NCBI RefSeq assembly: GCF_012273515.2
Contig: NZ_CP050975.2
Coordinates: 1,054,001-1,118,000 of the forward strand
Reading direction: 5' to 3'
DNA: 64,000 nt
DNA from: Streptomyces sp. RPA4-2
Lineage (GTDB): Bacteria > Actinomycetota > Actinomycetes > Streptomycetales > Streptomycetaceae
Both the position numbers and the translations under genes were made by a program. The first letter of the stretch is position 1, and every line of letters starts with the position of its first letter. Shown piece after piece: positions 1 to 64,000 of the stretch. The notes under the pieces were generated by a model, which saw only the letters and a program-made list of their open reading frames with translations, was not told the origin of the DNA and ran no database searches.

Positions 1-372
1 TACCTGGGTCAGAAGGCCTGGTTCAAGAACCCCAAGGCCCACCCGACGGCGGTGAGCACGTCGGGGCAGGTCATCACGCCCAAGTCGGGTCTCACGGACA
101 TCCCGGTGTACGGACGTGCCTACCCGGAGAAGGGGGCGTACCCGGCGGGCATCCCCGTCCAGACGGTGTCCCCGCTGTCGTACAAGCTCCTCGCGGGGCA
201 GAAGTACGTGGCCGGTGACAAGGTGCCGGGTGAGTACTTCTACTCGCCGACCTTCGACACGACGTCGCACAAGGTCGTGACCGGCAAGGACATGTACTAC
301 GAGATCCAGTTCGGGCACCGAGTCGAGTTCGTGAGGGCGGCGGATGTGGAGGTGACGCGCTCGCACTCCTAG
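1..372 (+). CDS. C-terminal part of a probable N-acetylmuramoyl-L-alanine amidase
   Basis: The reading frame is open from the first base, so only about the last 123 residues are present and the start lies left of the window. The visible part begins YLGQKAWFKNP and ends in an SH3-like beta domain with IPVYGRAYPEKGAYPAGIPVQ and later YYEIQFGHRVEFVRAADV. From memory this tail closely resembles Streptomyces secreted cell-wall amidases that end in such a wall-binding domain. The catalytic domain cannot be seen, so the enzyme name is an inference; another secreted wall-binding protein is possible. A strong hairpin follows 22 bases after the stop. Confidence 0.5.
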   Translation, partial: YLGQKAWFKNPKAHPTAVSTSGQVITPKSGLTDIPVYGRAYPEKGAYPAGIPVQTVSPLSYKLLAGQKYVAGDKVPGEYFYSPTFDTTSHKVVTGKDMYYEIQFGHRVEFVRAADVEVTRSHS

Positions 373-394
373 CGGCGGCACACCCGACCGCCCC

Positions 395-429
395 GGGGGC
401 CGGATCCGCGTACTGCGGATCCGGCCCCC
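395..429 (+). terminator. Intrinsic terminator after the amidase gene
   Basis: A perfect 15-bp inverted repeat (arms 395-409 and 415-429, loop gtact) follows the stop codon. There is no T tract, which is usual for Streptomyces terminators. Confidence 0.8.
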
Positions 430-553
430 GCGCCGTCTCTCCGTCCGGCGGCGGAATTCCTCGCCATGACCGGCGTGTTGCTCTGATGATCGCCGGCCGT
501 TCCGGTTGGGAACTGGCGTTCGACAGAGATGTCGTCAACGATGGAGGAGCCCC

Positions 554-1573
554 GTGCCACAGACCTCGACCCCCTTGCGGAAGCTGGGCTTCCTGACCAT
601 CGGGTTGTTCGACGAGGCCGACCCCCGGCGGGGCCACGAGTCGACGCTGGAGATCATCGCGCTGGGTGAGCGGCTGGGCTTCGACAGCGCGTGGGTGCGT
701 CACCGGCATCTGCAGTACGGCATCTCCTCCCCCGTCGCCGTCCTGGCCGCGGCCTCGCAGCGCACCAGCCGGATCGAGCTCGGGACCGCGGTCATCCCGG
801 TGGGCTGGGAGAACCCTCTGCGGCTGGCCGAGGACCTGGCGACCGTCGACCTGCTGTCAGGGGGCCGCCTGAATCCGGGTGTCAGCGTCGGGCCGCCGAT
901 GCATTTCGACCAGGTCAGGCACGCGCTCTATCCCGACACCGCGGAGGCGGAGGACTTCGGCTACAGCCGCGTGGAGCGGCTGCTGGACTTCGTGCGCGGC
1001 ACTCCGGCCACCGACTTCAGCGGTGTCGAGGGCATCGAGGTCTTCTCCGACCGCGTCCAGCCGCAGGCGCCCGGCCTCGGCGACCGCATGTGGTACGGCG
1101 GCGGCAGCCTGCGGTCCGCGCGGTGGGCGGGAGAGCACGGCATGAACCTTCTGACCAGCAGTGTCGTCAAGGCGGAGGAGTCGGAGGACTTCGCCGAGGT
1201 GCAGCTGTCCCACATCCGGACCTTCCGTGCCCACCACCCCGACCGCGACCGGGCCCGCGTCTCGCAGGGCCTCGTCGTGATCCCCACGGACAGCGCCACG
1301 CCCGAGCAGCGCAAGAAGTACGAGGAGTACGCGCGGGGGCGCACACCGCGTACCGCGACGCCGCAGGGTCCGGCCCGGATGATGTTCGCGCCCGACCTGG
1401 TCGGCACCTCGGACGAGATCGCCGAACGTCTCTACGCCCACGCCGCGTTCCAGGAGGTCGACGAGGTGGCGTTCGCGCTGCCCTTCACCTTCGCGCACGA
1501 GGACTACGTCCAGATCCTCACGGACATGGCCCACAGGCTCGGCCCCGCACTGGGCTGGCGGCCGGCCGACTGA
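554..1573 (+). CDS. LLM-class flavin-dependent oxidoreductase (luciferase-like monooxygenase)
   Basis: A 339-residue protein of the bacterial luciferase / F420-dependent oxidoreductase fold, which uses FMN or F420 in a TIM barrel. Visible family features are an N-terminal beta strand LGFLTIGLFDE, the segment SRIELGTAVIPVGWENPLRLAED, the VDLLSGGRLNPGVSVG turn and MWYGGGSLRSARWAGEHGMNL near the middle. The GTG at 554 is chosen because GGAGGAG lies just upstream; an in-frame start at 506 would add residues unlike the family. The substrate cannot be deduced. It stands alone and converges on the next gene across a shared hairpin. Confidence 0.85.
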   Translation: MPQTSTPLRKLGFLTIGLFDEADPRRGHESTLEIIALGERLGFDSAWVRHRHLQYGISSPVAVLAAASQRTSRIELGTAVIPVGWENPLRLAEDLATVDLLSGGRLNPGVSVGPPMHFDQVRHALYPDTAEAEDFGYSRVERLLDFVRGTPATDFSGVEGIEVFSDRVQPQAPGLGDRMWYGGGSLRSARWAGEHGMNLLTSSVVKAEESEDFAEVQLSHIRTFRAHHPDRDRARVSQGLVVIPTDSATPEQRKKYEEYARGRTPRTATPQGPARMMFAPDLVGTSDEIAERLYAHAAFQEVDEVAFALPFTFAHEDYVQILTDMAHRLGPALGWRPAD

Positions 1574-1583
1574 ACGCGGTGGT

Positions 1584-1605
1584 CCGGCCCCGCTGCGGGA
1601 GCCGG
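1584..1605. terminator. Bidirectional terminator between convergent genes
   Basis: CCGGC-CCC (1584-1591) pairs with GGG-A-GCCGG (up to 1605) around a GCTGC loop with one bulged A, in the 36-base gap between two convergent stop codons. Confidence 0.5.
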
Positions 1606-1609
1606 CGGC

Positions 1610-2107
1610 TCAGCCCTGCTGGAAGAGCTCCGGCGGCAGCGGCTTGAGCAGCGCGTACAGGTCGTCGGTGATGGGACGGTCCCAGGCGGCGATGGTCACC
1701 AGCACGTTGTCACTGCGGTCGAACTGCACGCAGGAGATCCGGGTCTCGGAGAGCTTGAGACGGCGCACGATGAGGAGGTTGTCACCCTGCATCACCGGCA
1801 TGTCCTCGACCCCGGTGACGGTGACCTCCTCGTCGTTCTCCAGCGCCAGGAGCAGCTGGGCCACCTCGAACGGGATCTCCGCCTCCTCGACCTCCCGGGC
1901 CGGCGAACCCTCGGGCATATTGCCGATGATCATCGCCGGGCCGCGCCCGCCGAAGAGGTCGTAGCGCAGGAAGACACCCTGACAGCTGCCGTCGGGAGCG
2001 GGCAGCAGGCCCGCGCCGAGATTGCCCGGCCAGTCGCCCGGATCCATGGCCAGAACGTCGAAGTCGGGACCGGCGGGCGTGGCGCTGCGGCGGCGGAGGA
2101 AGGACAT
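1610..2107 (-). CDS. Conserved hypothetical protein
   Basis: A 165-residue soluble acidic protein beginning MSFLRRRSATPAGPDFDVL and ending LLKPLPPELFQQG. I recognise it as a type of small hypothetical protein common in Streptomyces but know no function. No signal peptide, membrane segment or metal motif is visible. The ATG at 2107 is chosen because the frame further upstream runs into the preceding regulator gene and encodes low-complexity Arg/Pro/Ser sequence. It lies 58 bases after the LAL regulator on the same strand and could be read from the same transcript. Confidence 0.7.
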   Translation of the reverse strand: MSFLRRRSATPAGPDFDVLAMDPGDWPGNLGAGLLPAPDGSCQGVFLRYDLFGGRGPAMIIGNMPEGSPAREVEEAEIPFEVAQLLLALENDEEVTVTGVEDMPVMQGDNLLIVRRLKLSETRISCVQFDRSDNVLVTIAAWDRPITDDLYALLKPLPPELFQQG

Positions 2108-2165
2108 GCCGCAATGGTACGTGTCCGGCCGCCGGCCGGGGCCCGGGGGCGCCTCCCGCGCGGGG

Positions 2166-5075
2166 CTAGGCGGGCGGCTGTTCGCCCAGCGCCGCCGCCA
2201 GTCCCGTACGGTCCGTGCCCACCTTCCGGTAGACCGCCGACAGGAGCCGGACGACGGACTGCTCGTCGGTGTGCAGTTCCCCGGCGACCTGGTCCGCGGT
2301 GCGGCCCCGGGCGGTGAGCACGGCCGCCGTGCGTTCCCGGGCGGTGAGCGTGTCCGTCTCGGTGCTGTGCAGTCTGCGTGGGCGCAGCCCGGCGGCCGCC
2401 AGCTCGTCACGGGCCTCTTCGACGAGCCCGTCCGCGCCGCACTGCACGGCCGCGTCGAGCCCTCGGTAGAGATGTTCGGCGGCTTCCTTGGGGCGGCCCG
2501 AGCGGCGCAGCTCGGTGCCCAGGGCGACCAGGGCGCACGCGAGTTCGTACGCGGCCGGGGAGCGTTCGAGGTGGCTCACGGACTCTTCGAGGAGTTTGAC
2601 GCGGGTCGAGCCGGAGGAGACCTCGGCGGCGGCTCGCAGTGCCTGGCCGACGGCCGAGGGGGCACCGTACTGGCGGGCGCGCTGTACCGCTTCGAGCGCC
2701 GTGGCGACGGCGCGGTCCGGTGCGTCGTGGCTCTCGGCGCGGGCCAGGTGGAGCTGCCACGGGCACCAGGAGGGGTTGCGGATGCCGCGCGGGTCGAGGC
2801 GGCGGCCGGCCGCCGCCAGCTCGGCGGCCGCGTCCTTGGTGAGCCCGCGGGCGAGCAGCAGTTGGCCGTACACGATCTGGGCGTCGGGGAAGGTCACGGC
2901 GGCGGGGAAGGGCGCCCCGAACGCGTACTCCTCGGCGGTCCGCGCCGCCTCGGCGACCCGGCGGCGGGCCAGCAGGATCTCGACGAGGGTGGCGACCGCG
3001 TACCAGTGGACGGGGGTGCCGGGCCCGACGCGCTCGGCGAGCCGGAGGCCGGCGCGGACGAAGTCCTCGGCCTCGGCGAGCCGGCCGCGGCGGTAGCGGA
3101 CGTACGCGAGGATCGTGTAGCCGAAGGAGAGGTGGGCGCCGTGCCAGCCCTGGCTCTCGAAGTCGGCGATGCCGGCGGCGAACAGTTCCTCGGTGCGGCC
3201 CGGGCGGTCCGCGTACATGAAGGTGAGGGCGACGAGGATGGGCACTTCGAAGCCGCGGTCGGCCTCGGCCCAGCCCAGGCCGCCGGCGAGGGCGCGCTCG
3301 GCGTGCTCCAGTGCGACGTGGGCGGGCTCGCCGCGCAGCGTGGCGTCCCAGGCGCGCAGGCCGATGACATACCGCTCGGTGAGGTCGCGGCCGGTCAGGC
3401 GGTCGGCGAGGCGGGTCAGCCGGCGCGAACGGGCGGGCGAGTCGGGCTCGTCGGCCCGGAAGGCGTCCCACATGAACTGCTCGGACTGCATGCGCAGCCT
3501 TACCCGGGCGTCCGCGGTCATCCGGCTCTCCCGGGCGAGCGTCTCGGAGGCCTCGGCGAGCCGGTCGCTGTGGGCGAGGACCTGGGAGAGCCGGTAGACG
3601 ACGTTGTGGCGCAGCTCGGGGTCGGTGATGGGTTCCTCGAGGGCGGCCCGGAGGTGGTTGACGGTGGTCGCGGGTTCGGTGAGCAGGGAGGCGCAGCCCA
3701 GTTCGTACAGGACGGCCGCGCGCTCCTCGAAGGGCGGGGGTTCGCGCAGCGCGCGGGCGAGGTAGCGGCGGGCCGCGTCGGGGGCGCCGGCGCGCTGGGT
3801 CTCACGGGCGGCGGCGCGCAGTTGCTGGACGACCCAGACGTCGCCGTCGGGGTGGCTCTCCATGAGGTGGCGGGCGGCGGCTGAGGGGCCGAGTCCCTCG
3901 TTGATCACACACCACGCGGCCTGGCCGTGCAGGGCCACGCGGACGCCGCCGGGGATGGCGCGGTAGACGGCGGTGGCGACCAGTGGGTGCACGAACTCCA
4001 GGGTGTCGGCGCCGGTGAGGATCCGGGCGCCGCGCAGGGCGTCCGCCGCGTCGGCGGCCTCCTCGGATCCGAGTCCGGCGACGGCCGCGGCCAGGGGCGG
4101 GGGGATCTCCGTGCCGAGCACGGCACAGGCCCAGGCGAAGCGGACGGTGGAGGTGCCCAGGCGTTCGAGGCGGGCGATCAGGCCGCTGCCCTTGACGGCG
4201 GCGGCGAGGTCGCGCAGCAGGTGGGCGCCGGCCTCCGTCGGGACCAGCCCGCGGTCGCGCACCTTCGCGGTCAGTTCCACCGCCTCGAAGGGGTTGCCCG
4301 CCGTGACCGCCCAGCACTCCCGGCAGAACGCGTCGTCGGCCTGGGCGCCGAGGTCCTCGCGCACCAGCCGTGCGACGGCGGCGGCGCTGAGCGGTTCGAG
4401 GTCGACGGGCCGCTGGCCCGCGCGCCCCGGCAGGACCCTGAACGACTCGGCATGGTCCGGGAGTTCGTCGGGCCGGTAGCCGACGACGAGGAGCAGCGGG
4501 AGTTCCTCGGCGCGGGGTGCGAAGGCGGCGAGCCAGCTCAGCGACTCGGGGTCGGCCCAGTGCGCGTCGTCGAGGACGAGCACCATCGGGGCGCGCTGCA
4601 CGGCGAGGTGGGTGAGGACCCAGTCGAGGCCGGCGCGCAGGCCCTGCTGGTCGGGCGGAGCACCCTCCGAGGCGGCGCACAGGCCGAGCGCGGGTCCGAC
4701 GATGGCGTACCAACTGCCGAGCGAGGCGCGGAGCTCGGCCTCCGAGAATCCGGCGAGGTGCGGCTGCAGGAGCTGGCGGGCGACGTGGAAGGCGACGCGC
4801 TGCTCCTGCTCGCCGCCGCGTGCGGACAGTACGGTGCATCCCTTGGCGGCGGCGCGCCGCCGCACCTCGGCGAGGAGGGTCGTCTTGCCGATCCCGGCGC
4901 GTCCGGCGAAGGCGAGGAGCGCGCCGCGGGGCCGCTCGGGCGCTTCCGACCCGTCCCTGCGCAGACCGGTGAGCTCGCTCAACGCCTCCTCGACAGCGGC
5001 GAGTTCACTCTCCCGTTCGAAGAGAGTCCTTCTGCTGCGTACGCTGCGCTGTGCCATCCTCCACCCCCTGGCCAC
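2166..5075 (-). CDS. LuxR-family (LAL-type) ATP-binding transcriptional regulator
   Basis: A 969-residue MalT/LAL-type regulator. Order of parts: an N-terminal AAA/NB-ARC-like ATPase with Walker A GRAGIGKT at residues 58-65 and Walker B VLVLDDAHWAD near 164-174; a long TPR-like helical middle; and a C-terminal LuxR-type helix-turn-helix in about the last 65 residues (LTARERTAAVLTARGRTADQ). The family integrates a ligand or partner signal with ATP binding to activate transcription, often of secondary-metabolism genes. The start is uncertain: GTG 5075 is used, while ATG 5057 sits directly against a GGAGG. It diverges from the tautomerase/exporter genes across a 468-base gap, but a regulatory link is unproven. 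Confidence 0.9.
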   Translation of the reverse strand: MARGWRMAQRSVRSRRTLFERESELAAVEEALSELTGLRRDGSEAPERPRGALLAFAGRAGIGKTTLLAEVRRRAAAKGCTVLSARGGEQEQRVAFHVARQLLQPHLAGFSEAELRASLGSWYAIVGPALGLCAASEGAPPDQQGLRAGLDWVLTHLAVQRAPMVLVLDDAHWADPESLSWLAAFAPRAEELPLLLVVGYRPDELPDHAESFRVLPGRAGQRPVDLEPLSAAAVARLVREDLGAQADDAFCRECWAVTAGNPFEAVELTAKVRDRGLVPTEAGAHLLRDLAAAVKGSGLIARLERLGTSTVRFAWACAVLGTEIPPPLAAAVAGLGSEEAADAADALRGARILTGADTLEFVHPLVATAVYRAIPGGVRVALHGQAAWCVINEGLGPSAAARHLMESHPDGDVWVVQQLRAAARETQRAGAPDAARRYLARALREPPPFEERAAVLYELGCASLLTEPATTVNHLRAALEEPITDPELRHNVVYRLSQVLAHSDRLAEASETLARESRMTADARVRLRMQSEQFMWDAFRADEPDSPARSRRLTRLADRLTGRDLTERYVIGLRAWDATLRGEPAHVALEHAERALAGGLGWAEADRGFEVPILVALTFMYADRPGRTEELFAAGIADFESQGWHGAHLSFGYTILAYVRYRRGRLAEAEDFVRAGLRLAERVGPGTPVHWYAVATLVEILLARRRVAEAARTAEEYAFGAPFPAAVTFPDAQIVYGQLLLARGLTKDAAAELAAAGRRLDPRGIRNPSWCPWQLHLARAESHDAPDRAVATALEAVQRARQYGAPSAVGQALRAAAEVSSGSTRVKLLEESVSHLERSPAAYELACALVALGTELRRSGRPKEAAEHLYRGLDAAVQCGADGLVEEARDELAAAGLRPRRLHSTETDTLTARERTAAVLTARGRTADQVAGELHTDEQSVVRLLSAVYRKVGTDRTGLAAALGEQPPA

Positions 5076-5543
5076 GGTGGTGCGTCCTGCGCGGGGAGCG
5101 GGTGCGCACCGTGACCTCCAGGCACCTCAGCGTACGCCGATAGCGCCTTCCAGGGAGCCCTTCCGGCCGCTGACGAGCGGATCTTTCGTCAATTCCGTGC
5201 GGCGGACGCGGACTTCCCTTCCCGTGGGGTTGACGGACCCCGCGCACGCCGTTCCGGCGGGCCGGCGAACACTTCGGCGAGCGGCATGTTCACGTGCCGA
5301 CACGGGGACCTCTGATCCCCGCTTGATCGCCGTCCTCGATCACGGATCCCCCGTCCCCGAGGACGGCACGGGGTCCGGGCGTTTCGGCGATCCGGGACGC
5401 ATCACGATTCGTGATCGGTGCCAGATCGGATTGCGTCTTGGACAGTCCCCGGCCCGGTGTTGGACTGGATCCGCGGCGGTTCCCCGGCCCTGAGGCCCGG
5501 GACCGTACGGCATCAGTTCAACCTCGATCCACCGGAGAAGACC
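5076..5543. other. Divergent intergenic region, LAL regulator / tautomerase
   Basis: No credible gene. It holds a 9-bp inverted repeat (arms 5330-5338 and 5358-5366, CCGTCCTCG / CGAGGACGG) and a perfect LysR-type palindrome at 5401-5415. Promoters for both flanking genes are expected here but no convincing -35/-10 pair could be assigned. Confidence 0.6.
5401..5415. promoter_or_regulatory. Candidate LysR-type operator (T-N11-A palindrome)
   Basis: ATCACGATTCGTGAT is a perfect 7-bp inverted repeat around one T and contains the T-N11-A core typical of LysR regulator boxes. It lies 129 bases ahead of the tautomerase start, in a cluster that includes a LysR gene at 7354. The assignment to that regulator is inference. 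Confidence 0.55.
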
Positions 5544-5741
5544 ATGCCTCTCATCCACGTGCAGCAGACCCCCGGCAAGACCGCCGAGCAGAAGGCCCAG
5601 CTGGTCCGTGACCTGACCGACGCGTATGTGCGGGCCACCGGCAGCAAGCCGGAGAGTGTGTGGGTGACGGTGCAGGAGATCGGTACCGACAGCTGGTCGA
5701 TCGCCGGCGAGACGCTCGCGGCCCGAGCCGCCAGGCGCTGA
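5544..5741 (+). CDS. 4-oxalocrotonate tautomerase family protein
   Basis: A 65-residue protein starting MPLIHVQQTPGKTAEQKAQL. The proline directly after Met is the catalytic base of the tautomerase superfamily once Met is removed, and the length fits the 60-80-residue 4-OT subunits, which assemble as hexamers. ATG 5544 has GGAG six bases upstream. The C-terminal part (VWVTVQEIGTDSWSIAGETL) is also family-like. Members ketonise enols or dehalogenate; the substrate here is unknown. It is followed after 146 bases by an exporter on the same strand and preceded by a LysR-type palindrome, so it may belong to an inducible detoxification unit. Confidence 0.85.
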   Translation: MPLIHVQQTPGKTAEQKAQLVRDLTDAYVRATGSKPESVWVTVQEIGTDSWSIAGETLAARAARR

Positions 5742-5818
5742 CCCCACGGACCCGCCGGACGTCCTCGGCAGGACGGCGCCCGGACTCCCCGATCGGGCCG
5801 GACGGCCGGGGCGGAGAT

Positions 5819-5845
5819 CGCCCGGACGCCGGCCCCCTCCGGGCG
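5819..5845 (+). terminator. Possible hairpin between tautomerase and exporter
   Basis: CGCCCGGA (5819-5826) and TCCGGGCG (5838-5845) form an 8-bp stem with an 11-base loop, 26 bases before the exporter's ribosome binding site. It could be a terminator or a partial attenuator. Confidence 0.35.
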
Positions 5846-5887
5846 GGTCCGCCCCCGGCCCACTCTTGACCAAGGAAGTCGTCCGTC

Positions 5888-7171
5888 ATGAAGACCGCAT
5901 CGACACGCACGCCCTACGCGCTCCTGCTCGCCGTTCTGTGCTCGTTGAACGCCGGTGGGCTGTTTGCCTCCGACATCAATCTGCCGGGTGTGCCGGCCAC
6001 CGCGCACGCCTTTCACACCCCGGTCGCGTCCGTGCAATGGACGTTCAGCGCGTTCATGATCGGCATCGCGGTCTCCCAGGCGGTCTACGGGCCGGTTTCG
6101 GACGCGTACGGACGCAAGGGCGTCATCGTCTCCGGGCTCGGACTGTTCGTCGTGGCCTCGCTGGTGTGCGCGGTGGCGCCCACGGTCGAGGTGTTCGGCG
6201 CCGGCCGGCTCCTCCAGGCACTGGGCGCCGGGTCGGGCATGGTCCTCGGCCGGGCCGTGATCAGCGACCTGTACGAGGAGAGGGACGCGGCCCGGATGTT
6301 CGCCACGGTCATGCCGATCGTGGGTGTCTCCCCGTCCGTCGCTCCCCTGGTGGGCGGCTATCTGACCACGTACGTCTCCTGGCGCGCGGCGTTTGTGGTG
6401 ACCGCCCTGCTCGGCCTGGTGACGCTGGTCGTGATGATCACCTCGATCCCCGAGAGCCTGCCGCCGGAGCGGCGCAGCAAGCACCTCGGCACCACGCTGA
6501 GGGGCTATCCGAAGCTGCTGACCCGTCCGCTGTTCTGGGCGTACACGATCAACCTGGCGGTGGCGTACGGCGGTTACTTCGGCTACCTGGCCGCCTCCCC
6601 GCTCGTCTTCGAGAAGATGGGCCTGGCCACCCAGACCACCAGTTACTGCTACATCACCGTCTCGATCGCGTACGTCGCGGGCAACCTGACCTCGCGCACC
6701 CTGGTCCGCGCGCGGCCTGTCGACCGACTGCTGTGGATGGGCCACGGATTCTTTCTCGCCGGTGCGCTGATGATGCTCGGTCTGGGGCTGAGCGGGGCCG
6801 GCCGGCCCTGGGGTCTGCTGGTCCTGGTGTTCATGCCGGTGATGACCTTCGGCAACGGCTTCCTGCTGCCGTTGTCGATGAGTGCGGGGGTGACGACTTT
6901 CCGCTCGACGGCGGGATCGGCGTCCGGCCTGATGGGCGCCCTCCAGTTGCTGGCCGCCTCACTGGGAATCTTCCTCTCCAGCCGACTGCCGGCGGGCGAC
7001 CTCTCCGCCCTGGGCTGGTTCGTCGTGGCCGCCGCGGTTCTGGGAACGGTCGCCTTCGCTTTCTTCCTTTCCCTGGCGGCGCGGCGGCCCTCCACTCCGC
7101 AAAGGCATGACGGCGAATTCCGCGGCGCCGGTGCGGAGGCCGGTGATCTGCAGGGAGTTACCGCCGACTGA
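5888..7171 (+). CDS. MFS drug-efflux transporter, Bcr/CflA type
   Basis: A 427-residue integral membrane protein with about twelve hydrophobic segments. The MFS motif A between helices 2 and 3 is clear (GPVSDAYGRKG, residues 68-78). The early SDINLPGVPATAHAF and the later GAGSGMVLGRAVISDLYEE match the Bcr/CflA (DHA1) proton-coupled efflux group. ATG 5888 is preceded by AAGGAAG. Between a tautomerase and a LysR gene it is probably an inducible exporter of a small organic compound, perhaps the product or toxic substrate of the neighbouring pathway; that link is inferred from position only. Confidence 0.88.
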   Translation: MKTASTRTPYALLLAVLCSLNAGGLFASDINLPGVPATAHAFHTPVASVQWTFSAFMIGIAVSQAVYGPVSDAYGRKGVIVSGLGLFVVASLVCAVAPTVEVFGAGRLLQALGAGSGMVLGRAVISDLYEERDAARMFATVMPIVGVSPSVAPLVGGYLTTYVSWRAAFVVTALLGLVTLVVMITSIPESLPPERRSKHLGTTLRGYPKLLTRPLFWAYTINLAVAYGGYFGYLAASPLVFEKMGLATQTTSYCYITVSIAYVAGNLTSRTLVRARPVDRLLWMGHGFFLAGALMMLGLGLSGAGRPWGLLVLVFMPVMTFGNGFLLPLSMSAGVTTFRSTAGSASGLMGALQLLAASLGIFLSSRLPAGDLSALGWFVVAAAVLGTVAFAFFLSLAARRPSTPQRHDGEFRGAGAEAGDLQGVTAD

Positions 7172-7353
7172 AGGTAATCAGGGCAGTGAATAAATACCTG
7201 CGCCGATGAATGAAACCGCACAACTGCGAGAGCGGGCCCGCCCGGTGGCGGGTGCCGTCGACCGGTGTGCGAGGATTCTCCCGCGGCGATCCCGCGAGCA
7301 TGAATGTTTCACCGTTCAATAATAAGGATCGCCCTGATCGGTGGGGGGATCCC

Positions 7354-8256
7354 GTGGAACTGCGTCAGATTCAGTACTTCGTCACCGTTGCCGAGGAGCT
7401 GCATTTCGGCAGGGCGGCCGAGCGGCTGCACATCGGCCAGCCCGCGGTCAGCCAGCAGGTGCGCCGACTGGAGCGGGAGCTGGGCACCCAGCTCTTCGAC
7501 CGTTCCGGTCGCACCGTGACCCTCACCCCGGCCGGCCACGCCCTGCTGCCCGAGGGCCGCGAACTACTGAAGGCGCGGGACTCCTTCGCCGCCACGGCGC
7601 AACGGCTCACCACGCGGAGCGCCGCCGCCTTCCGCGTCGGCATCAGCTCCGCCCTGGGGCCCCGGCTGGACGACTTCCTGGACGCGCTGCCCGACCGCGG
7701 CGCCGGCACCCGCTTCGAGTTCCAGACCCTCGACGCCCGCACGCGCCTGGAAGAAGTAGGTGCCGGACGGCTGGACGCGGCCTTCGTCCGCGGCCTCGAA
7801 CACGCTCCTGGCCTGCGACTTCTCGGCCTCTGGCACGATCCGCTGCTGGTCGCGCTGCCCGCCGCGCACGCGCTGGCCGCACGCCACCGCCTGGAGCTGG
7901 CCGATCTGGCCGGGCTGCCCTTGCGCATCGCCTCCCGCGGGGAGAACGCGGTGCTCTTCGACACCGTCGTCGCCGCCTGCCGCGCAGCGGGTTTCGAGCC
8001 GACCTTCGGCCCGCCCTCCACCCGGCTCCAGGACACCCTCGCCGAGATCGGCGCGGGCGCGGCCGGCTGGACCCTGGTGTACCCGACAGCGGCCAACACG
8101 GTGTCCTCCCGCCGAATCTCCCTGCTTCCACTCATCGGGGATCCCCTCACCATCCGCATGTCGCTCGCCGTACGGGAAAACGCCGACCCGGTACGCCTGG
8201 AGTTGCTGACGGCAGCAAGTGCACGGGTTCGGCGGAAAGTCGCGGAGGAGAACTGA
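7354..8256 (+). CDS. LysR-family transcriptional regulator
   Basis: A 300-residue LTTR. The winged helix-turn-helix occupies about residues 1-60 (MELRQIQYFVTVAEELHFGR, then QPAVSQQVRRLERELGTQLF), followed by a substrate-binding co-inducer domain from about 90 to the end. GTG 7354 is chosen because the family almost always begins MELRQ and a purine-rich GGTGGGGGG precedes it. It sits between the exporter and the five-gene operon on the same strand and is the obvious candidate regulator of one or both. Possible targets are the T-N11-A palindrome at 5401 and the palindrome at 8476. Confidence 0.92.
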   Translation: MELRQIQYFVTVAEELHFGRAAERLHIGQPAVSQQVRRLERELGTQLFDRSGRTVTLTPAGHALLPEGRELLKARDSFAATAQRLTTRSAAAFRVGISSALGPRLDDFLDALPDRGAGTRFEFQTLDARTRLEEVGAGRLDAAFVRGLEHAPGLRLLGLWHDPLLVALPAAHALAARHRLELADLAGLPLRIASRGENAVLFDTVVAACRAAGFEPTFGPPSTRLQDTLAEIGAGAAGWTLVYPTAANTVSSRRISLLPLIGDPLTIRMSLAVRENADPVRLELLTAASARVRRKVAEEN

Positions 8257-8475
8257 GTGAGCGGACATGGCGAACTCTTTACCCTCTCGTTGATCTTCAC
8301 TTGAGGACATGCGATACGTTATGAACAGACGAACTTCCGGCTTACGCCTCGCCGATGTGCTTTCCGGCTGAAAAGTATGGGCAGTTGAACCGTGAAGTTC
8401 GCCAACGGGGTGATGTGATGTGGGATGCCGCTTGCGGAAAATCCCACCGGAATAACAGCGTGTTGAATCCCAGGC

Positions 8476-8503
8476 AATCCGTCGCGTCATGTCGCGACGG
8501 ATT
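8476..8503. promoter_or_regulatory. Long palindrome ahead of the five-gene operon
   Basis: AATCCGTCGCG (8476-8486) and CGCGACGGATT (8493-8503) are perfect 11-bp arms around TCATGT, 50 bases upstream of the first operon gene, in a 297-base gap of unusually low GC for this window. It could be an operator for the LysR or another regulator, or a late terminator of the LysR gene. Confidence 0.5.
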
Positions 8504-8553
8504 CACACGCGGCTGTCACCCCGCCAACTGCATGCGCCATACATGGAGGGGTA

Positions 8554-9486
8554 ATGATCGTCAATCTTGATGTGACGCTGCGCGACGGGGGCTACCGCAA
8601 CAACTTCGACTTCCCGCTGGACTACGCACTGCACCACGCACGTGAGAGCGTCGCCGCCGGCATGGAGTGGGTCGAGATCGGCTACCGCAACGGCTCGTTC
8701 AAACCCAAGCCAGGGATCGGCCGTACCGGCGTGGGCGCCGACGACTACATACGCGCGGTCGCCGAGGTCGTCTCCCCCGACCGTCTCTGCATGATCCTGC
8801 ACCCGAAGAACATCACCGAGGACGACCTGCCGCGCATGTACGACGCCGGCGTCCGCCTCATCCGGTTCTGCCTGCCCTCCGGCGCGCCGGAGCACGGGCT
8901 CGCCCTGCTCTCCCAGGCCGGCGGTCTGGGCTTCACCACCACCGTCAACATCACCCGCGTCAGTCAGCTGGACCGGCGCCGACTGGTCGAACTCGCCGCG
9001 CTGTCCGGCGACGCCGGCGCCGACGTGGTCTATCTGGCCGACTCCAACGGCAGCATGCTGCCCCGCGAAGTGACCCAACTGGTCACCCTGGTCCGCTCGG
9101 TGACCGACGCGGCCATCGGTCTGCACGCACACAACAACCTCGGCCTGGCGCTGGCCAACGCCATCGCGGCCGTCGACGCGGGAGCCACCTGGATCGACTC
9201 CTCCATCCTGGGCATGGGCAAGGGTCCGGGCAACCTGGTGACCGAGCAGTGGCTGGCCTACCTCGGCCGGCGCGCCGACACCGACGCGTACGACCTCGGC
9301 CGGATCCTCAGCCTCGCCCACCGCATGGAGTCCCAAATCGCGGAAGCCACGCCCTCGCTGCCACTGCCCGACCTGGTCCTGGGGCACTTCGACCTCTCCG
9401 TCGAGGAACGCGCCAAGCTCCCCGTGGACCGGATCGGCGACGCGTTCTCGGCGGCCCGCGAACTGACCGCGGCGGGCGCCCGGTGA
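8554..9486 (+). CDS. DRE-TIM metallolyase (HMGL-like aldolase, catalytic domain only)
   Basis: A 310-residue TIM-barrel aldolase. The N-terminal signature DVTLRDGGYRNNFDF (from residue 6) supplies the metal-binding Asp and catalytic Arg. HAH at 191-193 is the second metal motif, and GMGKGPGN at 220-227 matches the family glycine loop. It has the length of the aldolase-catalytic-domain proteins related to 4-hydroxy-2-oxovalerate aldolase but lacks the DmpG C-terminal communication domain. Such enzymes cleave or form C-C bonds between pyruvate or acyl-CoA enolates and a carbonyl. ATG 8554 follows GGAGGGG. It is the first gene of the coupled operon; its stop overlaps the next start (GTGA). Confidence 0.88.
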   Translation: MIVNLDVTLRDGGYRNNFDFPLDYALHHARESVAAGMEWVEIGYRNGSFKPKPGIGRTGVGADDYIRAVAEVVSPDRLCMILHPKNITEDDLPRMYDAGVRLIRFCLPSGAPEHGLALLSQAGGLGFTTTVNITRVSQLDRRRLVELAALSGDAGADVVYLADSNGSMLPREVTQLVTLVRSVTDAAIGLHAHNNLGLALANAIAAVDAGATWIDSSILGMGKGPGNLVTEQWLAYLGRRADTDAYDLGRILSLAHRMESQIAEATPSLPLPDLVLGHFDLSVEERAKLPVDRIGDAFSAARELTAAGAR

Positions 9487-10334
9487 CGTCGCGTCCCCCG
9501 GGGCCGGCGCTCACTGCCGCGCCGGCCCCGGCCCTCGCCGTGCTGGGCGACGCCGACGCACCGCGCCACGCGGTCGTTCTCTCGCCCGTCATGCCCCGCT
9601 GGGACCACGGCTCGTTCTTCCACCAGGTCGCCGAACCGCTGCTCACCTCAGGACACCGGATCACGGTCTACGACACCCTGTCCTTATTGCGCGACGGTGA
9701 CGACCTCAAGGCCCTCGTGGACCGCTGGGGGCGCCACCTCGCACCGCACGCCGACGGTGCGTACGGTCCGTCCGCGGCCGTGGCCCCCGACCTGCTGGTC
9801 GGCAATGCCCTGGGCGGCGCCGTCGTCCAGGCCCTGCTCACGCACGAGTGGACCCATCACGCCAAAGTGCTGCTGCTTTCCGGCCCCACCGTCGCCGACG
9901 ACGAGCTGGACACGAAACTGGAACGTATCGCCGCCGCCGTCCAAGCCCAGGGCCTTCCCTCGGCGCTGCGACTCCTCGAAGAGGCCGTCCGCGGCCCCGG
10001 CCGGCAACCCGGCGCCACCACCCTTCCGCGCACCGAGCCCGACGCCGGTCAACCCACCGATCCCGAAGAGGAGTTGGCAGGCCGACGGCTGTCCGCCGGC
10101 CTGCGGCTGCTGCACGCGGCCGATGTCCGCGACCCTGTACGGGACTTCCCGGGCGCCCTCCTGCACGTGTACGGCGAACGGTCCCTGCTCGTCCAGCGCA
10201 AGCACCTGGCCACCGGACCCCGCCCGCGGCACCACCTGACGGGCGTGCCGCAGGCCGGAATGCGCCCCCACGCCGACCGGCCCGCCCTCACCCGCGACAC
10301 CATCACCCGCTTCCTGGGAGCTGAACACTCATGA
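9483..10334 (+). CDS. Alpha/beta-hydrolase-like protein without nucleophile serine
   Basis: A 283-residue protein whose layout suggests an alpha/beta-hydrolase fold: HAVVLSPVMPRWDHGSF as an oxyanion-loop-like start, then LLVGNALGGAVVQALL at the nucleophile elbow. The usual Gly-x-Ser-x-Gly is GNALG here, with Ala109 where the serine should be. The C-terminal QAGMRPHADRP also departs from the usual catalytic-His context. It may be a non-hydrolytic binding, lyase-like or structural partner. GTG 9483 overlaps the preceding stop by four bases, so translation is coupled. Codon 68 (9684-9686) is TTA, the rare bldA-dependent leucine codon. Fold assignment is moderate; no function can be named. Confidence 0.6.
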   Translation: MTSRPPGPALTAAPAPALAVLGDADAPRHAVVLSPVMPRWDHGSFFHQVAEPLLTSGHRITVYDTLSLLRDGDDLKALVDRWGRHLAPHADGAYGPSAAVAPDLLVGNALGGAVVQALLTHEWTHHAKVLLLSGPTVADDELDTKLERIAAAVQAQGLPSALRLLEEAVRGPGRQPGATTLPRTEPDAGQPTDPEEELAGRRLSAGLRLLHAADVRDPVRDFPGALLHVYGERSLLVQRKHLATGPRPRHHLTGVPQAGMRPHADRPALTRDTITRFLGAEHS

Positions 10335-12550
10335 ACCGCAAGACCGTCGCAGTCCTGCCCGGCGACGGAATCGGACCGGAGGTCCTGGACGCCGCGCTGC
10401 CGGTGATCGAGACACTCGGCCTGCCCGTCGACCTCGAGTTCGGTGACATCGGCTGGGAGTACTGGCGGACCGAGGGCAACCCCGTCCCCGACCGCACCTG
10501 GGACCTGATCGGCCGCAGCGACGCCGTGCTGCTCGGCGCCACCACCAGCAAGCCACGCCGCGAGGCCCTCGCGGAGCTGGCTCCCGAACTGCGTGCGTCC
10601 GCCCCGCAGTACATCTCGCCCATCATCCAACTCCGGCAGCGTCTCGACCTGTTCGCCAATCTGCGACCGGTGGAGAACTACCTCGGCGGCGGCACCCCGT
10701 ACCGCTTCTGCGTGGTCCGGGAGAACACCGAGGGCCTGTACGCGGGCCTGGACTGGAACCACGTACCGGACGAGATGTGGCCGCTGGTCGCCGACCACCC
10801 CAACGTCCGCCGCAGCGGCCGCCAGGGCGCCACGGCCAGCGTTCGGCTGCAGACCTCGCACGGCCTGGACCGCATCCTGCGCTTCGCCTTCGAGACCGCC
10901 CGCGGACACGGCCACGAACGGGTCACCCTCGCCGACAAGCCCAACGTCCTGCGGCACAGCAGCGCGTACGTCCTGGAACGGCTGGAGGCGATCGCCGCCG
11001 ACTACCCGGAGATCCCCTTCGAGGTCCTCAACGTGGACGCGGTCGCCCTGTGGATGGCACGCCGCCCGGAGCGCTTCGGCGTGATCGTCGCCGAGAACAT
11101 GTTCGGCGACATCCTCTCCGACCTCGGCGGCGGCGTGATGGGCGGACTCGGCCTGGCGCCCAGCGCCAACATCGGTGAGACCGGCAACTACTTCGAGCCG
11201 GTGCACGGCAGCGCCCCGGCGATGGCCGGACACGGGCGCGCCAATCCCGCCGCGGCGTTCCTCACCATCGGCCTGTTGCTGGAGCACCTCGGCTTCGAGC
11301 ACGAGGCGCGTGGTGTCCGGGACGCCGTACGCCATGTCACCCGCCGGCGCGACCGGGTCACTTACGACCTGGGCGGCGGCGCCACCACCACCGAGGCGGC
11401 CCAGGCGGTCATGGACGCCTGCCGCGAGGTCCCGCACGCCCCGACCTCTGCCGTCGTCACCATCGGGGACGAGCTGCTCCGCGGTGATCTGGAGGACTCC
11501 AACGCCCGTGTCGCCTCGCGGATGCTCGCCGAGCGCGGCATCCCGGTCCGCGTCCGCCACACCATCGGCGACGACGAGGCCGGCATCGCCGACGCCATCC
11601 GTCCCTCCCTCGGCCGCGACGACGTGATCGTGGTGATGGGCGGGCTCGGCCCCACCTCGGACGACGTGACCCGCGGTGCCGTCGCCCGCGCGCTGGGACG
11701 CCCGCTCGAACACCGCGAGGAGGCGTGGCAGGGGGTCGTGGACCGCCTCACCCGATTCGGCGTCGCCATCCACGACGACAACCGCCGTCAGGCACTGTTC
11801 ACCGAGGGCGCCGACCTGCTGCCCAACCTCAACGGTTCTGCCTGGGGCTGCCGGACCCAGGCGCAGGAAAGCACCGTGATCATGCTCCCCGGACCGCCGC
11901 GCGAATGCCTTCCGATGCTGGAGTCCGTGCTGCGCGACGGCCTCGCGCACCTCCCCGACCCCCCCGAGGTGACCGCCGTCTTCCGCCGCACGCTCGGCCT
12001 CATCGAAGCGGACGCGGCGGCCCTCGTCGACGAACTCGTACGGGACAGCGGTGTACCGGTCAAACCCGCGTACCGCTGGCACTACCCGTACGTCGACATC
12101 CGACTCGGCTGCCCGCCCGAATCCGCCGACGTCATGGGCAAGCGCCTGGACACGGCGCTCGCCGACCACATCGTCACCGACCGGGACCGCACCGCAGTCC
12201 AGGAGCTGGCGCTTCTGCTCGACGAGCGCGGCCTCGTCCCGGACATCGACGACCAGCTCACCGGGGGCGTCCTCGCGGCCGAACTGACCCGCGCGCACCG
12301 AAGCGGCGAAGGCTCGGCCTCACTCGGCGTCTCCCTCTCCGGCGTCTGGCACGGCGGGGACCGTACGACCTACACCGGAACGGTCGCCGTCACCTGCGTC
12401 GTCCGCGACGAGACCGGCGAGCGCGCCTACACGTCGACCGTCCCCCATCGCGGGGCCGAAGTCACCACCTACTTCACCGAGTTCGCGGCATGGTCCCTCA
12501 CCCGGCACCTCATCGGCCGCTCCCACCCCCTCACGGAGGAATCCGCATGA
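10331..12550 (+). CDS. Isopropylmalate/isocitrate-type dehydrogenase fused to CinA
   Basis: A single 739-residue frame with two families in tandem. Residues 1 to about 366 form a beta-decarboxylating dehydrogenase: GDGIGPEVLDAALP, LRQRLDLFANLRPVENY, VVRENTEGLYAG, ADKPNVL, ENMFGDILSDLGGG and EPVHGSAPAMAGHGRANP. These keep the catalytic Lys and metal Asp residues and suggest NAD use. After only about six residues a CinA N-terminal (MoCF-fold) domain begins: TIGDELLRGDLEDSN from 377, GGLGPTSDDVTRGAVA from 437, then LPGPPREC. The C-terminal CinA domain is degenerate: where NMN deamidases have AESCTGG it reads DDQLTGG (640-646), placing Gln642 at the serine position. ATGA overlaps couple it to both neighbours. 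I know of no characterised fusion of this kind. Confidence 0.9.
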   Translation: MNRKTVAVLPGDGIGPEVLDAALPVIETLGLPVDLEFGDIGWEYWRTEGNPVPDRTWDLIGRSDAVLLGATTSKPRREALAELAPELRASAPQYISPIIQLRQRLDLFANLRPVENYLGGGTPYRFCVVRENTEGLYAGLDWNHVPDEMWPLVADHPNVRRSGRQGATASVRLQTSHGLDRILRFAFETARGHGHERVTLADKPNVLRHSSAYVLERLEAIAADYPEIPFEVLNVDAVALWMARRPERFGVIVAENMFGDILSDLGGGVMGGLGLAPSANIGETGNYFEPVHGSAPAMAGHGRANPAAAFLTIGLLLEHLGFEHEARGVRDAVRHVTRRRDRVTYDLGGGATTTEAAQAVMDACREVPHAPTSAVVTIGDELLRGDLEDSNARVASRMLAERGIPVRVRHTIGDDEAGIADAIRPSLGRDDVIVVMGGLGPTSDDVTRGAVARALGRPLEHREEAWQGVVDRLTRFGVAIHDDNRRQALFTEGADLLPNLNGSAWGCRTQAQESTVIMLPGPPRECLPMLESVLRDGLAHLPDPPEVTAVFRRTLGLIEADAAALVDELVRDSGVPVKPAYRWHYPYVDIRLGCPPESADVMGKRLDTALADHIVTDRDRTAVQELALLLDERGLVPDIDDQLTGGVLAAELTRAHRSGEGSASLGVSLSGVWHGGDRTTYTGTVAVTCVVRDETGERAYTSTVPHRGAEVTTYFTEFAAWSLTRHLIGRSHPLTEESA

Positions 12551-13245
12551 CCACCGCCGCTCCCGTGGGGACCGAAGCCCTGCGCGAACGCATGGCCGGG
12601 CTCGACACGGCCGCCCTCTCGGACGCCATGGACAGCCTGCGCACCCCGCCCGGCGTGCTGCCCGGCATCGCGGCGCGCACCCCCGGCAGCATCGCCTGCG
12701 GACCCGCCTTCACCGTCCGCTACCGCGCCGTCGACGACGACACCGGCTTTCGCAACGCCGCCGACTACATCGACGACGTGCCATCCGGTTCGGTCGTCGT
12801 CGTGGACAACGGCGGCAGCCTCATGTGCACCAACTGGGGTTCCCTCCTCAGTTCCGTCGCGCTGCACCGCGGCGTCCGCGGAACGGTCGTGCACGGCTCG
12901 GTACGCGATGTGAAGGAGAGCCGCACCGCCGGGTACCCGCTGTTCAGCACCGGTGTGACGATGGTCAGCGGCAAGAACCGGGTGGTGCTGGACCGTACCG
13001 GCGCCGAGGTCGACATCGCGGGTACGCCCGTCCGTCCGGGCGACTGGATCTTGGCCGACGACAACGGCGCGCTACGCATCCCGGCCGACCTCGTCGAGGA
13101 GGTCGTCCGCCGCGCCGAGGCCGTGGAGCGTACGGAGTCCCGTATCCGGGCGGCGGCGCTAGGCGGCGACAGGCTGGACGAGGCACGCGCCCGCTTCGGC
13201 TACGCCCGTCCGTGGGAGGACAAGGGCGACCATGACGACCACTGA
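12547..13245 (+). CDS. RraA-like protein (HMG/CHA aldolase and oxaloacetate decarboxylase fold)
   Basis: A 232-residue member of the RraA superfamily, which includes 4-hydroxy-4-methyl-2-oxoglutarate / 4-carboxy-4-hydroxy-2-oxoadipate aldolases and oxaloacetate decarboxylases as well as RNase E inhibitors. The aldolase-type motif is present: NWGSLLSSVALHRGVRG, then VRDVKES with Arg120, Asp121 and Glu124 in the RD-x2-E arrangement. One departure is His116 where most members have Asp (VVHG for VVDG). This supports divalent-metal C-C lyase chemistry on a 2-oxo acid rather than RNase regulation. ATG 12547 overlaps the previous stop (ATGA), and its own 3' end overlaps the next gene by 14 bases. 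Confidence 0.85.
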   Translation: MTTAAPVGTEALRERMAGLDTAALSDAMDSLRTPPGVLPGIAARTPGSIACGPAFTVRYRAVDDDTGFRNAADYIDDVPSGSVVVVDNGGSLMCTNWGSLLSSVALHRGVRGTVVHGSVRDVKESRTAGYPLFSTGVTMVSGKNRVVLDRTGAEVDIAGTPVRPGDWILADDNGALRIPADLVEEVVRRAEAVERTESRIRAAALGGDRLDEARARFGYARPWEDKGDHDDH

Positions 13246-14122
13246 GGTCACCGGGCGGCCCAGCCCCTCGGCCTTGCAGCACGCCGGCTTCGTCGACGTC
13301 CACTACCACGTAGGTCCGGACGCGTATCTGCGCCGCCACACCGCCGCCACCGCCGGTGCGCTCTACGCCGGGCACGGGGGTTGGGTCGTCCTCAAGAACC
13401 ACCTCGGCTCGACCGCGGCCCAGGCATGGGAGGCCCGCCAACAGGGGTTGCCCGTCTCCGGCTCGATCGTCCTCAACGCCCTGGCGGGAGGATTCGACGC
13501 GCGGGCCGTGGAGCAGGCCGTCATCCAGCACGGCGAGGACAGCGGACTGCGCCTGATCGTCCATCTGCCCACGGTCACCGGCCGCACTCACCGCAGCCGG
13601 CTGACCCGCACCCCCTCCCATCCGCTCCTCGCCGGGGGCCTGCGCCCGCTCACCGTCGCCGACGACAGCCGGGTGCTGCGCACGGAGGTCCGCGAGATCC
13701 TGCGCGCCGCACGGGATCTGCCGGTGGTCGTCTCCACCGGCCACGCCGACGCCCACGAGGTGCGACTCCTGGTCGACGAGGCCGTACGGCTGGACCTGCC
13801 ACGCCTGATGCTCAACCAGCCCGCCAATCCGATGACCGGGCTGACCTGCAAGGACCTCGTGGAGGTGGCCGCCGCTGAGCAGGTATGGACGGAGCAGACC
13901 GCGCTCACCCGGCTCCTCGACTACCAGGACCTGACCGACTTCGCCGACGTCCTGTCCCTCCTGCCGAGGGTCGTCTACAGCTCCGACCTCGGCCAGCCGT
14001 CCCAGATGGACATCGGGCCGTGGCTGGAGTGGAGCCGGTCGTCCTTCCGCCAGGCCGAGTTGACTCCTGAACGGATCGTGGAGATCACCCGCACCGAACC
14101 CCTGAAGATGCTGAGCCTGTGA
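13232..14122 (+). CDS. DUF6282-type metal-dependent hydrolase-like protein
   Basis: A 296-residue protein with amidohydrolase-like features: an N-terminal HxH metal motif in VDVHYHVGPD (His24, His26), a second His cluster VVSTGHADAHEV in the middle and YSSDLGQ near the end, in the order of a metal-dependent TIM-barrel hydrolase. I recognise the pattern as the DUF6282 family, which has no established reaction to my knowledge. It overlaps the RraA-like gene by 14 bases and is the last gene of the operon, followed by a 13-bp terminator. In a pathway with two C-C lyases it could hydrolyse a cyclic or amide intermediate; that is inference. Confidence 0.72.
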   Translation: MTTTEVTGRPSPSALQHAGFVDVHYHVGPDAYLRRHTAATAGALYAGHGGWVVLKNHLGSTAAQAWEARQQGLPVSGSIVLNALAGGFDARAVEQAVIQHGEDSGLRLIVHLPTVTGRTHRSRLTRTPSHPLLAGGLRPLTVADDSRVLRTEVREILRAARDLPVVVSTGHADAHEVRLLVDEAVRLDLPRLMLNQPANPMTGLTCKDLVEVAAAEQVWTEQTALTRLLDYQDLTDFADVLSLLPRVVYSSDLGQPSQMDIGPWLEWSRSSFRQAELTPERIVEITRTEPLKMLSL

Positions 14123-14169
14123 CCGCGCTCCCGGTCCTGCCGGACGTACAGCCGGGAGGCCGGCCGTCT

Positions 14170-14201
14170 CCGGGTCCGGTGCCGCTCGGGCACCGGCCCG
14201 G
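14170..14201 (+). terminator. Terminator of the five-gene operon
   Basis: A 13-bp stem: CCGGG plus CCGGTGCC (14170-14183, one bulged T at 14175) pairs with GGCACCGG plus CCCGG (14189-14201), loop GCTCG. It begins 48 bases after the last stop codon. Confidence 0.75.
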
Positions 14202-14251
14202 GAACGGGTCACCGCTCGCGATTCCTTCTCCTCGTGCGAGGCGTCGGGTCG

Positions 14252-14285
14252 GGTCAGGTCAGGTCAGGTCAGGTCAGGTCAGGTC
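14252..14285. repeat. Pentanucleotide tandem repeat (GGTCA)6
   Basis: Six full GGTCA units plus GGTC. The repeat runs into the 3' end of the DUF397 gene, whose TGA stop (complement of 14274-14276) and last Leu-Thr codons are made of repeat units. Unit number could change the C-terminus. Confidence 0.9.
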
Positions 14286-14516
14286 GAACTCGCCCTCGCG
14301 GGCACCCGACACGAACGCGCCCCACTCGGCGGGCGTGAAGATCAAAGAAGGGCTCTCGGCGCGGCCGCTGTTGCGCATCGCGATGAAGCCCTCGACAAAG
14401 GCGATCTGGACGTCACCTCGCCCCCGGCTGCTGGACTGCCATTCCGCCTTGCTCAGGTCCAGCTCAGGCTTGTCCCAGCCCGCGAGCGGGTGTTGCTCGA
14501 TGGTGCTCTCGGCCAC
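14274..14516 (-). CDS. DUF397 domain protein
   Basis: An 80-residue protein typical of the abundant Streptomyces DUF397 family: an early AEWQSSSRGRGDVQIAFVE, then MRNSGRAESPSLIFTPAEW and FVSGAREGEF near the end. GTG 14516 is preceded by GGGAGGA at good spacing. These proteins usually lie beside an XRE-type HTH regulator (as in the bldB/whiJ-like pairs) and act in developmental control. Here no partner is adjacent, so it is an orphan copy. Its stop codon lies inside a GGTCA tandem repeat. Confidence 0.9.
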   Translation of the reverse strand: MAESTIEQHPLAGWDKPELDLSKAEWQSSSRGRGDVQIAFVEGFIAMRNSGRAESPSLIFTPAEWGAFVSGAREGEFDLT

Positions 14517-14599
14517 GTCCGTGCTCCTCCCGGTTCGTCGTCCGCCGCCAGCCTAGCGATCGGTTCCGGTGGCGGACAGGCCACGTGAGGGGGACGGTT

Positions 14600-15766
14600 T
14601 CAGGAGCTGGGCGGTTCGGACCCGACCAGCCACATCGAGAAGAACTGGGAGCCGCCTCCGTAGGCGTGCCCCAGTACCCTGCGGGCCCCTTCCACCTGGT
14701 GTTCTCCCGCCTGTCCGCGTACCTGGAGCGCCGCTTCCGCGAAGCGGATCATCCCGGAGGCGCCGATCGGATTGGTGGAGAGTACGCCGCCCGACATGTT
14801 GACGGGCAGGTCCCCGTCGAGCTCGGTCACCCCGGATTCGGTGAGTTTCCAGCCCTCGCCCTCGTCGGCGAAGCCGAGGTTCTCCAGCCACATGGGTTCG
14901 TACCAGGAGAAAGGTACGTACATTTCCACGGCGTCGATGTCCCGGCGCGGGTCCGCGATGCCGGCCTGCCGGTAGACGTCGGCCGCGCAGTCCTTGCCCG
15001 CCCGCGGGGACACGCAGTCCTTGCCGGCGAACAGGGTGGGCTCGCTGCGCATCGCGCCGCCGTGCAGCCACGCGGGCGGACGGGGTGAACGGGCCGCTCC
15101 GGCGCGGTCGGTGAGGATCATGGCGCAGGCGCCGTCCGAGGACGGGCAGGTCTCCGAGTAGCGGATCGGGTCCCAGAGCATCGGGGAGGCCTGGACCTTC
15201 TCCAGGGTGATGTCGTGTTCGTGGAGGTGCGCGTAGGGGTTCTTGAGCGCGTTGCGGCGGTCCTTGTAGGCGACCAGGGAGCCGACGGTGTCGGGCGCAC
15301 CCGTACGCCGCATGTACGCGCGTACGTGCGGTGCGAAGAATCCGCCCGCCCCGGCCAGCAGCGGCTGCTGGAAGGGGATCGGCAGGGACAGGCCCCACAT
15401 GGCGTTCGACTCGGACTGCTTCTCGTAGGCCAGGGTCAGGACGGTGCCGTGGACGCGGCCGGCGACGAGGTTGGTGGCGACCAGCGCGGTCGAGCCGCCG
15501 ACGGAGCCCGCCGTGTGCACGCGCAGCATCGGTTTGCCGACGGCGCCGAGCGCGTCGGCGAGGTACAGCTCCGGCATCATGACGCCCTCGAAGAAGTCCG
15601 GCGCCTTGCCGATGACGACGGCGTCGACGTCGGACCACGTCAGCTCCGCGTCCTCCAGGGCCCGCCGGGCCGCCTCGCGGACCAGGCCGGCGATCGACAC
15701 GTCCCGCCGGGCCGCCACGTGCTTGGTCTGGCCGACGCCTACGACGGCCACGGGCTCCTTGCTCAT
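14600..15766 (-). CDS. Ltp-type thiolase (lipid-transfer protein, Ltp3-like)
   Basis: A 388-residue thiolase-fold protein starting MSKEPVAVVGVGQTKHVAAR. Features are MLRVHTAGSVGGSTALVA at the position of the thiolase active-site segment and LPVNMSGGVLSTNPIGASG and RRVLGHAYGGGSQFFSMW near the end. This pattern belongs to the SCP2/Ltp group (Mycobacterium Ltp3/Ltp4), which work with DUF35 proteins as aldolases or thiolases in steroid side-chain breakdown. The ATG at 15766 overlaps the stop of the upstream thiolase (ATGA); more upstream in-frame codons are only shadow sequence. It is the last gene of the echA-DUF35-ltp-ltp operon. Confidence 0.85.
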   Translation of the reverse strand: MSKEPVAVVGVGQTKHVAARRDVSIAGLVREAARRALEDAELTWSDVDAVVIGKAPDFFEGVMMPELYLADALGAVGKPMLRVHTAGSVGGSTALVATNLVAGRVHGTVLTLAYEKQSESNAMWGLSLPIPFQQPLLAGAGGFFAPHVRAYMRRTGAPDTVGSLVAYKDRRNALKNPYAHLHEHDITLEKVQASPMLWDPIRYSETCPSSDGACAMILTDRAGAARSPRPPAWLHGGAMRSEPTLFAGKDCVSPRAGKDCAADVYRQAGIADPRRDIDAVEMYVPFSWYEPMWLENLGFADEGEGWKLTESGVTELDGDLPVNMSGGVLSTNPIGASGMIRFAEAALQVRGQAGEHQVEGARRVLGHAYGGGSQFFSMWLVGSEPPSS

Positions 15767-16818
15767 CGCGGATCCCCTTCGAGTACGGCGACCAGGTTCT
15801 GTTGCAGGCAGGGCCCCGAGGTGGCGTGGGCGAGCGCCCGGTCGGAGGTGCCCCGGTGGATGCGCGCGGCGGCCTCTCCGACGCGGACGAGCCCGGCGAC
15901 CATGACCGGGTTGGCCGCGAGCGCTCCGCCGGAGGGGTTGACGTCCACGTCGTCGGCGAGCCGCAGCGACTTGCGCAGGACGACCTCCTGCGAGGTGAAG
16001 GGGGCGTGCAGTTCCGCCGTGTCGACGGGCCGTTCGAAGGCCCCGGCGCGCTCGGCGGCGAGGCGGGTGGACGGTGAGTCCGTCAGGTCGCGCACGCCGA
16101 GACTGTGGGCCTCGATGCGGTGGTCGATGCCACGGATCCAGGCGGGCCGCTCGCACAGCTCGCGGGCCCGCTCGCCCGCCGCGAGGATCACCGCGGCGGC
16201 GCCGTCCCCGACCGGCGGGCAGTCTCCGGTCCGCAGCGGACGTACGACGTAGTCGCCCTGGTCCACCGAACCCCGGAGCTGTGCGTGGGGGTTGGCGGCC
16301 GCCGAGGTACGGCTGCGGGACGCGACAGCGGCGAGCGCGGGTTCGTCGGTGTCGCCCGCGTCGATGAGCGCCCGCGCCTGGAGTGCGGCGAGCGCGACCG
16401 AGTCGGGCCACAGCGGCGCGACGTAGTACGGGTCGAGCTGCCGGGTCAGGACGTCCCGTACGGAGCCGGGCGACGACTTCCCGTACGCGTACACGAGCGC
16501 GGTGTCGGCGTCACCGGTCAGGAGCTTCGTCCAGGCCTCGTACAGCGCCCACGCCCCGTCCATCTCGACGTGCGACTCGGAGATCGGCGGCCAGGCGCCC
16601 ACCCCGTCGAGCGCCATGGTGAACGAGAAGGCGCGGCCGGCGAGGTAGTCCGTCGAGCCGGAGCAGGTGAAGTCGATGTCGCTGGTCTTCAGGCCGGTCC
16701 GGTCCAGGACCTCGTGCAGGACCGGCATGAGCATCTCCACCTCGGAGAGTTCGTCGCTGGTGCGCCGGTGGTCGGTCTGCCCGAAGGCGACCACGGCGAC
16801 GTCCCTGGTGGGCCGCAT
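15763..16818 (-). CDS. Ltp-type thiolase (lipid-transfer protein, Ltp4-like)
   Basis: A 351-residue thiolase-fold protein (MRPTRDVAVVAFGQTDHRRT) with DIDFTCSGSTDYLAGRAF, a VGDGAAAVILA segment and NPSGGALAANPVMVAGLVR, all typical of the Ltp branch. Together with the next gene and the DUF35 protein it forms the usual heteromeric unit in which the OB-fold partner completes the active site. It is four-base-overlapped with the downstream thiolase and abuts the DUF35 stop, so all are one transcript. Equivalent gene order is known in M. tuberculosis (Rv3521-Rv3523). Substrate is inferred, not shown. Confidence 0.85.
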   Translation of the reverse strand: MRPTRDVAVVAFGQTDHRRTSDELSEVEMLMPVLHEVLDRTGLKTSDIDFTCSGSTDYLAGRAFSFTMALDGVGAWPPISESHVEMDGAWALYEAWTKLLTGDADTALVYAYGKSSPGSVRDVLTRQLDPYYVAPLWPDSVALAALQARALIDAGDTDEPALAAVASRSRTSAAANPHAQLRGSVDQGDYVVRPLRTGDCPPVGDGAAAVILAAGERARELCERPAWIRGIDHRIEAHSLGVRDLTDSPSTRLAAERAGAFERPVDTAELHAPFTSQEVVLRKSLRLADDVDVNPSGGALAANPVMVAGLVRVGEAAARIHRGTSDRALAHATSGPCLQQNLVAVLEGDPR

Positions 16819-17760
16819 CTACAACAGCTCCTTGTACGTCTCGTAGTCCGCGTCGGGTTCGCCGGCCGGCCGGTAGTGGTCCGGGTGACGGCTGTCCCGT
16901 GTCCACACCGGCTCCACCCGCAGCCCCATCCGTACCTGGTCGTAGGGGATGCCGCCGATCCGGCCGTGCAGCGCGAGGTCGGCGCCGTCGAGGGCGATGT
17001 GGGCGTAGACGTAGGGCACTTCGATGTCGAGGTTCCTGGCCTTGATGTTGACGATGCAGTACGTGGTGACCGTGCCGCGCGGTCCCACCTCGACCTGTTC
17101 CGCGGTGGCGACCCCGCAGGTGGGGCACGCGCCCCGGGGCGGGACGTACACCTTGCGGCACAGCGGGCAGCGCTCCCCCACGGTGCGCCGCTCGGAGAGG
17201 GCCTCGATGTAGGCGCTCTGGGCGCGGCCGGGTGAGTACACGTAGTCGAGGCGGGCGGGGGTGACGATGCCGGTCACCATGTCGGCGAACCGGCCGTCGT
17301 GAGCACCGGGTTCGTCCGGTTCGCCGTCGTAGGGTTCGAAACAGGCGATGTCCGTGACGGCCCCGGAGCGTTCGTGGGCCCAGCGCACGCGCACCCGCAT
17401 GCCGGTGCGCACGGTGTCGGGGCCGGGAGCGTCGAGGGCGTGCAGCAGGGCGGTGTCGGCACCGTCGAGTCTGACCAGGACCCAGGCGAAGGGCGTGTCG
17501 AGGGGCTGGCCCCGGCGCGGGGCGTGGTTCCAGGCCCAGGTGGTGACGGTGCCGGTGGGGGCGACCTCGACGAGGTCGCGGAGCTCGTCGGCGGTGACGG
17601 GGTCGTACTCGACGGGCGGGACGAGCGTCCTGCCGTCGGTGGTCCGTACGCCGAGGACCACCCGCTCGCGCAGACCGGTGAGGAACGCGCTCTGGACGGG
17701 GCCGAGCGAGCGGGTGAAGGGGAACTCGACGACGAGGGGGGCTTTGAGGACTTCGGGCAT
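16819..17760 (-). CDS. Two-domain DUF35 OB-fold/zinc-ribbon protein
   Basis: A 313-residue protein. The C-terminal part has a rubredoxin-like zinc ribbon CPLCRKVYVPPRGACPTCG followed by an OB fold (GTVTTYCIVNIKARNLDI). The N-terminal part repeats the OB-fold pattern (GTVTTWAWNHAPRRGQ) but has no four-cysteine ribbon. DUF35 proteins bind Ltp thiolases or MaoC-like hydratases in acyl-CoA and steroid side-chain metabolism, as in Rv3521 and the ChsH2/Ltp2 systems. Its TAG stop directly abuts the start of the next ltp gene, and it lies 50 bases after echA. A tandem protein of this size may serve both thiolases. Confidence 0.85.
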   Translation of the reverse strand: MPEVLKAPLVVEFPFTRSLGPVQSAFLTGLRERVVLGVRTTDGRTLVPPVEYDPVTADELRDLVEVAPTGTVTTWAWNHAPRRGQPLDTPFAWVLVRLDGADTALLHALDAPGPDTVRTGMRVRVRWAHERSGAVTDIACFEPYDGEPDEPGAHDGRFADMVTGIVTPARLDYVYSPGRAQSAYIEALSERRTVGERCPLCRKVYVPPRGACPTCGVATAEQVEVGPRGTVTTYCIVNIKARNLDIEVPYVYAHIALDGADLALHGRIGGIPYDQVRMGLRVEPVWTRDSRHPDHYRPAGEPDADYETYKELL

Positions 17761-17810
17761 CCCGGATGTCTCCTTCGGAGGTCAGGCGCGCCCGGGCGGG
17801 AGCTCGGGGG

Positions 17811-18611
17811 TCAGGCGCGCCGGTAGACGGGCGGGCGCTTCTCGGCGAAGGCCCGGGAACCCTCCTTGGCGTCGGCGGTGTCGAAGATCGGCCAACCGCG
17901 GGTGAGTTCGGCGGCGAGGCCCTCGGTCTCGGTCATCCCGGCGGTCTCGTACACGGACGCCTTGACGGCCTCGACGGCGAGCGGGCCGCAGGCGTTGACC
18001 CGCTCGGCGATCTCGAGGGCCTCGGCGAGCGCCGTTCCGTCCGGCACGACCCGGCCGACGAGACCGATGCGGGCGGCTTCCGCGGCCGGGTAGGAGCGCC
18101 CGGTCAGGAGCATCTCGAGGGCGTGCGTGCGCGGGATCTGGCGCGGCAGACGGACGGTGGAGCCGCCGATCGGGAACAGTCCGCGTCTGACCTCGAAGAG
18201 GCCGAAGAGCGCCGACTCGCCGGCGACCCGGATGTCGGTGCCCTGGAGGATCTCGGTACCGCCCGCGACGCAGGGTCCCTCGACGGCGGCGATCACCGGT
18301 TTGCGGGGGCGGTGGTGGCGCAGCATCGCCTTCCAGTGCAGATCCGGGTCGGCCTTCAGCCGGTCCCGGTACCGCTCGCCCTCCATGCCCTTTCCGGCCA
18401 GTGCCTTGAGGTCCATGCCGGCACAGAACGCGCCGCCCGCGCCGGTGAGCACGATCGAGCGGATCCCGTCGTCCGCGTCGGCCTCGGTCCAGCCGTCGTA
18501 CAGGCCGACCAGCATCGGCAGCGAAAGCGCGTTCTTGGCCTCGGGCCTGTTGAGCGTGAGCACCAGCGTGGCGCCTTCGCGCCGCACGGTGAGGTGTTCC
18601 GTCCCACCCAT
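17811..18611 (-). CDS. Enoyl-CoA hydratase/isomerase family protein (EchA19-like)
   Basis: A 266-residue crotonase. Landmarks are LVLTLNRPEAKNALS at the start, the oxyanion segment GGAFCAGMDLKAL, VIAAVEGPCVAGGTEI and the catalytic-region FGLFEVRRGLFPIGGST. It hydrates trans-2-enoyl-CoA in beta-oxidation. It is the first gene of the operon leading to the DUF35 and Ltp genes and diverges from an acyl-CoA synthetase. The divergent pair echA19/fadD19 is a hallmark of the mycobacterial cholesterol locus. The 177-base divergent promoter contains a near-KstR box and a perfect TCTGAC-N5-GTCAGA palindrome. Confidence 0.9.
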   Translation of the reverse strand: MGGTEHLTVRREGATLVLTLNRPEAKNALSLPMLVGLYDGWTEADADDGIRSIVLTGAGGAFCAGMDLKALAGKGMEGERYRDRLKADPDLHWKAMLRHHRPRKPVIAAVEGPCVAGGTEILQGTDIRVAGESALFGLFEVRRGLFPIGGSTVRLPRQIPRTHALEMLLTGRSYPAAEAARIGLVGRVVPDGTALAEALEIAERVNACGPLAVEAVKASVYETAGMTETEGLAAELTRGWPIFDTADAKEGSRAFAEKRPPVYRRA

Positions 18612-18634
18612 TGCCGTCCTCCCGTCGCAGGAAC

Positions 18635-18648
18635 GAGAACAGGTTGCA
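18635..18648. promoter_or_regulatory. Near-consensus KstR-like box
   Basis: GAGAACAGGTTGCA fits the KstR consensus TnnAACnnGTTnnA except for the first base. It lies 24 bases upstream of the echA start. Weak alone, but an exact match occurs at 34751. Confidence 0.35.
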
Positions 18649-18672
18649 GGAGGCGCGGAGTCAGTACAAGGG

Positions 18673-18692
18673 TTTTCTGACAGGCAGTCAGA
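18673..18692. promoter_or_regulatory. TetR-like operator in the divergent echA/CoA-ligase promoter
   Basis: TCTGAC-aggca-GTCAGA (18676-18692) is a perfect inverted repeat inside TTTTCTGA-N7-TCAG. The same pattern, with the same spacer length and flanking T-rich context, recurs at 28589-28607, suggesting one regulator for both operons. Confidence 0.6.
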
Positions 18693-18788
18693 TTTCTTCT
18701 GCGCGGGCCCTTCCCAGTTGTGGCGGGCTTTGCTCTGATGACCGTCGAGCCGAGGGGCGGCCCCGGACGTTCGGCGTCAGGAGGAGCG

Positions 18789-20462
18789 GTGGAGTACAAC
18801 CTTGCCGACCTGTTCGAGTCGGTCGTCGACGTGGTCCCCGACCGCGAGGCGCTGGTCTACCTCGACCATCCCGGCACGGGTGCGGAGCGCCGGCTGACGT
18901 ACGCGCAACTGGACTCGGCGGCGAACCGTATCGCCCACCACCTGATCGACAGCGGCATACGCCCCGGCGAACACCTGGGGCTGCACCTGTACAACGGGAT
19001 CGAGTACGTGCAGACGGTGCTGGCCTGCCTGAAGGCGCGGATCGTACCGGTCAACGTCAACTACCGTTATGTGGAAGAGGAGTTGGTCTACCTCTACCAG
19101 GACGCGGATCTGGTGGCCCTGGTCTTCGACGCGGAGTTCACCGACCGGGTGACGGCGGCACTCCCGCGAACCCGCGCTCTGCGCCACCTCCTGCGCGTGG
19201 GGGCCTCCGGCTCCGGGACGGCCGGCACGCCGGTCACCACCGCCTCCGCCTCCGCTCCCGCTCCCGATCCGGCTCCCGCTCCGGCCCTCGTGGACTTCGC
19301 GGACGCCGAGGCCGCCGGCTCTCCCGGGCGGGGTTTCCCGGCACGCTCGGCGGACGACCAGTTCATCATCTACACGGGCGGCACGACCGGTATGCCCAAA
19401 GGCGTCATGTGGCGGCAGGAGGACCTGTTCTTCGCGGGCCTCGGCGGCGGCGCCCCGACGGGTGAGGCGGTGGCGAAGCCGGAGGAGCTCGCCGAGCGGG
19501 TCGCGGCGGGCGGTGAGGGCATCACGTTCTTCCCCACTCCCCCGCTGATGCACGGCACCTCGACGCTGACGGCCTTCATCGGGTTCAACTTCGGGCAACG
19601 GGTGGTGATCCACCGCAAGTTCGTGCCCGAGGAGGTTCTTCGGACGATCGAACGGGAGCGGGTCACCAGCGTGTCGCTGGTCGGCGACGCGATGCTGCGA
19701 CCGCTGATCGACGCCCTGAAGGGGTCCATGAAGGGCACGGACTGCTCCTCCATGTTCAGCCTGTCGTCGTCCGGCGCCATCATGTCGGAAACGGTCCGCG
19801 CGCAGTTCCAGGCGCTGGTCCCGAACGTGATGCTGCTCAACAACTTCGGCTCGTCGGAGTCCGGGTTCAACGGCACCGCCACCGCCGACTCGGGCCCCGG
19901 CAGAGGCTTCCGGGTGCGCGTCAACTCCCGCACCCAGGTGGTGGATCCGGCGACCCACGAACCGGTCGCCGTCGGTGAACCCGGACGCATCGCACAGCGC
20001 GGCCACGTACCCCTCGGCTACTACAACGACCCCGCGAAGACCGCCGAGACCTTCTTCCAGAAGGACGGCGAGCGGTGGGTCCTGCTCGGCGACATGGCGA
20101 CCGTCGACGAGGAGGGCATCGTCATCGTCCTCGGCCGCGGCTCCCAGTGCATCAACACCGGTGGCGAGAAGGTCTACCCGGAGGAGGTCGAGCAGGCCCT
20201 CAAGTCCCATCCGGACGTGTACGACGCCCTGGTCGCCGGGGTGCCGGACGACAAGTGGGGCAACCACGTGGCGGCGGTCGTGCAACTGCGCGAGGGTGCG
20301 CGCCGGCCGTCCCTGGAGGACATCCAGGCCCACGTCCGGGACCACCTCGCCGGCTACAAGATCCCCCGCCAGCTGGTCATCACGGACACCATCCAGCGGT
20401 CGCCGAGCGGCAAGGCCGACTACCGCTGGGCACGCTCGGTGGCGGCGGAGGCCGGCGGCTGA
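18789..20462 (+). CDS. Acyl-CoA synthetase, FadD19-like
   Basis: A 557-residue adenylate-forming acyl-CoA ligase. The AMP-binding P-loop IYTGGTTGMPKGVMWR, the later NNFGSSESGFNG, YYNDPAKTAETFF, the hinge region GRGSQCINTGGEKVYPEEVE and the terminal SPSGKADYRWA with the catalytic Lys are all present. This match, including MWRQED after the P-loop, is the FadD19 type that activates C24-branched steroid side chains in actinobacteria. An Ala/Pro/Ser-rich insert (SASAPAPDPAPAPA, about residues 150-165) lies before the P-loop. GTG 18789 has AGGAGGAG just upstream and is preferred to 18720. It diverges from echA. Confidence 0.88.
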   Translation: MEYNLADLFESVVDVVPDREALVYLDHPGTGAERRLTYAQLDSAANRIAHHLIDSGIRPGEHLGLHLYNGIEYVQTVLACLKARIVPVNVNYRYVEEELVYLYQDADLVALVFDAEFTDRVTAALPRTRALRHLLRVGASGSGTAGTPVTTASASAPAPDPAPAPALVDFADAEAAGSPGRGFPARSADDQFIIYTGGTTGMPKGVMWRQEDLFFAGLGGGAPTGEAVAKPEELAERVAAGGEGITFFPTPPLMHGTSTLTAFIGFNFGQRVVIHRKFVPEEVLRTIERERVTSVSLVGDAMLRPLIDALKGSMKGTDCSSMFSLSSSGAIMSETVRAQFQALVPNVMLLNNFGSSESGFNGTATADSGPGRGFRVRVNSRTQVVDPATHEPVAVGEPGRIAQRGHVPLGYYNDPAKTAETFFQKDGERWVLLGDMATVDEEGIVIVLGRGSQCINTGGEKVYPEEVEQALKSHPDVYDALVAGVPDDKWGNHVAAVVQLREGARRPSLEDIQAHVRDHLAGYKIPRQLVITDTIQRSPSGKADYRWARSVAAEAGG

Positions 20463-20580
20463 GCCCCGCGCCGCCCTCCCGTCCCGCGCATCGCGGACAT
20501 CGCGCACGGGATCGCGAAGAAACTGGACGCCGACCCCTTGCACGAGACGGACCGGCCTGAATTACTGATCCCGAACAGCA

Positions 20581-20598
20581 CGACCGAATGATCGGTCG
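20581..20598. promoter_or_regulatory. Palindromic operator ahead of the phenylacetate-CoA-ligase-like gene
   Basis: CGACCGAATGATCGGTCG has perfect 7-bp arms with a 4-base spacer, centred about 45 bases before the start codon. Size and spacing fit a TetR-family site such as those of PaaR-type regulators, but no adjacent TetR gene is present. Confidence 0.5.
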
Positions 20599-20633
20599 CC
20601 CGGATTGGTACGGTTGGTGAGGGAGGAGTCCCC

Positions 20634-21938
20634 ATGGTGGATTCCACGGTGTCGAAGGACCTGCTGGACGCGGGCGAGCGGCTGGACGCCGACGCGCTGC
20701 GGGCGTTGCAGGAGGAGCGGCTGCGGGCGTCGTTGCGGCACGCGTACGAGAACGTGCCCTTCTACCGGGAGTCCTTCGACAAGGCGGGCGTACGGCCGGA
20801 CGACTGCCGCACCCTCTCCGACCTGGCGCGTTTCCCGTTCACGACCAAGGCGGACCTGCGCGAGAACTATCCGTACGGGATGTTCGCCGTGCCCCAGGAG
20901 CGAATCCGCCGCCTCCACGCGTCGAGCGGGACCACCGGGCGCCCCACGGTCGTCGGCTACACGGACAACGACCTCTCCATGTGGTCCGACATGGTGGCCC
21001 GTTCGATCCGGGCGGCGGGCGGCCGTCCGGGCGACAAGGTGCATGTGGCGTACGGCTACGGGCTGTTCACCGGGGGTCTCGGCGCTCACTACGGCGCCGA
21101 ACGGCTCGGTTGTACGGTGATCCCCGCGTCCGGCGGCATGACATCACGTCAGGTGCAGCTCATCCAGGACCTGCGCCCCCAGGTCATCATGGTGACCCCC
21201 TCGTACATGCTCACGCTGCTCGACGAGTTCGAGCGGCAGGGTGTCGACCCGCGCGGCACCTCGCTGCGGGTGGGTGTCTTCGGCGCGGAGCCGTGGACGG
21301 AGGAGATGCGGCGCGAGATCGAGGAGCGGTTCGCCATCGACGCCGTGGACATCTACGGCCTGTCGGAGGTGATCGGCCCGGGTGTCGCCCAGGAGTGCGT
21401 GGAGACCAAGGACGGGCTGCACATCTGGGAGGACCACTTCTATCCGGAGGTCGTCGACCCCATCACCGGCGAGGTGCTGCCGGACGGCGCCGAGGGCGAG
21501 CTGGTGTTCACCTCGCTCACCAAGGAGGCCATGCCCGTGATCCGTTACCGGACGCGGGACCTGACCCGGCTGCTGCCGGGCACCGCCCGTGTCTTCCGCC
21601 GGATGGAGAAGATCACCGGCCGCAGCGACGACATGGTGATCCTGCGGGGGGTCAATCTCTTCCCGACACAGATCGAGGAGATCGTGCTGCGCACGCCGGG
21701 CGTCGCGCCGCACTTCCAGCTCCGGCTGACCCGCGAGGGCCGTCTCGACGCTCTCACCGTGCGGGCCGAGGCGCGGCCCGGCGCCACACCCGAGATCCGC
21801 GAAGCGGCCGCGCACTCCATCACGGCCGCCGTGAAGGACGGGATCGGTGTGTCGGTCACCGTCGAGGTCGTCGAGCCGGAGTCGCTGGAGCGGTCCGTGG
21901 GGAAGATCAGGCGGATCGTCGACCTGCGGGAGCGCTGA
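20634..21938 (+). CDS. Phenylacetate-CoA ligase family protein
   Basis: A 434-residue adenylate-forming enzyme of the PaaK group. Characteristic segments are LRASLRHAYENVPFYRESFD near the start, the P-loop RLHASSGTTGRPTVVGYT, DIYGLSEVIGPGVAQECVE in the middle, and ITGRSDDMVILRGVNLFPTQ with a C-terminal ACT-like subdomain. PaaK makes phenylacetyl-CoA from phenylacetate, CoA and ATP. No paaABCDE ring-oxygenase genes are nearby, so a different aryl or alkyl acid is possible; gene context suggests steroid or fatty-acid metabolism. ATG 20634 follows GGGAGGAG, a perfect palindrome lies upstream, and a hairpin follows the stop. Confidence 0.85.
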   Translation: MVDSTVSKDLLDAGERLDADALRALQEERLRASLRHAYENVPFYRESFDKAGVRPDDCRTLSDLARFPFTTKADLRENYPYGMFAVPQERIRRLHASSGTTGRPTVVGYTDNDLSMWSDMVARSIRAAGGRPGDKVHVAYGYGLFTGGLGAHYGAERLGCTVIPASGGMTSRQVQLIQDLRPQVIMVTPSYMLTLLDEFERQGVDPRGTSLRVGVFGAEPWTEEMRREIEERFAIDAVDIYGLSEVIGPGVAQECVETKDGLHIWEDHFYPEVVDPITGEVLPDGAEGELVFTSLTKEAMPVIRYRTRDLTRLLPGTARVFRRMEKITGRSDDMVILRGVNLFPTQIEEIVLRTPGVAPHFQLRLTREGRLDALTVRAEARPGATPEIREAAAHSITAAVKDGIGVSVTVEVVEPESLERSVGKIRRIVDLRER

Positions 21939-21940
21939 AT

Positions 21941-21971
21941 CCTGTCCGCCGCCGCGCGGACGGCGGACAGG
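21941..21971 (+). terminator. Terminator after the phenylacetate-CoA-ligase-like gene
   Basis: CCTGTCCGCCG (21941-21951) and CGGCGGACAGG (21961-21971) form an 11-bp stem with a 9-base loop, two bases after the stop codon. Confidence 0.7.
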
Positions 21972-21993
21972 CGGACAGGCGGACAGGCGGACG
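21962..21993. repeat. Octanucleotide tandem repeat GGCGGACA
   Basis: Three exact GGCGGACA units and one GGCGGACG. The first unit forms part of the terminator's right arm, so the array offers several alternative right arms for the same hairpin. Confidence 0.85.
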
Positions 21994-22022
21994 GTGCCAG
22001 GGAGTACGGCGTACGGCGCGGC

Positions 22023-23525
22023 CTACGAGTCCGCCGCGAACCGGTCCCTCAGCTCGCGCTTGAGGATCTTCCCGCTCGCGTTGCGCGGCAGCTCGTCCAC
22101 GAACAGGACCCGCTTGGGCGCCTTGAAGTGGGCGAGCTTCTCGCGTGCGTGCGCGACGAGTTCGTCCCCGCTGATCTCACCGCGCGCGACGACGACCGCC
22201 GTGACCGCCTCGATCCACCGTTCGTCGGGCAGGCCGATCACCGCCACCTCCGCGACCGCCTCGTGGGTGTAGAGCGCGTCCTCCACCTGCCGCGAAGCGA
22301 CCAGCACACCACCGGAGTTGATGACGTCCTTCACCCGGTCCACGACGGTGAAGAACCCGTCCCCGTCCTGGACCGCGAGGTCACCGGAGTGGAACCAGCC
22401 GTCGCGGAAGGCCTCGGCCGTCTCCTCCGGCCTGTCCCAGTAGCCCTCGCACAACTGCGGTGAGCGGTAGACGATCTCGCCCCGCTCCCCGTCGGCCACG
22501 TCCTTGCCGGACTCGTCGACGACCCGCGCCTCCACGAACAGCACCGGCCGTCCGCAGGAGTCCATCCGGCCCTTGTGCTCGTGGGGGCCGAGGACCATGG
22601 CCAGGGGGCCGATCTCGCTCTGGCCGAAGCAGTTGTAGAACGCCAGCTTCGGCAGCCGTTCCCGCAGCCGCTCCAGGACGGGAACCGGCATGATCGACGC
22701 CCCGTAGTACGCCTTGCGCAGCCCGCTCAGGTCGCGGGTCGCGAAGTCGGGCCGGTTGGACAGGCCGATCCACACGGTGGGCGGGGCGAACAGGCTGTCC
22801 GCGCGGCCGGCCTCGACCAGGTCGAGGATCTCGCCGGCGTCCGGCGCGTCGAGGATCACGTTCACGGCGCCGACGGCGAGATACGGCAACAGGAACACAT
22901 GCATCTGCGCCGAGTGGTAGAGCGGCAGCGCGTGCACGGGCAGGTCGCCGGCCTGCAGGTCGAGGGCGGTGATCGCGCTCAGGTACTCGTGCACCAGCGC
23001 GCGGTGCGTCATCATCGCGCCCTTGGGCAGCGCGGTGGTGCCCGACGTGTACAGCAGCTGCGTCAGATCCTCACCGCGCGGCTCCGGACCGTCGTACGGC
23101 GGGGTCTCGGCCAGCCGCGCGAGCAGCGAGTCGCCGGCGTCGCGCAGGGGCAGGACGGGTGTCCCCTCGGGCAGGTTTCCGGCCAAGTCCGGATCGGCCA
23201 GGACGAGTCCGCAGCCGGCCTGGCCGACGATGTACGCCAGGTCGTCGCCGGCCAGGTTCTGGTTGACCGGCACGTGTACCAGTCCGGCCCGGGCGCAGGC
23301 GAGGAAGCCGATCAGGTACGCGTCCGAGTTGTGGCCGTAGGCGCCGACGCGATCGCCGGGTGCGAGTCCCGCGGACCGCAGGGCCTGGGCCGCACGGGAG
23401 ACGGCCTCGTCGAGTTCGGCGTAGGTCCACGAGCGGTCGCGGTAGTGGACCGCGACGCGCTCCGGGGTCCGCCGGGCGCTGCGTCGCAGTACCCCGTCGA
23501 CCGTGACGCTTCGTCCCGCCGTCAT
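22023..23525 (-). CDS. Acyl-CoA synthetase (class I adenylate-forming, FadD type)
   Basis: A 500-residue ligase: P-loop LLYTSGTTALPKGAMMTH, FYNCFGQSEIGPLAMVLG, the motif GWFHSGDLAVQDGDGFFTVV, and the C-terminal LPRNASGKILKRELRDRF carrying the catalytic Lys. It activates a carboxylic acid as acyl-AMP and then acyl-CoA; chain type is not evident. ATG 23525 has an AAGGAGC-like site; in-frame codons further upstream are discarded. It converges on the preceding phenylacetate-CoA-ligase-like gene. Three GTCAA(A/G)CG elements lie upstream as a candidate operator. It stands as a single-gene unit. Confidence 0.87.
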   Translation of the reverse strand: MTAGRSVTVDGVLRRSARRTPERVAVHYRDRSWTYAELDEAVSRAAQALRSAGLAPGDRVGAYGHNSDAYLIGFLACARAGLVHVPVNQNLAGDDLAYIVGQAGCGLVLADPDLAGNLPEGTPVLPLRDAGDSLLARLAETPPYDGPEPRGEDLTQLLYTSGTTALPKGAMMTHRALVHEYLSAITALDLQAGDLPVHALPLYHSAQMHVFLLPYLAVGAVNVILDAPDAGEILDLVEAGRADSLFAPPTVWIGLSNRPDFATRDLSGLRKAYYGASIMPVPVLERLRERLPKLAFYNCFGQSEIGPLAMVLGPHEHKGRMDSCGRPVLFVEARVVDESGKDVADGERGEIVYRSPQLCEGYWDRPEETAEAFRDGWFHSGDLAVQDGDGFFTVVDRVKDVINSGGVLVASRQVEDALYTHEAVAEVAVIGLPDERWIEAVTAVVVARGEISGDELVAHAREKLAHFKAPKRVLFVDELPRNASGKILKRELRDRFAADS

Positions 23526-23581
23526 GACCTGCTCCTTCGTCCGTCCGCCCTGGCGTGATCCTCGTTCCGGTCCCCGAGCGC

Positions 23582-23656
23582 GGTCAAGCGTCCGGCGCGT
23601 TTGACGCGAAGACGCTCCACCGTTGCGTGGGACGCGGTGACACCCGGTCAAACGTC
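23582..23656. promoter_or_regulatory. Repeated GGTCAA(A/G)CGTC elements upstream of a CoA ligase
   Basis: GGTCAAGCGTC occurs at 23582-23592 and GGTCAAACGTC at 23646-23656, with an inverted copy (GCGTTTGACG) near 23597-23606. Together the first and the inverted copies form a GTCAA-N13-TTGAC repeat. The arrangement suggests a regulator site. Confidence 0.4.
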
Positions 23657-23688
23657 TGTGGCCGTTGTTACGCTCAACCGCCCCTTCC

Positions 23689-24114
23689 CTCGGGTTCGCC
23701 ACCGCCCTCGCCGACACGGTGACCGAGCTGCGTACGGCGGGCATCCCGCTCGACTCCCCGCTCGGCGCGCACCAGTTCGTCGTGCGGGACGGCCGGCGCA
23801 TCCCGGTGCCGGGCGGCACGGAGGCGCTGGGAGTGTGGGACAAGGTCGAGCCGGTGTGGGATCCCGTGGCCGGCGGCTACACCGAGGTCACCACCGGGTC
23901 CTCGTACATCCAGGCGGTCGGCTGGGACGGGGGCCGCTGCCCGGTCGCCCGTACGCTCCTGACGTACTCCCAGTCGTCCGACCCGACCTCGCCGCACTAC
24001 AGCGACCAGACGCGGCTGTTCTCCGGCGAGCGGTGGGTCACCTCCCGGTTCTGCGAGAGGGACATCCTGTCCTCGCCGGGTCTGCGGGTGATCCGCGTGG
24101 GCGGGCGCCGCTGA
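23689..24114 (+). pseudogene. C-terminal remnant of a penicillin-acylase family gene
   Basis: About 141 codons match, from memory, the extreme C-terminus of penicillin / acyl-homoserine-lactone acylases: a stretch with LRTAGIPLDSPLGAHQFVVR, then ARTLLTYSQSSDPTSPHYSD and the final GERWVTSRFCERDI. The full proteins are about 700-850 residues and need an N-terminal nucleophile Ser after an autoproteolytic cleavage site; none of that is present. The first frame codon usable as a start is ATG 23665, without a ribosome binding site. It is therefore interpreted as a decayed fragment between two unrelated genes rather than a functional small gene. Confidence 0.7.
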
Positions 24115-24141
24115 CAGCTGTCCTGCCTCATCGACGTGCCC

Positions 24142-24684
24142 TCAGCCGGAACCAGTGGTGCTGGTCGGCAGGGCCTGCTGATAGAGCGCCACCAACACAC
24201 CGTGCACGGGCCGGCCCTCCGCATCCTCCTCGGCCTCATCGACCAGTTGGGCGAGGGCCTCGCCGAGTTCTCTTGCCTTCGCGGGGCTCAGACGCAGGTG
24301 GCGTAGCGTCAGGTGGGTCTCGACGGGAGAGCGGTCCAGCTCCTGGGCGACCGCGGCGAGCATCGCGGCGGTGCCCGACGCCCGGGGTTCGGCGACGACC
24401 ATCCGGCGGGCCGTGCGCTGGTAGTACTGCTCGGTGCCGCCGCGGACCTGGCGCGTCTCGGCGATGTGGACCAGCCCGGCCTCGCGGAGCACCTTGAGGT
24501 GGTGGGCCACGTTGCCCTTCTTCGCGTCGAGCCGCGCCGCGAGCTGGCTGGTGGTGGCAGGCCGGTGGCCCAGGGCGAAGAGCAACCGCTGGCGCAAGGG
24601 GTGAGAGAGCGCCGCGAACTGCTCAGGCGCACCGATCTCCAGGACATCCTCGGGAGGCGGCGGACAGGGAGGCTGATCACGCAT
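24142..24684 (-). CDS. ArsR-type helix-turn-helix regulator
   Basis: A 180-residue regulator. Its winged HTH (FAALSHPLRQRLLFALGHRP, then SQLAARLDAKKGNVAHHLKV) is at about residues 20-85, with a C-terminal helical extension. Proteins of this kind repress a neighbouring gene in response to a ligand. ATG 24684 is preferred; a TTG at 24699 would lie inside the operator. It diverges from an S41 peptidase gene, and the 57-base gap is filled by an imperfect palindrome that covers the peptidase promoter, so autoregulation together with peptidase control is likely. No metal-binding Cys pair was seen. Confidence 0.85.
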   Translation of the reverse strand: MRDQPPCPPPPEDVLEIGAPEQFAALSHPLRQRLLFALGHRPATTSQLAARLDAKKGNVAHHLKVLREAGLVHIAETRQVRGGTEQYYQRTARRMVVAEPRASGTAAMLAAVAQELDRSPVETHLTLRHLRLSPAKARELGEALAQLVDEAEEDAEGRPVHGVLVALYQQALPTSTTGSG

Positions 24685-24688
24685 ACCG

Positions 24689-24714
24689 AAAGTGTCCAAA
24701 CCCTTTGACGCTTT
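24689..24714. promoter_or_regulatory. Operator between the ArsR-type regulator and peptidase genes
   Basis: AAAGTGTCCAAA (24689-24700) and TTTGACGCTTT (24704-24714) form an inverted repeat with one mismatch and one extra base. It begins five bases from the regulator's start codon. Confidence 0.6.
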
Positions 24715-24734
24715 CGCAAGGGCAGTGCTCTACT
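24705..24734 (+). promoter_or_regulatory. Probable leaderless promoter of the S41 peptidase gene
   Basis: TTGACG (24705-24710) and TCTACT (24729-24734) are spaced 18 bases. The -10 ends seven bases before the ATG at 24742 and no Shine-Dalgarno sequence is present, so the mRNA is probably leaderless. The -35 lies inside the operator. Confidence 0.55.
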
Positions 24735-24741
24735 CCCTGCC

Positions 24742-25647
24742 ATGACGACTCCGACGAAACTTGCGCCGGCCCCTGTCATCGACGAGACGGCCCGGCTGCT
24801 GACCGAGCACTACGTTTTCCCCGAGATAGCCGAGCAGCTGGCCGGCCTGCTGCGACGACGCCTCACCGAGGGCGCCTACGACGTCGACGACGCCGAGGAG
24901 CTCGCCCGCCTGGTCACCGCGGACCTGCAGTCCGTCAACGGCGACCGGCACCTGAGACTGAAGCACCACGCCACCCCGGTCCCCCCGAAGCAGGGGGCGG
25001 CCACCCTGGACGCCATGCGCCGGGACTTCGACTCCTCCCTGGGCGGTGCGCCCCGGGTGCAGTTGCTCGACGGAGGGGTCGCCGTGGTGGAGCTGGCACC
25101 GATGCTGTTTCCGCTGGAGTGGGCCGCCGAACCGCTGAGCGCCGCGCTCACCCTGGCCTCCCGCGCCCAGGCGCTGATCGTGGACCTGCGCGCCAACCGG
25201 GGCGGCGACCCGGACACGGTCGCCTTCGTCTGCAGCTACCTGCTCGACGAGCGCACCCACCTCAACACCATGTACTGGCGCGGCGGCGAGCGCAACGAGC
25301 AGTCCTGGAGCCTGCCGCACGTTCCCGGCGCGCGCTTCGGCGGCAGCAAGCCGTTGTACGTGCTGTCCAGCGACAGCACCTTCTCCGCCGCCGAGGAGCT
25401 GGCGTACGACCTCCAGCAGCTCGGCCGCGCCGTAGTCGTCGGCGAGCCCACCCGCGGCGGGGCGCACCCGTGCCAGGGCTGGACCCTGCATCCACACCTG
25501 GAAGCCACCGTTCCCTTCGGCCGCGCCATCAATCCCGTCTCCAGCACGAACTGGGAGGGCACCGGTGTGCAGCCGGACATCCCTTGCGCCGCCGCCGACT
25601 CCCTCGACCACGCTCACGCCCTGGCCCTCGCCCGACTGGCAGGCTGA
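24742..25647 (+). CDS. S41-family (CtpA/IRBP-like) peptidase
   Basis: A 301-residue protein of the S41 serine-protease family in the short IRBP-like form: an N-terminal helical domain (AEQLAGLLRRRLTEGAYDVD) followed by the catalytic core with ALIVDLRANRGGDPDTVAF, YVLSSDSTFSAAEELAYDLQ (Ser215 as nucleophile) and VVVGEPTRGGAHPCQG. There is no PDZ domain, signal peptide or membrane segment, so it is probably cytoplasmic. It is divergent from and probably repressed by the ArsR-type regulator. Natural substrate unknown; processing of small peptides or a non-peptidase function is possible in this branch. Confidence 0.85.
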   Translation: MTTPTKLAPAPVIDETARLLTEHYVFPEIAEQLAGLLRRRLTEGAYDVDDAEELARLVTADLQSVNGDRHLRLKHHATPVPPKQGAATLDAMRRDFDSSLGGAPRVQLLDGGVAVVELAPMLFPLEWAAEPLSAALTLASRAQALIVDLRANRGGDPDTVAFVCSYLLDERTHLNTMYWRGGERNEQSWSLPHVPGARFGGSKPLYVLSSDSTFSAAEELAYDLQQLGRAVVVGEPTRGGAHPCQGWTLHPHLEATVPFGRAINPVSSTNWEGTGVQPDIPCAAADSLDHAHALALARLAG

Positions 25648-25845
25648 CCCGGTCCAGCCCCTCGACAGCACTGCGCGCGGCGCCTCACCCCACCCACCCC
25701 GGCGACCGACTTCGTAGAGGCCCTGTCTCCGGGGCCCCGGCGCGCTCGCCCCGCACGACCGGGTTCGCCGATACAGAGGCCCGAACGACTCGGTTCGTCG
25801 AGAAGACGAATCGATTGAGTGAGACGGGACAGCAGCGGCCCTGTG

Positions 25846-25870
25846 GTCCCCGTCCGACCGGGGCGGGGAC
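25846..25870. terminator. Bidirectional hairpin between the peptidase and a CoA ligase
   Basis: GTCCCCG (25846-25852) and CGGGGAC (25864-25870) form a 7-bp stem, 13 bases beyond the convergent CoA-ligase stop. Confidence 0.5.
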
Positions 25871-25883
25871 CGAGCAAGCCGTG

Positions 25884-27440
25884 TCACACGGCTCGGGTAC
25901 GGCCCTCCCAGTACGGGTCGCGCAACCGCCGTTTGTACAGTTTCCCGTTCGGGTCGCGGGGCATCGACTCGATGAAGTCGACGCTCTTGGGGCGCTTGTA
26001 CCCCGCGAGCCGCTCCGCGCAGTGCCGCAGGACGTCCGCGGCGAGGGCCGCTCCCGGTGTGTGTCCGGGCGCGGGCTCGACGACGGCCTTGACCTCCTCG
26101 CCCCAGTCGTCGTGCGGGATGCCGAAGGCCGCCGCGTCGGCGACGGCGGGGTGGGCGAGCAGGGCGGCCTCGATCTCGGCCGGGTAGATGTTGACGCCAC
26201 CGGAGATGATCATGTCGATCTTGCGGTCGCGGAGGAAGAGATAGCCTTCCTCGTCGAGGCAGCCGAGGTCGCCGACGGTGAAGAAGTCGCCGATGCGGTT
26301 CTTCCGCGTCTTGGTCTCGTCCTTGTGGTACGAGAATCCGCCGGTGCTCATCTTCATGTAGACGGTGCCGAGTTCACCGGGCGGCAGCCGCCTGCCGTCG
26401 TCGTCGAAGACGGCGAGCTCGCTGATCGGCCAGGCCTTGCCGACGGTGCCGGGCTTCTTCAGCCAGTCCTCGGCCGTCGCGAAGGCGCCCCCGCCCTCGC
26501 TGGCCGCGTAGTACTCCTCGACGCTGTGGCCCCACCACTCGATCATGGCCCGCTTCACATGGTCGGGGCAGGGGGCGGCGCCGTGGATGGCATGCCGCAT
26601 CGACGACACGTCGTAGCGGGACCGGACCCCCTCGGGGAGCGCCAGCAGCCGGTGGAACTGGGTCGGGACCATGTGGGTGTGGGTGCACCGGTGGGAGTCG
26701 ATGACCCGGAGCATCTCCTCGGGTGTCCACTTGTCCATCAGCACCAGACGGTGGCCGATGTGCAGGGAGGCGCCCGCGAACTGGAGGACGGCCGTGTGGT
26801 ACAGCGGTGAGCAGACGAGGTGGACGTTGTCGTCGAAGGGCTTGATGCCGAAGATGCCGAGGAAGCCGCCGAGGTAGGTCTCCTCGGGGAGCTTGCCGGG
26901 CAGCGGTCGGCGGATGCCGCGGGGACGGCCCGTGGTGCCCGAGGTGTAGTTCATGACCCAGCCGAGGGTGCGGTCGGCGGGCGCCGATCCGTCCTGCCCG
27001 GCGAGGAGTTCGGCGTACGGCCGGAAGCCCTCGGCCGGGCCGACGGCGTAGCGGTTCGTGGGGGGCAGTCCCGCCTCGTCGGCGGCGTGGCGGGCGGCGT
27101 CGGCGAACCGTTCGTGGGCGATGAGCACCTTGGCGCCCGAGTCCGAGACGATCCAGGCGATCTCGGGTCCGACGAGGTGGTGGTTGACGGGGACGAGGTA
27201 GAGGCCGGCCTGTGAGGCGGCGAGGTAGGCGACGAGGAACTCGACGCCGTTGGGCAGGACGACGGCGAAGGCGTCTCCCCGTTCCAGACCGGCGGCGCGC
27301 AGCCCGTGCACCAGTTGGTTGGCCGCGGTGTGCAGTCGGCCGGCGGTCCAGTCGTCCCCGTCCGGGGTGACGAGGACCGTCCGCCCGGGGTCGGCGGCGG
27401 CCTGGGCCCAGAAGCCGTTCGGTGAGGTCGAGGTGGTCAC
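25884..27440 (-). CDS. Acyl-CoA synthetase (FadD type)
   Basis: A 518-residue adenylate-forming ligase. It has P-loop VMNYTSGTTGRPRGIRRP, EEYYAASEGGGAFATAEDW at the A5 motif, GDFFTVGDLGCLDEEGYLFL, the hinge DRKIDMIISGGVNIYPAEIE and the terminal DPNGKLYKRRLRDPY with the catalytic Lys. GTG 27440 with an upstream AAGGAG is chosen, and the preceding nitronate monooxygenase gene overlaps it by four bases, so the two are translationally coupled. The pair probably shares the operator at 28589. A carboxylic acid, possibly a steroid or branched fatty acid, is the presumed substrate; the sequence does not identify it. Confidence 0.87.
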   Translation of the reverse strand: MTTSTSPNGFWAQAAADPGRTVLVTPDGDDWTAGRLHTAANQLVHGLRAAGLERGDAFAVVLPNGVEFLVAYLAASQAGLYLVPVNHHLVGPEIAWIVSDSGAKVLIAHERFADAARHAADEAGLPPTNRYAVGPAEGFRPYAELLAGQDGSAPADRTLGWVMNYTSGTTGRPRGIRRPLPGKLPEETYLGGFLGIFGIKPFDDNVHLVCSPLYHTAVLQFAGASLHIGHRLVLMDKWTPEEMLRVIDSHRCTHTHMVPTQFHRLLALPEGVRSRYDVSSMRHAIHGAAPCPDHVKRAMIEWWGHSVEEYYAASEGGGAFATAEDWLKKPGTVGKAWPISELAVFDDDGRRLPPGELGTVYMKMSTGGFSYHKDETKTRKNRIGDFFTVGDLGCLDEEGYLFLRDRKIDMIISGGVNIYPAEIEAALLAHPAVADAAAFGIPHDDWGEEVKAVVEPAPGHTPGAALAADVLRHCAERLAGYKRPKSVDFIESMPRDPNGKLYKRRLRDPYWEGRTRAV

Positions 27441-28549
27441 GGTCGGGCGCTCCTTCCGGCGATCCGGTTGATGCGGTCGACGGCGTGCTCGAAACCGCGG
27501 GTCAGGTCGTCGAAGACGGCCTGGACGCTCCGTTCGCTGTTCATCCGGCCGACGATCTGCCCGACCGGCGTCCCGAGCAGCGGCTCCACCTCGTACTTCT
27601 GGATGCGGGAGACTGCCTCGGCCACCAGCAGCCCCTGCAGGGGCATGGGCAGGGTGCCGGGACCGTGCGGATCGTCCCAGGCGTCGGTCCACTCGGTGCG
27701 CAGCTGGCGGGCCGGCTTCCCGGTCAGCGCGCGCGAGCGGACGGTGTCGCCGGACCCGGCGGCCAGCAGCTTGCGGGTCACGGCCGTCGAGTGCAGGTCG
27801 GCCTCGGTGACGGTCAGCCACAGCGAGCCGAGCCATACGCCCTGGGCGCCGAGGCTGAGCGCGGCGGCCACCTGCTGTCCGCTGCCGACGCCGCCCGCCG
27901 CGAGGACGGGCAGCGGGTCGACGGCGTCGACGACCTCCGGCGTGAGCACCATCGAGGCGATCTCCCCGGTGTGGCCGCCCGCCTCGTAGCCCTGCGCGAC
28001 GACGACGTCGATACCCGCCGCGGCGTGTTTGCGGGCGTGCCGGGCGCTGCCCGCGAGGGCCGCGACGAGCACCCCTTGTTCATGGGCGCGCCGTACGACG
28101 TCGGCGGGCGGTGAGCCCAGCGCGTTGGCCAGCAGTCTGATCGGATAGCCGAAGGCGACGTCGAGCTGGGTGCGCGCGACCTCTTCCATCCAGCCCGTGA
28201 TGCGCCAGCCCGCGGCCTCCCCCTCGGCGAGGCCGGGGACGCCGTACTTGGCGAGGGTGTCCGCGACGAACTGCCGGTGCCCTTCGGGGATCATCGCCTC
28301 GACGTCCGCCTCGGAGACTCCCTCGACCTTCTTGGCCGGCATCACCACGTCGAGGCCGTAGGGCCTGCCGTCGACGTTCGCCTCGATCCAGTCGAGGTCG
28401 CGCCTGAGGTCGTCGGGGGCGGTGTAGCGGACCGCGCCGAGCACGCCGAGACCGCCCGCGCGACTGATGGCCGCGGCGACGGCGGGAAACGGCGTGAAGC
28501 CGAAGATGGCGTGCTCGATCCCCAGTTGCTTGCTCAGCTCCGTCTGCAT
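27437..28549 (-). CDS. Nitronate monooxygenase family flavoprotein
   Basis: A 370-residue FMN TIM-barrel protein of the NMO/2-nitropropane dioxygenase family: AAAISRAGGLGVLGAV at the start, VVVAQGYEAGGHTGEIASMV, PVLAAGGVGSGQQVAAALSL and GAQGVWLGSLWL. In actinobacterial steroid gene sets a protein of this fold (IpdC, Rv3553) acts on a CoA thioester rather than a nitronate, and the coupling here to a CoA ligase (four-base overlap) points to acyl-CoA chemistry. That is inference. ATG 28549 is 40 bases from an operator that overlaps the stop codon of the upstream oxidoreductase gene. Confidence 0.87.
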   Translation of the reverse strand: MQTELSKQLGIEHAIFGFTPFPAVAAAISRAGGLGVLGAVRYTAPDDLRRDLDWIEANVDGRPYGLDVVMPAKKVEGVSEADVEAMIPEGHRQFVADTLAKYGVPGLAEGEAAGWRITGWMEEVARTQLDVAFGYPIRLLANALGSPPADVVRRAHEQGVLVAALAGSARHARKHAAAGIDVVVAQGYEAGGHTGEIASMVLTPEVVDAVDPLPVLAAGGVGSGQQVAAALSLGAQGVWLGSLWLTVTEADLHSTAVTRKLLAAGSGDTVRSRALTGKPARQLRTEWTDAWDDPHGPGTLPMPLQGLLVAEAVSRIQKYEVEPLLGTPVGQIVGRMNSERSVQAVFDDLTRGFEHAVDRINRIAGRSARP

Positions 28550-28588
28550 GGCCGCAGGATGCCGCAGTCGCCCGGCCGAGGGAAGGCC

Positions 28589-28607
28589 TTTTCTGATGCT
28601 CCGTCAG
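28589..28607. promoter_or_regulatory. Second TTTTCTGA-N7-TCAG operator
   Basis: TTTTCTGA (28589-28596), seven bases, TCAG (28604-28607) repeats the half-sites, spacing and T-rich flanks of the site at 18673. It lies about 40 bases ahead of the nitronate monooxygenase gene and covers the stop codon of the gene before it. Confidence 0.55.
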
Positions 28608-30172
28608 TTTTCTCGGCGGCCGTCCTCCTCCAGTACGGCCATGGCGGCGTTGTGCCCCGGCACCCCGCTCACCCCGCCGCCGCGTACCGCGCCCGCCCCG
28701 CACAGCAGGACGTTGGCGTGCGCCGTCTCGACGCCCCAACGGCCCGTGCCCTCCTGGGCGTAGGGGAAGGCCAGGTCGCGGTGGAAGATGTTGCCGCCCG
28801 GCAGGCGCAGGTCCCGTTCCAGGTCGAGTGGGGTCTTCGCCTCGATGCACGGGCGGCCGTCCGCGTCGGTGGCCAGACAGTCCGCGAGCGGCTCGGCGAG
28901 CTGGGCGTCCAGCTGCGCCAGGGTCGACTTCAACAGCTCAGCGCGCACCGCGTCGTTGTCGTGCGCGAAGAGCCGGGCGGGCGTGTGCAGGCCGAAGAGC
29001 GTGAGCGTCTGATAGCCCTGCTCGACCAGCTCCGGGCCGAGGATGCTGGGGTCGGTGAGTGAGTGGCAGTAGATCTCGGAGGGCGGGGCGTCGGGCAGCC
29101 GGCCGGCGGCGGCCTGCGCGTGAGCGGTCGCCAACTGCTCGTACCCCTCGGCCACATGGAAGGTCCCCGAGAACGCCTCGCGCGGGTCGACGGAGCTGTC
29201 GCGCAGCTTCGGCAGTCGCTTGAGCAGCATGTTCACCTTGAGCTGCGCGCCTTCGGCCGGGGTCGGCGCCGCCTCGCCCGTGAGGGTCGCCAGCTCCTGC
29301 GGCGAGGCGTTCACCAGGACGTGCCGGGCCGCGACGACGCCCTCGCCGTCCGCGGTCCGGTAGGTGACCTCCGCGGTCCGCCCGTCGGTCCCGACGCGGA
29401 TCGCCTCGTGACCGGTGGCGATCACGGCGCCCGCGCCACGCGCCGCGCCGGCGATGGCGTCCGTGAGGGCGCCCATGCCGCCGACCGGCACGTCCCAGGC
29501 GCCGGTGCCGCCACCGATCACGTGGTAGAGGAAGCAGCGGTTCTGCCGCAGCGAGGGGTCGTGGGCGTCGGCGAAGGTGCCGATGAGGGCGTCGGTGAGG
29601 ACGACGCCGCGCACCAGGTCGTCGCTGAAGTTCTCCTCGACAGCGACGCCCACCGGCTCCTCGAAGAGCACCCGCCAGGCCTCCTCGTCGTCGATCCGGC
29701 CACGGAGTTCGTCGCGGGTGGGCAGCGGTTCGGTGAGGGTCGGGAACACTCGCTGGGCGACCCGGCCGGTCATGCCGTAGAAGCGCTGCCAGGCCTCGTA
29801 CTCGCGGTCCGATCCGGTCAGCCGCCGGAACGCCTCGCGGGTGCGCCGCTCGCCGCCGCCGACCAGCAGTCCGGTGGGCCGGCCGTCGCGTTCGACGGGC
29901 GTGTACGAGGACACCGTGCGCCCGCGGACCCGGAAGTCGAGGCTCAGATCGCGCACGATCTTCCGGGGCAGCAGGCTGACCAGGTACGAGTAGCGCGACA
30001 GTCGCGCGTCGACCCCGGCGAACGGCCGGGTGGACACGGCGGCGCCGCCGGTGTTCCCCAGGCGCTCCAGCACCAGGACGGAGCGTCCGGCACGGGCCAG
30101 ATAGGCGGCGGCGACGAGACCGTTGTGGCCCCCACCGACGATCACGGCGTCATATCCCTCGTGTACAGGCAT
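28604..30172 (-). CDS. Phytoene-dehydrogenase-like FAD-dependent oxidoreductase
   Basis: A 522-residue flavoprotein (CrtI/PDS-like group, often annotated NAD(P)/FAD-dependent oxidoreductase). The dinucleotide-binding motif is DAVIVGGGHNGLVAAAYLAR at residues 8-27, followed by SVLVLERLGNTGGAAVS and a C-terminal FAD segment ANVLLCGAGAVRGGGVSGVP. It is unlikely to be a carotenoid enzyme, since no crt genes are near. ATG 30172 has only a weak AAG upstream. It precedes the nitronate monooxygenase/CoA ligase genes on the same strand with a 54-base gap containing an operator, so it may be part of, or upstream of, that operon. Confidence 0.85.
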   Translation of the reverse strand: MPVHEGYDAVIVGGGHNGLVAAAYLARAGRSVLVLERLGNTGGAAVSTRPFAGVDARLSRYSYLVSLLPRKIVRDLSLDFRVRGRTVSSYTPVERDGRPTGLLVGGGERRTREAFRRLTGSDREYEAWQRFYGMTGRVAQRVFPTLTEPLPTRDELRGRIDDEEAWRVLFEEPVGVAVEENFSDDLVRGVVLTDALIGTFADAHDPSLRQNRCFLYHVIGGGTGAWDVPVGGMGALTDAIAGAARGAGAVIATGHEAIRVGTDGRTAEVTYRTADGEGVVAARHVLVNASPQELATLTGEAAPTPAEGAQLKVNMLLKRLPKLRDSSVDPREAFSGTFHVAEGYEQLATAHAQAAAGRLPDAPPSEIYCHSLTDPSILGPELVEQGYQTLTLFGLHTPARLFAHDNDAVRAELLKSTLAQLDAQLAEPLADCLATDADGRPCIEAKTPLDLERDLRLPGGNIFHRDLAFPYAQEGTGRWGVETAHANVLLCGAGAVRGGGVSGVPGHNAAMAVLEEDGRREN

Positions 30173-30263
30173 GGTTCTTGGTAGCACGCGATGATCTAGG
30201 TCTGCCAGAGGTACGCGGCAGCCGGCGGGCGCCCGGATGGCTGCTCGGGACGGGACGGGAGAC

Positions 30264-32576
30264 TCAGAGCCCCTCGGCCGCCCGCTGCTGTCGCAACACC
30301 GCGACCCGTCGGTACAGCTCCACCGCCTCCTGGGCGCGCCCGAGCTGCTCCAGACAGTGCGCCTCGTCGTTGCGGCTGGCCAGGGCGTCGGGGTGGGTCT
30401 CGCCGAGGACGTGCTCGCGGGCGACGGCGACGGCACGGTACTCGGTGAGGGCGTCGGCCCAGCGGCCGAGCCAGCCGAGGCCGACGGCGACCTCGCGGCG
30501 GCTGACGAGGGTGTCCGGATGGCCGGGGCCGAGGACGCGTTCGCGGATCGCGCACACGTCGCGGGACTCCGCGAGCGCCTCCTCCCAGCGCCCCATGCGC
30601 CCGAGGTTGACGCCGAGTCCGTGCCGGGCGCGCAAGGTCTCGGGGTGGGCCGGGCCGTGCATTCTGGTGCGGTCGTCGATCAGGTCGCGGTACAGCTCCA
30701 GGGCCTGCGCGCTGCGACCGAGCCGGCCCAGGCTGATGCACACCTCGTAACGGGCGGAGAGCGTGTCCGGGTGGTCGGGGCCGAGCACCCGCGCCCGCGC
30801 CTCGGCCACCTCCCGGTAGGTGCGCAGCGCCTCCGGCCAGCTTCCCAACTGACCCAACGCGTAGGCGACTTCGTAACGGGTGAGCAGGGTGTCGGGGTGG
30901 TCAGGACCGAGCACCCGCGCGCGGGCGTCCGCGACCTCGCTCGCCATTCGGTGGGAGTCCTCCAGCCGGCCCAGTCTGCTCAGGTTGAAGGCGAGGTTGT
31001 GGCGGCAGCGCAAGGTGTCCGGATGGTCGGGGCCCATGGCGCGTTCCCGGGCGGCGAGCACGGTCGTATAGGCCTGGTGCGCCTCGAAGTGACGGCCCAA
31101 CCGACCCAGGACATAGGCCGTTTCCTGCCGGGCGGCCAGGGTGTCGGGGTGGTCGGGGCCGAGCACCCGTTCCCTGGCCCGGGCGACGTGCGCGTAGGCG
31201 TGCAGCGCGTCCGCGGGCCGGCCGGTGCGGCTGAGCGTGAAGCCGACCTCGTACCGGCTGGCGAGCGTGTCGGGGTGGTCTGGGCCCAGGACGTGCTCCC
31301 GTTCGGCGGCGACCGCGCGGTGCACCTCGCCCGCCTCGGTCCACCGGCCGAGCCGGCCCAGGCTGAGTCCCGCATTGTGCCGCCCCGCCAGGGCGGTGAG
31401 CACCTCCGGTGACGGCGTGGGGAGTTCGGCGCGGTCCGGCGGTCCGGAGTCCGTCGTCGACGGGCCCACGGTCCACTCTCCGGTCAGTCCGGCCGCCGCG
31501 TCCGGCGGTGTGACCCGCAGCCCGGCGCCGGTCGCCTTGTGGCCGGTGGTCATGCCGCGCGTCCAGGAGGGCAGCACCGGGTCACGGGACGGCGGTTGCG
31601 GTTGCGGTTGCGGTTGCGGTTGCGGTTGCGGTTGCGGTTGCGGTTGCGCCGAGGACGTCACGATCCGCCGGCCGAGGTCCGGCCGGCGGAGGACCGGGGA
31701 CACGGCCGTCGGCACGTGCACCGGCGTCGTACGGCCCTCGCTGAGCCGGCGGCCGAGCTCACGGGCGTCCTGCGGCCGCCGGTCCGGCTCCTTGGCCAGC
31801 AGGTCCAGGATGATCCGCTCGACGTACTCGGGGAGCTCGGCCCGGCGCCCGCGCGGCGGCTCGGGAGAGGTGTCGCGGTGGCTGATGAGGACCGCCCACG
31901 CGTCGTCGAGATCGAACGGCGGTGCCCCGGTGGCGATCTCGTAGAGCACACATCCGAAGGAGTACAGATCGCTGCGCCGGTCGACCTCGACACCGCTGAT
32001 CTGCTCCGGCGACATGTAGTGCGGGGTGCCCATCGCGATACCGGTGCCGGTCAGCCGGGCCGTGAAGCCGACGTCGTGGCCGAGCCTGGCGATGCCGAAG
32101 TCGCAGATCTTCACGGTGCCGTCGGCGAGCCGCATGATGTTCGCCGGTTTCAGGTCCCGGTGCACGATGCCCTGCTGATGGGTGTACGCGAGCGCGGCCG
32201 ACACCTGGTCGGCGATGTCCACGACATCGGCGACCGGCAGCGGACGCTGCTCGTTCTCCCCCAGCAACTGACCGAGGTTGTGCCCCTCCAGGAGCTCCAT
32301 GACCAGGTAAAGCACGCCGTCGGACTCACCGAAGTCGTGCACGACGGTCACCCCGCGGTGCTGCAGCGCGGCGGCCACCCGGGCCTCGCGCCGGAACCTC
32401 TCCCGCAGGACACCGGTGAAGGACGGGTCGTGGTGCGGGCCGAGAGGCTTGAGGCACTTCACGGCGACCTGCCGACCCAGCGACTCGTCGCGGGCGCGCC
32501 ACACCTCGCCCATGCCGCCACTCCCGATCAGATCGAGCAGTCGGTACCGGCCCTGGATCAGCCTGGTCTGCGCCAT
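30264..32576 (-). CDS. Serine/threonine protein kinase with TPR-like repeats
   Basis: A 770-residue protein. The N-terminal eukaryotic-type kinase domain (about 10-280) has the Gly loop LIGSGGMGEVWRARD, Lys40 in VAVK, HRDLKPANIM with catalytic Asp141, and CDFGIARL. A linker contains a Gln-Pro dipeptide repeat encoded by tandem GGTTGC units. The C-terminal half has eight kinesin-light-chain-like TPR units, each with a VLGPDHPDTL-type signature and Leu-Gly-Arg helices. There is no transmembrane segment and no PASTA domain, so it is a cytoplasmic kinase whose TPR tail probably binds a partner. ATG 32576 is chosen; earlier in-frame codons are low complexity. Confidence 0.92.
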   Translation of the reverse strand: MAQTRLIQGRYRLLDLIGSGGMGEVWRARDESLGRQVAVKCLKPLGPHHDPSFTGVLRERFRREARVAAALQHRGVTVVHDFGESDGVLYLVMELLEGHNLGQLLGENEQRPLPVADVVDIADQVSAALAYTHQQGIVHRDLKPANIMRLADGTVKICDFGIARLGHDVGFTARLTGTGIAMGTPHYMSPEQISGVEVDRRSDLYSFGCVLYEIATGAPPFDLDDAWAVLISHRDTSPEPPRGRRAELPEYVERIILDLLAKEPDRRPQDARELGRRLSEGRTTPVHVPTAVSPVLRRPDLGRRIVTSSAQPQPQPQPQPQPQPQPQPPSRDPVLPSWTRGMTTGHKATGAGLRVTPPDAAAGLTGEWTVGPSTTDSGPPDRAELPTPSPEVLTALAGRHNAGLSLGRLGRWTEAGEVHRAVAAEREHVLGPDHPDTLASRYEVGFTLSRTGRPADALHAYAHVARARERVLGPDHPDTLAARQETAYVLGRLGRHFEAHQAYTTVLAARERAMGPDHPDTLRCRHNLAFNLSRLGRLEDSHRMASEVADARARVLGPDHPDTLLTRYEVAYALGQLGSWPEALRTYREVAEARARVLGPDHPDTLSARYEVCISLGRLGRSAQALELYRDLIDDRTRMHGPAHPETLRARHGLGVNLGRMGRWEEALAESRDVCAIRERVLGPGHPDTLVSRREVAVGLGWLGRWADALTEYRAVAVAREHVLGETHPDALASRNDEAHCLEQLGRAQEAVELYRRVAVLRQQRAAEGL
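31594..31647. repeat. Hexanucleotide tandem repeat (GGTTGC)9 in the kinase linker
   Basis: Nine exact 6-bp units. On the minus strand they encode the Gln-Pro repeat between the kinase and TPR parts. Length change keeps the frame and alters only linker length. Confidence 0.95.
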
Positions 32577-33043
32577 CTCGTGCGATCGCCCCCGTCGCTG
32601 CTCGCCGCGCCCTCCCCTGGCCCGTCCAGTATGGCGAGTTATCTGCCGACTTTGTACGGCACCCGACGCGAGCCGGGGCCGAGCCACGCCATGCGCGCAG
32701 CACGCGTTGGGGCGGGCTTCCCCGGCGAAGACGTGCGGGAACGCGGCGCGGTGCGGTGCCCGCGACACTCGGCCGCCGGGTCACCGCGGCGGGCGGCGGG
32801 GCCGGTCCGCCGTACGGCACGTGGGCGTACGGCGGCGGAGCGGCGTACGCCGGCCGCACCACGCGCCGGGACAGCGCGACGCGCGCCGGGCCGACGTGCG
32901 TCGCGGCCGACCGGCGGGAGCTGTCCGCCCGGCCTGCCTCGCACTCGTCGACGCTCTGCGGGTCCCGGCACCCGTGCGATCGCCCGCCGAGCGTTCCGGT
33001 CGTGACCGCGGCGACGTCGGTCGCGGGTGCCAGAATCTGCGGC
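32577..33043. other. Intergenic region upstream of the kinase
   Basis: A 467-base GC-rich gap between two divergent genes. Reading frames here are composition artefacts. Short repeats of CGTACGGC and GGCGTACG type occur around 32810-32860. No clear promoter, RNA or operator was identified. Confidence 0.5.
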
Positions 33044-33490
33044 ATGACGCTGTGCGACTACTTCTCCGCCGCTGACGATCGAGCCGCCGTCGCCGTGGGC
33101 GGATCGCCCGCGGGGCCGGGCCCGGCAGGGTTCGATGTGGTCTCCCTGAAGGGCATCGACCCGGTGGTCGCCATCGCCCGGCTCGAGGCGATCGCGACCG
33201 ACTGCAGCTACGAGGAGGCCGGTCGACGCCCTCGGTCCGGGCAGCTGTTGTCCGAGGCGGACGGCCAAGGCCCGCTCGTGTTCAGCCTGTCGGACACGCT
33301 GGTGACCGCCCTCGTCACCGCGACCCGAGGCGATTTCCGGCGCTTCGCGGAGTCGTGGTCCATGACCGCCGAACTGCGGCACAACCAGGTCGACGCCGAG
33401 ACGGCCGGGGGCGCCCTGGAAGCCCTGGCCGGCCTGGCCCGACGCGCTCAGCCGGCCGGCCTTCGCCTGTACTGCTGGTGGGCGCTGTGA
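33044..33490 (+). CDS. Conserved hypothetical protein
   Basis: A 148-residue protein starting MTLCDYFSAADDRAAVAVGG and ending RLYCWWAL. It resembles small Streptomyces hypothetical proteins beginning MTLCDYF, of unknown function, from memory. No signal peptide or membrane segment. ATG 33044 is chosen for the conserved-looking start, although the ribosome binding site is poor. It converges on the acyl-CoA dehydrogenase 25 bases away. Confidence 0.6.
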   Translation: MTLCDYFSAADDRAAVAVGGSPAGPGPAGFDVVSLKGIDPVVAIARLEAIATDCSYEEAGRRPRSGQLLSEADGQGPLVFSLSDTLVTALVTATRGDFRRFAESWSMTAELRHNQVDAETAGGALEALAGLARRAQPAGLRLYCWWAL

Positions 33491-33515
33491 CAGGCCAGGC
33501 CTCCACGACGCCAGG

Positions 33516-34706
33516 TCAACGCCGCACCCGCGGCATCCCCAGCCCGATCCACGAGATGATCTCGCGCTGGATCTCGTTGTTGCCGCCGCCGAAGGTGAAG
33601 ATCACCGCCGACCGGTAGCCGCGTTCCAGCTCGCCGTGCAGGACGGCACCCGCCGAGCCCTCCTTCAGGACACCCGGCATGGCGACGATCTCCATGAGCC
33701 AGGCGTACGCGTCCCGGCGCGCCTCGGAGCCGTACACCTTGACCGCGGAGGCGTCCTGCGGAGTGAGGGTGCCCTGCTGGACGGCGTTCACCATCTGCCA
33801 GTTCAGGAGCTTCATGGCGTCGAGCCGGGTGTGGGTCTGCGCGAGCCGGCGGCGCACCCAGGGGAGGTCGACGACCCGGCGGCCGTCGGCGAGCTTGGTC
33901 TCCATGGCCCAGCGCTGGACGTCGTGCAGGGCGCGGATCGCCATCGTGCCGTGGGCGGCGAGGGTGACGCGCTCGTGGTTGAGCTGGTTCGTGATCAGCC
34001 GCCAGCCCTTGTTCTCCTCACCGACCCGGCGGGAGACGGGGACGCGGATGTTCTCGTAGTAGCTGGCGGTGGTGTCGTGCGAGGCGAGGGTGTTGATGAG
34101 GGTGCAGGAGTAACCCGGGTCGGAGGTCGGTACGAGGAGCATGGTGATGCCCTTGTGGGGCGGGGCGTCCGGGTCGGTGCGGACGGCGAGCCACACCCAG
34201 TCGGCGGTGTCGCCGTTCGTCGTCCAGATCTTCTGCCCGTCGACCGTGTAGTGCCCGGTGGTCTCGTCGCCCTCGCGTACGGCCCGGGTCTTCAGCGCGG
34301 CCAGATCGGTGCCCGCGTCGGGCTCGCTGTAGCCGATCGCGAAGTCGATCTCGCCGGAGAGGATCCTCGGCAGGAAGTACCCCTTCTGCTCCTCGGTGCC
34401 GAACTGCATGATCGTCGGGCCGACGGTGTTCAGCGCCATCAGGGGCAGCGGTACGCCCGCCTGGGCGGCCTCGTCGAAGAAGATGAACTGCTCCATGGGC
34501 GTGAGCCCGCTGCCGCCGTACTCCTTGGGCCAGCCCGCACCGAGCCGGCCGTCCGTGCCGAGGCGGCGGATCGTCTCACGGTAGAACCGCTTCTGCGCCG
34601 CCGGATCGCCGTACCGGGCATAGGCGTTGTCGGGCACCAGCTCGGCGAAGTACTCACGCAGTTCGGTCCGCAACCGCTGCTGCTCCGGCGTGTATTCGAG
34701 ATGCAC
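33516..34706 (-). CDS. Acyl-CoA dehydrogenase, FadE26-like
   Basis: A 396-residue flavoprotein. FAD and substrate motifs include FAIGYSEPDAGTDLAALKTR, YTVDGQKIWTTNGDTADWVW and the C-terminal FTFGGGNNEIQREII. The overall pattern, including GWRLITNQLNHERVTL, is that of FadE26 (ChsE4), one subunit of the alpha2beta2 steroid side-chain dehydrogenases of actinobacteria, whose partner FadE27 is often needed. No partner gene is adjacent. GTG 34706 is preceded by CCAGGAGG. An exact KstR-consensus box lies 45 bases upstream, which supports steroid-type regulation. Confidence 0.88.
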   Translation of the reverse strand: MHLEYTPEQQRLRTELREYFAELVPDNAYARYGDPAAQKRFYRETIRRLGTDGRLGAGWPKEYGGSGLTPMEQFIFFDEAAQAGVPLPLMALNTVGPTIMQFGTEEQKGYFLPRILSGEIDFAIGYSEPDAGTDLAALKTRAVREGDETTGHYTVDGQKIWTTNGDTADWVWLAVRTDPDAPPHKGITMLLVPTSDPGYSCTLINTLASHDTTASYYENIRVPVSRRVGEENKGWRLITNQLNHERVTLAAHGTMAIRALHDVQRWAMETKLADGRRVVDLPWVRRRLAQTHTRLDAMKLLNWQMVNAVQQGTLTPQDASAVKVYGSEARRDAYAWLMEIVAMPGVLKEGSAGAVLHGELERGYRSAVIFTFGGGNNEIQREIISWIGLGMPRVRR

Positions 34707-34750
34707 GGCGCCTCCTGGCTCCCCAAGGCGGGACCTGACGGCGCACACCG

Positions 34751-34764
34751 TAGAACGTGTTCCA
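34751..34764. promoter_or_regulatory. KstR-type operator (exact consensus match)
   Basis: TAGAACGTGTTCCA matches TnnAACnnGTTnnA at every fixed position, 45 bases ahead of the FadE26-like start codon. Confidence 0.7.
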
Positions 34765-34791
34765 GAAATAGGGAATGGCGGTGACATGCGT

Positions 34792-34819
34792 AAGGGGGCG
34801 CCCCGGCGGGCGCCCCCTT
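34792..34819 (-). terminator. Terminator of cbtB
   Basis: AAGGGGGCGCCC (34792-34803) and GGGCGCCCCCTT (34808-34819) form a 12-bp stem with a four-base loop, 12 bases after the cbtB stop. Confidence 0.8.
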
Positions 34820-34831
34820 CTGTCCGGGCCG

Positions 34832-35053
34832 TCAGTGGCAGGGGAATCCGAGGAGGTGGCGGGCGTCGTGCACCCACTCGTGGACGTTCTCGCCGGACAC
34901 GAGGGAGGTGGCGCCCTGTTCGGCGCCGACGAAGTAGAGCAGGACCAGCATCAGGACGCCGAAGAAGACCGCCCACGGGACGATCGCGCCGATCGGCAGC
35001 TTGGCGGGAACGGCGGTGGGGGTGGCGGTCGGCTGGGCGACGGACTGCGCCAT
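34832..35053 (-). CDS. cbtB: Cobalt transporter accessory subunit CbtB
   Basis: A 73-residue membrane protein with one central transmembrane helix (PWAVFFGVLMLVLLYFVG) and the family's metal-binding C-terminal tail HDARHLLGFPCH. CbtB is a small subunit of a predicted cobalt transporter normally encoded with cbtA and controlled by cobalamin riboswitches. ATG 35053 has AGGAGG eight bases upstream. A cobalamin riboswitch lies in its 5' leader and a strong terminator follows directly, so cbtA is not part of this transcript; none was found elsewhere in the window. Confidence 0.9.
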   Translation of the reverse strand: MAQSVAQPTATPTAVPAKLPIGAIVPWAVFFGVLMLVLLYFVGAEQGATSLVSGENVHEWVHDARHLLGFPCH

Positions 35054-35094
35054 GGGGCGGTACCTCCTGGGGAACTCGCGTCCCGTCTCGGTGG

Positions 35095-35235
35095 TGCACA
35101 GGACGACGGCCGCGGGTCTGACTTGCTCGACCTCCGCCGCCCCTGGGAGGGGTGACGTGCGCTGGGCTTACAGTGGCGCGACCGTGCCGGACTCCCACCG
35201 GACTTCCGCCGAACCGTCGTCAATATCATCCAGAC
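35095..35235 (-). promoter_or_regulatory. Cobalamin riboswitch upstream of cbtB
   Basis: On the minus strand the leader contains the ordered conserved elements GGAAGTCCGGTGGGAGTCC, then CGCGCCACTGTAA (B12 box, complement of about 35168-35180), then CAAGTCAGACCCGC (complement near 35110-35124). This is the actinobacterial cobalamin riboswitch pattern, about 40 bases before the cbtB start. It is expected to reduce cbtB expression when adenosylcobalamin is plentiful. Exact ends are approximate. Confidence 0.88.
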
Positions 35236-35377
35236 CGTACCGCGAAGCCGGGGCCCGGCCAAGGGCGCGTGACAGCACCGCCGTTGCGCCCCGGGACCGC
35301 GGAGACGTCGGCGGATTCCCTGTTCCGGCAGGGGGTTTCGGGCACGGGCGAACACGACAGCGCACGAGAGTGAACGT

Positions 35378-35977
35378 ATGACGAGCCGAGTGATCTTGAT
35401 CTCAGCCGCGCTCAGCGCGGCGCTGCGGGAGGCCCGCTTCGACGAAGGGGGCCGGGTGGAGGCCGCGGGCCTGCGGCTCGCTCGGGCCGCCGCGGGCGCG
35501 GTCCCCGGCGCGGAGCGGCTGTGGGTCTCCCCCACCGTGCGGTGCCGCGAGACCGCCGACGCGCTGGGCCTCGACGCGGTGCTGGACGTCCCGGAGCTGG
35601 CCGGTCTGGACGTCGGCCGATGGCGTGGCGCGACCCTGGAGGAGGTCAGCTCGAAGGAACCGGAGGCGGTGGCCCAGTGGCTGGCCGATCCCGGCGCGGC
35701 ACCGCACGGCGGGGAGTCGGTGCGGGCCTTCTGCGACCGGGTGGCGGGCTGCCTCGACACGGCCGCGCGGTTGACGGGCCGGACCGTCGCCGTGGTGGAG
35801 CCGGAGGTGGTACGGGCGCTGGTGGTACGGGTGTTGGACGCACCGGAGTCGGCGTTCTGGCGGGTCGACGTACCGCCCCTGACCGCCACCGAGTTCAGCG
35901 GCCGCTCCGGGCGCTGGAACGTACGGGCCGGCCGGCCGCTCGCCCCGTCGGCGCAAGCGGGAGGCTCAGGCGGGTAG
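35378..35977 (+). CDS. Histidine-phosphatase-fold protein without catalytic residues
   Basis: A 199-residue protein of the histidine phosphatase (phosphoglycerate-mutase-like) fold: an N-terminal strand VILISAALSAALREARF where active enzymes have the RHG motif, then LWVSPTVRCRETADALGL and ELAGLDVGRWRGATLEEV. The catalytic RHG reads SAA, and the second His loop (SHGGVIR-like) reads EPEVVRA. It is therefore probably a non-catalytic relative. ATG 35378 diverges from cbtB and its riboswitch, so a role in cobalt or cobalamin handling is plausible (CobC is of this fold) but unproven. It overlaps the next convergent gene by 12 bases. Confidence 0.8.
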   Translation: MTSRVILISAALSAALREARFDEGGRVEAAGLRLARAAAGAVPGAERLWVSPTVRCRETADALGLDAVLDVPELAGLDVGRWRGATLEEVSSKEPEAVAQWLADPGAAPHGGESVRAFCDRVAGCLDTAARLTGRTVAVVEPEVVRALVVRVLDAPESAFWRVDVPPLTATEFSGRSGRWNVRAGRPLAPSAQAGGSGG

Positions 35978-36397
35978 CAGCGTCGCGAGGAAGTCCGTGC
36001 ACGCCTGGGCGCACGCGCGGCAGGCCCGCGCGCTCACTTGTGCGCCCGGACACCGGTCGAAGACGTCCGCGCACTCACGGCAGACGGACCGGCACCACTC
36101 GACCTGGACACGGATGCCCGCCTCGCCACGGTGGTGCTGCCCGTCCAGGACGAGGCAGGTCGCGTCGCACACCTCGGCGCACATGAGGCCCATACGGCGC
36201 GCGAGTTGCCGCACCTTGGGTCCGTCCGGATCCATGCAGCTCGCCCGCAGCGCACAGGCGCGGGCGCACTCGACGCAGGCCTGCGCGCAGTCGAAGCGGT
36301 CCTCCAGGAAGCGGATCGGTTCCTGCTCGGACGCCGGTGCGGACGTCTGCTTCGTCTTCGTCTTCGGCTTCGGCTTCGGCCTCGTCGTCGTGGTCAC
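35966..36397 (-). CDS. Four-helix-bundle copper-binding protein (DUF326/Csp-like)
   Basis: A 143-residue cysteine-rich protein. After a Lys/Pro/Thr tail (TTRPKPKPKTKTKQTS) come helices with CAQACVECARACALRASC, CAEVCDATC, CRSVCRECADVFDRC and CRACAQACTDF. Repeated CxxxC and CxxC spacing is the signature of the four-helix copper-storage proteins, which bind many Cu(I) ions in the bundle core. No signal peptide, so it is cytosolic (Csp3-like). GTG 36397 is chosen because upstream in-frame sequence is low complexity. The neighbouring cobalt gene hints at a small metal-homeostasis cluster, but shared regulation is not shown. Confidence 0.88.
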   Translation of the reverse strand: MTTTTRPKPKPKTKTKQTSAPASEQEPIRFLEDRFDCAQACVECARACALRASCMDPDGPKVRQLARRMGLMCAEVCDATCLVLDGQHHRGEAGIRVQVEWCRSVCRECADVFDRCPGAQVSARACRACAQACTDFLATLLPA

Positions 36398-36464
36398 CCG
36401 GCGCGGGTAGCCCCCGGGGGTCGCGCCAAACACCGCGTGGGCGACCAGCCCTCGGGGGCGCGGC

Positions 36465-36866
36465 TCACCGGCCCTGGGCCTCCGCCGCCTCCCGCGAGAT
36501 CCGCTCGAACTGCGCGCCCATGGCCTCGGAGAGCGCATGGGCCGCCGAGAGCGGGCGGACCATGACCATCAGGTCGTCGATCCTGCCGTCCTCGTCGAAG
36601 TGCAGGAAGTCGCAGCCGTTGATCTCCTTGTCGCCCACCTTCGCCGTGAAGACCAGCGCGTGGTCACGGCCGTCGGCACCCGCGATCTCCCGTACGTAGC
36701 GGAAGTCGGTGAAGACGCGGGTGACGCCGCGCAGGATGGCCGCGGTGATCGCCTTGCCCGGGTAGGGCTTGAAGGCGACGGGGCTGGTGAACACGACGTC
36801 GTCGGCCAGCAGCTCCTCGACCGCGGCGAGGTCGCCGGCCTCCACGGCCTTGCGGAAGGGGTGCAT
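36465..36866 (-). CDS. SnoaL/NTF2-like family protein
   Basis: A 133-residue NTF2-fold protein (MHPFRKAVEAGDLAAVEELL, VVFTSPVAFKPYPGK, KEINGCDFLHFDEDGRIDDL). The fold is used by small isomerases, cyclases and ligand-binding proteins; no catalytic residues identify a reaction. ATG 36866 has GGGGA upstream. It is divergently transcribed from the PadR regulator across an 86-base AT-richer gap containing two symmetrical elements and is the likely target of that repressor. Confidence 0.85.
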   Translation of the reverse strand: MHPFRKAVEAGDLAAVEELLADDVVFTSPVAFKPYPGKAITAAILRGVTRVFTDFRYVREIAGADGRDHALVFTAKVGDKEINGCDFLHFDEDGRIDDLMVMVRPLSAAHALSEAMGAQFERISREAAEAQGR

Positions 36867-36887
36867 CGGTGGTCCCCGCTCTCATAG

Positions 36888-36920
36888 TCAACTAATTGAA
36901 TAGGTGCGTAAGAGATTAGT
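36888..36920. promoter_or_regulatory. Candidate PadR operator region
   Basis: TCAACTAATTGA (36888-36899) has four-base symmetric arms, and an ACTAAT/ATTAGT pair spans 36891-36920. The core CAACTAATTG resembles the palindrome at 50673 near another PadR gene. Confidence 0.5.
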
Positions 36921-36952
36921 CGGGGGGGGTGTGTGCCGTCTAGCCTTGGCCC

Positions 36953-37519
36953 ATGGCATTGCGCAACGCGGTTCTCGCCGCGCTCCTGGAGGGTGAGGCG
37001 TCGGGATACGACCTGGCCAAGGAGTTCGACGCCTCGGTGGCCAACTTCTGGATGGCGACCCCGCAGCAGCTCTACCGGGAGCTCGAGCGGATGACGTCCG
37101 AGGGACTCATCGAGGCCCGGCTGGTGCGGCAGGACCGGCGTCCGAACAAGCGGGTCTTCTCCCTCACCGCGGCGGGCCGCGGCGCCCTGCGCGCGTTCAC
37201 GGCGGCCCCTCCGAAACCCACCGCCATCCGCGACGAACTGCTGGTCAAGGTGCAGTCCGTCGACGCGGGCGACGACGCGGCCGTACGGGCGGCGATCGCC
37301 GAGCGGCTGGAGTGGGCGCGTGCCAAGCTGGCCCGCTACGAGCGGCTGCGCGCGCGCCTGCTGGACGGCCGCACCGAGGACGAGTTCCTGGCCCGCGCGG
37401 AGCGTGTGGGCCCCTATCTCACCTTGATGCGCGGGCGCTCCTTCGAGGAGGAGAACATCCGGTGGGCGGAACGGGCCCTGGACATCCTGGAGCGGCGGGC
37501 CGCGGTGCGCCCCTCCTGA
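36953..37519 (+). CDS. PadR-family transcriptional regulator
   Basis: A 188-residue PadR regulator. The N-terminal winged HTH reads MALRNAVLAALLEGEASGYD with MATPQQLYRELERMTSEGLI, and the C-terminal dimerisation helices follow (DELLVKVQSVDAGDD, then KLARYERLRARLLDG), as in the Vir-like class 2 PadR proteins. It diverges from the SnoaL-like gene and probably represses it and itself through the symmetrical sequence at 36888-36920. The effector is unknown. Confidence 0.9.
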   Translation: MALRNAVLAALLEGEASGYDLAKEFDASVANFWMATPQQLYRELERMTSEGLIEARLVRQDRRPNKRVFSLTAAGRGALRAFTAAPPKPTAIRDELLVKVQSVDAGDDAAVRAAIAERLEWARAKLARYERLRARLLDGRTEDEFLARAERVGPYLTLMRGRSFEEENIRWAERALDILERRAAVRPS

Positions 37520-37655
37520 CCCGGGCAGGAGGTTGTTCGCCGGACCGGGGATCGCCGGAGATCCGTCCGGCAGGTCCGGGACCGCGCGACGCGAGGGGCG
37601 AGCAGCGAAGACCACGCCGTCCGGGAGCGAACCACCGGGGAATCCCGGGCCCAGG

Positions 37656-38252
37656 TCACCGGCCGGTGACCGGCACGTCCCAGGACCGGGGTCGGGTGAG
37701 CCCCTGCCACTCCTCCCGGAGCAGGGCCAGCACCGCGACGTCGTACCGGCGGCCCCGGTGCAGGCAGGCGGAGCGGCGCACCCCCTCCTGAACGAACCCC
37801 GCCCCGGCCAGGACGCCGAGGGCCCCGGTATTGGTGGTGTGGGTGACCGCCTGGACGCGGTGCATGGGCAGTTCACCGAAGGCGAGGTCGACGAGCGCGT
37901 CGACGGCGTCCGTGCCATGGCCCCGGCCCCGGTGGGCGGGGTCCAGAACCAGCATGATCTCGGCCGTGCCGTCGACCATGTCCTGGTCCGTCAGGGCGAT
38001 GTGGCCGATCGGCGTGCCGTCCGGGAGCAGGACGAGGAAGTCGTCGCGGTCGTGCTCGTCGCGGTCACGCTCGACGCGCTCGCGCACGGCGGAAAGGGAA
38101 CGCGGCCACATGCCGATCTCGTGGGCGGCCACGGGGTCGGAACGCCAGCCATGGATCAGCTCCGCGTCGTCGACGTCGAGCGGCGCGAAGGCGACGCCCC
38201 TGCCCCGCCAGCAGACCTCCCGAGGCGTCGCCGCCTCCCTTTCCTCGATCAT
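37656..38252 (-). CDS. GNAT-family N-acetyltransferase (RimJ/RimL type)
   Basis: A 198-residue acetyltransferase: VAFAPLDVDDAELIHGWRSD at the start, IGHIALTDQDMVDGTAEIML, the acetyl-CoA motif A LDPAHRGRGHGTDAVDALVD and NTGALGVLAGAGFVQEGVRR. The R-G-x-G-H-G pyrophosphate loop is intact. Its target (protein N-terminus or small molecule) cannot be told. ATG 38252. It is convergent with the PadR gene and divergent from a TetR gene; the 233-base divergent gap shows no clear operator. Confidence 0.9.
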   Translation of the reverse strand: MIEEREAATPREVCWRGRGVAFAPLDVDDAELIHGWRSDPVAAHEIGMWPRSLSAVRERVERDRDEHDRDDFLVLLPDGTPIGHIALTDQDMVDGTAEIMLVLDPAHRGRGHGTDAVDALVDLAFGELPMHRVQAVTHTTNTGALGVLAGAGFVQEGVRRSACLHRGRRYDVAVLALLREEWQGLTRPRSWDVPVTGR

Positions 38253-38485
38253 GGACGGAGGCTATCGACCGCCTGGACCGGTGGACCAGTCATTTCCGCC
38301 CCCGGCCGGCCTGCCGCGGGCGGGACCCGAATGATCCGGGTCAAGGGGTGCCGTGCGGATCAGGCCGGCCGTGGGGAGCGGCGCGAGCCGACGGGCCGCC
38401 GGAGGTCCGGCCCCGCGCGCAGCGGAACGGCTCGGGCTTCCCGACGGGATCCGGCCCCGCGAAGGTGAGCGGTTAGGCTGAGGTC

Positions 38486-39058
38486 ATGCCGTCCACACGT
38501 CGAACAGCGCGCCAGACAGACCTCCTCGAACGGCTCGTCGCCTTGCTGGCGGCGGAGGGATTCGCATCGTTCACGCTCGACGAGCTGACCGAGCGGCTGC
38601 GCTGCTCGAAGACGACGCTGTACCAACTCGCGGGAAGCAAGCAGGAGTTGGTCCGCGAGGCGGTGAAGCACTACTTCCGGGAGGCGGCCGGCGCCATCGA
38701 GAAGCAGGTGGCGGACACCTCCGCGCCGGCCGACCGCGTGGTGGTCTACCTGAACGCGGTCGCGGAGCGGTTGCGCCCGCTGTCCCGGCGATTCCTCGAC
38801 GACATGGCCCAGTTCGAACCGGCCCGTGAGGTGTACGAGGCCAACACCCGCCTCGCCGCCGCCCGGATCAGACAGCTGATCGCGGACGGCGTCGCCGCGG
38901 GCGCGTTCCGTGACGTCCATGCCGCGTTCGTGGGCGAGGTCGTGGCCGCCACCATGCAGGAGATCCAGCGGGGCGAGGTGGCCGCGCGCACCGGGCTGAG
39001 CGACGCGGAGGCATACGCGGAGCTGGCCTCGCTCATCGTGCACGCCGTCTCACCCTGA
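38486..39058 (+). CDS. TetR-family transcriptional regulator
   Basis: A 190-residue TetR regulator. The HTH is [20 protein letters not shown] followed by [17 protein letters not shown]; the remainder is the helical ligand-binding domain. It overlaps the convergent CoA-transferase gene by nine bases at the 3' end. A perfect palindrome lies between that CoA-transferase and the divergent acyl-CoA dehydrogenase, so this regulator probably controls both in response to an acyl-CoA, as many actinobacterial TetR proteins do (inference). ATG 38486 has GAGGT just upstream. Confidence 0.9.
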
Positions 39059-40198
39059 CCGGACCACCGGGGTCGAGGACCCGACGCCCCAGTCGCGGAG
39101 CACCGACTCGGTGTCCGCGCCCGCCGCGCGGGGTGCCGAGGGCGGTCTGCTGGGGGTGCGCGAGAAACGCGGCGCGGGTGCGGCCTGCAGGATGCCGTCC
39201 ACCTCGACCAGGGTGCGCCGGGCCACCATGTGCGGGTGCGCGCCCGCCTCGGCGAAGGTGAGCACGGGCGTGACACACGCGTCGGTTCCGGCGAAGTGCT
39301 CCGCCCACTCGTCCCGCGTGCGGGAGGCGAACCTGCCCGCGAACCGGGACCGCAGCACCGGCCACCCGTCACGGTCGTCCTGGGCGGGCAGTTCGGCGGG
39401 GACGAGACCGAGCCCGTCGAGCAGGGCCGCGAAGAACTGCGCTTCGAGTGCGGCGACGGCCACGTACTTGCCGTCGCCGCACGCGTAGGTGTCGTAGAAG
39501 GGGGCCGCCCCGTCGAGCAGGTTCGAACTCCGTTCGTCCGACCACTCCCCCATGCCGCGCAGCGCGTACGCCATCTGGCCCAGCAGTGCGGTCCCGTCGA
39601 CCATGGCGGCGTCGACGACCTGCCCGGCGCCCGATCGGGCGCGCTCCCAGAGTGCGGCCAGGACACCCACGACCAACAGCATGGATCCGCCGCCGAAGTC
39701 CCCCACGAGGTTCAGCGGCGGGGCCGGCGGCCCGTCGTCCCGGCCCATCGCGTGCAGGACGCCGGTGAGACCGATGTAGTTCAGGTCGTGCCCGGGATCC
39801 CCGGCGAGCGGCCCGTCCTGCCCCCAGCCGGTGATCCGGGCGTAGACGAGCCGCGGGTTCGCGCCGCGGCAGTCGTCCGGACCGACCCCGAGCCGCTCGG
39901 CGACCCCTGGCCGCAGGCCCTCGATGAGTACGTCGGCCCGCGCCGCCAGGCCTCGCACGAGCGCCCGCCCCGCGGGATTCTTGAGGTCGGCGAAGACCGA
40001 CCGGCGGCCACGCTGCACGGCGTCGGCCGCGCCGGCCGGCCCCAGGCTGAGCGCCCGGCCGGACGGCCGCTCGACCCGCACCACGTCGGCGCCCAGGTCG
40101 GCCAGCACCATGGCCGCGTGCGGAGCCGGCCCGAGTCCCGCGAGTTCCAGGACGCGCAGGCCCGCGAGTGGGCCGACGGATCCCTCTCTGGACTGCAT
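39050..40198 (-). CDS. CaiB/BaiF family CoA transferase (alpha-methylacyl-CoA racemase-like)
   Basis: A 382-residue class III CoA-transferase-fold protein: [75 protein letters not shown] with the conserved Asp, and [20 protein letters not shown]. This arrangement is closest to alpha-methylacyl-CoA racemases (Amacr/Mcr), which epimerise branched acyl-CoA and sterol side-chain intermediates. ATG 40198. It diverges from an acyl-CoA dehydrogenase over a 76-base promoter that holds a palindrome. Together they form a two-enzyme unit for branched acyl-CoA oxidation. Confidence 0.88.
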
Positions 40199-40217
40199 GG
40201 CTATACGGTACCAAAAA

Positions 40218-40233
40218 CGATACTGTTGTATCG
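40218..40233. promoter_or_regulatory. TetR-type palindrome in the racemase/dehydrogenase divergent promoter
   Basis: CGATACTGTTGTATCG has perfect six-base arms around TGTT. Related half-sites (TACGGTAC at 40204, CCGTATC at 40238) flank it in an AT-rich gap. The TetR gene at 38486 is the candidate binder. Confidence 0.6.
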
Positions 40234-40274
40234 ATCGCCGTATCATTATTTCCCCGAGCGACCGAGGAATCACC

Positions 40275-41465
40275 ATGCCAGCCACCCGAACGCTGCCCGC
40301 CCAGGAAGCCGTCGACCTGATCGGCCTCACCCGCGAGCTCGCCGAGAAGGAGCTCGCCCCTCGCGTCGCCGAGGCCGAAGCCGAGGAGAAGTTCCCCCGC
40401 GAGGTCTTCCGCACCCTCGGCCGGGCCGGTCTGCTGAGCCTGCCGTACGCCGAGCAGTACGGCGGTGGCGGCCAGCCGTACGAGGTCTATCTCCAGGTCG
40501 TCGAGGAGATCGCGGCCGTGTGGGCCAGCGTCGCGGTCGGCGTCTCGGTGCACGCGCTGTCCTGCTTCGCCCTCGCCGCGTTCGGCACCGAGGAGCAGAA
40601 GGACAAGTGGCTGCCCGGCATGCTCGGCGGGGAGCTGCTCGGTGCCTACTGCCTGTCCGAGGCCCATGCCGGATCCGACCCCGCGGCGATGCGCACGCGG
40701 GCCGTCAGGGACGGCGACCACTACGTGCTCGACGGTGCCAAGGCGTGGACCACGCACGGCGGGCACGCGGACTTCTACACGGTCATGGCGCGGACGTCCG
40801 ACACGGGCTCGCGGGCCATTTCCTGCTTCCTCGTCCCGGCCGACACCCCTGGCGTCATCGCCGATCCGCCCGAGCACAAGATGGGTCTGACCGGGTCGGC
40901 CACCGCCACCGTGCGCCTGGAGAACGTCCGCGTTCCCGTGGAGTACCGGATCGGCGAGGAGGGGCAGGGCCTCGCGATCGCCTTCGCCGGACTGGACTGC
41001 GGCCGCCTCGGGATCGCGGCGGTGGCCACGGGCCTGGCCCAGGGAGCGCTGGACCACGCGCTGCGGTACTCCCGCGAGCGGGAGACCTTCGGCCGCCCGA
41101 TCATCGAACACCAGGGGCTGGCCTTCGTCCTCGCGGACATGGCCGCGGCCGTGCAGGCCTCCCGCGCCACCACGCTCGCCGCCGCGCGGCTCAAGGACCA
41201 GGGACTCCCCTTCAGCTGCGAGGCGTCCATCGCCAAGCTGATCGCCACCGACAACGCCATGAAGGTCACCACCGACGCCGTCCAGGTACTGGGTGGCGCC
41301 GGATACACCCGCGACTTCCCGGTCGAGCGCTACATGCGCGAGGCCAAGGTCATGCAGATCTTCGAGGGCACCAACCAGATCCAGCGCCTGATCATCGGCC
41401 GGGCGCTGCGGGAGAACGACCGGGGCACCCTCAGGGTCCACGACCAGGAGACGCCCCGGCCCTGA
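40275..41465 (+). CDS. Acyl-CoA dehydrogenase
   Basis: A 396-residue flavoprotein with [80 protein letters not shown] and [19 protein letters not shown]. The last is the canonical FAD-binding C-terminal signature, and the position after EGTNQIQ is usual for short/branched-chain enzymes. ATG 40275. Divergent from the CoA-transferase/racemase, it would introduce the alpha-beta double bond into a CoA thioester of the correct stereochemistry. Chain specificity is not evident. It ends 16 bases before a convergent deacetylase gene. Confidence 0.92.
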
Positions 41466-41481
41466 CCACACGCCTCGCGGG

Positions 41482-42375
41482 TCAGCGCACGGGGAAGCCG
41501 AAGGAGTACCCCTGCCGCTTCAGCCACGGCAGGATCTCACGCAGGGCGCGGACGGTCTGGGAGCGGTCGCCGCCCCCGTCGTGGAAGAGGACGGTCGGGC
41601 CGTTGGAGATCTCCTGCTTGACGGTGGCGACCAGCACGTCGGTGCCGGGCCGCTCGAAGTCCTTGGTGTCGACGTTCCAGCCCAGCGGCCGCATCCCGTG
41701 CGAGGCGGCCAGTTCGCGGCTGTACGGCGTGAAGGCGCCGCCCGGGGCCCGGTAGTACTGCGGCCGGACGCCCCCTGACGCCTTGGTGATCATGCGTTCG
41801 GCGTCCAGGATCTGCCGCGCCTGGTACGACTCGGACTTGGTGTCCATGGTGGTGTCGTGCGACACCGTGTGGTCGCACAGCCGGTGCCCGGCCGCCACGA
41901 TCTCCCTGACCAGGTCCGGGTGCGCCTGGGCCTGGGTGCCCACCATGCAGAACGTGGCCTTCACGCCGTACTCCCGAAGCGCCTTCAGCACCCGCGGTGT
42001 CCAGACCGGGTCCGGTCCGTCGTCGACGGTGATGTCGACACCCCGGGCGCCGCGGTCGGAGGCATGGGCGATGGCCACCGACACCGGCACTCTCGCGGGT
42101 CCCCGGGCGTGCGGCCGGAAGGGCCGGGCCGCGGCTTCCACTCGTCCGGGCCTGCTCTCCACGGGTCCGGCCTGCGCGCTCCACACGGAAGTCGCGGCGG
42201 CCACCGCCGTCACGCCGACCGCCGCCGCGAGCACCCGGCCGTACCATCCCCGCCCGCCACGCCGCGCCACGTCGGCATGCCCTTCAGGGGCCCGCGTCCC
42301 GGACGGCGAAAGCGGCCGCGGACCGTCCGAACCGGCCGGTCCGCGACCCGAACCGACCCGAGCGTGTCGGTACAC
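41482..42375 (-). CDS. Secreted or membrane-anchored polysaccharide deacetylase (NodB domain)
   Basis: A 297-residue CE4 enzyme. An arginine/glycine-rich cytoplasmic start leads to a hydrophobic segment (VLAAAVGVTAVAAATSVWSA, about 48-67), a signal anchor or signal peptide. The NodB domain carries VDITVDDGPDPVWTPRVL (metal Asp pair), HRLCDHTVSHDTTMD (metal His pair), YRAPGGAFTPYSR and VLFHDGGGDRSQT. It removes N- or O-acetyl groups from wall peptidoglycan or chitin. GTG 42375 has GGAAGG upstream. It is convergent with the acyl-CoA dehydrogenase. Confidence 0.9.
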   Translation of the reverse strand: MYRHARVGSGRGPAGSDGPRPLSPSGTRAPEGHADVARRGGRGWYGRVLAAAVGVTAVAAATSVWSAQAGPVESRPGRVEAAARPFRPHARGPARVPVSVAIAHASDRGARGVDITVDDGPDPVWTPRVLKALREYGVKATFCMVGTQAQAHPDLVREIVAAGHRLCDHTVSHDTTMDTKSESYQARQILDAERMITKASGGVRPQYYRAPGGAFTPYSRELAASHGMRPLGWNVDTKDFERPGTDVLVATVKQEISNGPTVLFHDGGGDRSQTVRALREILPWLKRQGYSFGFPVR

Positions 42376-42520
42376 GTGACCATCGCCCTTCCAAGACCGA
42401 TACTTCGCAGTGACGAGCCCTCAGCACCGACGAACGCCGGAACCGGGCACCCTCCGTACCCAACGAACGGGCGAGAACGCAGGTCACGGGCTCCACTCTT
42501 ACGCTCACCAGGAGGCACCC

Positions 42521-43513
42521 ATGAAGATGCTGATCAACGTGGCGGAGACGGTGGTCGCGGACGCGCTGCGGGGTATGGCGGCCGCACACCCGGACCTCAC
42601 GGTGGATGTCGAGAACCGCGTGATCGTACGGCGTGACGCCCCGGTGGCCGGAAAGGTGGGTCTCGTCTCCGGCGGCGGATCGGGCCACGAGCCCCTGCAC
42701 GGCGGATTCGTCGGTCCCGGCATGCTGTCGGCGGCCTGTCCGGGCGAGGTCTTCACCTCTCCGGTGCCGGACCAGATGGTGCGGGCCGCCGCCGCCGTGA
42801 ACAGCGGCGCGGGCGTGTTGTTCATCGTGAAGAACTACACCGGTGACGTGCTGAACTTCGACATGGCGGCCGAACTCGCCGAGGACGAGGGCATCCAGAT
42901 CGCCAAGGTGCTGGTCAACGACGACGTCGCCGTCACCGACAGTCTTTTCACGGCCGGCCGGCGCGGCACGGGCGCGACGCTGTTCGTGGAGAAGATCGCG
43001 GGCGCCGCGGCCGAGGAGGGCGCCCCGCTGGAGCGGGTGGAGTCGCTGGCCCGTCAGGTCAACGAGAACTCCCGGAGTTTCGGTGTCGCGCTCGCCGCCT
43101 GTACCACTCCGGCCAAGGGCAGCCCCACCTTCGACCTGCCGCCCGGGGAACTGGAGCTGGGCGTCGGCATCCACGGCGAGCCCGGCCGGGAGCGGCGCGC
43201 GATGATGACCTCGCGCGAGATCGCCGACTTCTCGGTGCACGCGATCCTGGAGGACATGAACCCGCGCAATCCCGTCCTCGTCCTGGTCAACGGTATGGGC
43301 GCGACCCCGCTCCTGGAGCTGTACGGGTTCAACGCGGAGGTGCAGCGGGTGCTCGGCGAGCGCGGTGTCCCCGTCGCGCGCACGCTGGTCGGGAACTACG
43401 TCACCTCGCTGGACATGGCCGGTGCCTCGGTGACGCTGTGTCAGGTGGACGAGGAACTGCTGCGTCTGTGGGACGCGCCGGTGAAGACACCGGGGCTGCG
43501 CTGGGGCGTGTGA
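42521..43513 (+). CDS. dhaK: Dihydroxyacetone kinase subunit DhaK
   Basis: A 330-residue substrate-binding subunit of the PTS-dependent dihydroxyacetone kinase. Landmarks are LVSGGGSGHEPLHGGFVGPG, the FIVKNYTGDVLNFDMAAE segment and GVGIHGEPGRERR with His218, the residue that binds dihydroxyacetone covalently as a hemiaminal. ATG 42521 follows AGGAGG. It is the first gene of dhaKLM; 154 bases with a hexanucleotide repeat separate it from dhaL. The product dihydroxyacetone phosphate enters glycolysis. Confidence 0.95.
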   Translation: MKMLINVAETVVADALRGMAAAHPDLTVDVENRVIVRRDAPVAGKVGLVSGGGSGHEPLHGGFVGPGMLSAACPGEVFTSPVPDQMVRAAAAVNSGAGVLFIVKNYTGDVLNFDMAAELAEDEGIQIAKVLVNDDVAVTDSLFTAGRRGTGATLFVEKIAGAAAEEGAPLERVESLARQVNENSRSFGVALAACTTPAKGSPTFDLPPGELELGVGIHGEPGRERRAMMTSREIADFSVHAILEDMNPRNPVLVLVNGMGATPLLELYGFNAEVQRVLGERGVPVARTLVGNYVTSLDMAGASVTLCQVDEELLRLWDAPVKTPGLRWGV

Positions 43514-43534
43514 GCCGGCCCGCCGCCCGGCAGG

Positions 43535-43576
43535 CCACAGCCACAGCCACAGCCACAGCCACAGCCACAGCCACAG
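43535..43576. repeat. Hexanucleotide tandem repeat (CCACAG)7 between dhaK and dhaL
   Basis: Seven exact units followed by degenerate GGTCACGGTCTCGGTCACGG. It fills most of the spacer and could affect the relative expression of dhaK and dhaL. Confidence 0.95.
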
Positions 43577-43667
43577 CCAGGGTCACGGTCTCGGTCACGG
43601 TCACAACCGCGGGCAGGCCCACGACTCATCTCATCGGCCCAACGTTGGTACCACGCAAGGAGATTCT

Positions 43668-44267
43668 GTGCTCGACGCCGATTTCTTCCGCCGCTGGATG
43701 ACGGCGACCGCCGCGTCGGTGGACCGTGAGGCCCAGCGGCTCACGGAGCTGGACTCGCCGATCGGCGACGCCGACCACGGCAGCAATCTGCAGCGCGGGT
43801 TCACCGCCGTGGTGAACGTGCTGGAGAAGGACGCGCCGGAGACCCCCGGCGCCGTCCTCACACTCGCCGGACGACAGCTGATCTCCACGGTCGGCGGCGC
43901 GTCGGGGCCCTTGTACGGCACCCTGCTGCGCCGTACCGGAAAGGCCCTCGGGGACGCCGCCGAGGTCTCCGAGGACCAGTTCACCGACGCGCTGCGGGCG
44001 GGCGTCGACGCGGTCATGGCGCTGGGCGGGGCCGCACCCGGCGACAAGACGATGATCGACGCACTGGTGCCCGCGGTGGACGCGCTCACCGACTCCTTCG
44101 CCGCCGCGGCCACGGCCGCGGAGGAGGGCGCCGCGGCCACGATCCCGCTGCAGGCCCGCAAGGGCAGGGCGAGTTATCTGGGCGAGCGGAGCATCGGGCA
44201 CCAGGATCCCGGCGCCACCTCGTCGTCCTTGCTGATCGCCGCACTGGTGGAGGCGTCCGGTGAGTGA
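43668..44267 (+). CDS. dhaL: Dihydroxyacetone kinase subunit DhaL
   Basis: A 199-residue ADP-binding subunit. The metal-binding signature DSPIGDADHGSNLQRGF supplies the Asp residues holding the two Mg ions, followed by GGASGPLYGTLLRR, GAAPGDKTMIDALVPAVDAL and the terminal SIGHQDPGATSSSLL loop that closes over ADP. The bound ADP is a permanent cofactor re-phosphorylated by DhaM. GTG 43668 has AAGGAGA upstream. It overlaps dhaM by eight bases. Confidence 0.95.
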   Translation: MLDADFFRRWMTATAASVDREAQRLTELDSPIGDADHGSNLQRGFTAVVNVLEKDAPETPGAVLTLAGRQLISTVGGASGPLYGTLLRRTGKALGDAAEVSEDQFTDALRAGVDAVMALGGAAPGDKTMIDALVPAVDALTDSFAAAATAAEEGAAATIPLQARKGRASYLGERSIGHQDPGATSSSLLIAALVEASGE

Positions 44268-44685
44268 CTCCGACAACACCGCGGACAAGCTCGTCGGCAT
44301 CGTGCTCGTCTCGCACAGCGCCGCCGTCGCCGCCTCGGTCGCCGAACTGGCGACGGGGCTCGCGGGCGGCGGCGTCACCGCACCCGTCGCCCCGGCCGGC
44401 GGCACGGCGGACGGCGGCCTCGGCACCAGCGCCGAACTGATCTCGGCGGCGGCCGCCTCCGTGGACCGTGGCGCCGGGGTGGCCGTCCTCATGGATCTGG
44501 GCAGCGCGGTGCTCACGGTGAAGGCCCTCCTCGCGGAGGGCGACGAACTGCCCGGCAACACCCGCCTGGTGGACGCGCCCTTCGTCGAAGGCGCGGTGGC
44601 CGCGGTCGTCACGGCCTCGGCGGGAGCGGACCTCGCGGCCGTCGAGGCGGCGGCCGCGGAGGCGTACACGTACCGGAAGGCTTGA
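44260..44685 (+). CDS. dhaM: Phosphotransferase subunit DhaM (IIA domain only)
   Basis: A 141-residue PTS EIIA-Dha (mannose-type) domain: VGIVLVSHSAAVAASVAEL with phospho-acceptor His19, VAVLMDLGSAVLTVKALLAE and a C-terminal helix. Unlike E. coli DhaM it has no fused HPr or EI-like domain, so phosphate must come from the general HPr protein. GTG 44260 overlaps dhaL by eight bases, giving coupled translation. A 12-bp terminator follows at 44789. Confidence 0.93.
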   Translation: MSDSDNTADKLVGIVLVSHSAAVAASVAELATGLAGGGVTAPVAPAGGTADGGLGTSAELISAAAASVDRGAGVAVLMDLGSAVLTVKALLAEGDELPGNTRLVDAPFVEGAVAAVVTASAGADLAAVEAAAAEAYTYRKA

Positions 44686-44788
44686 ACCCGCAAGACGTGA
44701 GGCAGGCGCGCGAAGGGGCACACGGGCGAAGGGCCGGGGCCCGCCGTTCCACGACCGGAGCCGGAGCCGGGGCCGAAGTCCCCGATCC

Positions 44789-44818
44789 GGAGCCCCCGGG
44801 TTCACGCCCGGGGGCTCC
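44789..44818 (+). terminator. Terminator of dhaKLM
   Basis: GGAGCCCCCGGG (44789-44800) and CCCGGGGGCTCC (44807-44818), a perfect 12-bp stem with loop TTCACG, about 100 bases after the dhaM stop. Confidence 0.8.
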
Positions 44819-44911
44819 CCGTCCGGCGCGCCCTCCGTGGGACCGGCCTCCCTCCGCCGCGACGGCGACGTCACCTCGGGCAGCCCACCCGGGCCGAGCA
44901 CAGGACCCCGC

Positions 44912-45637
44912 TCATCCGTCCCGCAGGAACAGCCTGGCCAGCCGCTCGCCCTCCGCGAGGGCGGCCGCGTGGTCCTCGATGGGCTGCACGCGGGAGTCCT
45001 TGAAGGCGATGTAGGTGACCCCTGAGGCCGTCCCGCCGTGACGCGGGTCGGCGCCGATGCCGAGCGCCTTGGCGGTGGCGTACGAGGCCTCGCCGATGAT
45101 GTGGCGCGGGCCGGTGTCTCCGACGACCGCGTACTGGACCCGGTCCCGGTAGATCACGGCGACCACCGACCCGCCGCGGATCCCGTGGTCGCGGTGGTTC
45201 CACAGGCTGCTGGGGGCGGGCACGACGACGTAGGGAAGGGTCTCGGCGCTCAAGTAGCGCCCGTCCGACTGCCGGTAGGCGGTGGCCGCGGAGAAGAGCG
45301 GGTCGGTCCGACGATTGCACAGGGCCCCGGGACGCCCGTCGCAGTCGATGTCCATGTCGGCCTTCCAGAAGACGACGCCCGGCGCCCCGCAGACGGGGAT
45401 CTCGGCGCGGGTGCCTTCGTCGGTGCGATAGCGCCCCTTCGACACAGGAACGCAGTCCCGCACCTTCGCGAGGAGGTCGGCGGCCCGTACGGTTCCCTCC
45501 CCCACCGCCGGCGCAGTGGGGTCCGGGTCGGCGGCGGCGCACAGCGCGGGTACGAGCACGACGGCGCCGGCCGCGGCCAGGGTGAGCGACCGGACACGCA
45601 GGGCACGCAGGGCACGCTGGGTACGCAGGGCACGCAC
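44912..45637 (-). CDS. Secreted glycoside hydrolase family 75 chitosanase
   Basis: A 241-residue secreted protein. The signal peptide has an Arg-rich start made of 9-base repeats (MRALRTQRALRALRVR) and the hydrophobic core LTLAAAGAVVLVPALCAAA. The mature part has FWKADMDIDCDGRPGALCN with Asp residues of the family's active-site region, VVVPAPSSLWNHRDHGIRGG and YAVVGDTGPRHIIGEASYA, the pattern of GH75 endo-chitosanases. The tail has SRVQPIEDHAAAL. GTG 45637 is chosen to include the signal peptide. Upstream sit a CACCA-N4-TGGTG palindrome and a long hairpin, in a 364-base divergent region shared with the FnIII lipoprotein. Confidence 0.8.
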   Translation of the reverse strand: MRALRTQRALRALRVRSLTLAAAGAVVLVPALCAAADPDPTAPAVGEGTVRAADLLAKVRDCVPVSKGRYRTDEGTRAEIPVCGAPGVVFWKADMDIDCDGRPGALCNRRTDPLFSAATAYRQSDGRYLSAETLPYVVVPAPSSLWNHRDHGIRGGSVVAVIYRDRVQYAVVGDTGPRHIIGEASYATAKALGIGADPRHGGTASGVTYIAFKDSRVQPIEDHAAALAEGERLARLFLRDG

Positions 45638-45675
45638 GATGAAGGACCCTCTCCCCGGAGACGTTGACGGGCTTT

Positions 45676-45689
45676 CACCAAATCTGGTG
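45676..45689. promoter_or_regulatory. Palindrome upstream of the chitosanase
   Basis: CACCAAATCTGGTG: five-base arms around AATC, 39 bases ahead of the chitosanase start codon. Confidence 0.4.
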
Positions 45690-45843
45690 CGCGTCCGACA
45701 GCGCGTCCACCTGGGAGGGCCGGAAGGAGCACGGCGGGCCCGGCGGGCGCGTACCGCGGCCGAGGGCCCGAGCCTCGGTCGGCTCGGGCCGCTCGACCGC
45801 CCTCGCCGGCGCGGAAACAGCGACGACAGCGGTCCGCGCCGTG

Positions 45844-45880
45844 GGTGCGAACTCCCCTGGCGGGTGGGCGAGTTCGCACC
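45844..45880. promoter_or_regulatory. Long inverted repeat in the divergent region
   Basis: GGTGCGAACTC (45844-45854) and GAGTTCGCACC (45870-45880) are perfect 11-bp arms with a 15-base spacer, about 120 bases before the lipoprotein gene. It may be an operator or an RNA hairpin. Confidence 0.45.
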
Positions 45881-46001
45881 GCATCAGGATCAGCATACGT
45901 AGCCGACGGCGGTCCGACGAACGCCCGCCCGTCCTCTTGATGTGGCCGCGTCAGCCGTGTCTTATAGGTACAGACCAATCCCGTCGAGGGAAGGCAGACC
46001 C

Positions 46002-46970
46002 GTGCGACGCGTTTTCCCGGCGTTGGTGTGCGGCTCACTGTTCGTCCTGACCTCGTGCGCCGGGGGTGCGGACAGCCCCGGCGTACCACTGCCCCCGGCC
46101 CCGATGGGGGTCACGGCGGCGGCGGGCAGTTCGACCAGCGTGCACGTGATGTGGAACCGGGTCTCCGGAAAACCGGAGGTCACCGCCTATGAGGTATATC
46201 GCGGCACCACCAAGGTCGACCGGGTGCCCGGCGCGGAGCACATGGTGGACGTCACCAGACTCGCTCCGTCCACGACCTATGCCTTCACCGTCCGGGCCCT
46301 GGACTCCGACGGGAACCCCGGACCGCCGAGCGCCGAGGTCCACGCCACCACACCGGCCGCGGTCGCCGCCGACCGCGTTGCGCCGAGCCGCCCCGGACGG
46401 CCGCGCGGCAAGGCGATCGGGAGCCGGGCGGCGCAGTTGGAGTGGTCGCCGTCCACGGACGCCCGGGGCGTGGCCTCGTACGACATCTACCAGGGCGGCT
46501 CGAAGGTCCACAGCGTCGGCGGCGCACAGACCGCGACGGTGGTGACCGGGCTGCGCCCCGGCACCGACTACTCCTTCACCGTCAGGGCACGTGACGCGGC
46601 CGACAACCTCTCCCCCGCGAGCGCCGCCGTACGGCTGGCCACCGAACCGGGCGCGGGCGACGGCCGGGGCACCGCGCCGACCGGCTTCCGCGTCAGCGCC
46701 CACCGCACGGACGGCGCCTACTACCTGGACCTGTCCTGGATCCCGCCCCGCACGGACGGGGTGATCACGGAGTACCGGATCGATCTGGACGGCCACCAGG
46801 CGACCTCGCTCGTCTGGGGCGGCACGCCTCCCCGTGGCAGGTCCACGTACAGCTTCTACGTCGGCCGGGACGCCGGGGTCGCCTACCGGGTGCGGCTGCG
46901 GGCGAAACTGCCGGACGGGACCTGGGGCGGGTTCTCGGTGGAACGGTCCGTGACGACGGACGGGGGCTGA
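46002..46970 (+). CDS. Fibronectin type III domain lipoprotein
   Basis: A 322-residue exported lipoprotein. GTG 46002 (GAGGGAAGG upstream) starts MRRVFPALVCGSLFVLTSC, a signal with lipobox LTSC and lipidated Cys19. Two FnIII repeats follow, each with a Trp core (SVHVMWNRVSGK; AAQLEWSPSTDA), a Tyr motif (AYEVYRGTTKV; SYDIYQGGSKV) and an ending such as TTYAFTVRALDSDGNP or TDYSFTVRARDAADNL. A third, divergent FnIII-like domain ends the protein. Streptomyces uses FnIII modules in chitin- and cellulose-acting enzymes; here there is no catalytic domain. A carbohydrate-binding or wall-surface role beside the chitosanase is inferred. Confidence 0.85.
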   Translation: MRRVFPALVCGSLFVLTSCAGGADSPGVPLPPAPMGVTAAAGSSTSVHVMWNRVSGKPEVTAYEVYRGTTKVDRVPGAEHMVDVTRLAPSTTYAFTVRALDSDGNPGPPSAEVHATTPAAVAADRVAPSRPGRPRGKAIGSRAAQLEWSPSTDARGVASYDIYQGGSKVHSVGGAQTATVVTGLRPGTDYSFTVRARDAADNLSPASAAVRLATEPGAGDGRGTAPTGFRVSAHRTDGAYYLDLSWIPPRTDGVITEYRIDLDGHQATSLVWGGTPPRGRSTYSFYVGRDAGVAYRVRLRAKLPDGTWGGFSVERSVTTDGG

Positions 46971-47018
46971 CGTGCGGGGCGTGACGGGTGACAGGTGGCG
47001 GAGACGGGTGGACGACGG

Positions 47019-47043
47019 GCGGCCGCTCGTTCGGGACGGCCGC
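47019..47043 (+). terminator. Hairpin after the FnIII lipoprotein gene
   Basis: GCGGCCG (47019-47025) and CGGCCGC (47037-47043) form a 7-bp stem with an 11-base loop, 48 bases after the stop. Confidence 0.5.
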
Positions 47044-47211
47044 TGACGAGGGCGCCCGTCCGCCGGACGAAGGAATTCGTCACCTGCCCGGTCCCGTCCG
47101 CATGCGGGCCCGCCCGGAGGCACGTTGGCTCGTCCCGGGGCAGCACGGGCCTTTCCCTTCCCCGGCGGCGCATCGGACGTCCCGCCAACCGTGCCGCCGG
47201 AGGACAGTCCA

Positions 47212-47838
47212 ATGCGCACTACTCGGGATTTCCGCCGCTCAGGGGCGGCCCTGGCCGTCGCCGCGCTTCCGCTGACCCTGGCCACGGCGACCACCGTCGC
47301 CGCGGCTTCGGGCATCTCCGTGAGCACCAGCGGTTCCAAGGTCACGGTCACCACCAGTGCCTGCCGGAGCGTGGACGGCGGTTTCGGCAGCGCCTCCCTG
47401 CTCTCCAGCGGGCAGTCGAACTTCTCCCAGGGGCGACAGATGTCGCTGTCCGGGACGAGCGCGGGTCAGTCGGCGGTGTGGTCGAACGTCGGTGCCGGCA
47501 CGTACACCGTCATCGTGCTCTGCCAGGACGGCCGGACGGCGGGCACCCGGGCCGTGGTCGTCCCCTCGCCATCGGCGCCGTCGGCGTCCGCCGCACCCTC
47601 GGCGACTTCGCCGTCCGCGCCGTCCGCGGCGTCCCCTGCGTCTTCTGCGCCCCTTGCGTCGTCGGCACCCACCGTCCCGCATTCGGCCGCGCCGACGCGC
47701 GGGGTACTGGGTGGTCTCGGCGGGGCGGCCACGGACCACAGCACGGCGACCACGGTGGCCGGCGGGGTCCTGGTGACCACGGGTGTCGTGGCGACGGCCT
47801 GGTTCCTGCGCCGCAGGTCCGAGCCCCACCGGCGCTGA
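47212..47838 (+). CDS. Secreted Ser/Ala/Pro-rich surface protein, membrane-anchored
   Basis: A 208-residue exported protein. The signal peptide has GAALAVAALPLTLATATTVA and ends near AAASG. A small globular part (SVSTSGSKVTVTTSACRSVD, SVWSNVGAGTYTVIVLCQDG) contains two cysteines, then a long Ser/Ala/Pro linker (about 117-160) leads to a single C-terminal membrane helix (TTVAGGVLVTTGVVATAWFL) followed by basic RRRSEPHRR. This is the layout of a wall-spanning surface protein held by its C-terminal helix; no LPXTG or LAXTG sortase motif was seen. ATG 47212 has GGAGG upstream. Function unknown. Confidence 0.8.
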   Translation: MRTTRDFRRSGAALAVAALPLTLATATTVAAASGISVSTSGSKVTVTTSACRSVDGGFGSASLLSSGQSNFSQGRQMSLSGTSAGQSAVWSNVGAGTYTVIVLCQDGRTAGTRAVVVPSPSAPSASAAPSATSPSAPSAASPASSAPLASSAPTVPHSAAPTRGVLGGLGGAATDHSTATTVAGGVLVTTGVVATAWFLRRRSEPHRR

Positions 47839-47870
47839 CACTCCGGTCCGTCACCCCCACGGCCACCCGT

Positions 47871-47960
47871 CCGACGCGGACCGCTCCACCTCACGTCAAC
47901 CCGACGCGGACCGCTCCACCTCACGTCAGTCCGACGCGGACCGCTCCTCCTCGGGCGCGT
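47871..47960. repeat. Three tandem 30-bp repeats at the end of the PadR gene
   Basis: The unit begins CCGACGCGGACCGCTCC and occurs at 47871-47900, 47901-47930 and, more diverged, 47931-47960. The PadR gene's stop (complement of 47926-47928) and last codons lie in the units, so the outer copies look like duplications of the gene's 3' end. Confidence 0.9.
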
Positions 47961-48540
47961 CCGATGCGGGCCCCGGGCTCGTCTCCTCCCGCGGCGCGGA
48001 CGGGTCACCCAGGTGCCCGAACTCCTCCAGCGCATGGCTCAGCCACTGCGTCCAGAAGGTCTCCAGGTCGATACCGGCCCGCAGCACCAAATGCCGCAGC
48101 CGGTCCTGGGGAGCGTTCCTGCCGGGTGGGAAGTCCCGCTCCTCGATCTCCTCGTACTCCACCAACTGCCGCTGGTGAAGCGCGAGATGGCGACGCAGGT
48201 CGGTCTCGATGCCCGCCGTGCCGACGACGGCCGAGGCCCGCAGCCGCAGCAGCATCGTGTCCCGCAGGGGCTTGGGGTCCTGGGTGACGGCGGTCCAGCG
48301 GGCCAGCTCGTCGCGGCCCGCCGGCAGCACTTCGTAGCTCTTCTTCTGTCCCCGGGCCGGCTGCGCGGACGGCAGGGCGCGGATGTACCCCTCGGACTCC
48401 AGCTTTCCCAGCTCGCGATAGATCTGCTGATGCGTCGCCGACCAGAAGTAGCCGATCGACTTGTCGAACCGCCTGGTGAGTTCGAGTCCCGACGAGGGCC
48501 TTTCGAGCAGGGCGGTGAGGATCGCGTGCGGGAGTGACAT
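47926..48540 (-). CDS. PadR-family transcriptional regulator
   Basis: A 204-residue PadR regulator (MSLPHAILTALLERPSSGLE, ATHQQIYRELGKLESEGYIR) with the C-terminal coiled helices of the Vir-like class and an acidic Ser-rich tail (EETSPGPASDAPEEERSASD). The tail codons extend into the 30-bp repeats. The preceding FadH gene is on the same strand and ends 61 bases upstream, beyond a hairpin, so the regulator may be read separately. Its probable operator is the palindrome TGCAACTAGTTGCA ahead of fadH, whose core resembles that near the other PadR gene at 36953. Confidence 0.9.
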   Translation of the reverse strand: MSLPHAILTALLERPSSGLELTRRFDKSIGYFWSATHQQIYRELGKLESEGYIRALPSAQPARGQKKSYEVLPAGRDELARWTAVTQDPKPLRDTMLLRLRASAVVGTAGIETDLRRHLALHQRQLVEYEEIEERDFPPGRNAPQDRLRHLVLRAGIDLETFWTQWLSHALEEFGHLGDPSAPREETSPGPASDAPEEERSASD

Positions 48541-48554
48541 GGGTTCATCCTAGG

Positions 48555-48580
48555 GAGGGCCGCCCACGGGGACGGCCCTC
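48555..48580 (-). terminator. Terminator of the FadH gene
   Basis: GAGGGCCG (48555-48562) and CGGCCCTC (48573-48580), 8-bp stem with a 10-base loop, 21 bases beyond the fadH stop on the minus strand. Confidence 0.6.
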
Positions 48581-48601
48581 GCTGTCGTCGGTGCCCGGGG
48601 T

Positions 48602-51000
<2,399 letters not shown>

Positions 51001-51774
51001 TCAGGGCATGGTGCCGATCACGACGTTGGCGTACAGCTCGTCGGAGACGGCCAGTCCGGCGATCAGACCGCTGCGCGCGAAGGCCTCCACGGCCAGGGGC
51101 GCCTGGGGTTCGCTCGTCTCGACCAGGAGGCTGCCGCCGGGGGCGAGCCAGCGGGGCGCCTCGTCGGCCACCCGGCGCAGGATGTCGAGGCCGTCCGCGC
51201 CACCGTCGAGGGCGGTGAGCGGCTCGTGGTCGCGGGCCTCCGGCGGCAGCAGACCGACCTCGTCCGTGGGCACGTACGGCACGTTGGCGGCGAGGACGTC
51301 GACGCGACCGCGCAGGATGTCGGGCAGAGCCGCGTACAGGTCACCCTGGTGGACCCGGCCCCCGAAGGGCGCGACGTTACGGCGGGCGCAGCGGACCGCG
51401 GCCGGGTCGATGTCGGCGGCGTGCAGTTCGGGTCCGCCGAGGGACGCGGCCAGCGCGGCGCCGACCGCGCCCGAGCCGCAGCACAGATCCACGACCACGG
51501 AGACGTTCCGCGCCAGGGCGACAGCCTGGTCCACGAGGAACTCGGTACGGCGGCGCGGCACGAACACGCCCGGTTCCACTGCGATGCGCAGACCGTGGAA
51601 CCCGGCCCAGCCGAGGACGTGTTCGAGGGGAAGGCCCGAGACGCGCCGGTCCACCATGGCGGTGACCTCGTCCGGGGTGCGGGCGGTGGAGCGTATCAAC
51701 TCCGCCTCGTCCTCGGCGAAGACACAGCCCGCGGCACGGAGAGCGGAGACAACGGGATCGGATGGGGAAGGCAT
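51001..51774 (-). CDS. PrmC/HemK-like protein-glutamine methyltransferase
   Basis: A 257-residue SAM-dependent methyltransferase resembling release-factor glutamine methyltransferases: PLEHVLGWAGFHGLRIAVEP, FVPRRRTEFLVDQAVALA, SAM loop VVDLCCGSGAVGAALAAS and ADIDPAAVRCARRNVAPFGG. The catalytic signature NPPY is replaced by NVPY (ANVPYVPTDEVGLLPPEA). This variant is common in actinobacterial proteins annotated as putative protein N(5)-glutamine methyltransferase, so substrate specificity is unsure; the housekeeping PrmC is normally elsewhere. ATG 51774 has GAAAGG upstream. It is a single gene between fadH and a membrane protein. Confidence 0.85.
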   Translation of the reverse strand: MPSPSDPVVSALRAAGCVFAEDEAELIRSTARTPDEVTAMVDRRVSGLPLEHVLGWAGFHGLRIAVEPGVFVPRRRTEFLVDQAVALARNVSVVVDLCCGSGAVGAALAASLGGPELHAADIDPAAVRCARRNVAPFGGRVHQGDLYAALPDILRGRVDVLAANVPYVPTDEVGLLPPEARDHEPLTALDGGADGLDILRRVADEAPRWLAPGGSLLVETSEPQAPLAVEAFARSGLIAGLAVSDELYANVVIGTMP

Positions 51775-51951
51775 CGAAGCCGAGAGCCTTTCGGTGAGCC
51801 GAAGGGCGCTCTCGCGGTCGCCTACCGGCGCTGAGCCGCGTCGACCCGAGGTGAGAGCACCCGACCTGAACTGGCGGTAATGGGTCCCACCTCCTCGGCA
51901 ACTCCTGGGCTGGGGCGTTCCACAGCCGGGACGGTCACTTTACAGGAACCG

Positions 51952-53058
51952 TCAGACGACGACCGACTCCTCCAGCTCCTCCGCGGCCTCCCGTTCCCGT
52001 GCCGCCTCCCGCTCCCGCTCCCGCGAGCCGCCGGGCCGTTCTGGCTCCTCCGGCGGAACGAGCGCCGGCTCCTCCCGTACGGCTTTCCGGGCGCGCCCGC
52101 GCTCGACGGCACCGGCGACGGCCGTGACCAGCAGACCGACGACCAGCCAGACGACCAACGTCCCGATGTCGCCGGACAGTCCGTCCCGGCCGAAGTAGAG
52201 GAGGCTGCGGATGCCCTCGACGAAGCCGGCACCGTTCCAGAAGGAGTGCAGCGCGCCGAAGAAGCCGTTCTGCAGCTCGGGCCGGAACAGACCCCCGGAG
52301 CTGGTGAAGTTGAGCATCACGAAGAGCACCATCATGGCGAGGGTGGTCCACCGCTTGAGGAACGTGTGGAGGCCGACGCCGATGAAGAGGATGCCCGCCG
52401 AGTAGAGCCAGGCCACGCCCCACAGGCTCGCGAGGTCGTGGTGCGCGAGATGGAACACGGGTCCGGCGAGCAACGCGCCGATGGCGCCCACCACCGCCGA
52501 GACCCCGACGGCCAGCAGGGCCCGTATGCGCAGCGGCAGCTCCGCGCCGGCGGCGCCGAGCGCGGCGACGGACGCGTAGGACCCGATGCTCAGCGCGATC
52601 AGGAGGAAGAACAGGCCCTGGCCCGTGGGGTCGTCGGCGACGGTCGGGGCGACGTCGGTGACCTTCAGCACCTCGCCCTGCCGGGCGGCGACCGGTGTGA
52701 AGACCCTCTCGACAGCCGTGGCGCCCATGTCGGACGCGGCGGTGGCGACCACGAGTTCGGGTGACCCGGCCCCCGGCACATAGGCGCCCGTGATGTCACG
52801 GGACCTGAGCAGACCGACCGCCTCGGCGCGCGTCGCCACGGTCCGTACGTCGAGCTTGCCCCCCGCCGCGTCCTTGACGGTCTGGGCGAACACCTTCGTC
52901 TCGGCACCGGAGCCCACGACGGCCACCGGGAGATGGTGCGGCTCGGGCGTGACGAACGCACCCATATAGGCCAGCCCCATGCCGAGACACATCAGCAGCG
53001 GGGTGACCAGGTGCGTGAGCACATGGCGCAGGGCCGGTGAGCGCAGTCCGGTGACCAC
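51952..53058 (-). CDS. Membrane protein of the YhgE/Pip, DUF3533-like type
   Basis: A 368-residue membrane protein. One N-terminal helix (LVTPLLMCLGMGLAYMGAF) is followed by a large extracytoplasmic domain (to about 160) and five more hydrophobic segments. The C-terminus is charged (SREREREAAREREAAEELEE), suggesting a coiled coil in the cytoplasm. This layout fits the YhgE/Pip and SNG1-like (DUF3533) membrane proteins related to ABC-2 permeases. GTG 53058 is chosen because AAAGGAGG lies five bases upstream; an ATG at 53085 would fall in the operator. It diverges from a MarR gene and is probably its target. Confidence 0.8.
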   Translation of the reverse strand: MVTGLRSPALRHVLTHLVTPLLMCLGMGLAYMGAFVTPEPHHLPVAVVGSGAETKVFAQTVKDAAGGKLDVRTVATRAEAVGLLRSRDITGAYVPGAGSPELVVATAASDMGATAVERVFTPVAARQGEVLKVTDVAPTVADDPTGQGLFFLLIALSIGSYASVAALGAAGAELPLRIRALLAVGVSAVVGAIGALLAGPVFHLAHHDLASLWGVAWLYSAGILFIGVGLHTFLKRWTTLAMMVLFVMLNFTSSGGLFRPELQNGFFGALHSFWNGAGFVEGIRSLLYFGRDGLSGDIGTLVVWLVVGLLVTAVAGAVERGRARKAVREEPALVPPEEPERPGGSREREREAAREREAAEELEESVVV

Positions 53059-53080
53059 GGAACCTCCTTTGATTGGCATA

Positions 53081-53103
53081 TACAACCATCCATCAAGTTG
53101 TAC
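53081..53103. promoter_or_regulatory. MarR-type operator
   Basis: TACAAC (53081-53086) and GTTGTA (53098-53103) are perfect six-base arms with an 11-base spacer, and a third TACAAC lies at 53106. The array fills the gap between the MarR gene and the divergent membrane protein gene. Confidence 0.65.
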
Positions 53104-53132
53104 TATACAACCAGAAGAGCGAGGGAGGTCCC

Positions 53133-53618
53133 ATGAAGGCAGCCGAAGGGCCCGATGAGACCGTCGTCACCACCGGTGCGGCGGCCGTCGAGACCATCCA
53201 GCGCGAGATGACGGCCTTCGCCCGGCGCGCCAGGGCCTCGGCCGGGCGCATGCACCCGGAGCTGTCGCTCGTCTCGTACACCCTGCTCGGCCACCTGGAG
53301 GAGAGCGGCGGCTGCCGTGCGACCGACCTGGCCGCGCACTACGCGCTGGACAAGTCCACGGTGAGCCGTCAGGTGGCGGTGCTGGAACGGGCCGGGCTCG
53401 TCGAGCGGCGGCTCGACCCGGACGACCACCGGGTACAGGTACTGCAGCTGACGGAGGCGGGCACCCGGATCCTCGCCCAGGTCACGGAGAGCCGGCGGAT
53501 CGCCTTCCGCGAGCGGCTCGCGGACTGGCCGGCAGAGGACCTGGAGCGGTTCGCCGCGTATCTGGTGCGGTACAACACCACGTCCGGGGCGTCCGCCAGG
53601 AAGGCGCGGGAGAGCTGA
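53133..53618 (+). CDS. MarR-family transcriptional regulator
   Basis: A 161-residue MarR protein with the winged HTH (SLVSYTLLGHLEESGGCRAT, LDKSTVSRQVAVLERAGLVE, RRLDPDDHRVQVLQLTEAG) flanked by dimerisation helices. ATG 53133 has GGGAGG upstream. Divergent from a YhgE/Pip-like membrane protein, with a shared TACAAC/GTTGTA operator: a simple repressor-exporter type unit. The ligand is unknown. Confidence 0.92.
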   Translation: MKAAEGPDETVVTTGAAAVETIQREMTAFARRARASAGRMHPELSLVSYTLLGHLEESGGCRATDLAAHYALDKSTVSRQVAVLERAGLVERRLDPDDHRVQVLQLTEAGTRILAQVTESRRIAFRERLADWPAEDLERFAAYLVRYNTTSGASARKARES

Positions 53619-53627
53619 CGAGTCCTC

Positions 53628-53660
53628 CGGCGGGAGGTGCCCTCAAGGCGCCTCCCGCCG
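53628..53660. terminator. Bidirectional terminator between the MarR and acetyltransferase genes
   Basis: GGCGGGAGG-T-GCC and GGC-G-CCTCCCGCC pair around CTCAA with a single T/G mismatch (53628-53660). The flanking genes are convergent. Confidence 0.8.
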
Positions 53661-53715
53661 CCGTCCGGGCGCCGGGCGACCCCCGTGCGCCGCCCGACGC
53701 CCACGGCCCCGGTCG

Positions 53716-54447
53716 TCAGCGGGCTCCCACGGTCTGCCCGTCCGCCAGGTGTTCGGGTACCCGCGCGGCCAGGAAGCGGGTCGTGCGCCGCAGTTCGAAG
53801 CCCAGGGACTCGTAGAGACGGATCGCGCCGGTGTTCTCGGCCGCGGTGTGCAGGAACGGCGTCTCGCCCCGCTCGCGTATCCCGTGCGCGACGGCGAGGA
53901 TCAGCCGGGAGGCCAGGCCCTGGCCGCGGAAGTCCGGGTCGGTGCAGACCGCGCTGATCTCGGTCCAGCCCGGCGGGTGCAACCGCTCCCCCGCCATGGC
54001 GATCAGCGCACCGCCCCGGCGGATCCCGAGGTAGGTGCCGAGTTCGACGGTGCGCGCCAGGAAGGGGCCGGGCCTGGTGCGCTCCACCAGGTCGAGCATC
54101 TCCGGTACGTCGGCGGAGCCGAGCCGTACCGCTTCGGCGTCCGGCGCCGCGGCGAGCCCGGCGTCGACGAGCTGGACGCCGTCGATGCTGAAGGTCAGCT
54201 CCCAGCCGTCCGGCGTCGACCCGTTGAACCCGGCCAGCGGAGCCTCGCCGCCCGGACCCACGAGGGCCGCGAGGTCCGCCCAGTCGTCCGCGTCGGGGAC
54301 GTCGGGCAGGGCCAGCCACGGGGATACGTCGACGGCGTAGCGCAGGACGCGGCCGCGGCGTTCGGCGAAGTGGGCGTGCGGGCCGGTCAGCGAACCGAGG
54401 GCGGGGTTGTCCAGCGGGTGCGCGGCCGCGGTACGGGCGTCGTTCAT
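53716..54447 (-). CDS. GNAT-family N-acetyltransferase
   Basis: A 243-residue acetyltransferase with an N-terminal extension of about 130 residues (WLALPDVPDADDWADLAALV) before the GNAT core. The core holds the acetyl-CoA motif ISAVCTDPDFRGQGLASRLI and the tail motif NTGAIRLYESLGFELRRTTR. This FR47-like arrangement is frequent in actinobacteria; substrate unknown. ATG 54447 overlaps the preceding quinone-oxidoreductase stop by four bases, so the two are co-translated. Confidence 0.9.
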   Translation of the reverse strand: MNDARTAAAHPLDNPALGSLTGPHAHFAERRGRVLRYAVDVSPWLALPDVPDADDWADLAALVGPGGEAPLAGFNGSTPDGWELTFSIDGVQLVDAGLAAAPDAEAVRLGSADVPEMLDLVERTRPGPFLARTVELGTYLGIRRGGALIAMAGERLHPPGWTEISAVCTDPDFRGQGLASRLILAVAHGIRERGETPFLHTAAENTGAIRLYESLGFELRRTTRFLAARVPEHLADGQTVGAR

Positions 54448-55364
54448 CGGGCGACCTCGATCACGATCTTGCCGCGCGCATGGCCGTCCTCGACCGTGCG
54501 CAGCGCCTCGGCGGCCCGGTCCAGCGGGAAGGTCCCGGTCACGAAGGGCCGGAGCCGGCCGTCGACCACGAGCCGCGCCACCTCGTCGAGGACGGCGGCC
54601 GTGCGGGCCCGCTCGACGCCCGCTCCGCCGAGCCGCGCGACCGTCTCCCGGTCGGCGCCGGTGATCAGCTTCGTCCGGTCGGCCAGCAGGGTCGCCGCGG
54701 CCTCCAGCACCTCGCCGCCGACGAGGTCGAGGACACCGTCCACACCGTCCGGCGCCGCCGCCGCCACCCGCTCGGCCAGGCCGGGTCCGGACGGGACGTG
54801 CACGGCGCCGAGCGACTCGACGAAGTCCTTCTTGCCGTCGCTCGCGACCCCCACCACGCGCAGTCCGAGCACGTGCGCGATCTGCGCGGCCGCGACGCCC
54901 ACACCGCCGCCCGCGCCGGTGATCAGCACGGTCGCGCCGGAGGGCAGGCCGAGCTGGTGGATCGCGTCGTACGCCGTCGCCGCCGCGACGGGCAGCGTCG
55001 CCGCGTCCGTGAACGACAGCGCGGCGGGCTTGTGGGCGGTCACCGTCGTGGGCAGCAGGGCGTAGTCGGCGTATCCGCCGGTCACCGGGTTGCCGAAGAC
55101 CTCGTCCCCCACCGCGAACCCGGTCACGTCGGGGCCGGTCTCCTCGACCACTCCCGCGACCTCGTTGCCGAAGACGGCCGGAAGCTCGCGGGCCGCGGCG
55201 CCGGGGCGCCGGTAGCCCGTCCGCTGCTTCCAGTCGACGGGGTTCACACCCGCCGCGCGGACGGCGACGAGTACCTGGCCGGCTCCCGGGCTCGGCCGGT
55301 CCTGTTCCACCAGGGCCTCGGCCTCGGGGCCGCCGTACCGGGTGAAGACGTACGCCTTGGGCAT
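54444..55364 (-). CDS. NADP-dependent quinone oxidoreductase (zinc-free MDR)
   Basis: A 306-residue medium-chain reductase: MPKAYVFTRYGGPEAEALVE, GVNPVDWKQRTGYRR, PAVFGNEVAGVVEETGPDV, LPVAAATAYDAIHQLGL and nucleotide-binding VLITGAGGGVGVAAAQIA. No zinc ligands are present. These enzymes reduce quinones or alkenal double bonds with NADPH. ATG 55364 is preceded by GAGGAAG. It is the first of a two-gene unit with the acetyltransferase. Confidence 0.92.
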   Translation of the reverse strand: MPKAYVFTRYGGPEAEALVEQDRPSPGAGQVLVAVRAAGVNPVDWKQRTGYRRPGAAARELPAVFGNEVAGVVEETGPDVTGFAVGDEVFGNPVTGGYADYALLPTTVTAHKPAALSFTDAATLPVAAATAYDAIHQLGLPSGATVLITGAGGGVGVAAAQIAHVLGLRVVGVASDGKKDFVESLGAVHVPSGPGLAERVAAAAPDGVDGVLDLVGGEVLEAAATLLADRTKLITGADRETVARLGGAGVERARTAAVLDEVARLVVDGRLRPFVTGTFPLDRAAEALRTVEDGHARGKIVIEVAR

Positions 55365-55624
55365 CCTGCTTCCTCGCTCTCCCTCGCTGTCACCGGTGGC
55401 GGGGGCGCACCGGGGTCGGCATGGGGGCAAGGACGATCACGCCGCGGCTATTCCCCGACCTCGGCAGCGTTCATCCGTCCGCAATGATTCGCGGCCTCGC
55501 CCGGGGACGGAGCACGGCCGCGGGCCACGTACGGTGGAAGGCGCACGCGCCGGGGAACGCGTGCGCACCGATCCCGCTCGATCTGCGGGCCGTCGCACCG
55601 GGCGGCCTGGAGGCAACCAGTCCC

Positions 55625-56222
<598 letters not shown>

Positions 56223-56230
<8 letters not shown>

Positions 56231-57038
56231 CACGACCGCCTCGCCGAGCGGCCTCGTACCCGCGAAGCCCCTCGAGCCCCCGGCCACGGGCGCCTTCGTC
56301 CCCGTCACGAGCTTCGCCGTGCCGGGGCGGATCGCCGTGAGCGGCCAGACCGCCGCCACCTGGCGCGAGGCCACGATCACCGACATCCGCCGGGAGACAC
56401 CGCACGCCACCACCTTCCGGTTCGCGGTACCGGGCTGGCCGGGGCACCTGCCCGGCCAGCACCTGATGCTGCGGCTGACCGCCGCGGACGGCTATGTGGC
56501 GCAGCGCCACTACTCCATCGCGTCGCCGCCCGACGACACCGGGCACATCGAGCTCACCCTCGACCATGTCGAGGGGGGTGAGGTCTCCGGCTGGTTCCAC
56601 ACCGTGGCCGCGCCGGGGGACACGGTCGAGGTCCGGGGCCCGCTCAGCGGGTTCTTCGCCTGGCCCGGCGACCGGCCGGCGCTGCTCGTCGGCGCCGGCT
56701 CCGGTGTCGTACCGCTGATGTCGATGCTGCGCCACCACCGGCTGCGGGGACTGGACGTGCCGTTGCGGCTGCTCGTCTCCACGCGCAGCCCCGAGGAGCT
56801 GATCTACGCGCGGGAGTACGGCGCGGAGACGACGGCCGTCTTCACCCGTGGCGCCCCGGAGGGTGTGGCCGTCGGACGTCTGGCGGCCGCGCATGTGGCA
56901 CCACTCCTGGCAGCACAGCCTCCTGGTGGGTGGGAGGCCTATGTGTGCGGCTCCAACGGGTTCGCCGAACACGCGTCGCGGCTGCTGGTGGAGGCGGGGC
57001 AGCCCGTGGACCGGATCCGCATCGAGCGCTTCGGCTGA
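56223..57038 (+). CDS. FAD-dependent ferredoxin-type oxidoreductase
   Basis: A 271-residue ferredoxin-reductase-like protein. The FAD-binding beta barrel has VAQRHYSIASPPDDTGHIEL (RxYS motif) and the NAD domain has LLVGAGSGVVPLMSMLRHHR and YVCGSNGFAEHASRLL. There is no iron-sulfur domain. GTG 56223 overlaps the molybdopterin protein gene by eight bases, so the two are coupled. It presumably passes electrons from NAD(P)H to the molybdoenzyme (inference from coupling). Confidence 0.9.
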
Positions 57039-57077
57039 ACCGGGCACGTCGCCCAGCGAGGTCAGGGCGCGTCAAGC

Positions 57078-57128
57078 GGTCCAGGGGCATCGGGGGTCCA
57101 GGCGCATCGGGGGTCCAGGCGCATCACG
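57078..57128. repeat. Three 17-bp tandem repeats
   Basis: Units beginning GGTCCAGG and ending GCATCGGG or GCATCACG, at 57078-57094, 57095-57111 and 57112-57128, in the 130-base gap between two convergent genes. Confidence 0.85.
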
Positions 57129-57168
57129 TGCCGCGGTCCGGCCGCCGGTCCGACGCCCGGGTGCCCTG

Positions 57169-58062
57169 TCAGCCGTGCGGAACCACCGCCACCGCGCACG
57201 GGGCGTGCCGGATCAGCGAGCGCACGGAGCGGCCCGGGCCGGTGCCCGCCTCGCGCCCCACGACCAGCAGGCCGGCCCGTGCGGACGCCCTCAGGAGGTG
57301 CGGTCCGGGGTGCCCTTGGACGACATGCTCGCGGACCGTCGTCCCGGGGAACCTGCGGCGCCACGGCTGGAGGGTGCCGGCCAGCCCCCGGCCCTCGCCG
57401 TCCCCGCGCTCGGCCGTGTCCTCGGGCCGGGGCCCACGGGCCGCGCGGGCGTACGGGTCGCACCGGGTCCACGCGTGCACCACGTGCAGCGGCGCCGAAC
57501 GGAAGGCGGCCGTGTCGAAGGCGTAGCGGATCAGGTCGTCGGCCGGCCGGTCCACGTCGAGTCCCAGCACCACCGGCAGGTAGGGAGCCGAGTCGGGCGG
57601 TGAACCGTCGGTGACGGGTGTCCTTTCGTCCTCGGGGAGTTCACCCGCGCGCACCACCACGACCGGACGTGCGGCACGGGCCGTGACGGCGAGGGCGACC
57701 GAACCGACTTCGAAGCCCGCGAACCCGGTGGAGCCGCGTGAACCGACGACCAGGGTCTCCGTGTCCGCGGCGGCGGCCAGCAGGGCCTGCACCGCGGGTG
57801 TCCCGGTGCGCCGGGCGATGATGTCCAACGCCGGGTGCGCGTAGGAGAGCTGGATGGCCGCCCGGTCGAGTGCGGTGCGGGTGCGCCCCGCGGGGACGTC
57901 GACGTCCGGGACCCGGCCGGAGACGGCCGACCCGGTCCCCGCGTGCAACAACCGCAGGGGGAGCCGACGGCGACGTGCCTCCCTGGCGGCCCAGTCGGCC
58001 GCGTCGAGACTGGTCGGCGAGCCGTCGATACCGACGGTGATGGAGCGTGTGCCGGTACTCAT
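57169..58062 (-). CDS. Universal stress protein, two UspA domains
   Basis: A 297-residue tandem UspA protein. The first domain (about 7-140) begins SITVGIDGSPTSLDAADWAA and has the ATP-binding LVVGSRGSTGFAGFEVGSVA; the second (about 160-297) begins PVVLGLDVDRPADDLIRYAF and ends LLVVGREAGTGPGRSVRSLI. The first domain keeps the G-2x-G-9x-G-(S/T) nucleotide signature; the second reads GREAGTGPGRS. In Streptomyces such proteins cluster with dormancy- or redox-linked genes. ATG 58062. Confidence 0.9.
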   Translation of the reverse strand: MSTGTRSITVGIDGSPTSLDAADWAAREARRRRLPLRLLHAGTGSAVSGRVPDVDVPAGRTRTALDRAAIQLSYAHPALDIIARRTGTPAVQALLAAAADTETLVVGSRGSTGFAGFEVGSVALAVTARAARPVVVVRAGELPEDERTPVTDGSPPDSAPYLPVVLGLDVDRPADDLIRYAFDTAAFRSAPLHVVHAWTRCDPYARAARGPRPEDTAERGDGEGRGLAGTLQPWRRRFPGTTVREHVVQGHPGPHLLRASARAGLLVVGREAGTGPGRSVRSLIRHAPCAVAVVPHG

Positions 58063-58295
58063 CGCCTCCTCCCTTGCCGCGGGCCGGAGTTGGTGGCGCG
58101 CCACTGGGCGTCGAGTGCTGCTGGGCGGGAATGCGTCATGGTGGCTCCTGTTTGGCCGCACGAAGTGGTTCGCGGGTTCCACAGGGGGTGCGGATCATTC
58201 GTACGGCGGCAGAATCACCGTACGGATTCTCCGTGGACGCTCGCGGCCGTACGCGGTGCGCCGTGAAAAGGGTGGAGCGGGGCAGGGAGGTGACG

Positions 58296-58877
58296 ATGCG
58301 TACGCGGGTACGCGGCTGGCGCTGGCGCCGCAGTCCGTTGCGCCGCCGTTGTGACGTCTTGGAGGCGTGGGCGCTGCTGGCCGTCGTCGTGCTGCTGGTC
58401 GTCGGCGCGCCGCTGGCCGGGGTGGCCGTGGGATGGCGGGTGTACGACGACGCGCGGGCGCGGGCCGCCACGCAGCGGGCCGAGCGGCACCTGGTGACCG
58501 CCATGGTCGTCGAGGACGCGCCCCCCGCCGTGCCCTCACCGACCGGACGACAGCCCTCGTGCCCGGTGAGGGTGCGCTGGACCGAGCCGGGCGGGGACTC
58601 GCGCACCGGCCTGGCCCAGGTCCCCGCGGGAGCCCGGCGGGGTGAGCACACCCGCATCTGGCTGGACTCCGGCGGCCGCCGGGTCGGCCCACCGATGAAC
58701 GCGTCCACGGTCTGGCAACACACCCTGATGGCGGGCCTGTTCACCGCCGGGGCCGCCGGGACCGTCGTCATGGGCGTCCACTTCGCCGGACGGCGGGCCT
58801 CGGCAAGCCGCCGCCTCGCCGAGTGGGAGCGGGACTGGGAACGCACCGGGCCGGAATGGCGGCGATACACGCCCTGA
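58296..58877 (+). CDS. Rv1733c-family membrane protein
   Basis: A 193-residue protein with an Arg-rich start (MRTRVRGWRWRRSPLRRRCD), a first membrane helix (AWALLAVVVLLVVGAPLAGV), an extracytoplasmic beta-rich domain (VRVRWTEPGGDSRTGLAQVP) and a second helix (GLFTAGAAGTVVMGVHFA) before a charged tail. This is the layout of the Rv1733c-type family of actinobacteria. Divergent next to a universal stress protein, it fits the dormancy-like set seen with Rv1733c. ATG 58296 has GGGAGG upstream. Function unknown. Confidence 0.82.
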   Translation: MRTRVRGWRWRRSPLRRRCDVLEAWALLAVVVLLVVGAPLAGVAVGWRVYDDARARAATQRAERHLVTAMVVEDAPPAVPSPTGRQPSCPVRVRWTEPGGDSRTGLAQVPAGARRGEHTRIWLDSGGRRVGPPMNASTVWQHTLMAGLFTAGAAGTVVMGVHFAGRRASASRRLAEWERDWERTGPEWRRYTP

Positions 58878-59042
58878 CGTGCGCGGCCCCTTCCGGGCAT
58901 GGGCGACCGGACGCGGGGCAGAAGGGCCGGTGGCCCGCGCCACCGGGGCGTGGGCGGACGCGGAACCAGGCATGGCGGCCTTCCGGCGGCCCACGTACGG
59001 TGTGATCATCCGCAGCCGCGACGTCTTCAAAGGTGGTCCTTC

Positions 59043-60008
59043 ATGGCCCTGTTCGACCTCCCCCTCGACGAGCTCCGCGAGTACCGCAGCGCCTCGGCCG
59101 AGCCCGAGGACTTCGACGACTTCTGGGCCAAGACCCTCCAGGAGACGCGTGAACACGGCCTGGACGCCCGGTTCGAGCCCGTCGAGACCCGCCTCAGGAC
59201 CGTCGAGGTGTACGACGTCACGTACGCCGGGTTCGGCGGGCACCCGGTCAAGGGCTGGCTCACCCTGCCGGCCGGGGCCGACGCGCCGCTGCCCGCGGTC
59301 GTCGAGTTCGTCGGGTACGGCGGCGGCCGCGGCCTCCCCCACACGCATCTGCTGTGGGCCTCGGCGGGCTTCGCGCACTTCGTGATGGACACGCGGGGCC
59401 AGGGCAGCGCCTGGGGCGGCGGAGAGACCCCGGACCCGGTGGGCAGCGCGCCCGCCTACCCCGGCTACATGACCCGCGGTATCGACGCGCCCGAGAACTA
59501 CTACTACCGCCGGGTGTTCACCGACGGGGTGCGCGCGGTGGAGGCGGTCCGCTCGCACCCGCTGGTCGACCCGGCGCGCACGGCGGCCGTCGGCGCGAGC
59601 CAGGGCGGCGGCATCACGATCGCGGTGGGCGGTCTCGTCCCCGACCTGGCCGCGATCGCTCCCGATGTGCCGTTCCTGTGCGACTTCCCGCGCGCGACGA
59701 CACTGACCGACCGGCATCCCTACCGGGAGATCGGCAGCTACCTCAAGACCCACCGCGGCCGTGCCGACGACGTCCGGCGCACCCTCTCCTACTTCGACGG
59801 CGTGCACTTCGCGGCGCGCGGCAGCGCCCCGGCGCTCTTCTCGGCAGGTCTGGAGGACCAGACCTGCCCGCCGTCCACGGTCTTCGCCGCGTTCAACGCC
59901 TGGGGCCACGAGGAGAAGACGATCGAGGTCTACGACTTCAACGACCACGAGGGCGGGGGTCCTTACCAGGAGGCGGCCCAGCTCGAGTGGCTCCCCTCGC
60001 ACCTCTAG
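59043..60008 (+). CDS. Acetylxylan esterase / cephalosporin-C deacetylase (CE7)
   Basis: A 321-residue CE7 serine esterase. It has the start MALFDLPLDELREYRSASAE, FVMDTRGQGSAWGGGETPDP, the nucleophile elbow VGASQGGG (Ser186) and the acid/base region FSAGLEDQTCPPSTVFAAFN followed by FNDHEGGG with the catalytic His. It has no signal peptide, as is usual for the family, and deacetylates imported xylo-oligomers, sugars or cephalosporins. ATG 59043 is preceded by AAAGGTGG. Convergent with the PI-PLC gene, seven bases away. Confidence 0.93.
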   Translation: MALFDLPLDELREYRSASAEPEDFDDFWAKTLQETREHGLDARFEPVETRLRTVEVYDVTYAGFGGHPVKGWLTLPAGADAPLPAVVEFVGYGGGRGLPHTHLLWASAGFAHFVMDTRGQGSAWGGGETPDPVGSAPAYPGYMTRGIDAPENYYYRRVFTDGVRAVEAVRSHPLVDPARTAAVGASQGGGITIAVGGLVPDLAAIAPDVPFLCDFPRATTLTDRHPYREIGSYLKTHRGRADDVRRTLSYFDGVHFAARGSAPALFSAGLEDQTCPPSTVFAAFNAWGHEEKTIEVYDFNDHEGGGPYQEAAQLEWLPSHL

Positions 60009-60015
60009 CGGGAGT

Positions 60016-61065
60016 TCATCCCGCCGTTCCGCGCGGTACGACCGTCGCGAGCACGGCGGGCAGGGGGTACCAGTCCGCCGACACCACGCTGGCGTGCCGC
60101 GCGGCGAGGAGGGCGACGCGTTCCTGCGCCTGGGCCTGGGTGGGGTTGGTGCCGTCGATGGCGGGCGGCACGTTCTGGGCGTCGGTCATGACGACGAGGT
60201 AGTGGCGCTCGTCGTACCAGGCCGTGTCGATCGTGCCGCCCGCGTAGGCGGCGGCGTCGCCGTCGTACATCACGAACCAGGGGCGGATGGTCGTGTCGGT
60301 GTAGCGGGTGCGCGGGTCGCCCGCGGTCGCGCCGTGGACGGCGGGGAAGGCGGACGCCTCGCGCAGCCGGCCGGCGGCGGCGAGGTCACGGAGGTGGGTG
60401 GCGTACTCGCGGTCCGTCCAGAGCGAGTCGAGGGGGTTGCTCTCCTCGACGGTGCCGGGAATGAGTTCGACGACGAACTTGCCCGCGAGCGCCGAACGGG
60501 CGGGCCAGCCGTCCGCCTGGACGGCCGAGTCGAGGTCGGGATGGGAGCCCACGACGTCGGCGGGGCGCAGCAGCGCGTCGCCGAGTTTCGCCGTCAGCAG
60601 GGCGTCCAACTGGGTGGGTCCGCGGCCGATGTTGGCCGCGAAGCCGTCCTTCATCTCGATCTTCAGCTGGATCGGCCGGTGCCCCGGGTGCGCGTCGTGC
60701 CACGCACGGATGTCGGAGAGGCAGCCGGGGAGATCGCGGTTGACGGACTTGTTGCGCAGCTCGGAGGCGTTCGCCGCGTTCTCGCAGTTGTTGTCGTTGC
60801 CGATCGGGTTGCTGTGCGAGACGCGCCAGGAGGCCCCGAACACGTTGGTCCACACGTCGAGTTCGAGCATCCCGGCGCCGGAGTCCAGCGCGTCGGCGAA
60901 GTAGGGGTACTTCGCCTTGTCGTAGGAGTTGTGGACACCCACCGAGGTGCTGGAGGAGTACGAGAGATCCGCGGCGCTCGCCCCGGGGGACGTGGTCAGG
61001 GCGATGGCTCCCGCCGTCGCCACCGCGATCCCCGTACGTGTCAACACCCTCACATGTCTGCGCAT
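60016..61065 (-). CDS. Secreted phosphatidylinositol-specific phospholipase C-like protein
   Basis: A 349-residue secreted enzyme. Signal peptide: MRRHVRVLTRTGIAVATAGA to about Ala31. The catalytic X-domain has SVGVHNSYDKAKYPYFADAL with His45 as general acid/base, MLELDVWTNVF with metal-binding Glu/Asp and WRVSHSNP with His84. These match the Ca2+-dependent PI-PLC-type proteins of Streptomyces rather than the Bacillus type (inference). The C-terminal part (TQAQAQERVALLAARHASVV) is family-like. ATG 61065 has GGGGGAA upstream. Role may be extracellular lipid attack. Confidence 0.85.
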   Translation of the reverse strand: MRRHVRVLTRTGIAVATAGAIALTTSPGASAADLSYSSSTSVGVHNSYDKAKYPYFADALDSGAGMLELDVWTNVFGASWRVSHSNPIGNDNNCENAANASELRNKSVNRDLPGCLSDIRAWHDAHPGHRPIQLKIEMKDGFAANIGRGPTQLDALLTAKLGDALLRPADVVGSHPDLDSAVQADGWPARSALAGKFVVELIPGTVEESNPLDSLWTDREYATHLRDLAAAGRLREASAFPAVHGATAGDPRTRYTDTTIRPWFVMYDGDAAAYAGGTIDTAWYDERHYLVVMTDAQNVPPAIDGTNPTQAQAQERVALLAARHASVVSADWYPLPAVLATVVPRGTAG

Positions 61066-61286
61066 GTTCCCCCTGCCTCTCCCGCATCGGTGGTCAACCG
61101 ACGTGCAGCGTAGGGGTGTTGGGTAACATCCGGAAGAGCCCGTGATGACGGGAGGGCGGACACCGCACCACGCGGCGGGAGGTTCGCCGCGGCCTGGCGG
61201 AGGACGGATGCGGTGCGGCCACTTCCACCCGGTCCGACCAGTCGGTATGTTCGGGTCCGGTGTCCCTACGGATGACGGAGGTCTCC

Positions 61287-62453
61287 ATGTCCCAGCCCGC
61301 GCCCGATGTCCGGGGCCACTGCGACGCACGCTTCACGGCGGTTCGCACGGCGTTCGAGGAGAACTTCCGGGACCGCGGCGAACTGGGCGCGGCGGTGACC
61401 GTCATTCTCGGTGGCGAGACGGTGGTGGATCTGTGGGGCGGCTGGGCCGATGCGGGAGGCACCCGCCCCTGGGAGCGCGAGACGCTCGTCAACGTGTGGT
61501 CGACGTCGAAGGGCCCGACCGCACTGTGCGCGCACATCCTGGCCGATCGCGGGCTGCTCGACCTCGACGCGCCGGTGGCCGCGTACTGGCCGGAGTTCGC
61601 GGCGGCGGGCAAGGAGGCCGTTCTCGTACGGCATCTGCTGTCGCACCGGGCGGGGCTGGCGGGGTTGCGCGAGCCGCACACGTTCGAGCAGCTCTGCGAC
61701 TGGGAGCTGACCGTCGGCCGGCTCGCGGCCCAGCAGCCCTGGTGGGAGCCGGGGACGCGGTCCGGCTATCACGCGCTCACATTCGGCCATCTGGTCGGCG
61801 AGGTGGTGCGGCGGGTGTCCGGGCTGCTGCCGGGCGCCTTCCTGGAGCGGGAGGTGACCGGCCCGCTCGGGATCGACTTCACCGTCGGACTGCCCGAGAA
61901 GGAGGTCGGGCGAGTGGCCGAGCTGGTGCATCCGCCGGCCGCGTCGAGCAGTGAACAGGCGGCGGTCTTCGCCCAGTTGGCGCCCGCGGCGGTGGCCGCA
62001 CTGACCAATCCGCTGGTCGGCGCCGCCGAGGCCAACACCGCGCGCTGGCGGGCGGCCGAGATCCCGGCCGCGAACGGTCACGGCACGGCTCGGGCGATCG
62101 CCGCGCTGTACGGGATCTTCGCCGGGCGCGGGGCGCACGGCTCCCGGCAGGTGCTCTCGCCGGAGGCCGCCGAGCGGGTGCGCGAGGGACAGGGAAGCTG
62201 CCGGGACCTGGTCCTGGGTGCCGGGTTCGAGCACGAGACGCAGGCCGGGCTCGGGCTGTGGCTGAGCGGGGCCAACGCCTCGTACGGACCCAACCCGAGG
62301 GCTTTCGGACATGACGGCTTCGGCGGCTCCTGCGGTCTCGCCGACCCCGAGGCGGCGCTCTCCCTGGGGTACGTCATGAACCGCATGGGGCCGCACATCG
62401 CCGACGACCCAAGGAAGATGGCGCTCGTGGACGCCCTCTACGGCGCCCTGTGA
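61287..62453 (+). CDS. Serine esterase of the beta-lactamase/EstB class
   Basis: A 388-residue serine hydrolase of the class C beta-lactamase-like esterases. It has STSKG with Ser72 and Lys75 as the S-x-x-K pair, GYHALTFGHLVGEVVRRVSG with Tyr161 as general base, and AFGHDGFGGSCGLADPEA near the end as the HxG motif. No signal peptide. Such enzymes hydrolyse esters of carboxylic acids. ATG 61287 follows GGAGG. No operon partner; the next gene is a GntR regulator. Confidence 0.9.
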   Translation: MSQPAPDVRGHCDARFTAVRTAFEENFRDRGELGAAVTVILGGETVVDLWGGWADAGGTRPWERETLVNVWSTSKGPTALCAHILADRGLLDLDAPVAAYWPEFAAAGKEAVLVRHLLSHRAGLAGLREPHTFEQLCDWELTVGRLAAQQPWWEPGTRSGYHALTFGHLVGEVVRRVSGLLPGAFLEREVTGPLGIDFTVGLPEKEVGRVAELVHPPAASSSEQAAVFAQLAPAAVAALTNPLVGAAEANTARWRAAEIPAANGHGTARAIAALYGIFAGRGAHGSRQVLSPEAAERVREGQGSCRDLVLGAGFEHETQAGLGLWLSGANASYGPNPRAFGHDGFGGSCGLADPEAALSLGYVMNRMGPHIADDPRKMALVDALYGAL

Positions 62454-62519
62454 GCACGCCGGAACCGCCACGAGCGCGCGGTCTGAAATCGGCCGAACCT
62501 CCCGGCCGCCCTTCCCTCG

Positions 62520-62531
62520 TGGTTTAGACCA
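62520..62531. promoter_or_regulatory. dre-like (DasR/GntR-type) site
   Basis: TGGTTTAGACCA matches 11 of 12 bases of the DasR core TGGTCTAGACCA, 67 bases before the GntR gene. A second TGGTC lies at 62542, forming GACCA-N10-TGGTC. It may be an autoregulatory site or a DasR target. Confidence 0.5.
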
Positions 62532-62597
62532 ATGCTAGATCTGGTCGCGCAATGAGCCCGCACGGCTACGTCTAGTCACCACGCAGGAGGCGCGGAC

Positions 62598-63368
62598 ATG
62601 GCCCGCACCAGCCACCCGTCCGACATCCGTCCGTCCGACCGGCCCGCGCAGGACATCCACCCCTCCGGCCAGGAGACCCGGTACTCGCGGATCGCCACCC
62701 AGCTCCTCGGTGAACTGCGCGACGGCACCGTTCCGCCCGGCGAACGCCTGCCGGGTGAGCGGGAGTTGGCGACCAGGTTCGGGGTCAGCCGGGAGACCGT
62801 ACGCCAGGCACTCCAGCAGTTGCGGCTGGCCGGGCTGGTCTCCACCGACCGCCGAGGCAGCCACGCGACACTCCCCGGCAGTCACGCCGAGCACATCCCC
62901 TCGCTGGACTTCCCGGTCGGCGCGCACACCCGGGAACCATGCGGCGTCCGGCACGCGCGGGTGACCTGGGAGGCGCCTTCGCCCGAGCACGCCCTGGCCC
63001 TGGGGCTCGCGCCGCGCCGCCCGACCCTCGTGCACCGCTACGAGTCGGCCGCGGCGGACGGCAGCGGGCTGCGTACGGCCGTCACCTCCTTCTCAGCGGT
63101 CGCGGTGACGGAGGTGGAGGAACTCGCCCGCTACCGCGACCGCGCGGACGGCACCGCCTCTGCGCAACTGCGGCGGGCCTACGACTGGATGCGCCGGGCC
63201 GGGCTGACCCTGCATCACCGGGACGCGATCACCCGGCTCCCCCAGTCCGTGCTGGTGACCCGGCGCGTGCACGACCAGTACGACCGGCCCCTGGAGATCA
63301 CCGACCTCGTCGTGGAGGCGCAACAGGACGCGCTCGTCTACGAGTTCACGCTGCCGGCGGCCGGCTGA
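62598..63368 (+). CDS. GntR-family (HutC type) transcriptional regulator
   Basis: A 256-residue regulator. The winged HTH is RYSRIATQLLGELRDGTVPP, GERLPGERELATRFGVSRET and VRQALQQLRLAGLVSTDRRG; the C-terminal UTRA ligand domain begins near PSLDFPVGAHTREP and ends ITDLVVEAQQDALVYEFTLP. HutC-type GntR proteins sense sugars, amino sugars or amino acids. A DasR-like TGGTTTAGACCA site upstream points to amino-sugar-related control (inference). ATG 62598 after AGGAGG. It is not DasR itself, whose sequence I recall as different. A hairpin follows the stop. Confidence 0.9.
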   Translation: MARTSHPSDIRPSDRPAQDIHPSGQETRYSRIATQLLGELRDGTVPPGERLPGERELATRFGVSRETVRQALQQLRLAGLVSTDRRGSHATLPGSHAEHIPSLDFPVGAHTREPCGVRHARVTWEAPSPEHALALGLAPRRPTLVHRYESAAADGSGLRTAVTSFSAVAVTEVEELARYRDRADGTASAQLRRAYDWMRRAGLTLHHRDAITRLPQSVLVTRRVHDQYDRPLEITDLVVEAQQDALVYEFTLPAAG

Positions 63369-63371
63369 CCC

Positions 63372-63398
63372 AGCCCGGCGCCAACGGGTCCCGCGCCG
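63372..63398 (+). terminator. Terminator of the GntR gene
   Basis: CCCGGCGC (63372-63379) and GCGCCGGG (63391-63398), 8-bp stem with an 11-base loop, directly after the stop. Confidence 0.6.
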
Positions 63399-63507
63399 GG
63401 TACCCCTGGCGGTCGGACAGCCGCGTCCCGGGCCGTACGGGGTGGCCGGCTCGGCGTCGCGTGCCGGTCGGTCACCCCGTTCGGGGCCGGTGTTCCCGGG
63501 TGGCCGC

Positions 63508-64000
63508 TCAGCCGGCACGGCTCGGCGTGGCGGGCCCGTCCGACTTGAGGCGGACGTGGATACCGTCCTCCTCGACCCGCGCCGAGGTGGCGCGCAGCCC
63601 CAGCGGATACTCCTCGGGGTCGGCCCGCTGTGCGACCGCGTCGCGGATCCGTCGCGCCATGGCGTCGGGGGCGGGCCTGCCCATGATCTCGACCGAGGTC
63701 ACCGTCATCCCGACGCGTCCGCCCACGGTCTCGGGCCGGACGGTCACGCTTCCCAGGCCGCCCTGCCCGATCAGCAGCGTCAGGGTGTCCCGGTCGGGGT
63801 CGGTACGCACTCCGGTGACCGGCAGGCCGCCGGAGTCCCCGGCCAGGCCGGCCACGGCACTCGACGGGACCAGCACCGTCACCCGCGCCGAGGCCACCTC
63901 GGCGCGTTCGGCACCGCCGCCGGTCAGCCGTACGCCCTCCAGCCGGGCGTGGAACGAGGCGTCTTGAATCCGGCCGATCCGCGCGTGCGCTCCGTCCACC
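63508..64000 (-). CDS. DUF2993 (LmeA-like) lipid-binding protein, partial
   Basis: The 164 visible residues continue open to the window end, so the N-terminus is missing. The repeated beta-strand segments (ARLEGVRLTGGGAERAEVAS, VTVLVPSSAVAGLAGDSGG, LTLLIGQGGLGSVTVRPETV, ATSARVEEDGIHVRLKSDG) match the DUF2993/LmeA family. Members are exported or membrane-anchored TULIP-like lipid carriers (LmeA aids mannan elongation in mycobacteria). Role in Streptomyces is unclear. Confidence 0.75.
   Translation of the reverse strand, partial: VDGAHARIGRIQDASFHARLEGVRLTGGGAERAEVASARVTVLVPSSAVAGLAGDSGGLPVTGVRTDPDRDTLTLLIGQGGLGSVTVRPETVGGRVGMTVTSVEIMGRPAPDAMARRIRDAVAQRADPEEYPLGLRATSARVEEDGIHVRLKSDGPATPSRAG

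Follow-up and report, generated by a model that had tools for sequence, protein, structure and literature searches.

The window analysed here, a 64,000-nucleotide stretch of the soil bacterium Streptomyces sp. RPA4-2, carries five overlapping genes, which we call g1 to g5, in the company of a transporter gene and a regulator gene. The features of the locus are as follows.

5888-7171, + strand: MFS transporter of the Bcr/CflA efflux family (TIGR00710), a member of the conserved cluster
7354-8256, + strand: LysR-type regulator (PF00126, PF03466)
8406-8413 and 8516-8523, strand not assigned: candidate operator pair, an inverted repeat upstream of g1 (CGGGGTGA and TCACCCCG)
8554-9486, + strand: g1, DRE-TIM/HMGL-like aldolase of 310 aa (PF00682), with RDG and HxH kept and Tyr14
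9483-10334, + strand: g2, alpha/beta-hydrolase fold, with Ala109 in the Ser slot and Met260 in the expected His slot
10331-12550, + strand: g3, made up of the next three entries
10331-11425, + strand: g3 N-terminal domain, beta-decarboxylating dehydrogenase of the IDH/IPMDH superfamily (PF00180, 258.9 bits)
11450-12295, + strand: g3 middle domain, CinA N-terminal (MoCF, COG1058-type; PF00994; PRK00549 match over 374-655)
12296-12550, + strand: g3 C-terminus, an 84-residue remnant at the CinA deamidase position, in which an LTGG..AE stretch aligns to 4ct8
12547-13245, + strand: g4, RraA-like protein (PF03737) with R120, D121 and Ser99
13232-14122, + strand: g5, DUF6282, amidohydrolase-type TIM barrel (PF19799)
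about 14169-14202, + strand: doubtful GC hairpin without a T-tract, 3' of g5, the reported terminator

Extent and boundaries of the gene set

The original prediction described five genes with overlapping stops and starts, and both their arrangement and their positions were correct: g1 and g2 overlap in GTGA, g2 and g3 as well as g3 and g4 in ATGA, and g4 and g5 by 14 bases. Its family assignments were recovered by Pfam as PF00682 for g1, PF00180 and PF00994 for g3, PF03737 for g4, and PF19799 for g5. What it missed was the full extent of the unit, which is larger than g1-g5, since the MFS exporter and the LysR regulator move with these genes. The transporter passes the curated Bcr/CflA cut-off (239.3 bits vs 200.9) and lies near g1-g5 in many relatives: an MFS matching that of the window at more than 60 bits is present in 39 of 80 loci, whereas the other 41 have none. 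In close relatives the LysR gene keeps adjoining both the MFS gene and g1-g5; its start at 7354 was picked by eye as the GTG upstream of the HTH, while domain searches used 7390. The inverted repeat at 8406-8523 is, judged by sequence, a possible operator. Its pattern, chosen after looking, matches once in the window and in none of 100 shuffles, and a by-eye count over 10 aligned sequences gave 4 with both arms exact and no arm with more than 2 mismatches.

The 3' boundary fared differently. The "one strong terminator" previously placed after g5 was rejected because its GC hairpin has neither a T-tract nor any conservation: similarity stops just past the g5 stop codon in 8 aligned sequences (the window and seven relatives), and the 178-nt stretch with the hairpin folds no better than shuffled sequences (z -0.44). 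A terminator scan of the + strand of 7500-15500 found no terminator-like sites, and an Rfam scan of 5000-18000 returned nothing at the gathering score.

Departures of the encoded proteins from characterised relatives

The g1 product is well above the HMGL-like cut-off (PF00682, 108.5 bits vs 29) and misses that for 4-hydroxy-2-oxovalerate aldolase (TIGR03217, 132.3 bits vs 286). Its residues 6-251 align to 1nvm, its best alignment being to 3dxi ("putative aldolase"), and like 3dxi and DmpG/BphI (TIGR03217) it is of the HMGL type with LRDG and HxH. The metal-site residues are present, R10 and D11 in 68 of 71 rows (3 gaps) and H191 and H193 in 70 of 71 (1 gap). The His that follows RDG in DmpG is catalytic, whereas the alignment to 1nvm puts Tyr14 of g1 at its place; this position is Tyr in 59 of the 71 rows, His in 8 (all Legionellaceae), Asn in 1, and a gap in 3. 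Unlike DmpG/BphI systems, the window's operon also has no acetaldehyde dehydrogenase. With this partner absent and the catalytic His replaced, we rejected the canonical meta-cleavage lower pathway of DmpG plus acetaldehyde dehydrogenase.

The g2 product falls under every Pfam cut-off (Hydrolase_4, 13.3 bits vs 27), and structure prediction gives it an alpha/beta-hydrolase fold (pLDDT 89.9) whose top 20 structural matches include BpoC, BioH, and esterases (E 1e-10 to 1.5e-9, TMq 0.54-0.69). Its nucleophile slot (GNALGG) holds Ala, and across 71 rows position 109 is Ala in 58, Ser in 11, and a gap in 2. Position 260, which from the usual A-G-H-x-P pattern we take to be the catalytic-His slot, is never His in 71 rows (Met 64, Thr 5, Ala 1, Ile 1), and neither is position 261 (Arg 70, Gly 1). 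D64, G107, G112, R202, S234, and R261 are invariant in 49 rows. The predicted fold and the Ala in the nucleophile slot bear out the earlier description of g2 as a serine-less alpha/beta-hydrolase-like protein.

The 739-aa g3 product joins Iso_dh (PF00180) to MoCF_biosynth (PF00994). Its dehydrogenase part is far above the PF00180 cut-off of 27 bits and keeps the full catalytic residue set of the (homo)isocitrate, 3-isopropylmalate, and tartrate dehydrogenases. Unlike these, it stays under every curated NCBIfam cut-off shown, among them its best model, homoisocitrate dehydrogenase AksF2 (281.5 bits vs 540), as well as leuB (197.2 vs 353.2) and tartrate dehydrogenase (212.2 vs 470.4), and it occurs in CinA-like or RraA-like fusions. 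It lacks the HICDH-type Arg, and it differs from IPMDH in having I98/I99 in place of Leu90/Leu91. The CinA part matches the CinA structure 4ct8 (E 1.7e-27). CinA combines a COG1058 nucleotide domain with an NMN deamidase; g3 retains the nucleotide-domain motifs intact (GGLGPTSDD.TR and PGPP) but sits behind a dehydrogenase and has only a remnant of the deamidase domain, for which a Pfam search gave no PF02464 match at E up to 1. In 52 of 81 loci the dehydrogenase carries a fused CinA-like domain and in 12 a fused RraA-like protein, and these fusions tie the dehydrogenase, CinA-like, and RraA-like steps together. That CinA is required everywhere as a separate partner was rejected because a search of 22 genomes with the CinA part gave no match at E 0.001 in 8 of them.

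In g4, Ser99 stands in place of the Asp of the RraA-family motif. The protein is above the PF03737 cut-off (118.6 bits vs 24.5), and its R120-D121 pair is conserved in 75 of 75 rows; further characteristic residues are W97-G98 and K143-N144-R145, and its closest solved relative is 3k4i, titled "uncharacterized protein". Unlike HMG/CHA aldolase and RraA, it is under the equivalog cut-offs (63.2 vs 304.5 for the aldolase model TIGR02798) and has its own K-N-R and C-T-x-W-G signatures. The R120-D121 pair is equivalent to Arg-123/Asp-124 of HMG/CHA aldolase, whose metal site involves Asp-124 and Glu-199 (PMC5065237). By analogy, R120, D121, and the conserved Glu197 of g4 may form such a metal site, and for this reason we do not read Ser99 as a loss of activity.

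The g5 product fits the amidohydrolase superfamily, a TIM barrel with H-x-H, a later His, and an Asp, a putative metal site judged from these residues; H24, H26, H57, H171, E221, and D252 are invariant in 53 rows. It shares the barrel and the conserved H-x-H and Asp with LigI (2-pyrone-4,6-dicarboxylate lactonase) and other amidohydrolases, but is only 18% identical to LigI in the Foldseek alignment and belongs to the separate family DUF6282, which is named in no paper found by an open-access literature search.

The five proteins thus belong to hydroxy/oxo-acid enzyme families as originally proposed, while the canonical activities attached to them were not supported. Key residues differ in g1, g2, and the CinA part, and equivalog cut-offs are missed by g1, g4, and the dehydrogenase, so a statement such as "cleaves 2-oxo acids" can only be inferential here.

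Recurrence in distant bacteria

In 61 of 80 genome loci collected via the dehydrogenase, the four partners are all present within 8 kb and share its strand, and the individual partners g1, g4, and g5 are found in 69, 73, and 72, respectively. The complete set occurs in Actinomycetota, Pseudomonadota, one Bacteroidota, and one Myxococcota, and within Streptomyces g1 and g5 are found in the identical 10 of 295 genomes, always at most 6 kb apart. The genes g1-g5 are a mobile gene set that recurs as a unit in very distant bacteria, often accompanied by a transporter of an efflux family, and three of the five also exist as fusions; co-occurrence, conserved neighbourhood, and fusions uphold the proposal of a single functional unit. 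The original prediction thus passed its own check, that the five families be found together in other genomes. The cassette has probably spread horizontally and is probably LysR-controlled. Every gene does come from a common superfamily, and overlaps are frequent in dense genomes, but recurrence in four phyla, together with the shared 10 of 295 genomes, the 61 complete loci, and the fusions, led us to reject a chance neighbourhood of unrelated housekeeping genes as scarcely credible. In searches of the open-access literature no published gene cluster with this five-family set was found, which agrees with the original prediction.

The set or parts of it occur in Streptomyces, Legionella, Photorhabdus, Enterobacter, Salmonella diarizonae, and Bartonella; a Citrobacter query found no match to a copy in E. 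coli. Within Streptomyces, S. griseofuscus DSM 40191 and S. coelicoflavus are among the carriers. A plasmid search gave matches in 116 records, every one below 60% identity, and among the 40 records listed Legionella adelaidensis (57.8%) alone stands out. Lineage-specific extras include oxidoreductases in Pseudomonas, Burkholderia, and some Streptomyces and an ATP-grasp protein in Legionella. The unfused form of the cassette adds TcuA-like, RutA/SfnG-like, and RutF-like proteins, whose names derive from catabolism, and g1 is split or shortened in five loci (L043, L060, L064, L065, and L068).

In seven Bartonella loci g3 is present but g4 and g5 are missing, so that g3 can persist in the absence of its supposed next steps. 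In five Bartonella (L061, L062, L067, L070, and L072) the MFS, g2, and g3 reading frames are intact, with pairwise dN/dS of 0.07-0.13, 0.17-0.31, and 0.12-0.20, respectively, and the three genes are under purifying selection; searches of the five draft genomes for g1, g4, and g5 gave no match at E 0.001. This reduced form is what would be expected if the exporter, g2, and the dehydrogenase-CinA fusion served damage control or self-protection, clearing a toxic acid or damaged nucleotide with g1, g4, and g5 optional. We consider this unlikely, as the other loci mostly keep the rest and the Bartonella set may be what is left of a fuller one, since turned to a new role.

A proposed small-acid pathway

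The likeliest reading, to which we give slightly less than an even chance, is that the cassette encodes one dedicated, undescribed small-acid pathway. A 3-substituted malate would become a 2-oxo acid, and this in turn a hydroxy/oxo acid or lactone that is probably exported. The g3 dehydrogenase would oxidise and decarboxylate the 3-substituted malate, or a tartrate-like acid, with a small, non-carboxylate substituent. The next step on its product would fall to g4, which is fused to the dehydrogenase in 12 loci, as a decarboxylase or aldolase, and g1 would form or cleave the C-C bond in a 4-hydroxy-2-oxo acid. For g5 we envisage either the opening or closing of a ring, such as a lactone, or a decarboxylation; g2 may bind or isomerise an intermediate as an alpha/beta protein without hydrolytic activity, and the CinA-like domain may handle a nucleotide or nucleotide-linked species. 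Either the acid itself or a derivative of it would exit through the Bcr/CflA exporter. We infer the direction and the product of this pathway, building being favoured over breaking because the cluster holds an efflux-family transporter. Against the building view, the characterised relatives of the cassette enzymes, such as DmpG, LigK, LigI, and tartrate dehydrogenase, are mostly catabolic, and against the export step, a Bcr/CflA-family transporter need not export. The model is also weakened by the accessory proteins of the unfused form, by the 41 loci lacking the MFS match, by the Bartonella loci with g3 but neither g4 nor g5, and by the split or shortened g1 genes.

On the other hand, the same genes could form a catabolic cassette for an acid of plant or host origin, such as a lactone or hydroxy-dicarboxylate: the MFS would import it, g5 would open it, g1 and g4 would cleave it, and g3 would feed what is left into central metabolism by oxidation and decarboxylation. 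The nearest named relatives of g1, g4, and g5 and the accessory proteins of the unfused form do lie in catabolic families, a LysR gene adjoins the operon, and a by-eye reading of the ORFs listed for 10 loci turned up nothing of the NRPS/PKS type. We rate this reading somewhat below the dedicated pathway. Against it, the transporter exceeds the curated efflux cut-off, the window-type operon is without a CoA or ring-oxidising step, Legionella adds an ATP-grasp ligase, and g1 and g5 are confined to so few genomes of the genus.

Returning to the dedicated pathway and export, we tentatively suggest, at clearly less than an even chance, that the locus represents a kind of small biosynthetic cassette that is mobile and widespread and works without assembly-line enzymes, making and exporting a malate-derived hydroxy/oxo acid or lactone. 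Its dehydrogenase and repurposed CinA nucleotide domain would form a new two-step catalyst, accompanied by an alpha/beta-hydrolase fold without Ser or His and by lineage-specific tailoring through oxidoreductases and ATP-grasp proteins. From the fusions and the reduced Bartonella set an order of steps can be proposed, and the cassette points to a function worth seeking for DUF6282 and, beyond NAD recycling, for the CinA domain. Given its wide recurrence, yet its restriction to a small minority of the sampled genomes of the genus, what the cassette makes or handles should be of importance between organisms or in a particular niche.

The operon and its surroundings

In the window, which covers positions 1,054,001-1,118,000 of a 9.86-Mb single-contig genome, the coordinates agree with the five overlapping plus-strand genes originally described:

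8554-9486, + strand: g1, aldolase, HMGL-like (Pfam)
9483-10334, + strand: g2, alpha/beta-hydrolase fold, no Pfam family above cut-off
10331-12550, + strand: g3, dehydrogenase-CinA fusion, Iso_dh plus MoCF_biosynth (Pfam)
12547-13245, + strand: g4, RraA-like (Pfam)
13232-14122, + strand: g5, DUF6282 (Pfam)

The window's closest relatives with a name belong to Streptomyces. The nearest solved relative of g4 is PDB 3k4i (E 1.1e-55), an "uncharacterized protein" from Pseudomonas syringae. The strong terminator predicted after g5 was not borne out, as 7500-15500 contains no plus-strand terminator-like site and the GC hairpin lacks a T-run. Alignment of the window with seven relatives gave no conservation 3' of g5, where GGTCA units form a tandem run (14245-14285) that overlaps the convergent DUF397 gene at its 3' end. 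The stretch 14274-21938 holds this gene and, after it, genes of acyl-CoA type: thiolase-C-like, ChsH2-like, enoyl-CoA hydratase and two coding for AMP-binding enzymes. They were not found adjoining g1-g5 at two other loci, L021 and L022.

Upstream, the MFS gene belongs to the Bcr/CflA exporter family (TIGR00710, 239 bits against a cut-off of 201). Such an exporter and a LysR gene are often part of the cluster; at L037, L038, L039 and L041 both are inverted and lie on the other side of g5, still adjoining, and an MFS match above 60 bits occurs at 39 of 80 loci. An inverted repeat (CGGGGTGA ... TCACCCCG, 8406-8523) precedes g1 and occurs once in the window; both arms of this pattern, which was picked after having been seen, are exact in 4 of 10 sequences, with at most two mismatches per arm in the other six.

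Recurrence of the five families

Scanning genomes of 84,980 species with a g3 alignment yielded 226 relatives. Among the best 80 of these, 61 loci carry g1, g2, g4 and g5 on the same strand within 8 kb of the dehydrogenase, so the predicted co-occurrence holds in other genomes, and the window's gene order is the usual one. The other nineteen did not show the full set. Four are truncated by a contig border (L028, L031, L055, L097); tblastn found no g2 in four Legionella loci (L080, L083, L092, L100), although L080 has an ORF matching g2 in size, place and N-terminal motif; g2 was also not found in L046, L099 and L105; and more partners are missing in seven Bartonella loci (L061, L062, L067, L070, L072, L073, L075) and Parachitinimonas L074. 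In the Pseudomonas corrugata/Burkholderia/Halomonas type (L078, L079, L081, L086, L090, L091, L101, L104), g2 and g5 stand together behind accessory genes. Elsewhere g1 is split or shortened (L043, L060, L064, L065, L068); in L060 and L043 both g1 and g2 look shortened where they join, perhaps by deletion.

Among 295 genomes of the genus to which the window belongs, searches detected g5 in 10 and g1 in the identical 10, never more than 6 kb apart, so that these independent anchors agree with a conserved unit. As originally claimed, no described cluster with this combination emerged from a search of open-access papers. That g1-g5 form one conserved orphan pathway is the best-supported conclusion; the direction of this pathway is less certain than its unity.

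Fusions and cluster forms

Across 81 loci (the 80 plus L106), 52 have the CinA part within the dehydrogenase frame (in shortened form at L099 and L105), 12 have an RraA-like protein there instead, and 17 have neither. The 12 comprise nine actinobacterial and three Legionella loci (L076, L077, L085, L087, L088, L089, L092, L096, L097, L098, L100, L103), and RraA and DUF6282 share one frame in L031 and L095. Because such fusions commonly link consecutive steps, the order would be CinA, dehydrogenase, RraA, DUF6282.

The window's form has the dehydrogenase-CinA fusion, usually with the MFS gene near. Enterobacter, Salmonella diarizonae, Cedecea, Lonsdalea, Photorhabdus and Bartonella L065 carry it as a compact cassette of MFS and g1-g5, with flanks that differ between genomes and g1 split in L068 and L065. 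By eye, integrase-like ORFs lie close to the Salmonella cassette (L059).

In a second form the dehydrogenase lacks CinA and is joined by accessory proteins, which look as if they supplied an oxidative step in place of the CinA step. In Streptomyces-type loci these are NMO/FabK-like and YCII/ABM proteins with a TcuA-like FAD protein; Pseudomonas instead has an NMO/FabK-like protein beside a RutF-like flavin reductase and a luciferase-type protein resembling RutA/SfnG. Accessory genes of this kind lie at 11141-14296 in L024 and at 11831-16816 in L101. With the CinA part as query, 14 of 22 genomes searched gave some match and 8 gave none. On one contig (G018 C29) a CinA-like protein of 379 aa is encoded by a gene of its own (36420-37496), by eye close to an MFS-like gene and about 16 kb from an unfused cluster (53849-58236).

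The third form, in Legionella, has a RimK/cyanophycin-synthetase-like ATP-grasp gene upstream of g1 (L080, 7281-8321). Homologues of this ORF are present in L082, L092 and L106, so that each of the four Legionella loci in the 38-locus comparison has one. An ATP-grasp enzyme here suggests ligation of the acid to an amine. Given this gene, the efflux-family transporter, the compact cassette and the sparse occurrence, we tentatively favor biosynthesis and export. Most of the enzymes have catabolic kin, which argues for degradation, a less probable reading but a serious one.

The reduced Bartonella form

Five Bartonella loci (L061, L062, L067, L070, L072) consist only of open MFS, g2 and g3 (dehydrogenase-CinA) genes, and their draft genomes gave no g1, g4 or g5 at E 0.001. 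Pairwise dN/dS among the five is 0.07-0.13 for MFS, 0.17-0.31 for g2 and 0.12-0.20 for g3, and the three genes are under purifying selection. The g2 nucleophile slot here holds Ser, yet the His is still absent. In B. queenslandensis (L073, L075), g3 is open and g2 broken. The dN/dS values and the absence of g1, g4 and g5 indicate that the exporter, g2 and g3 retain a role without the rest. Nothing else speaks as strongly against a strictly linear route of five steps as this form does, and it could mean that making the g3 product, or removing it, is useful by itself.
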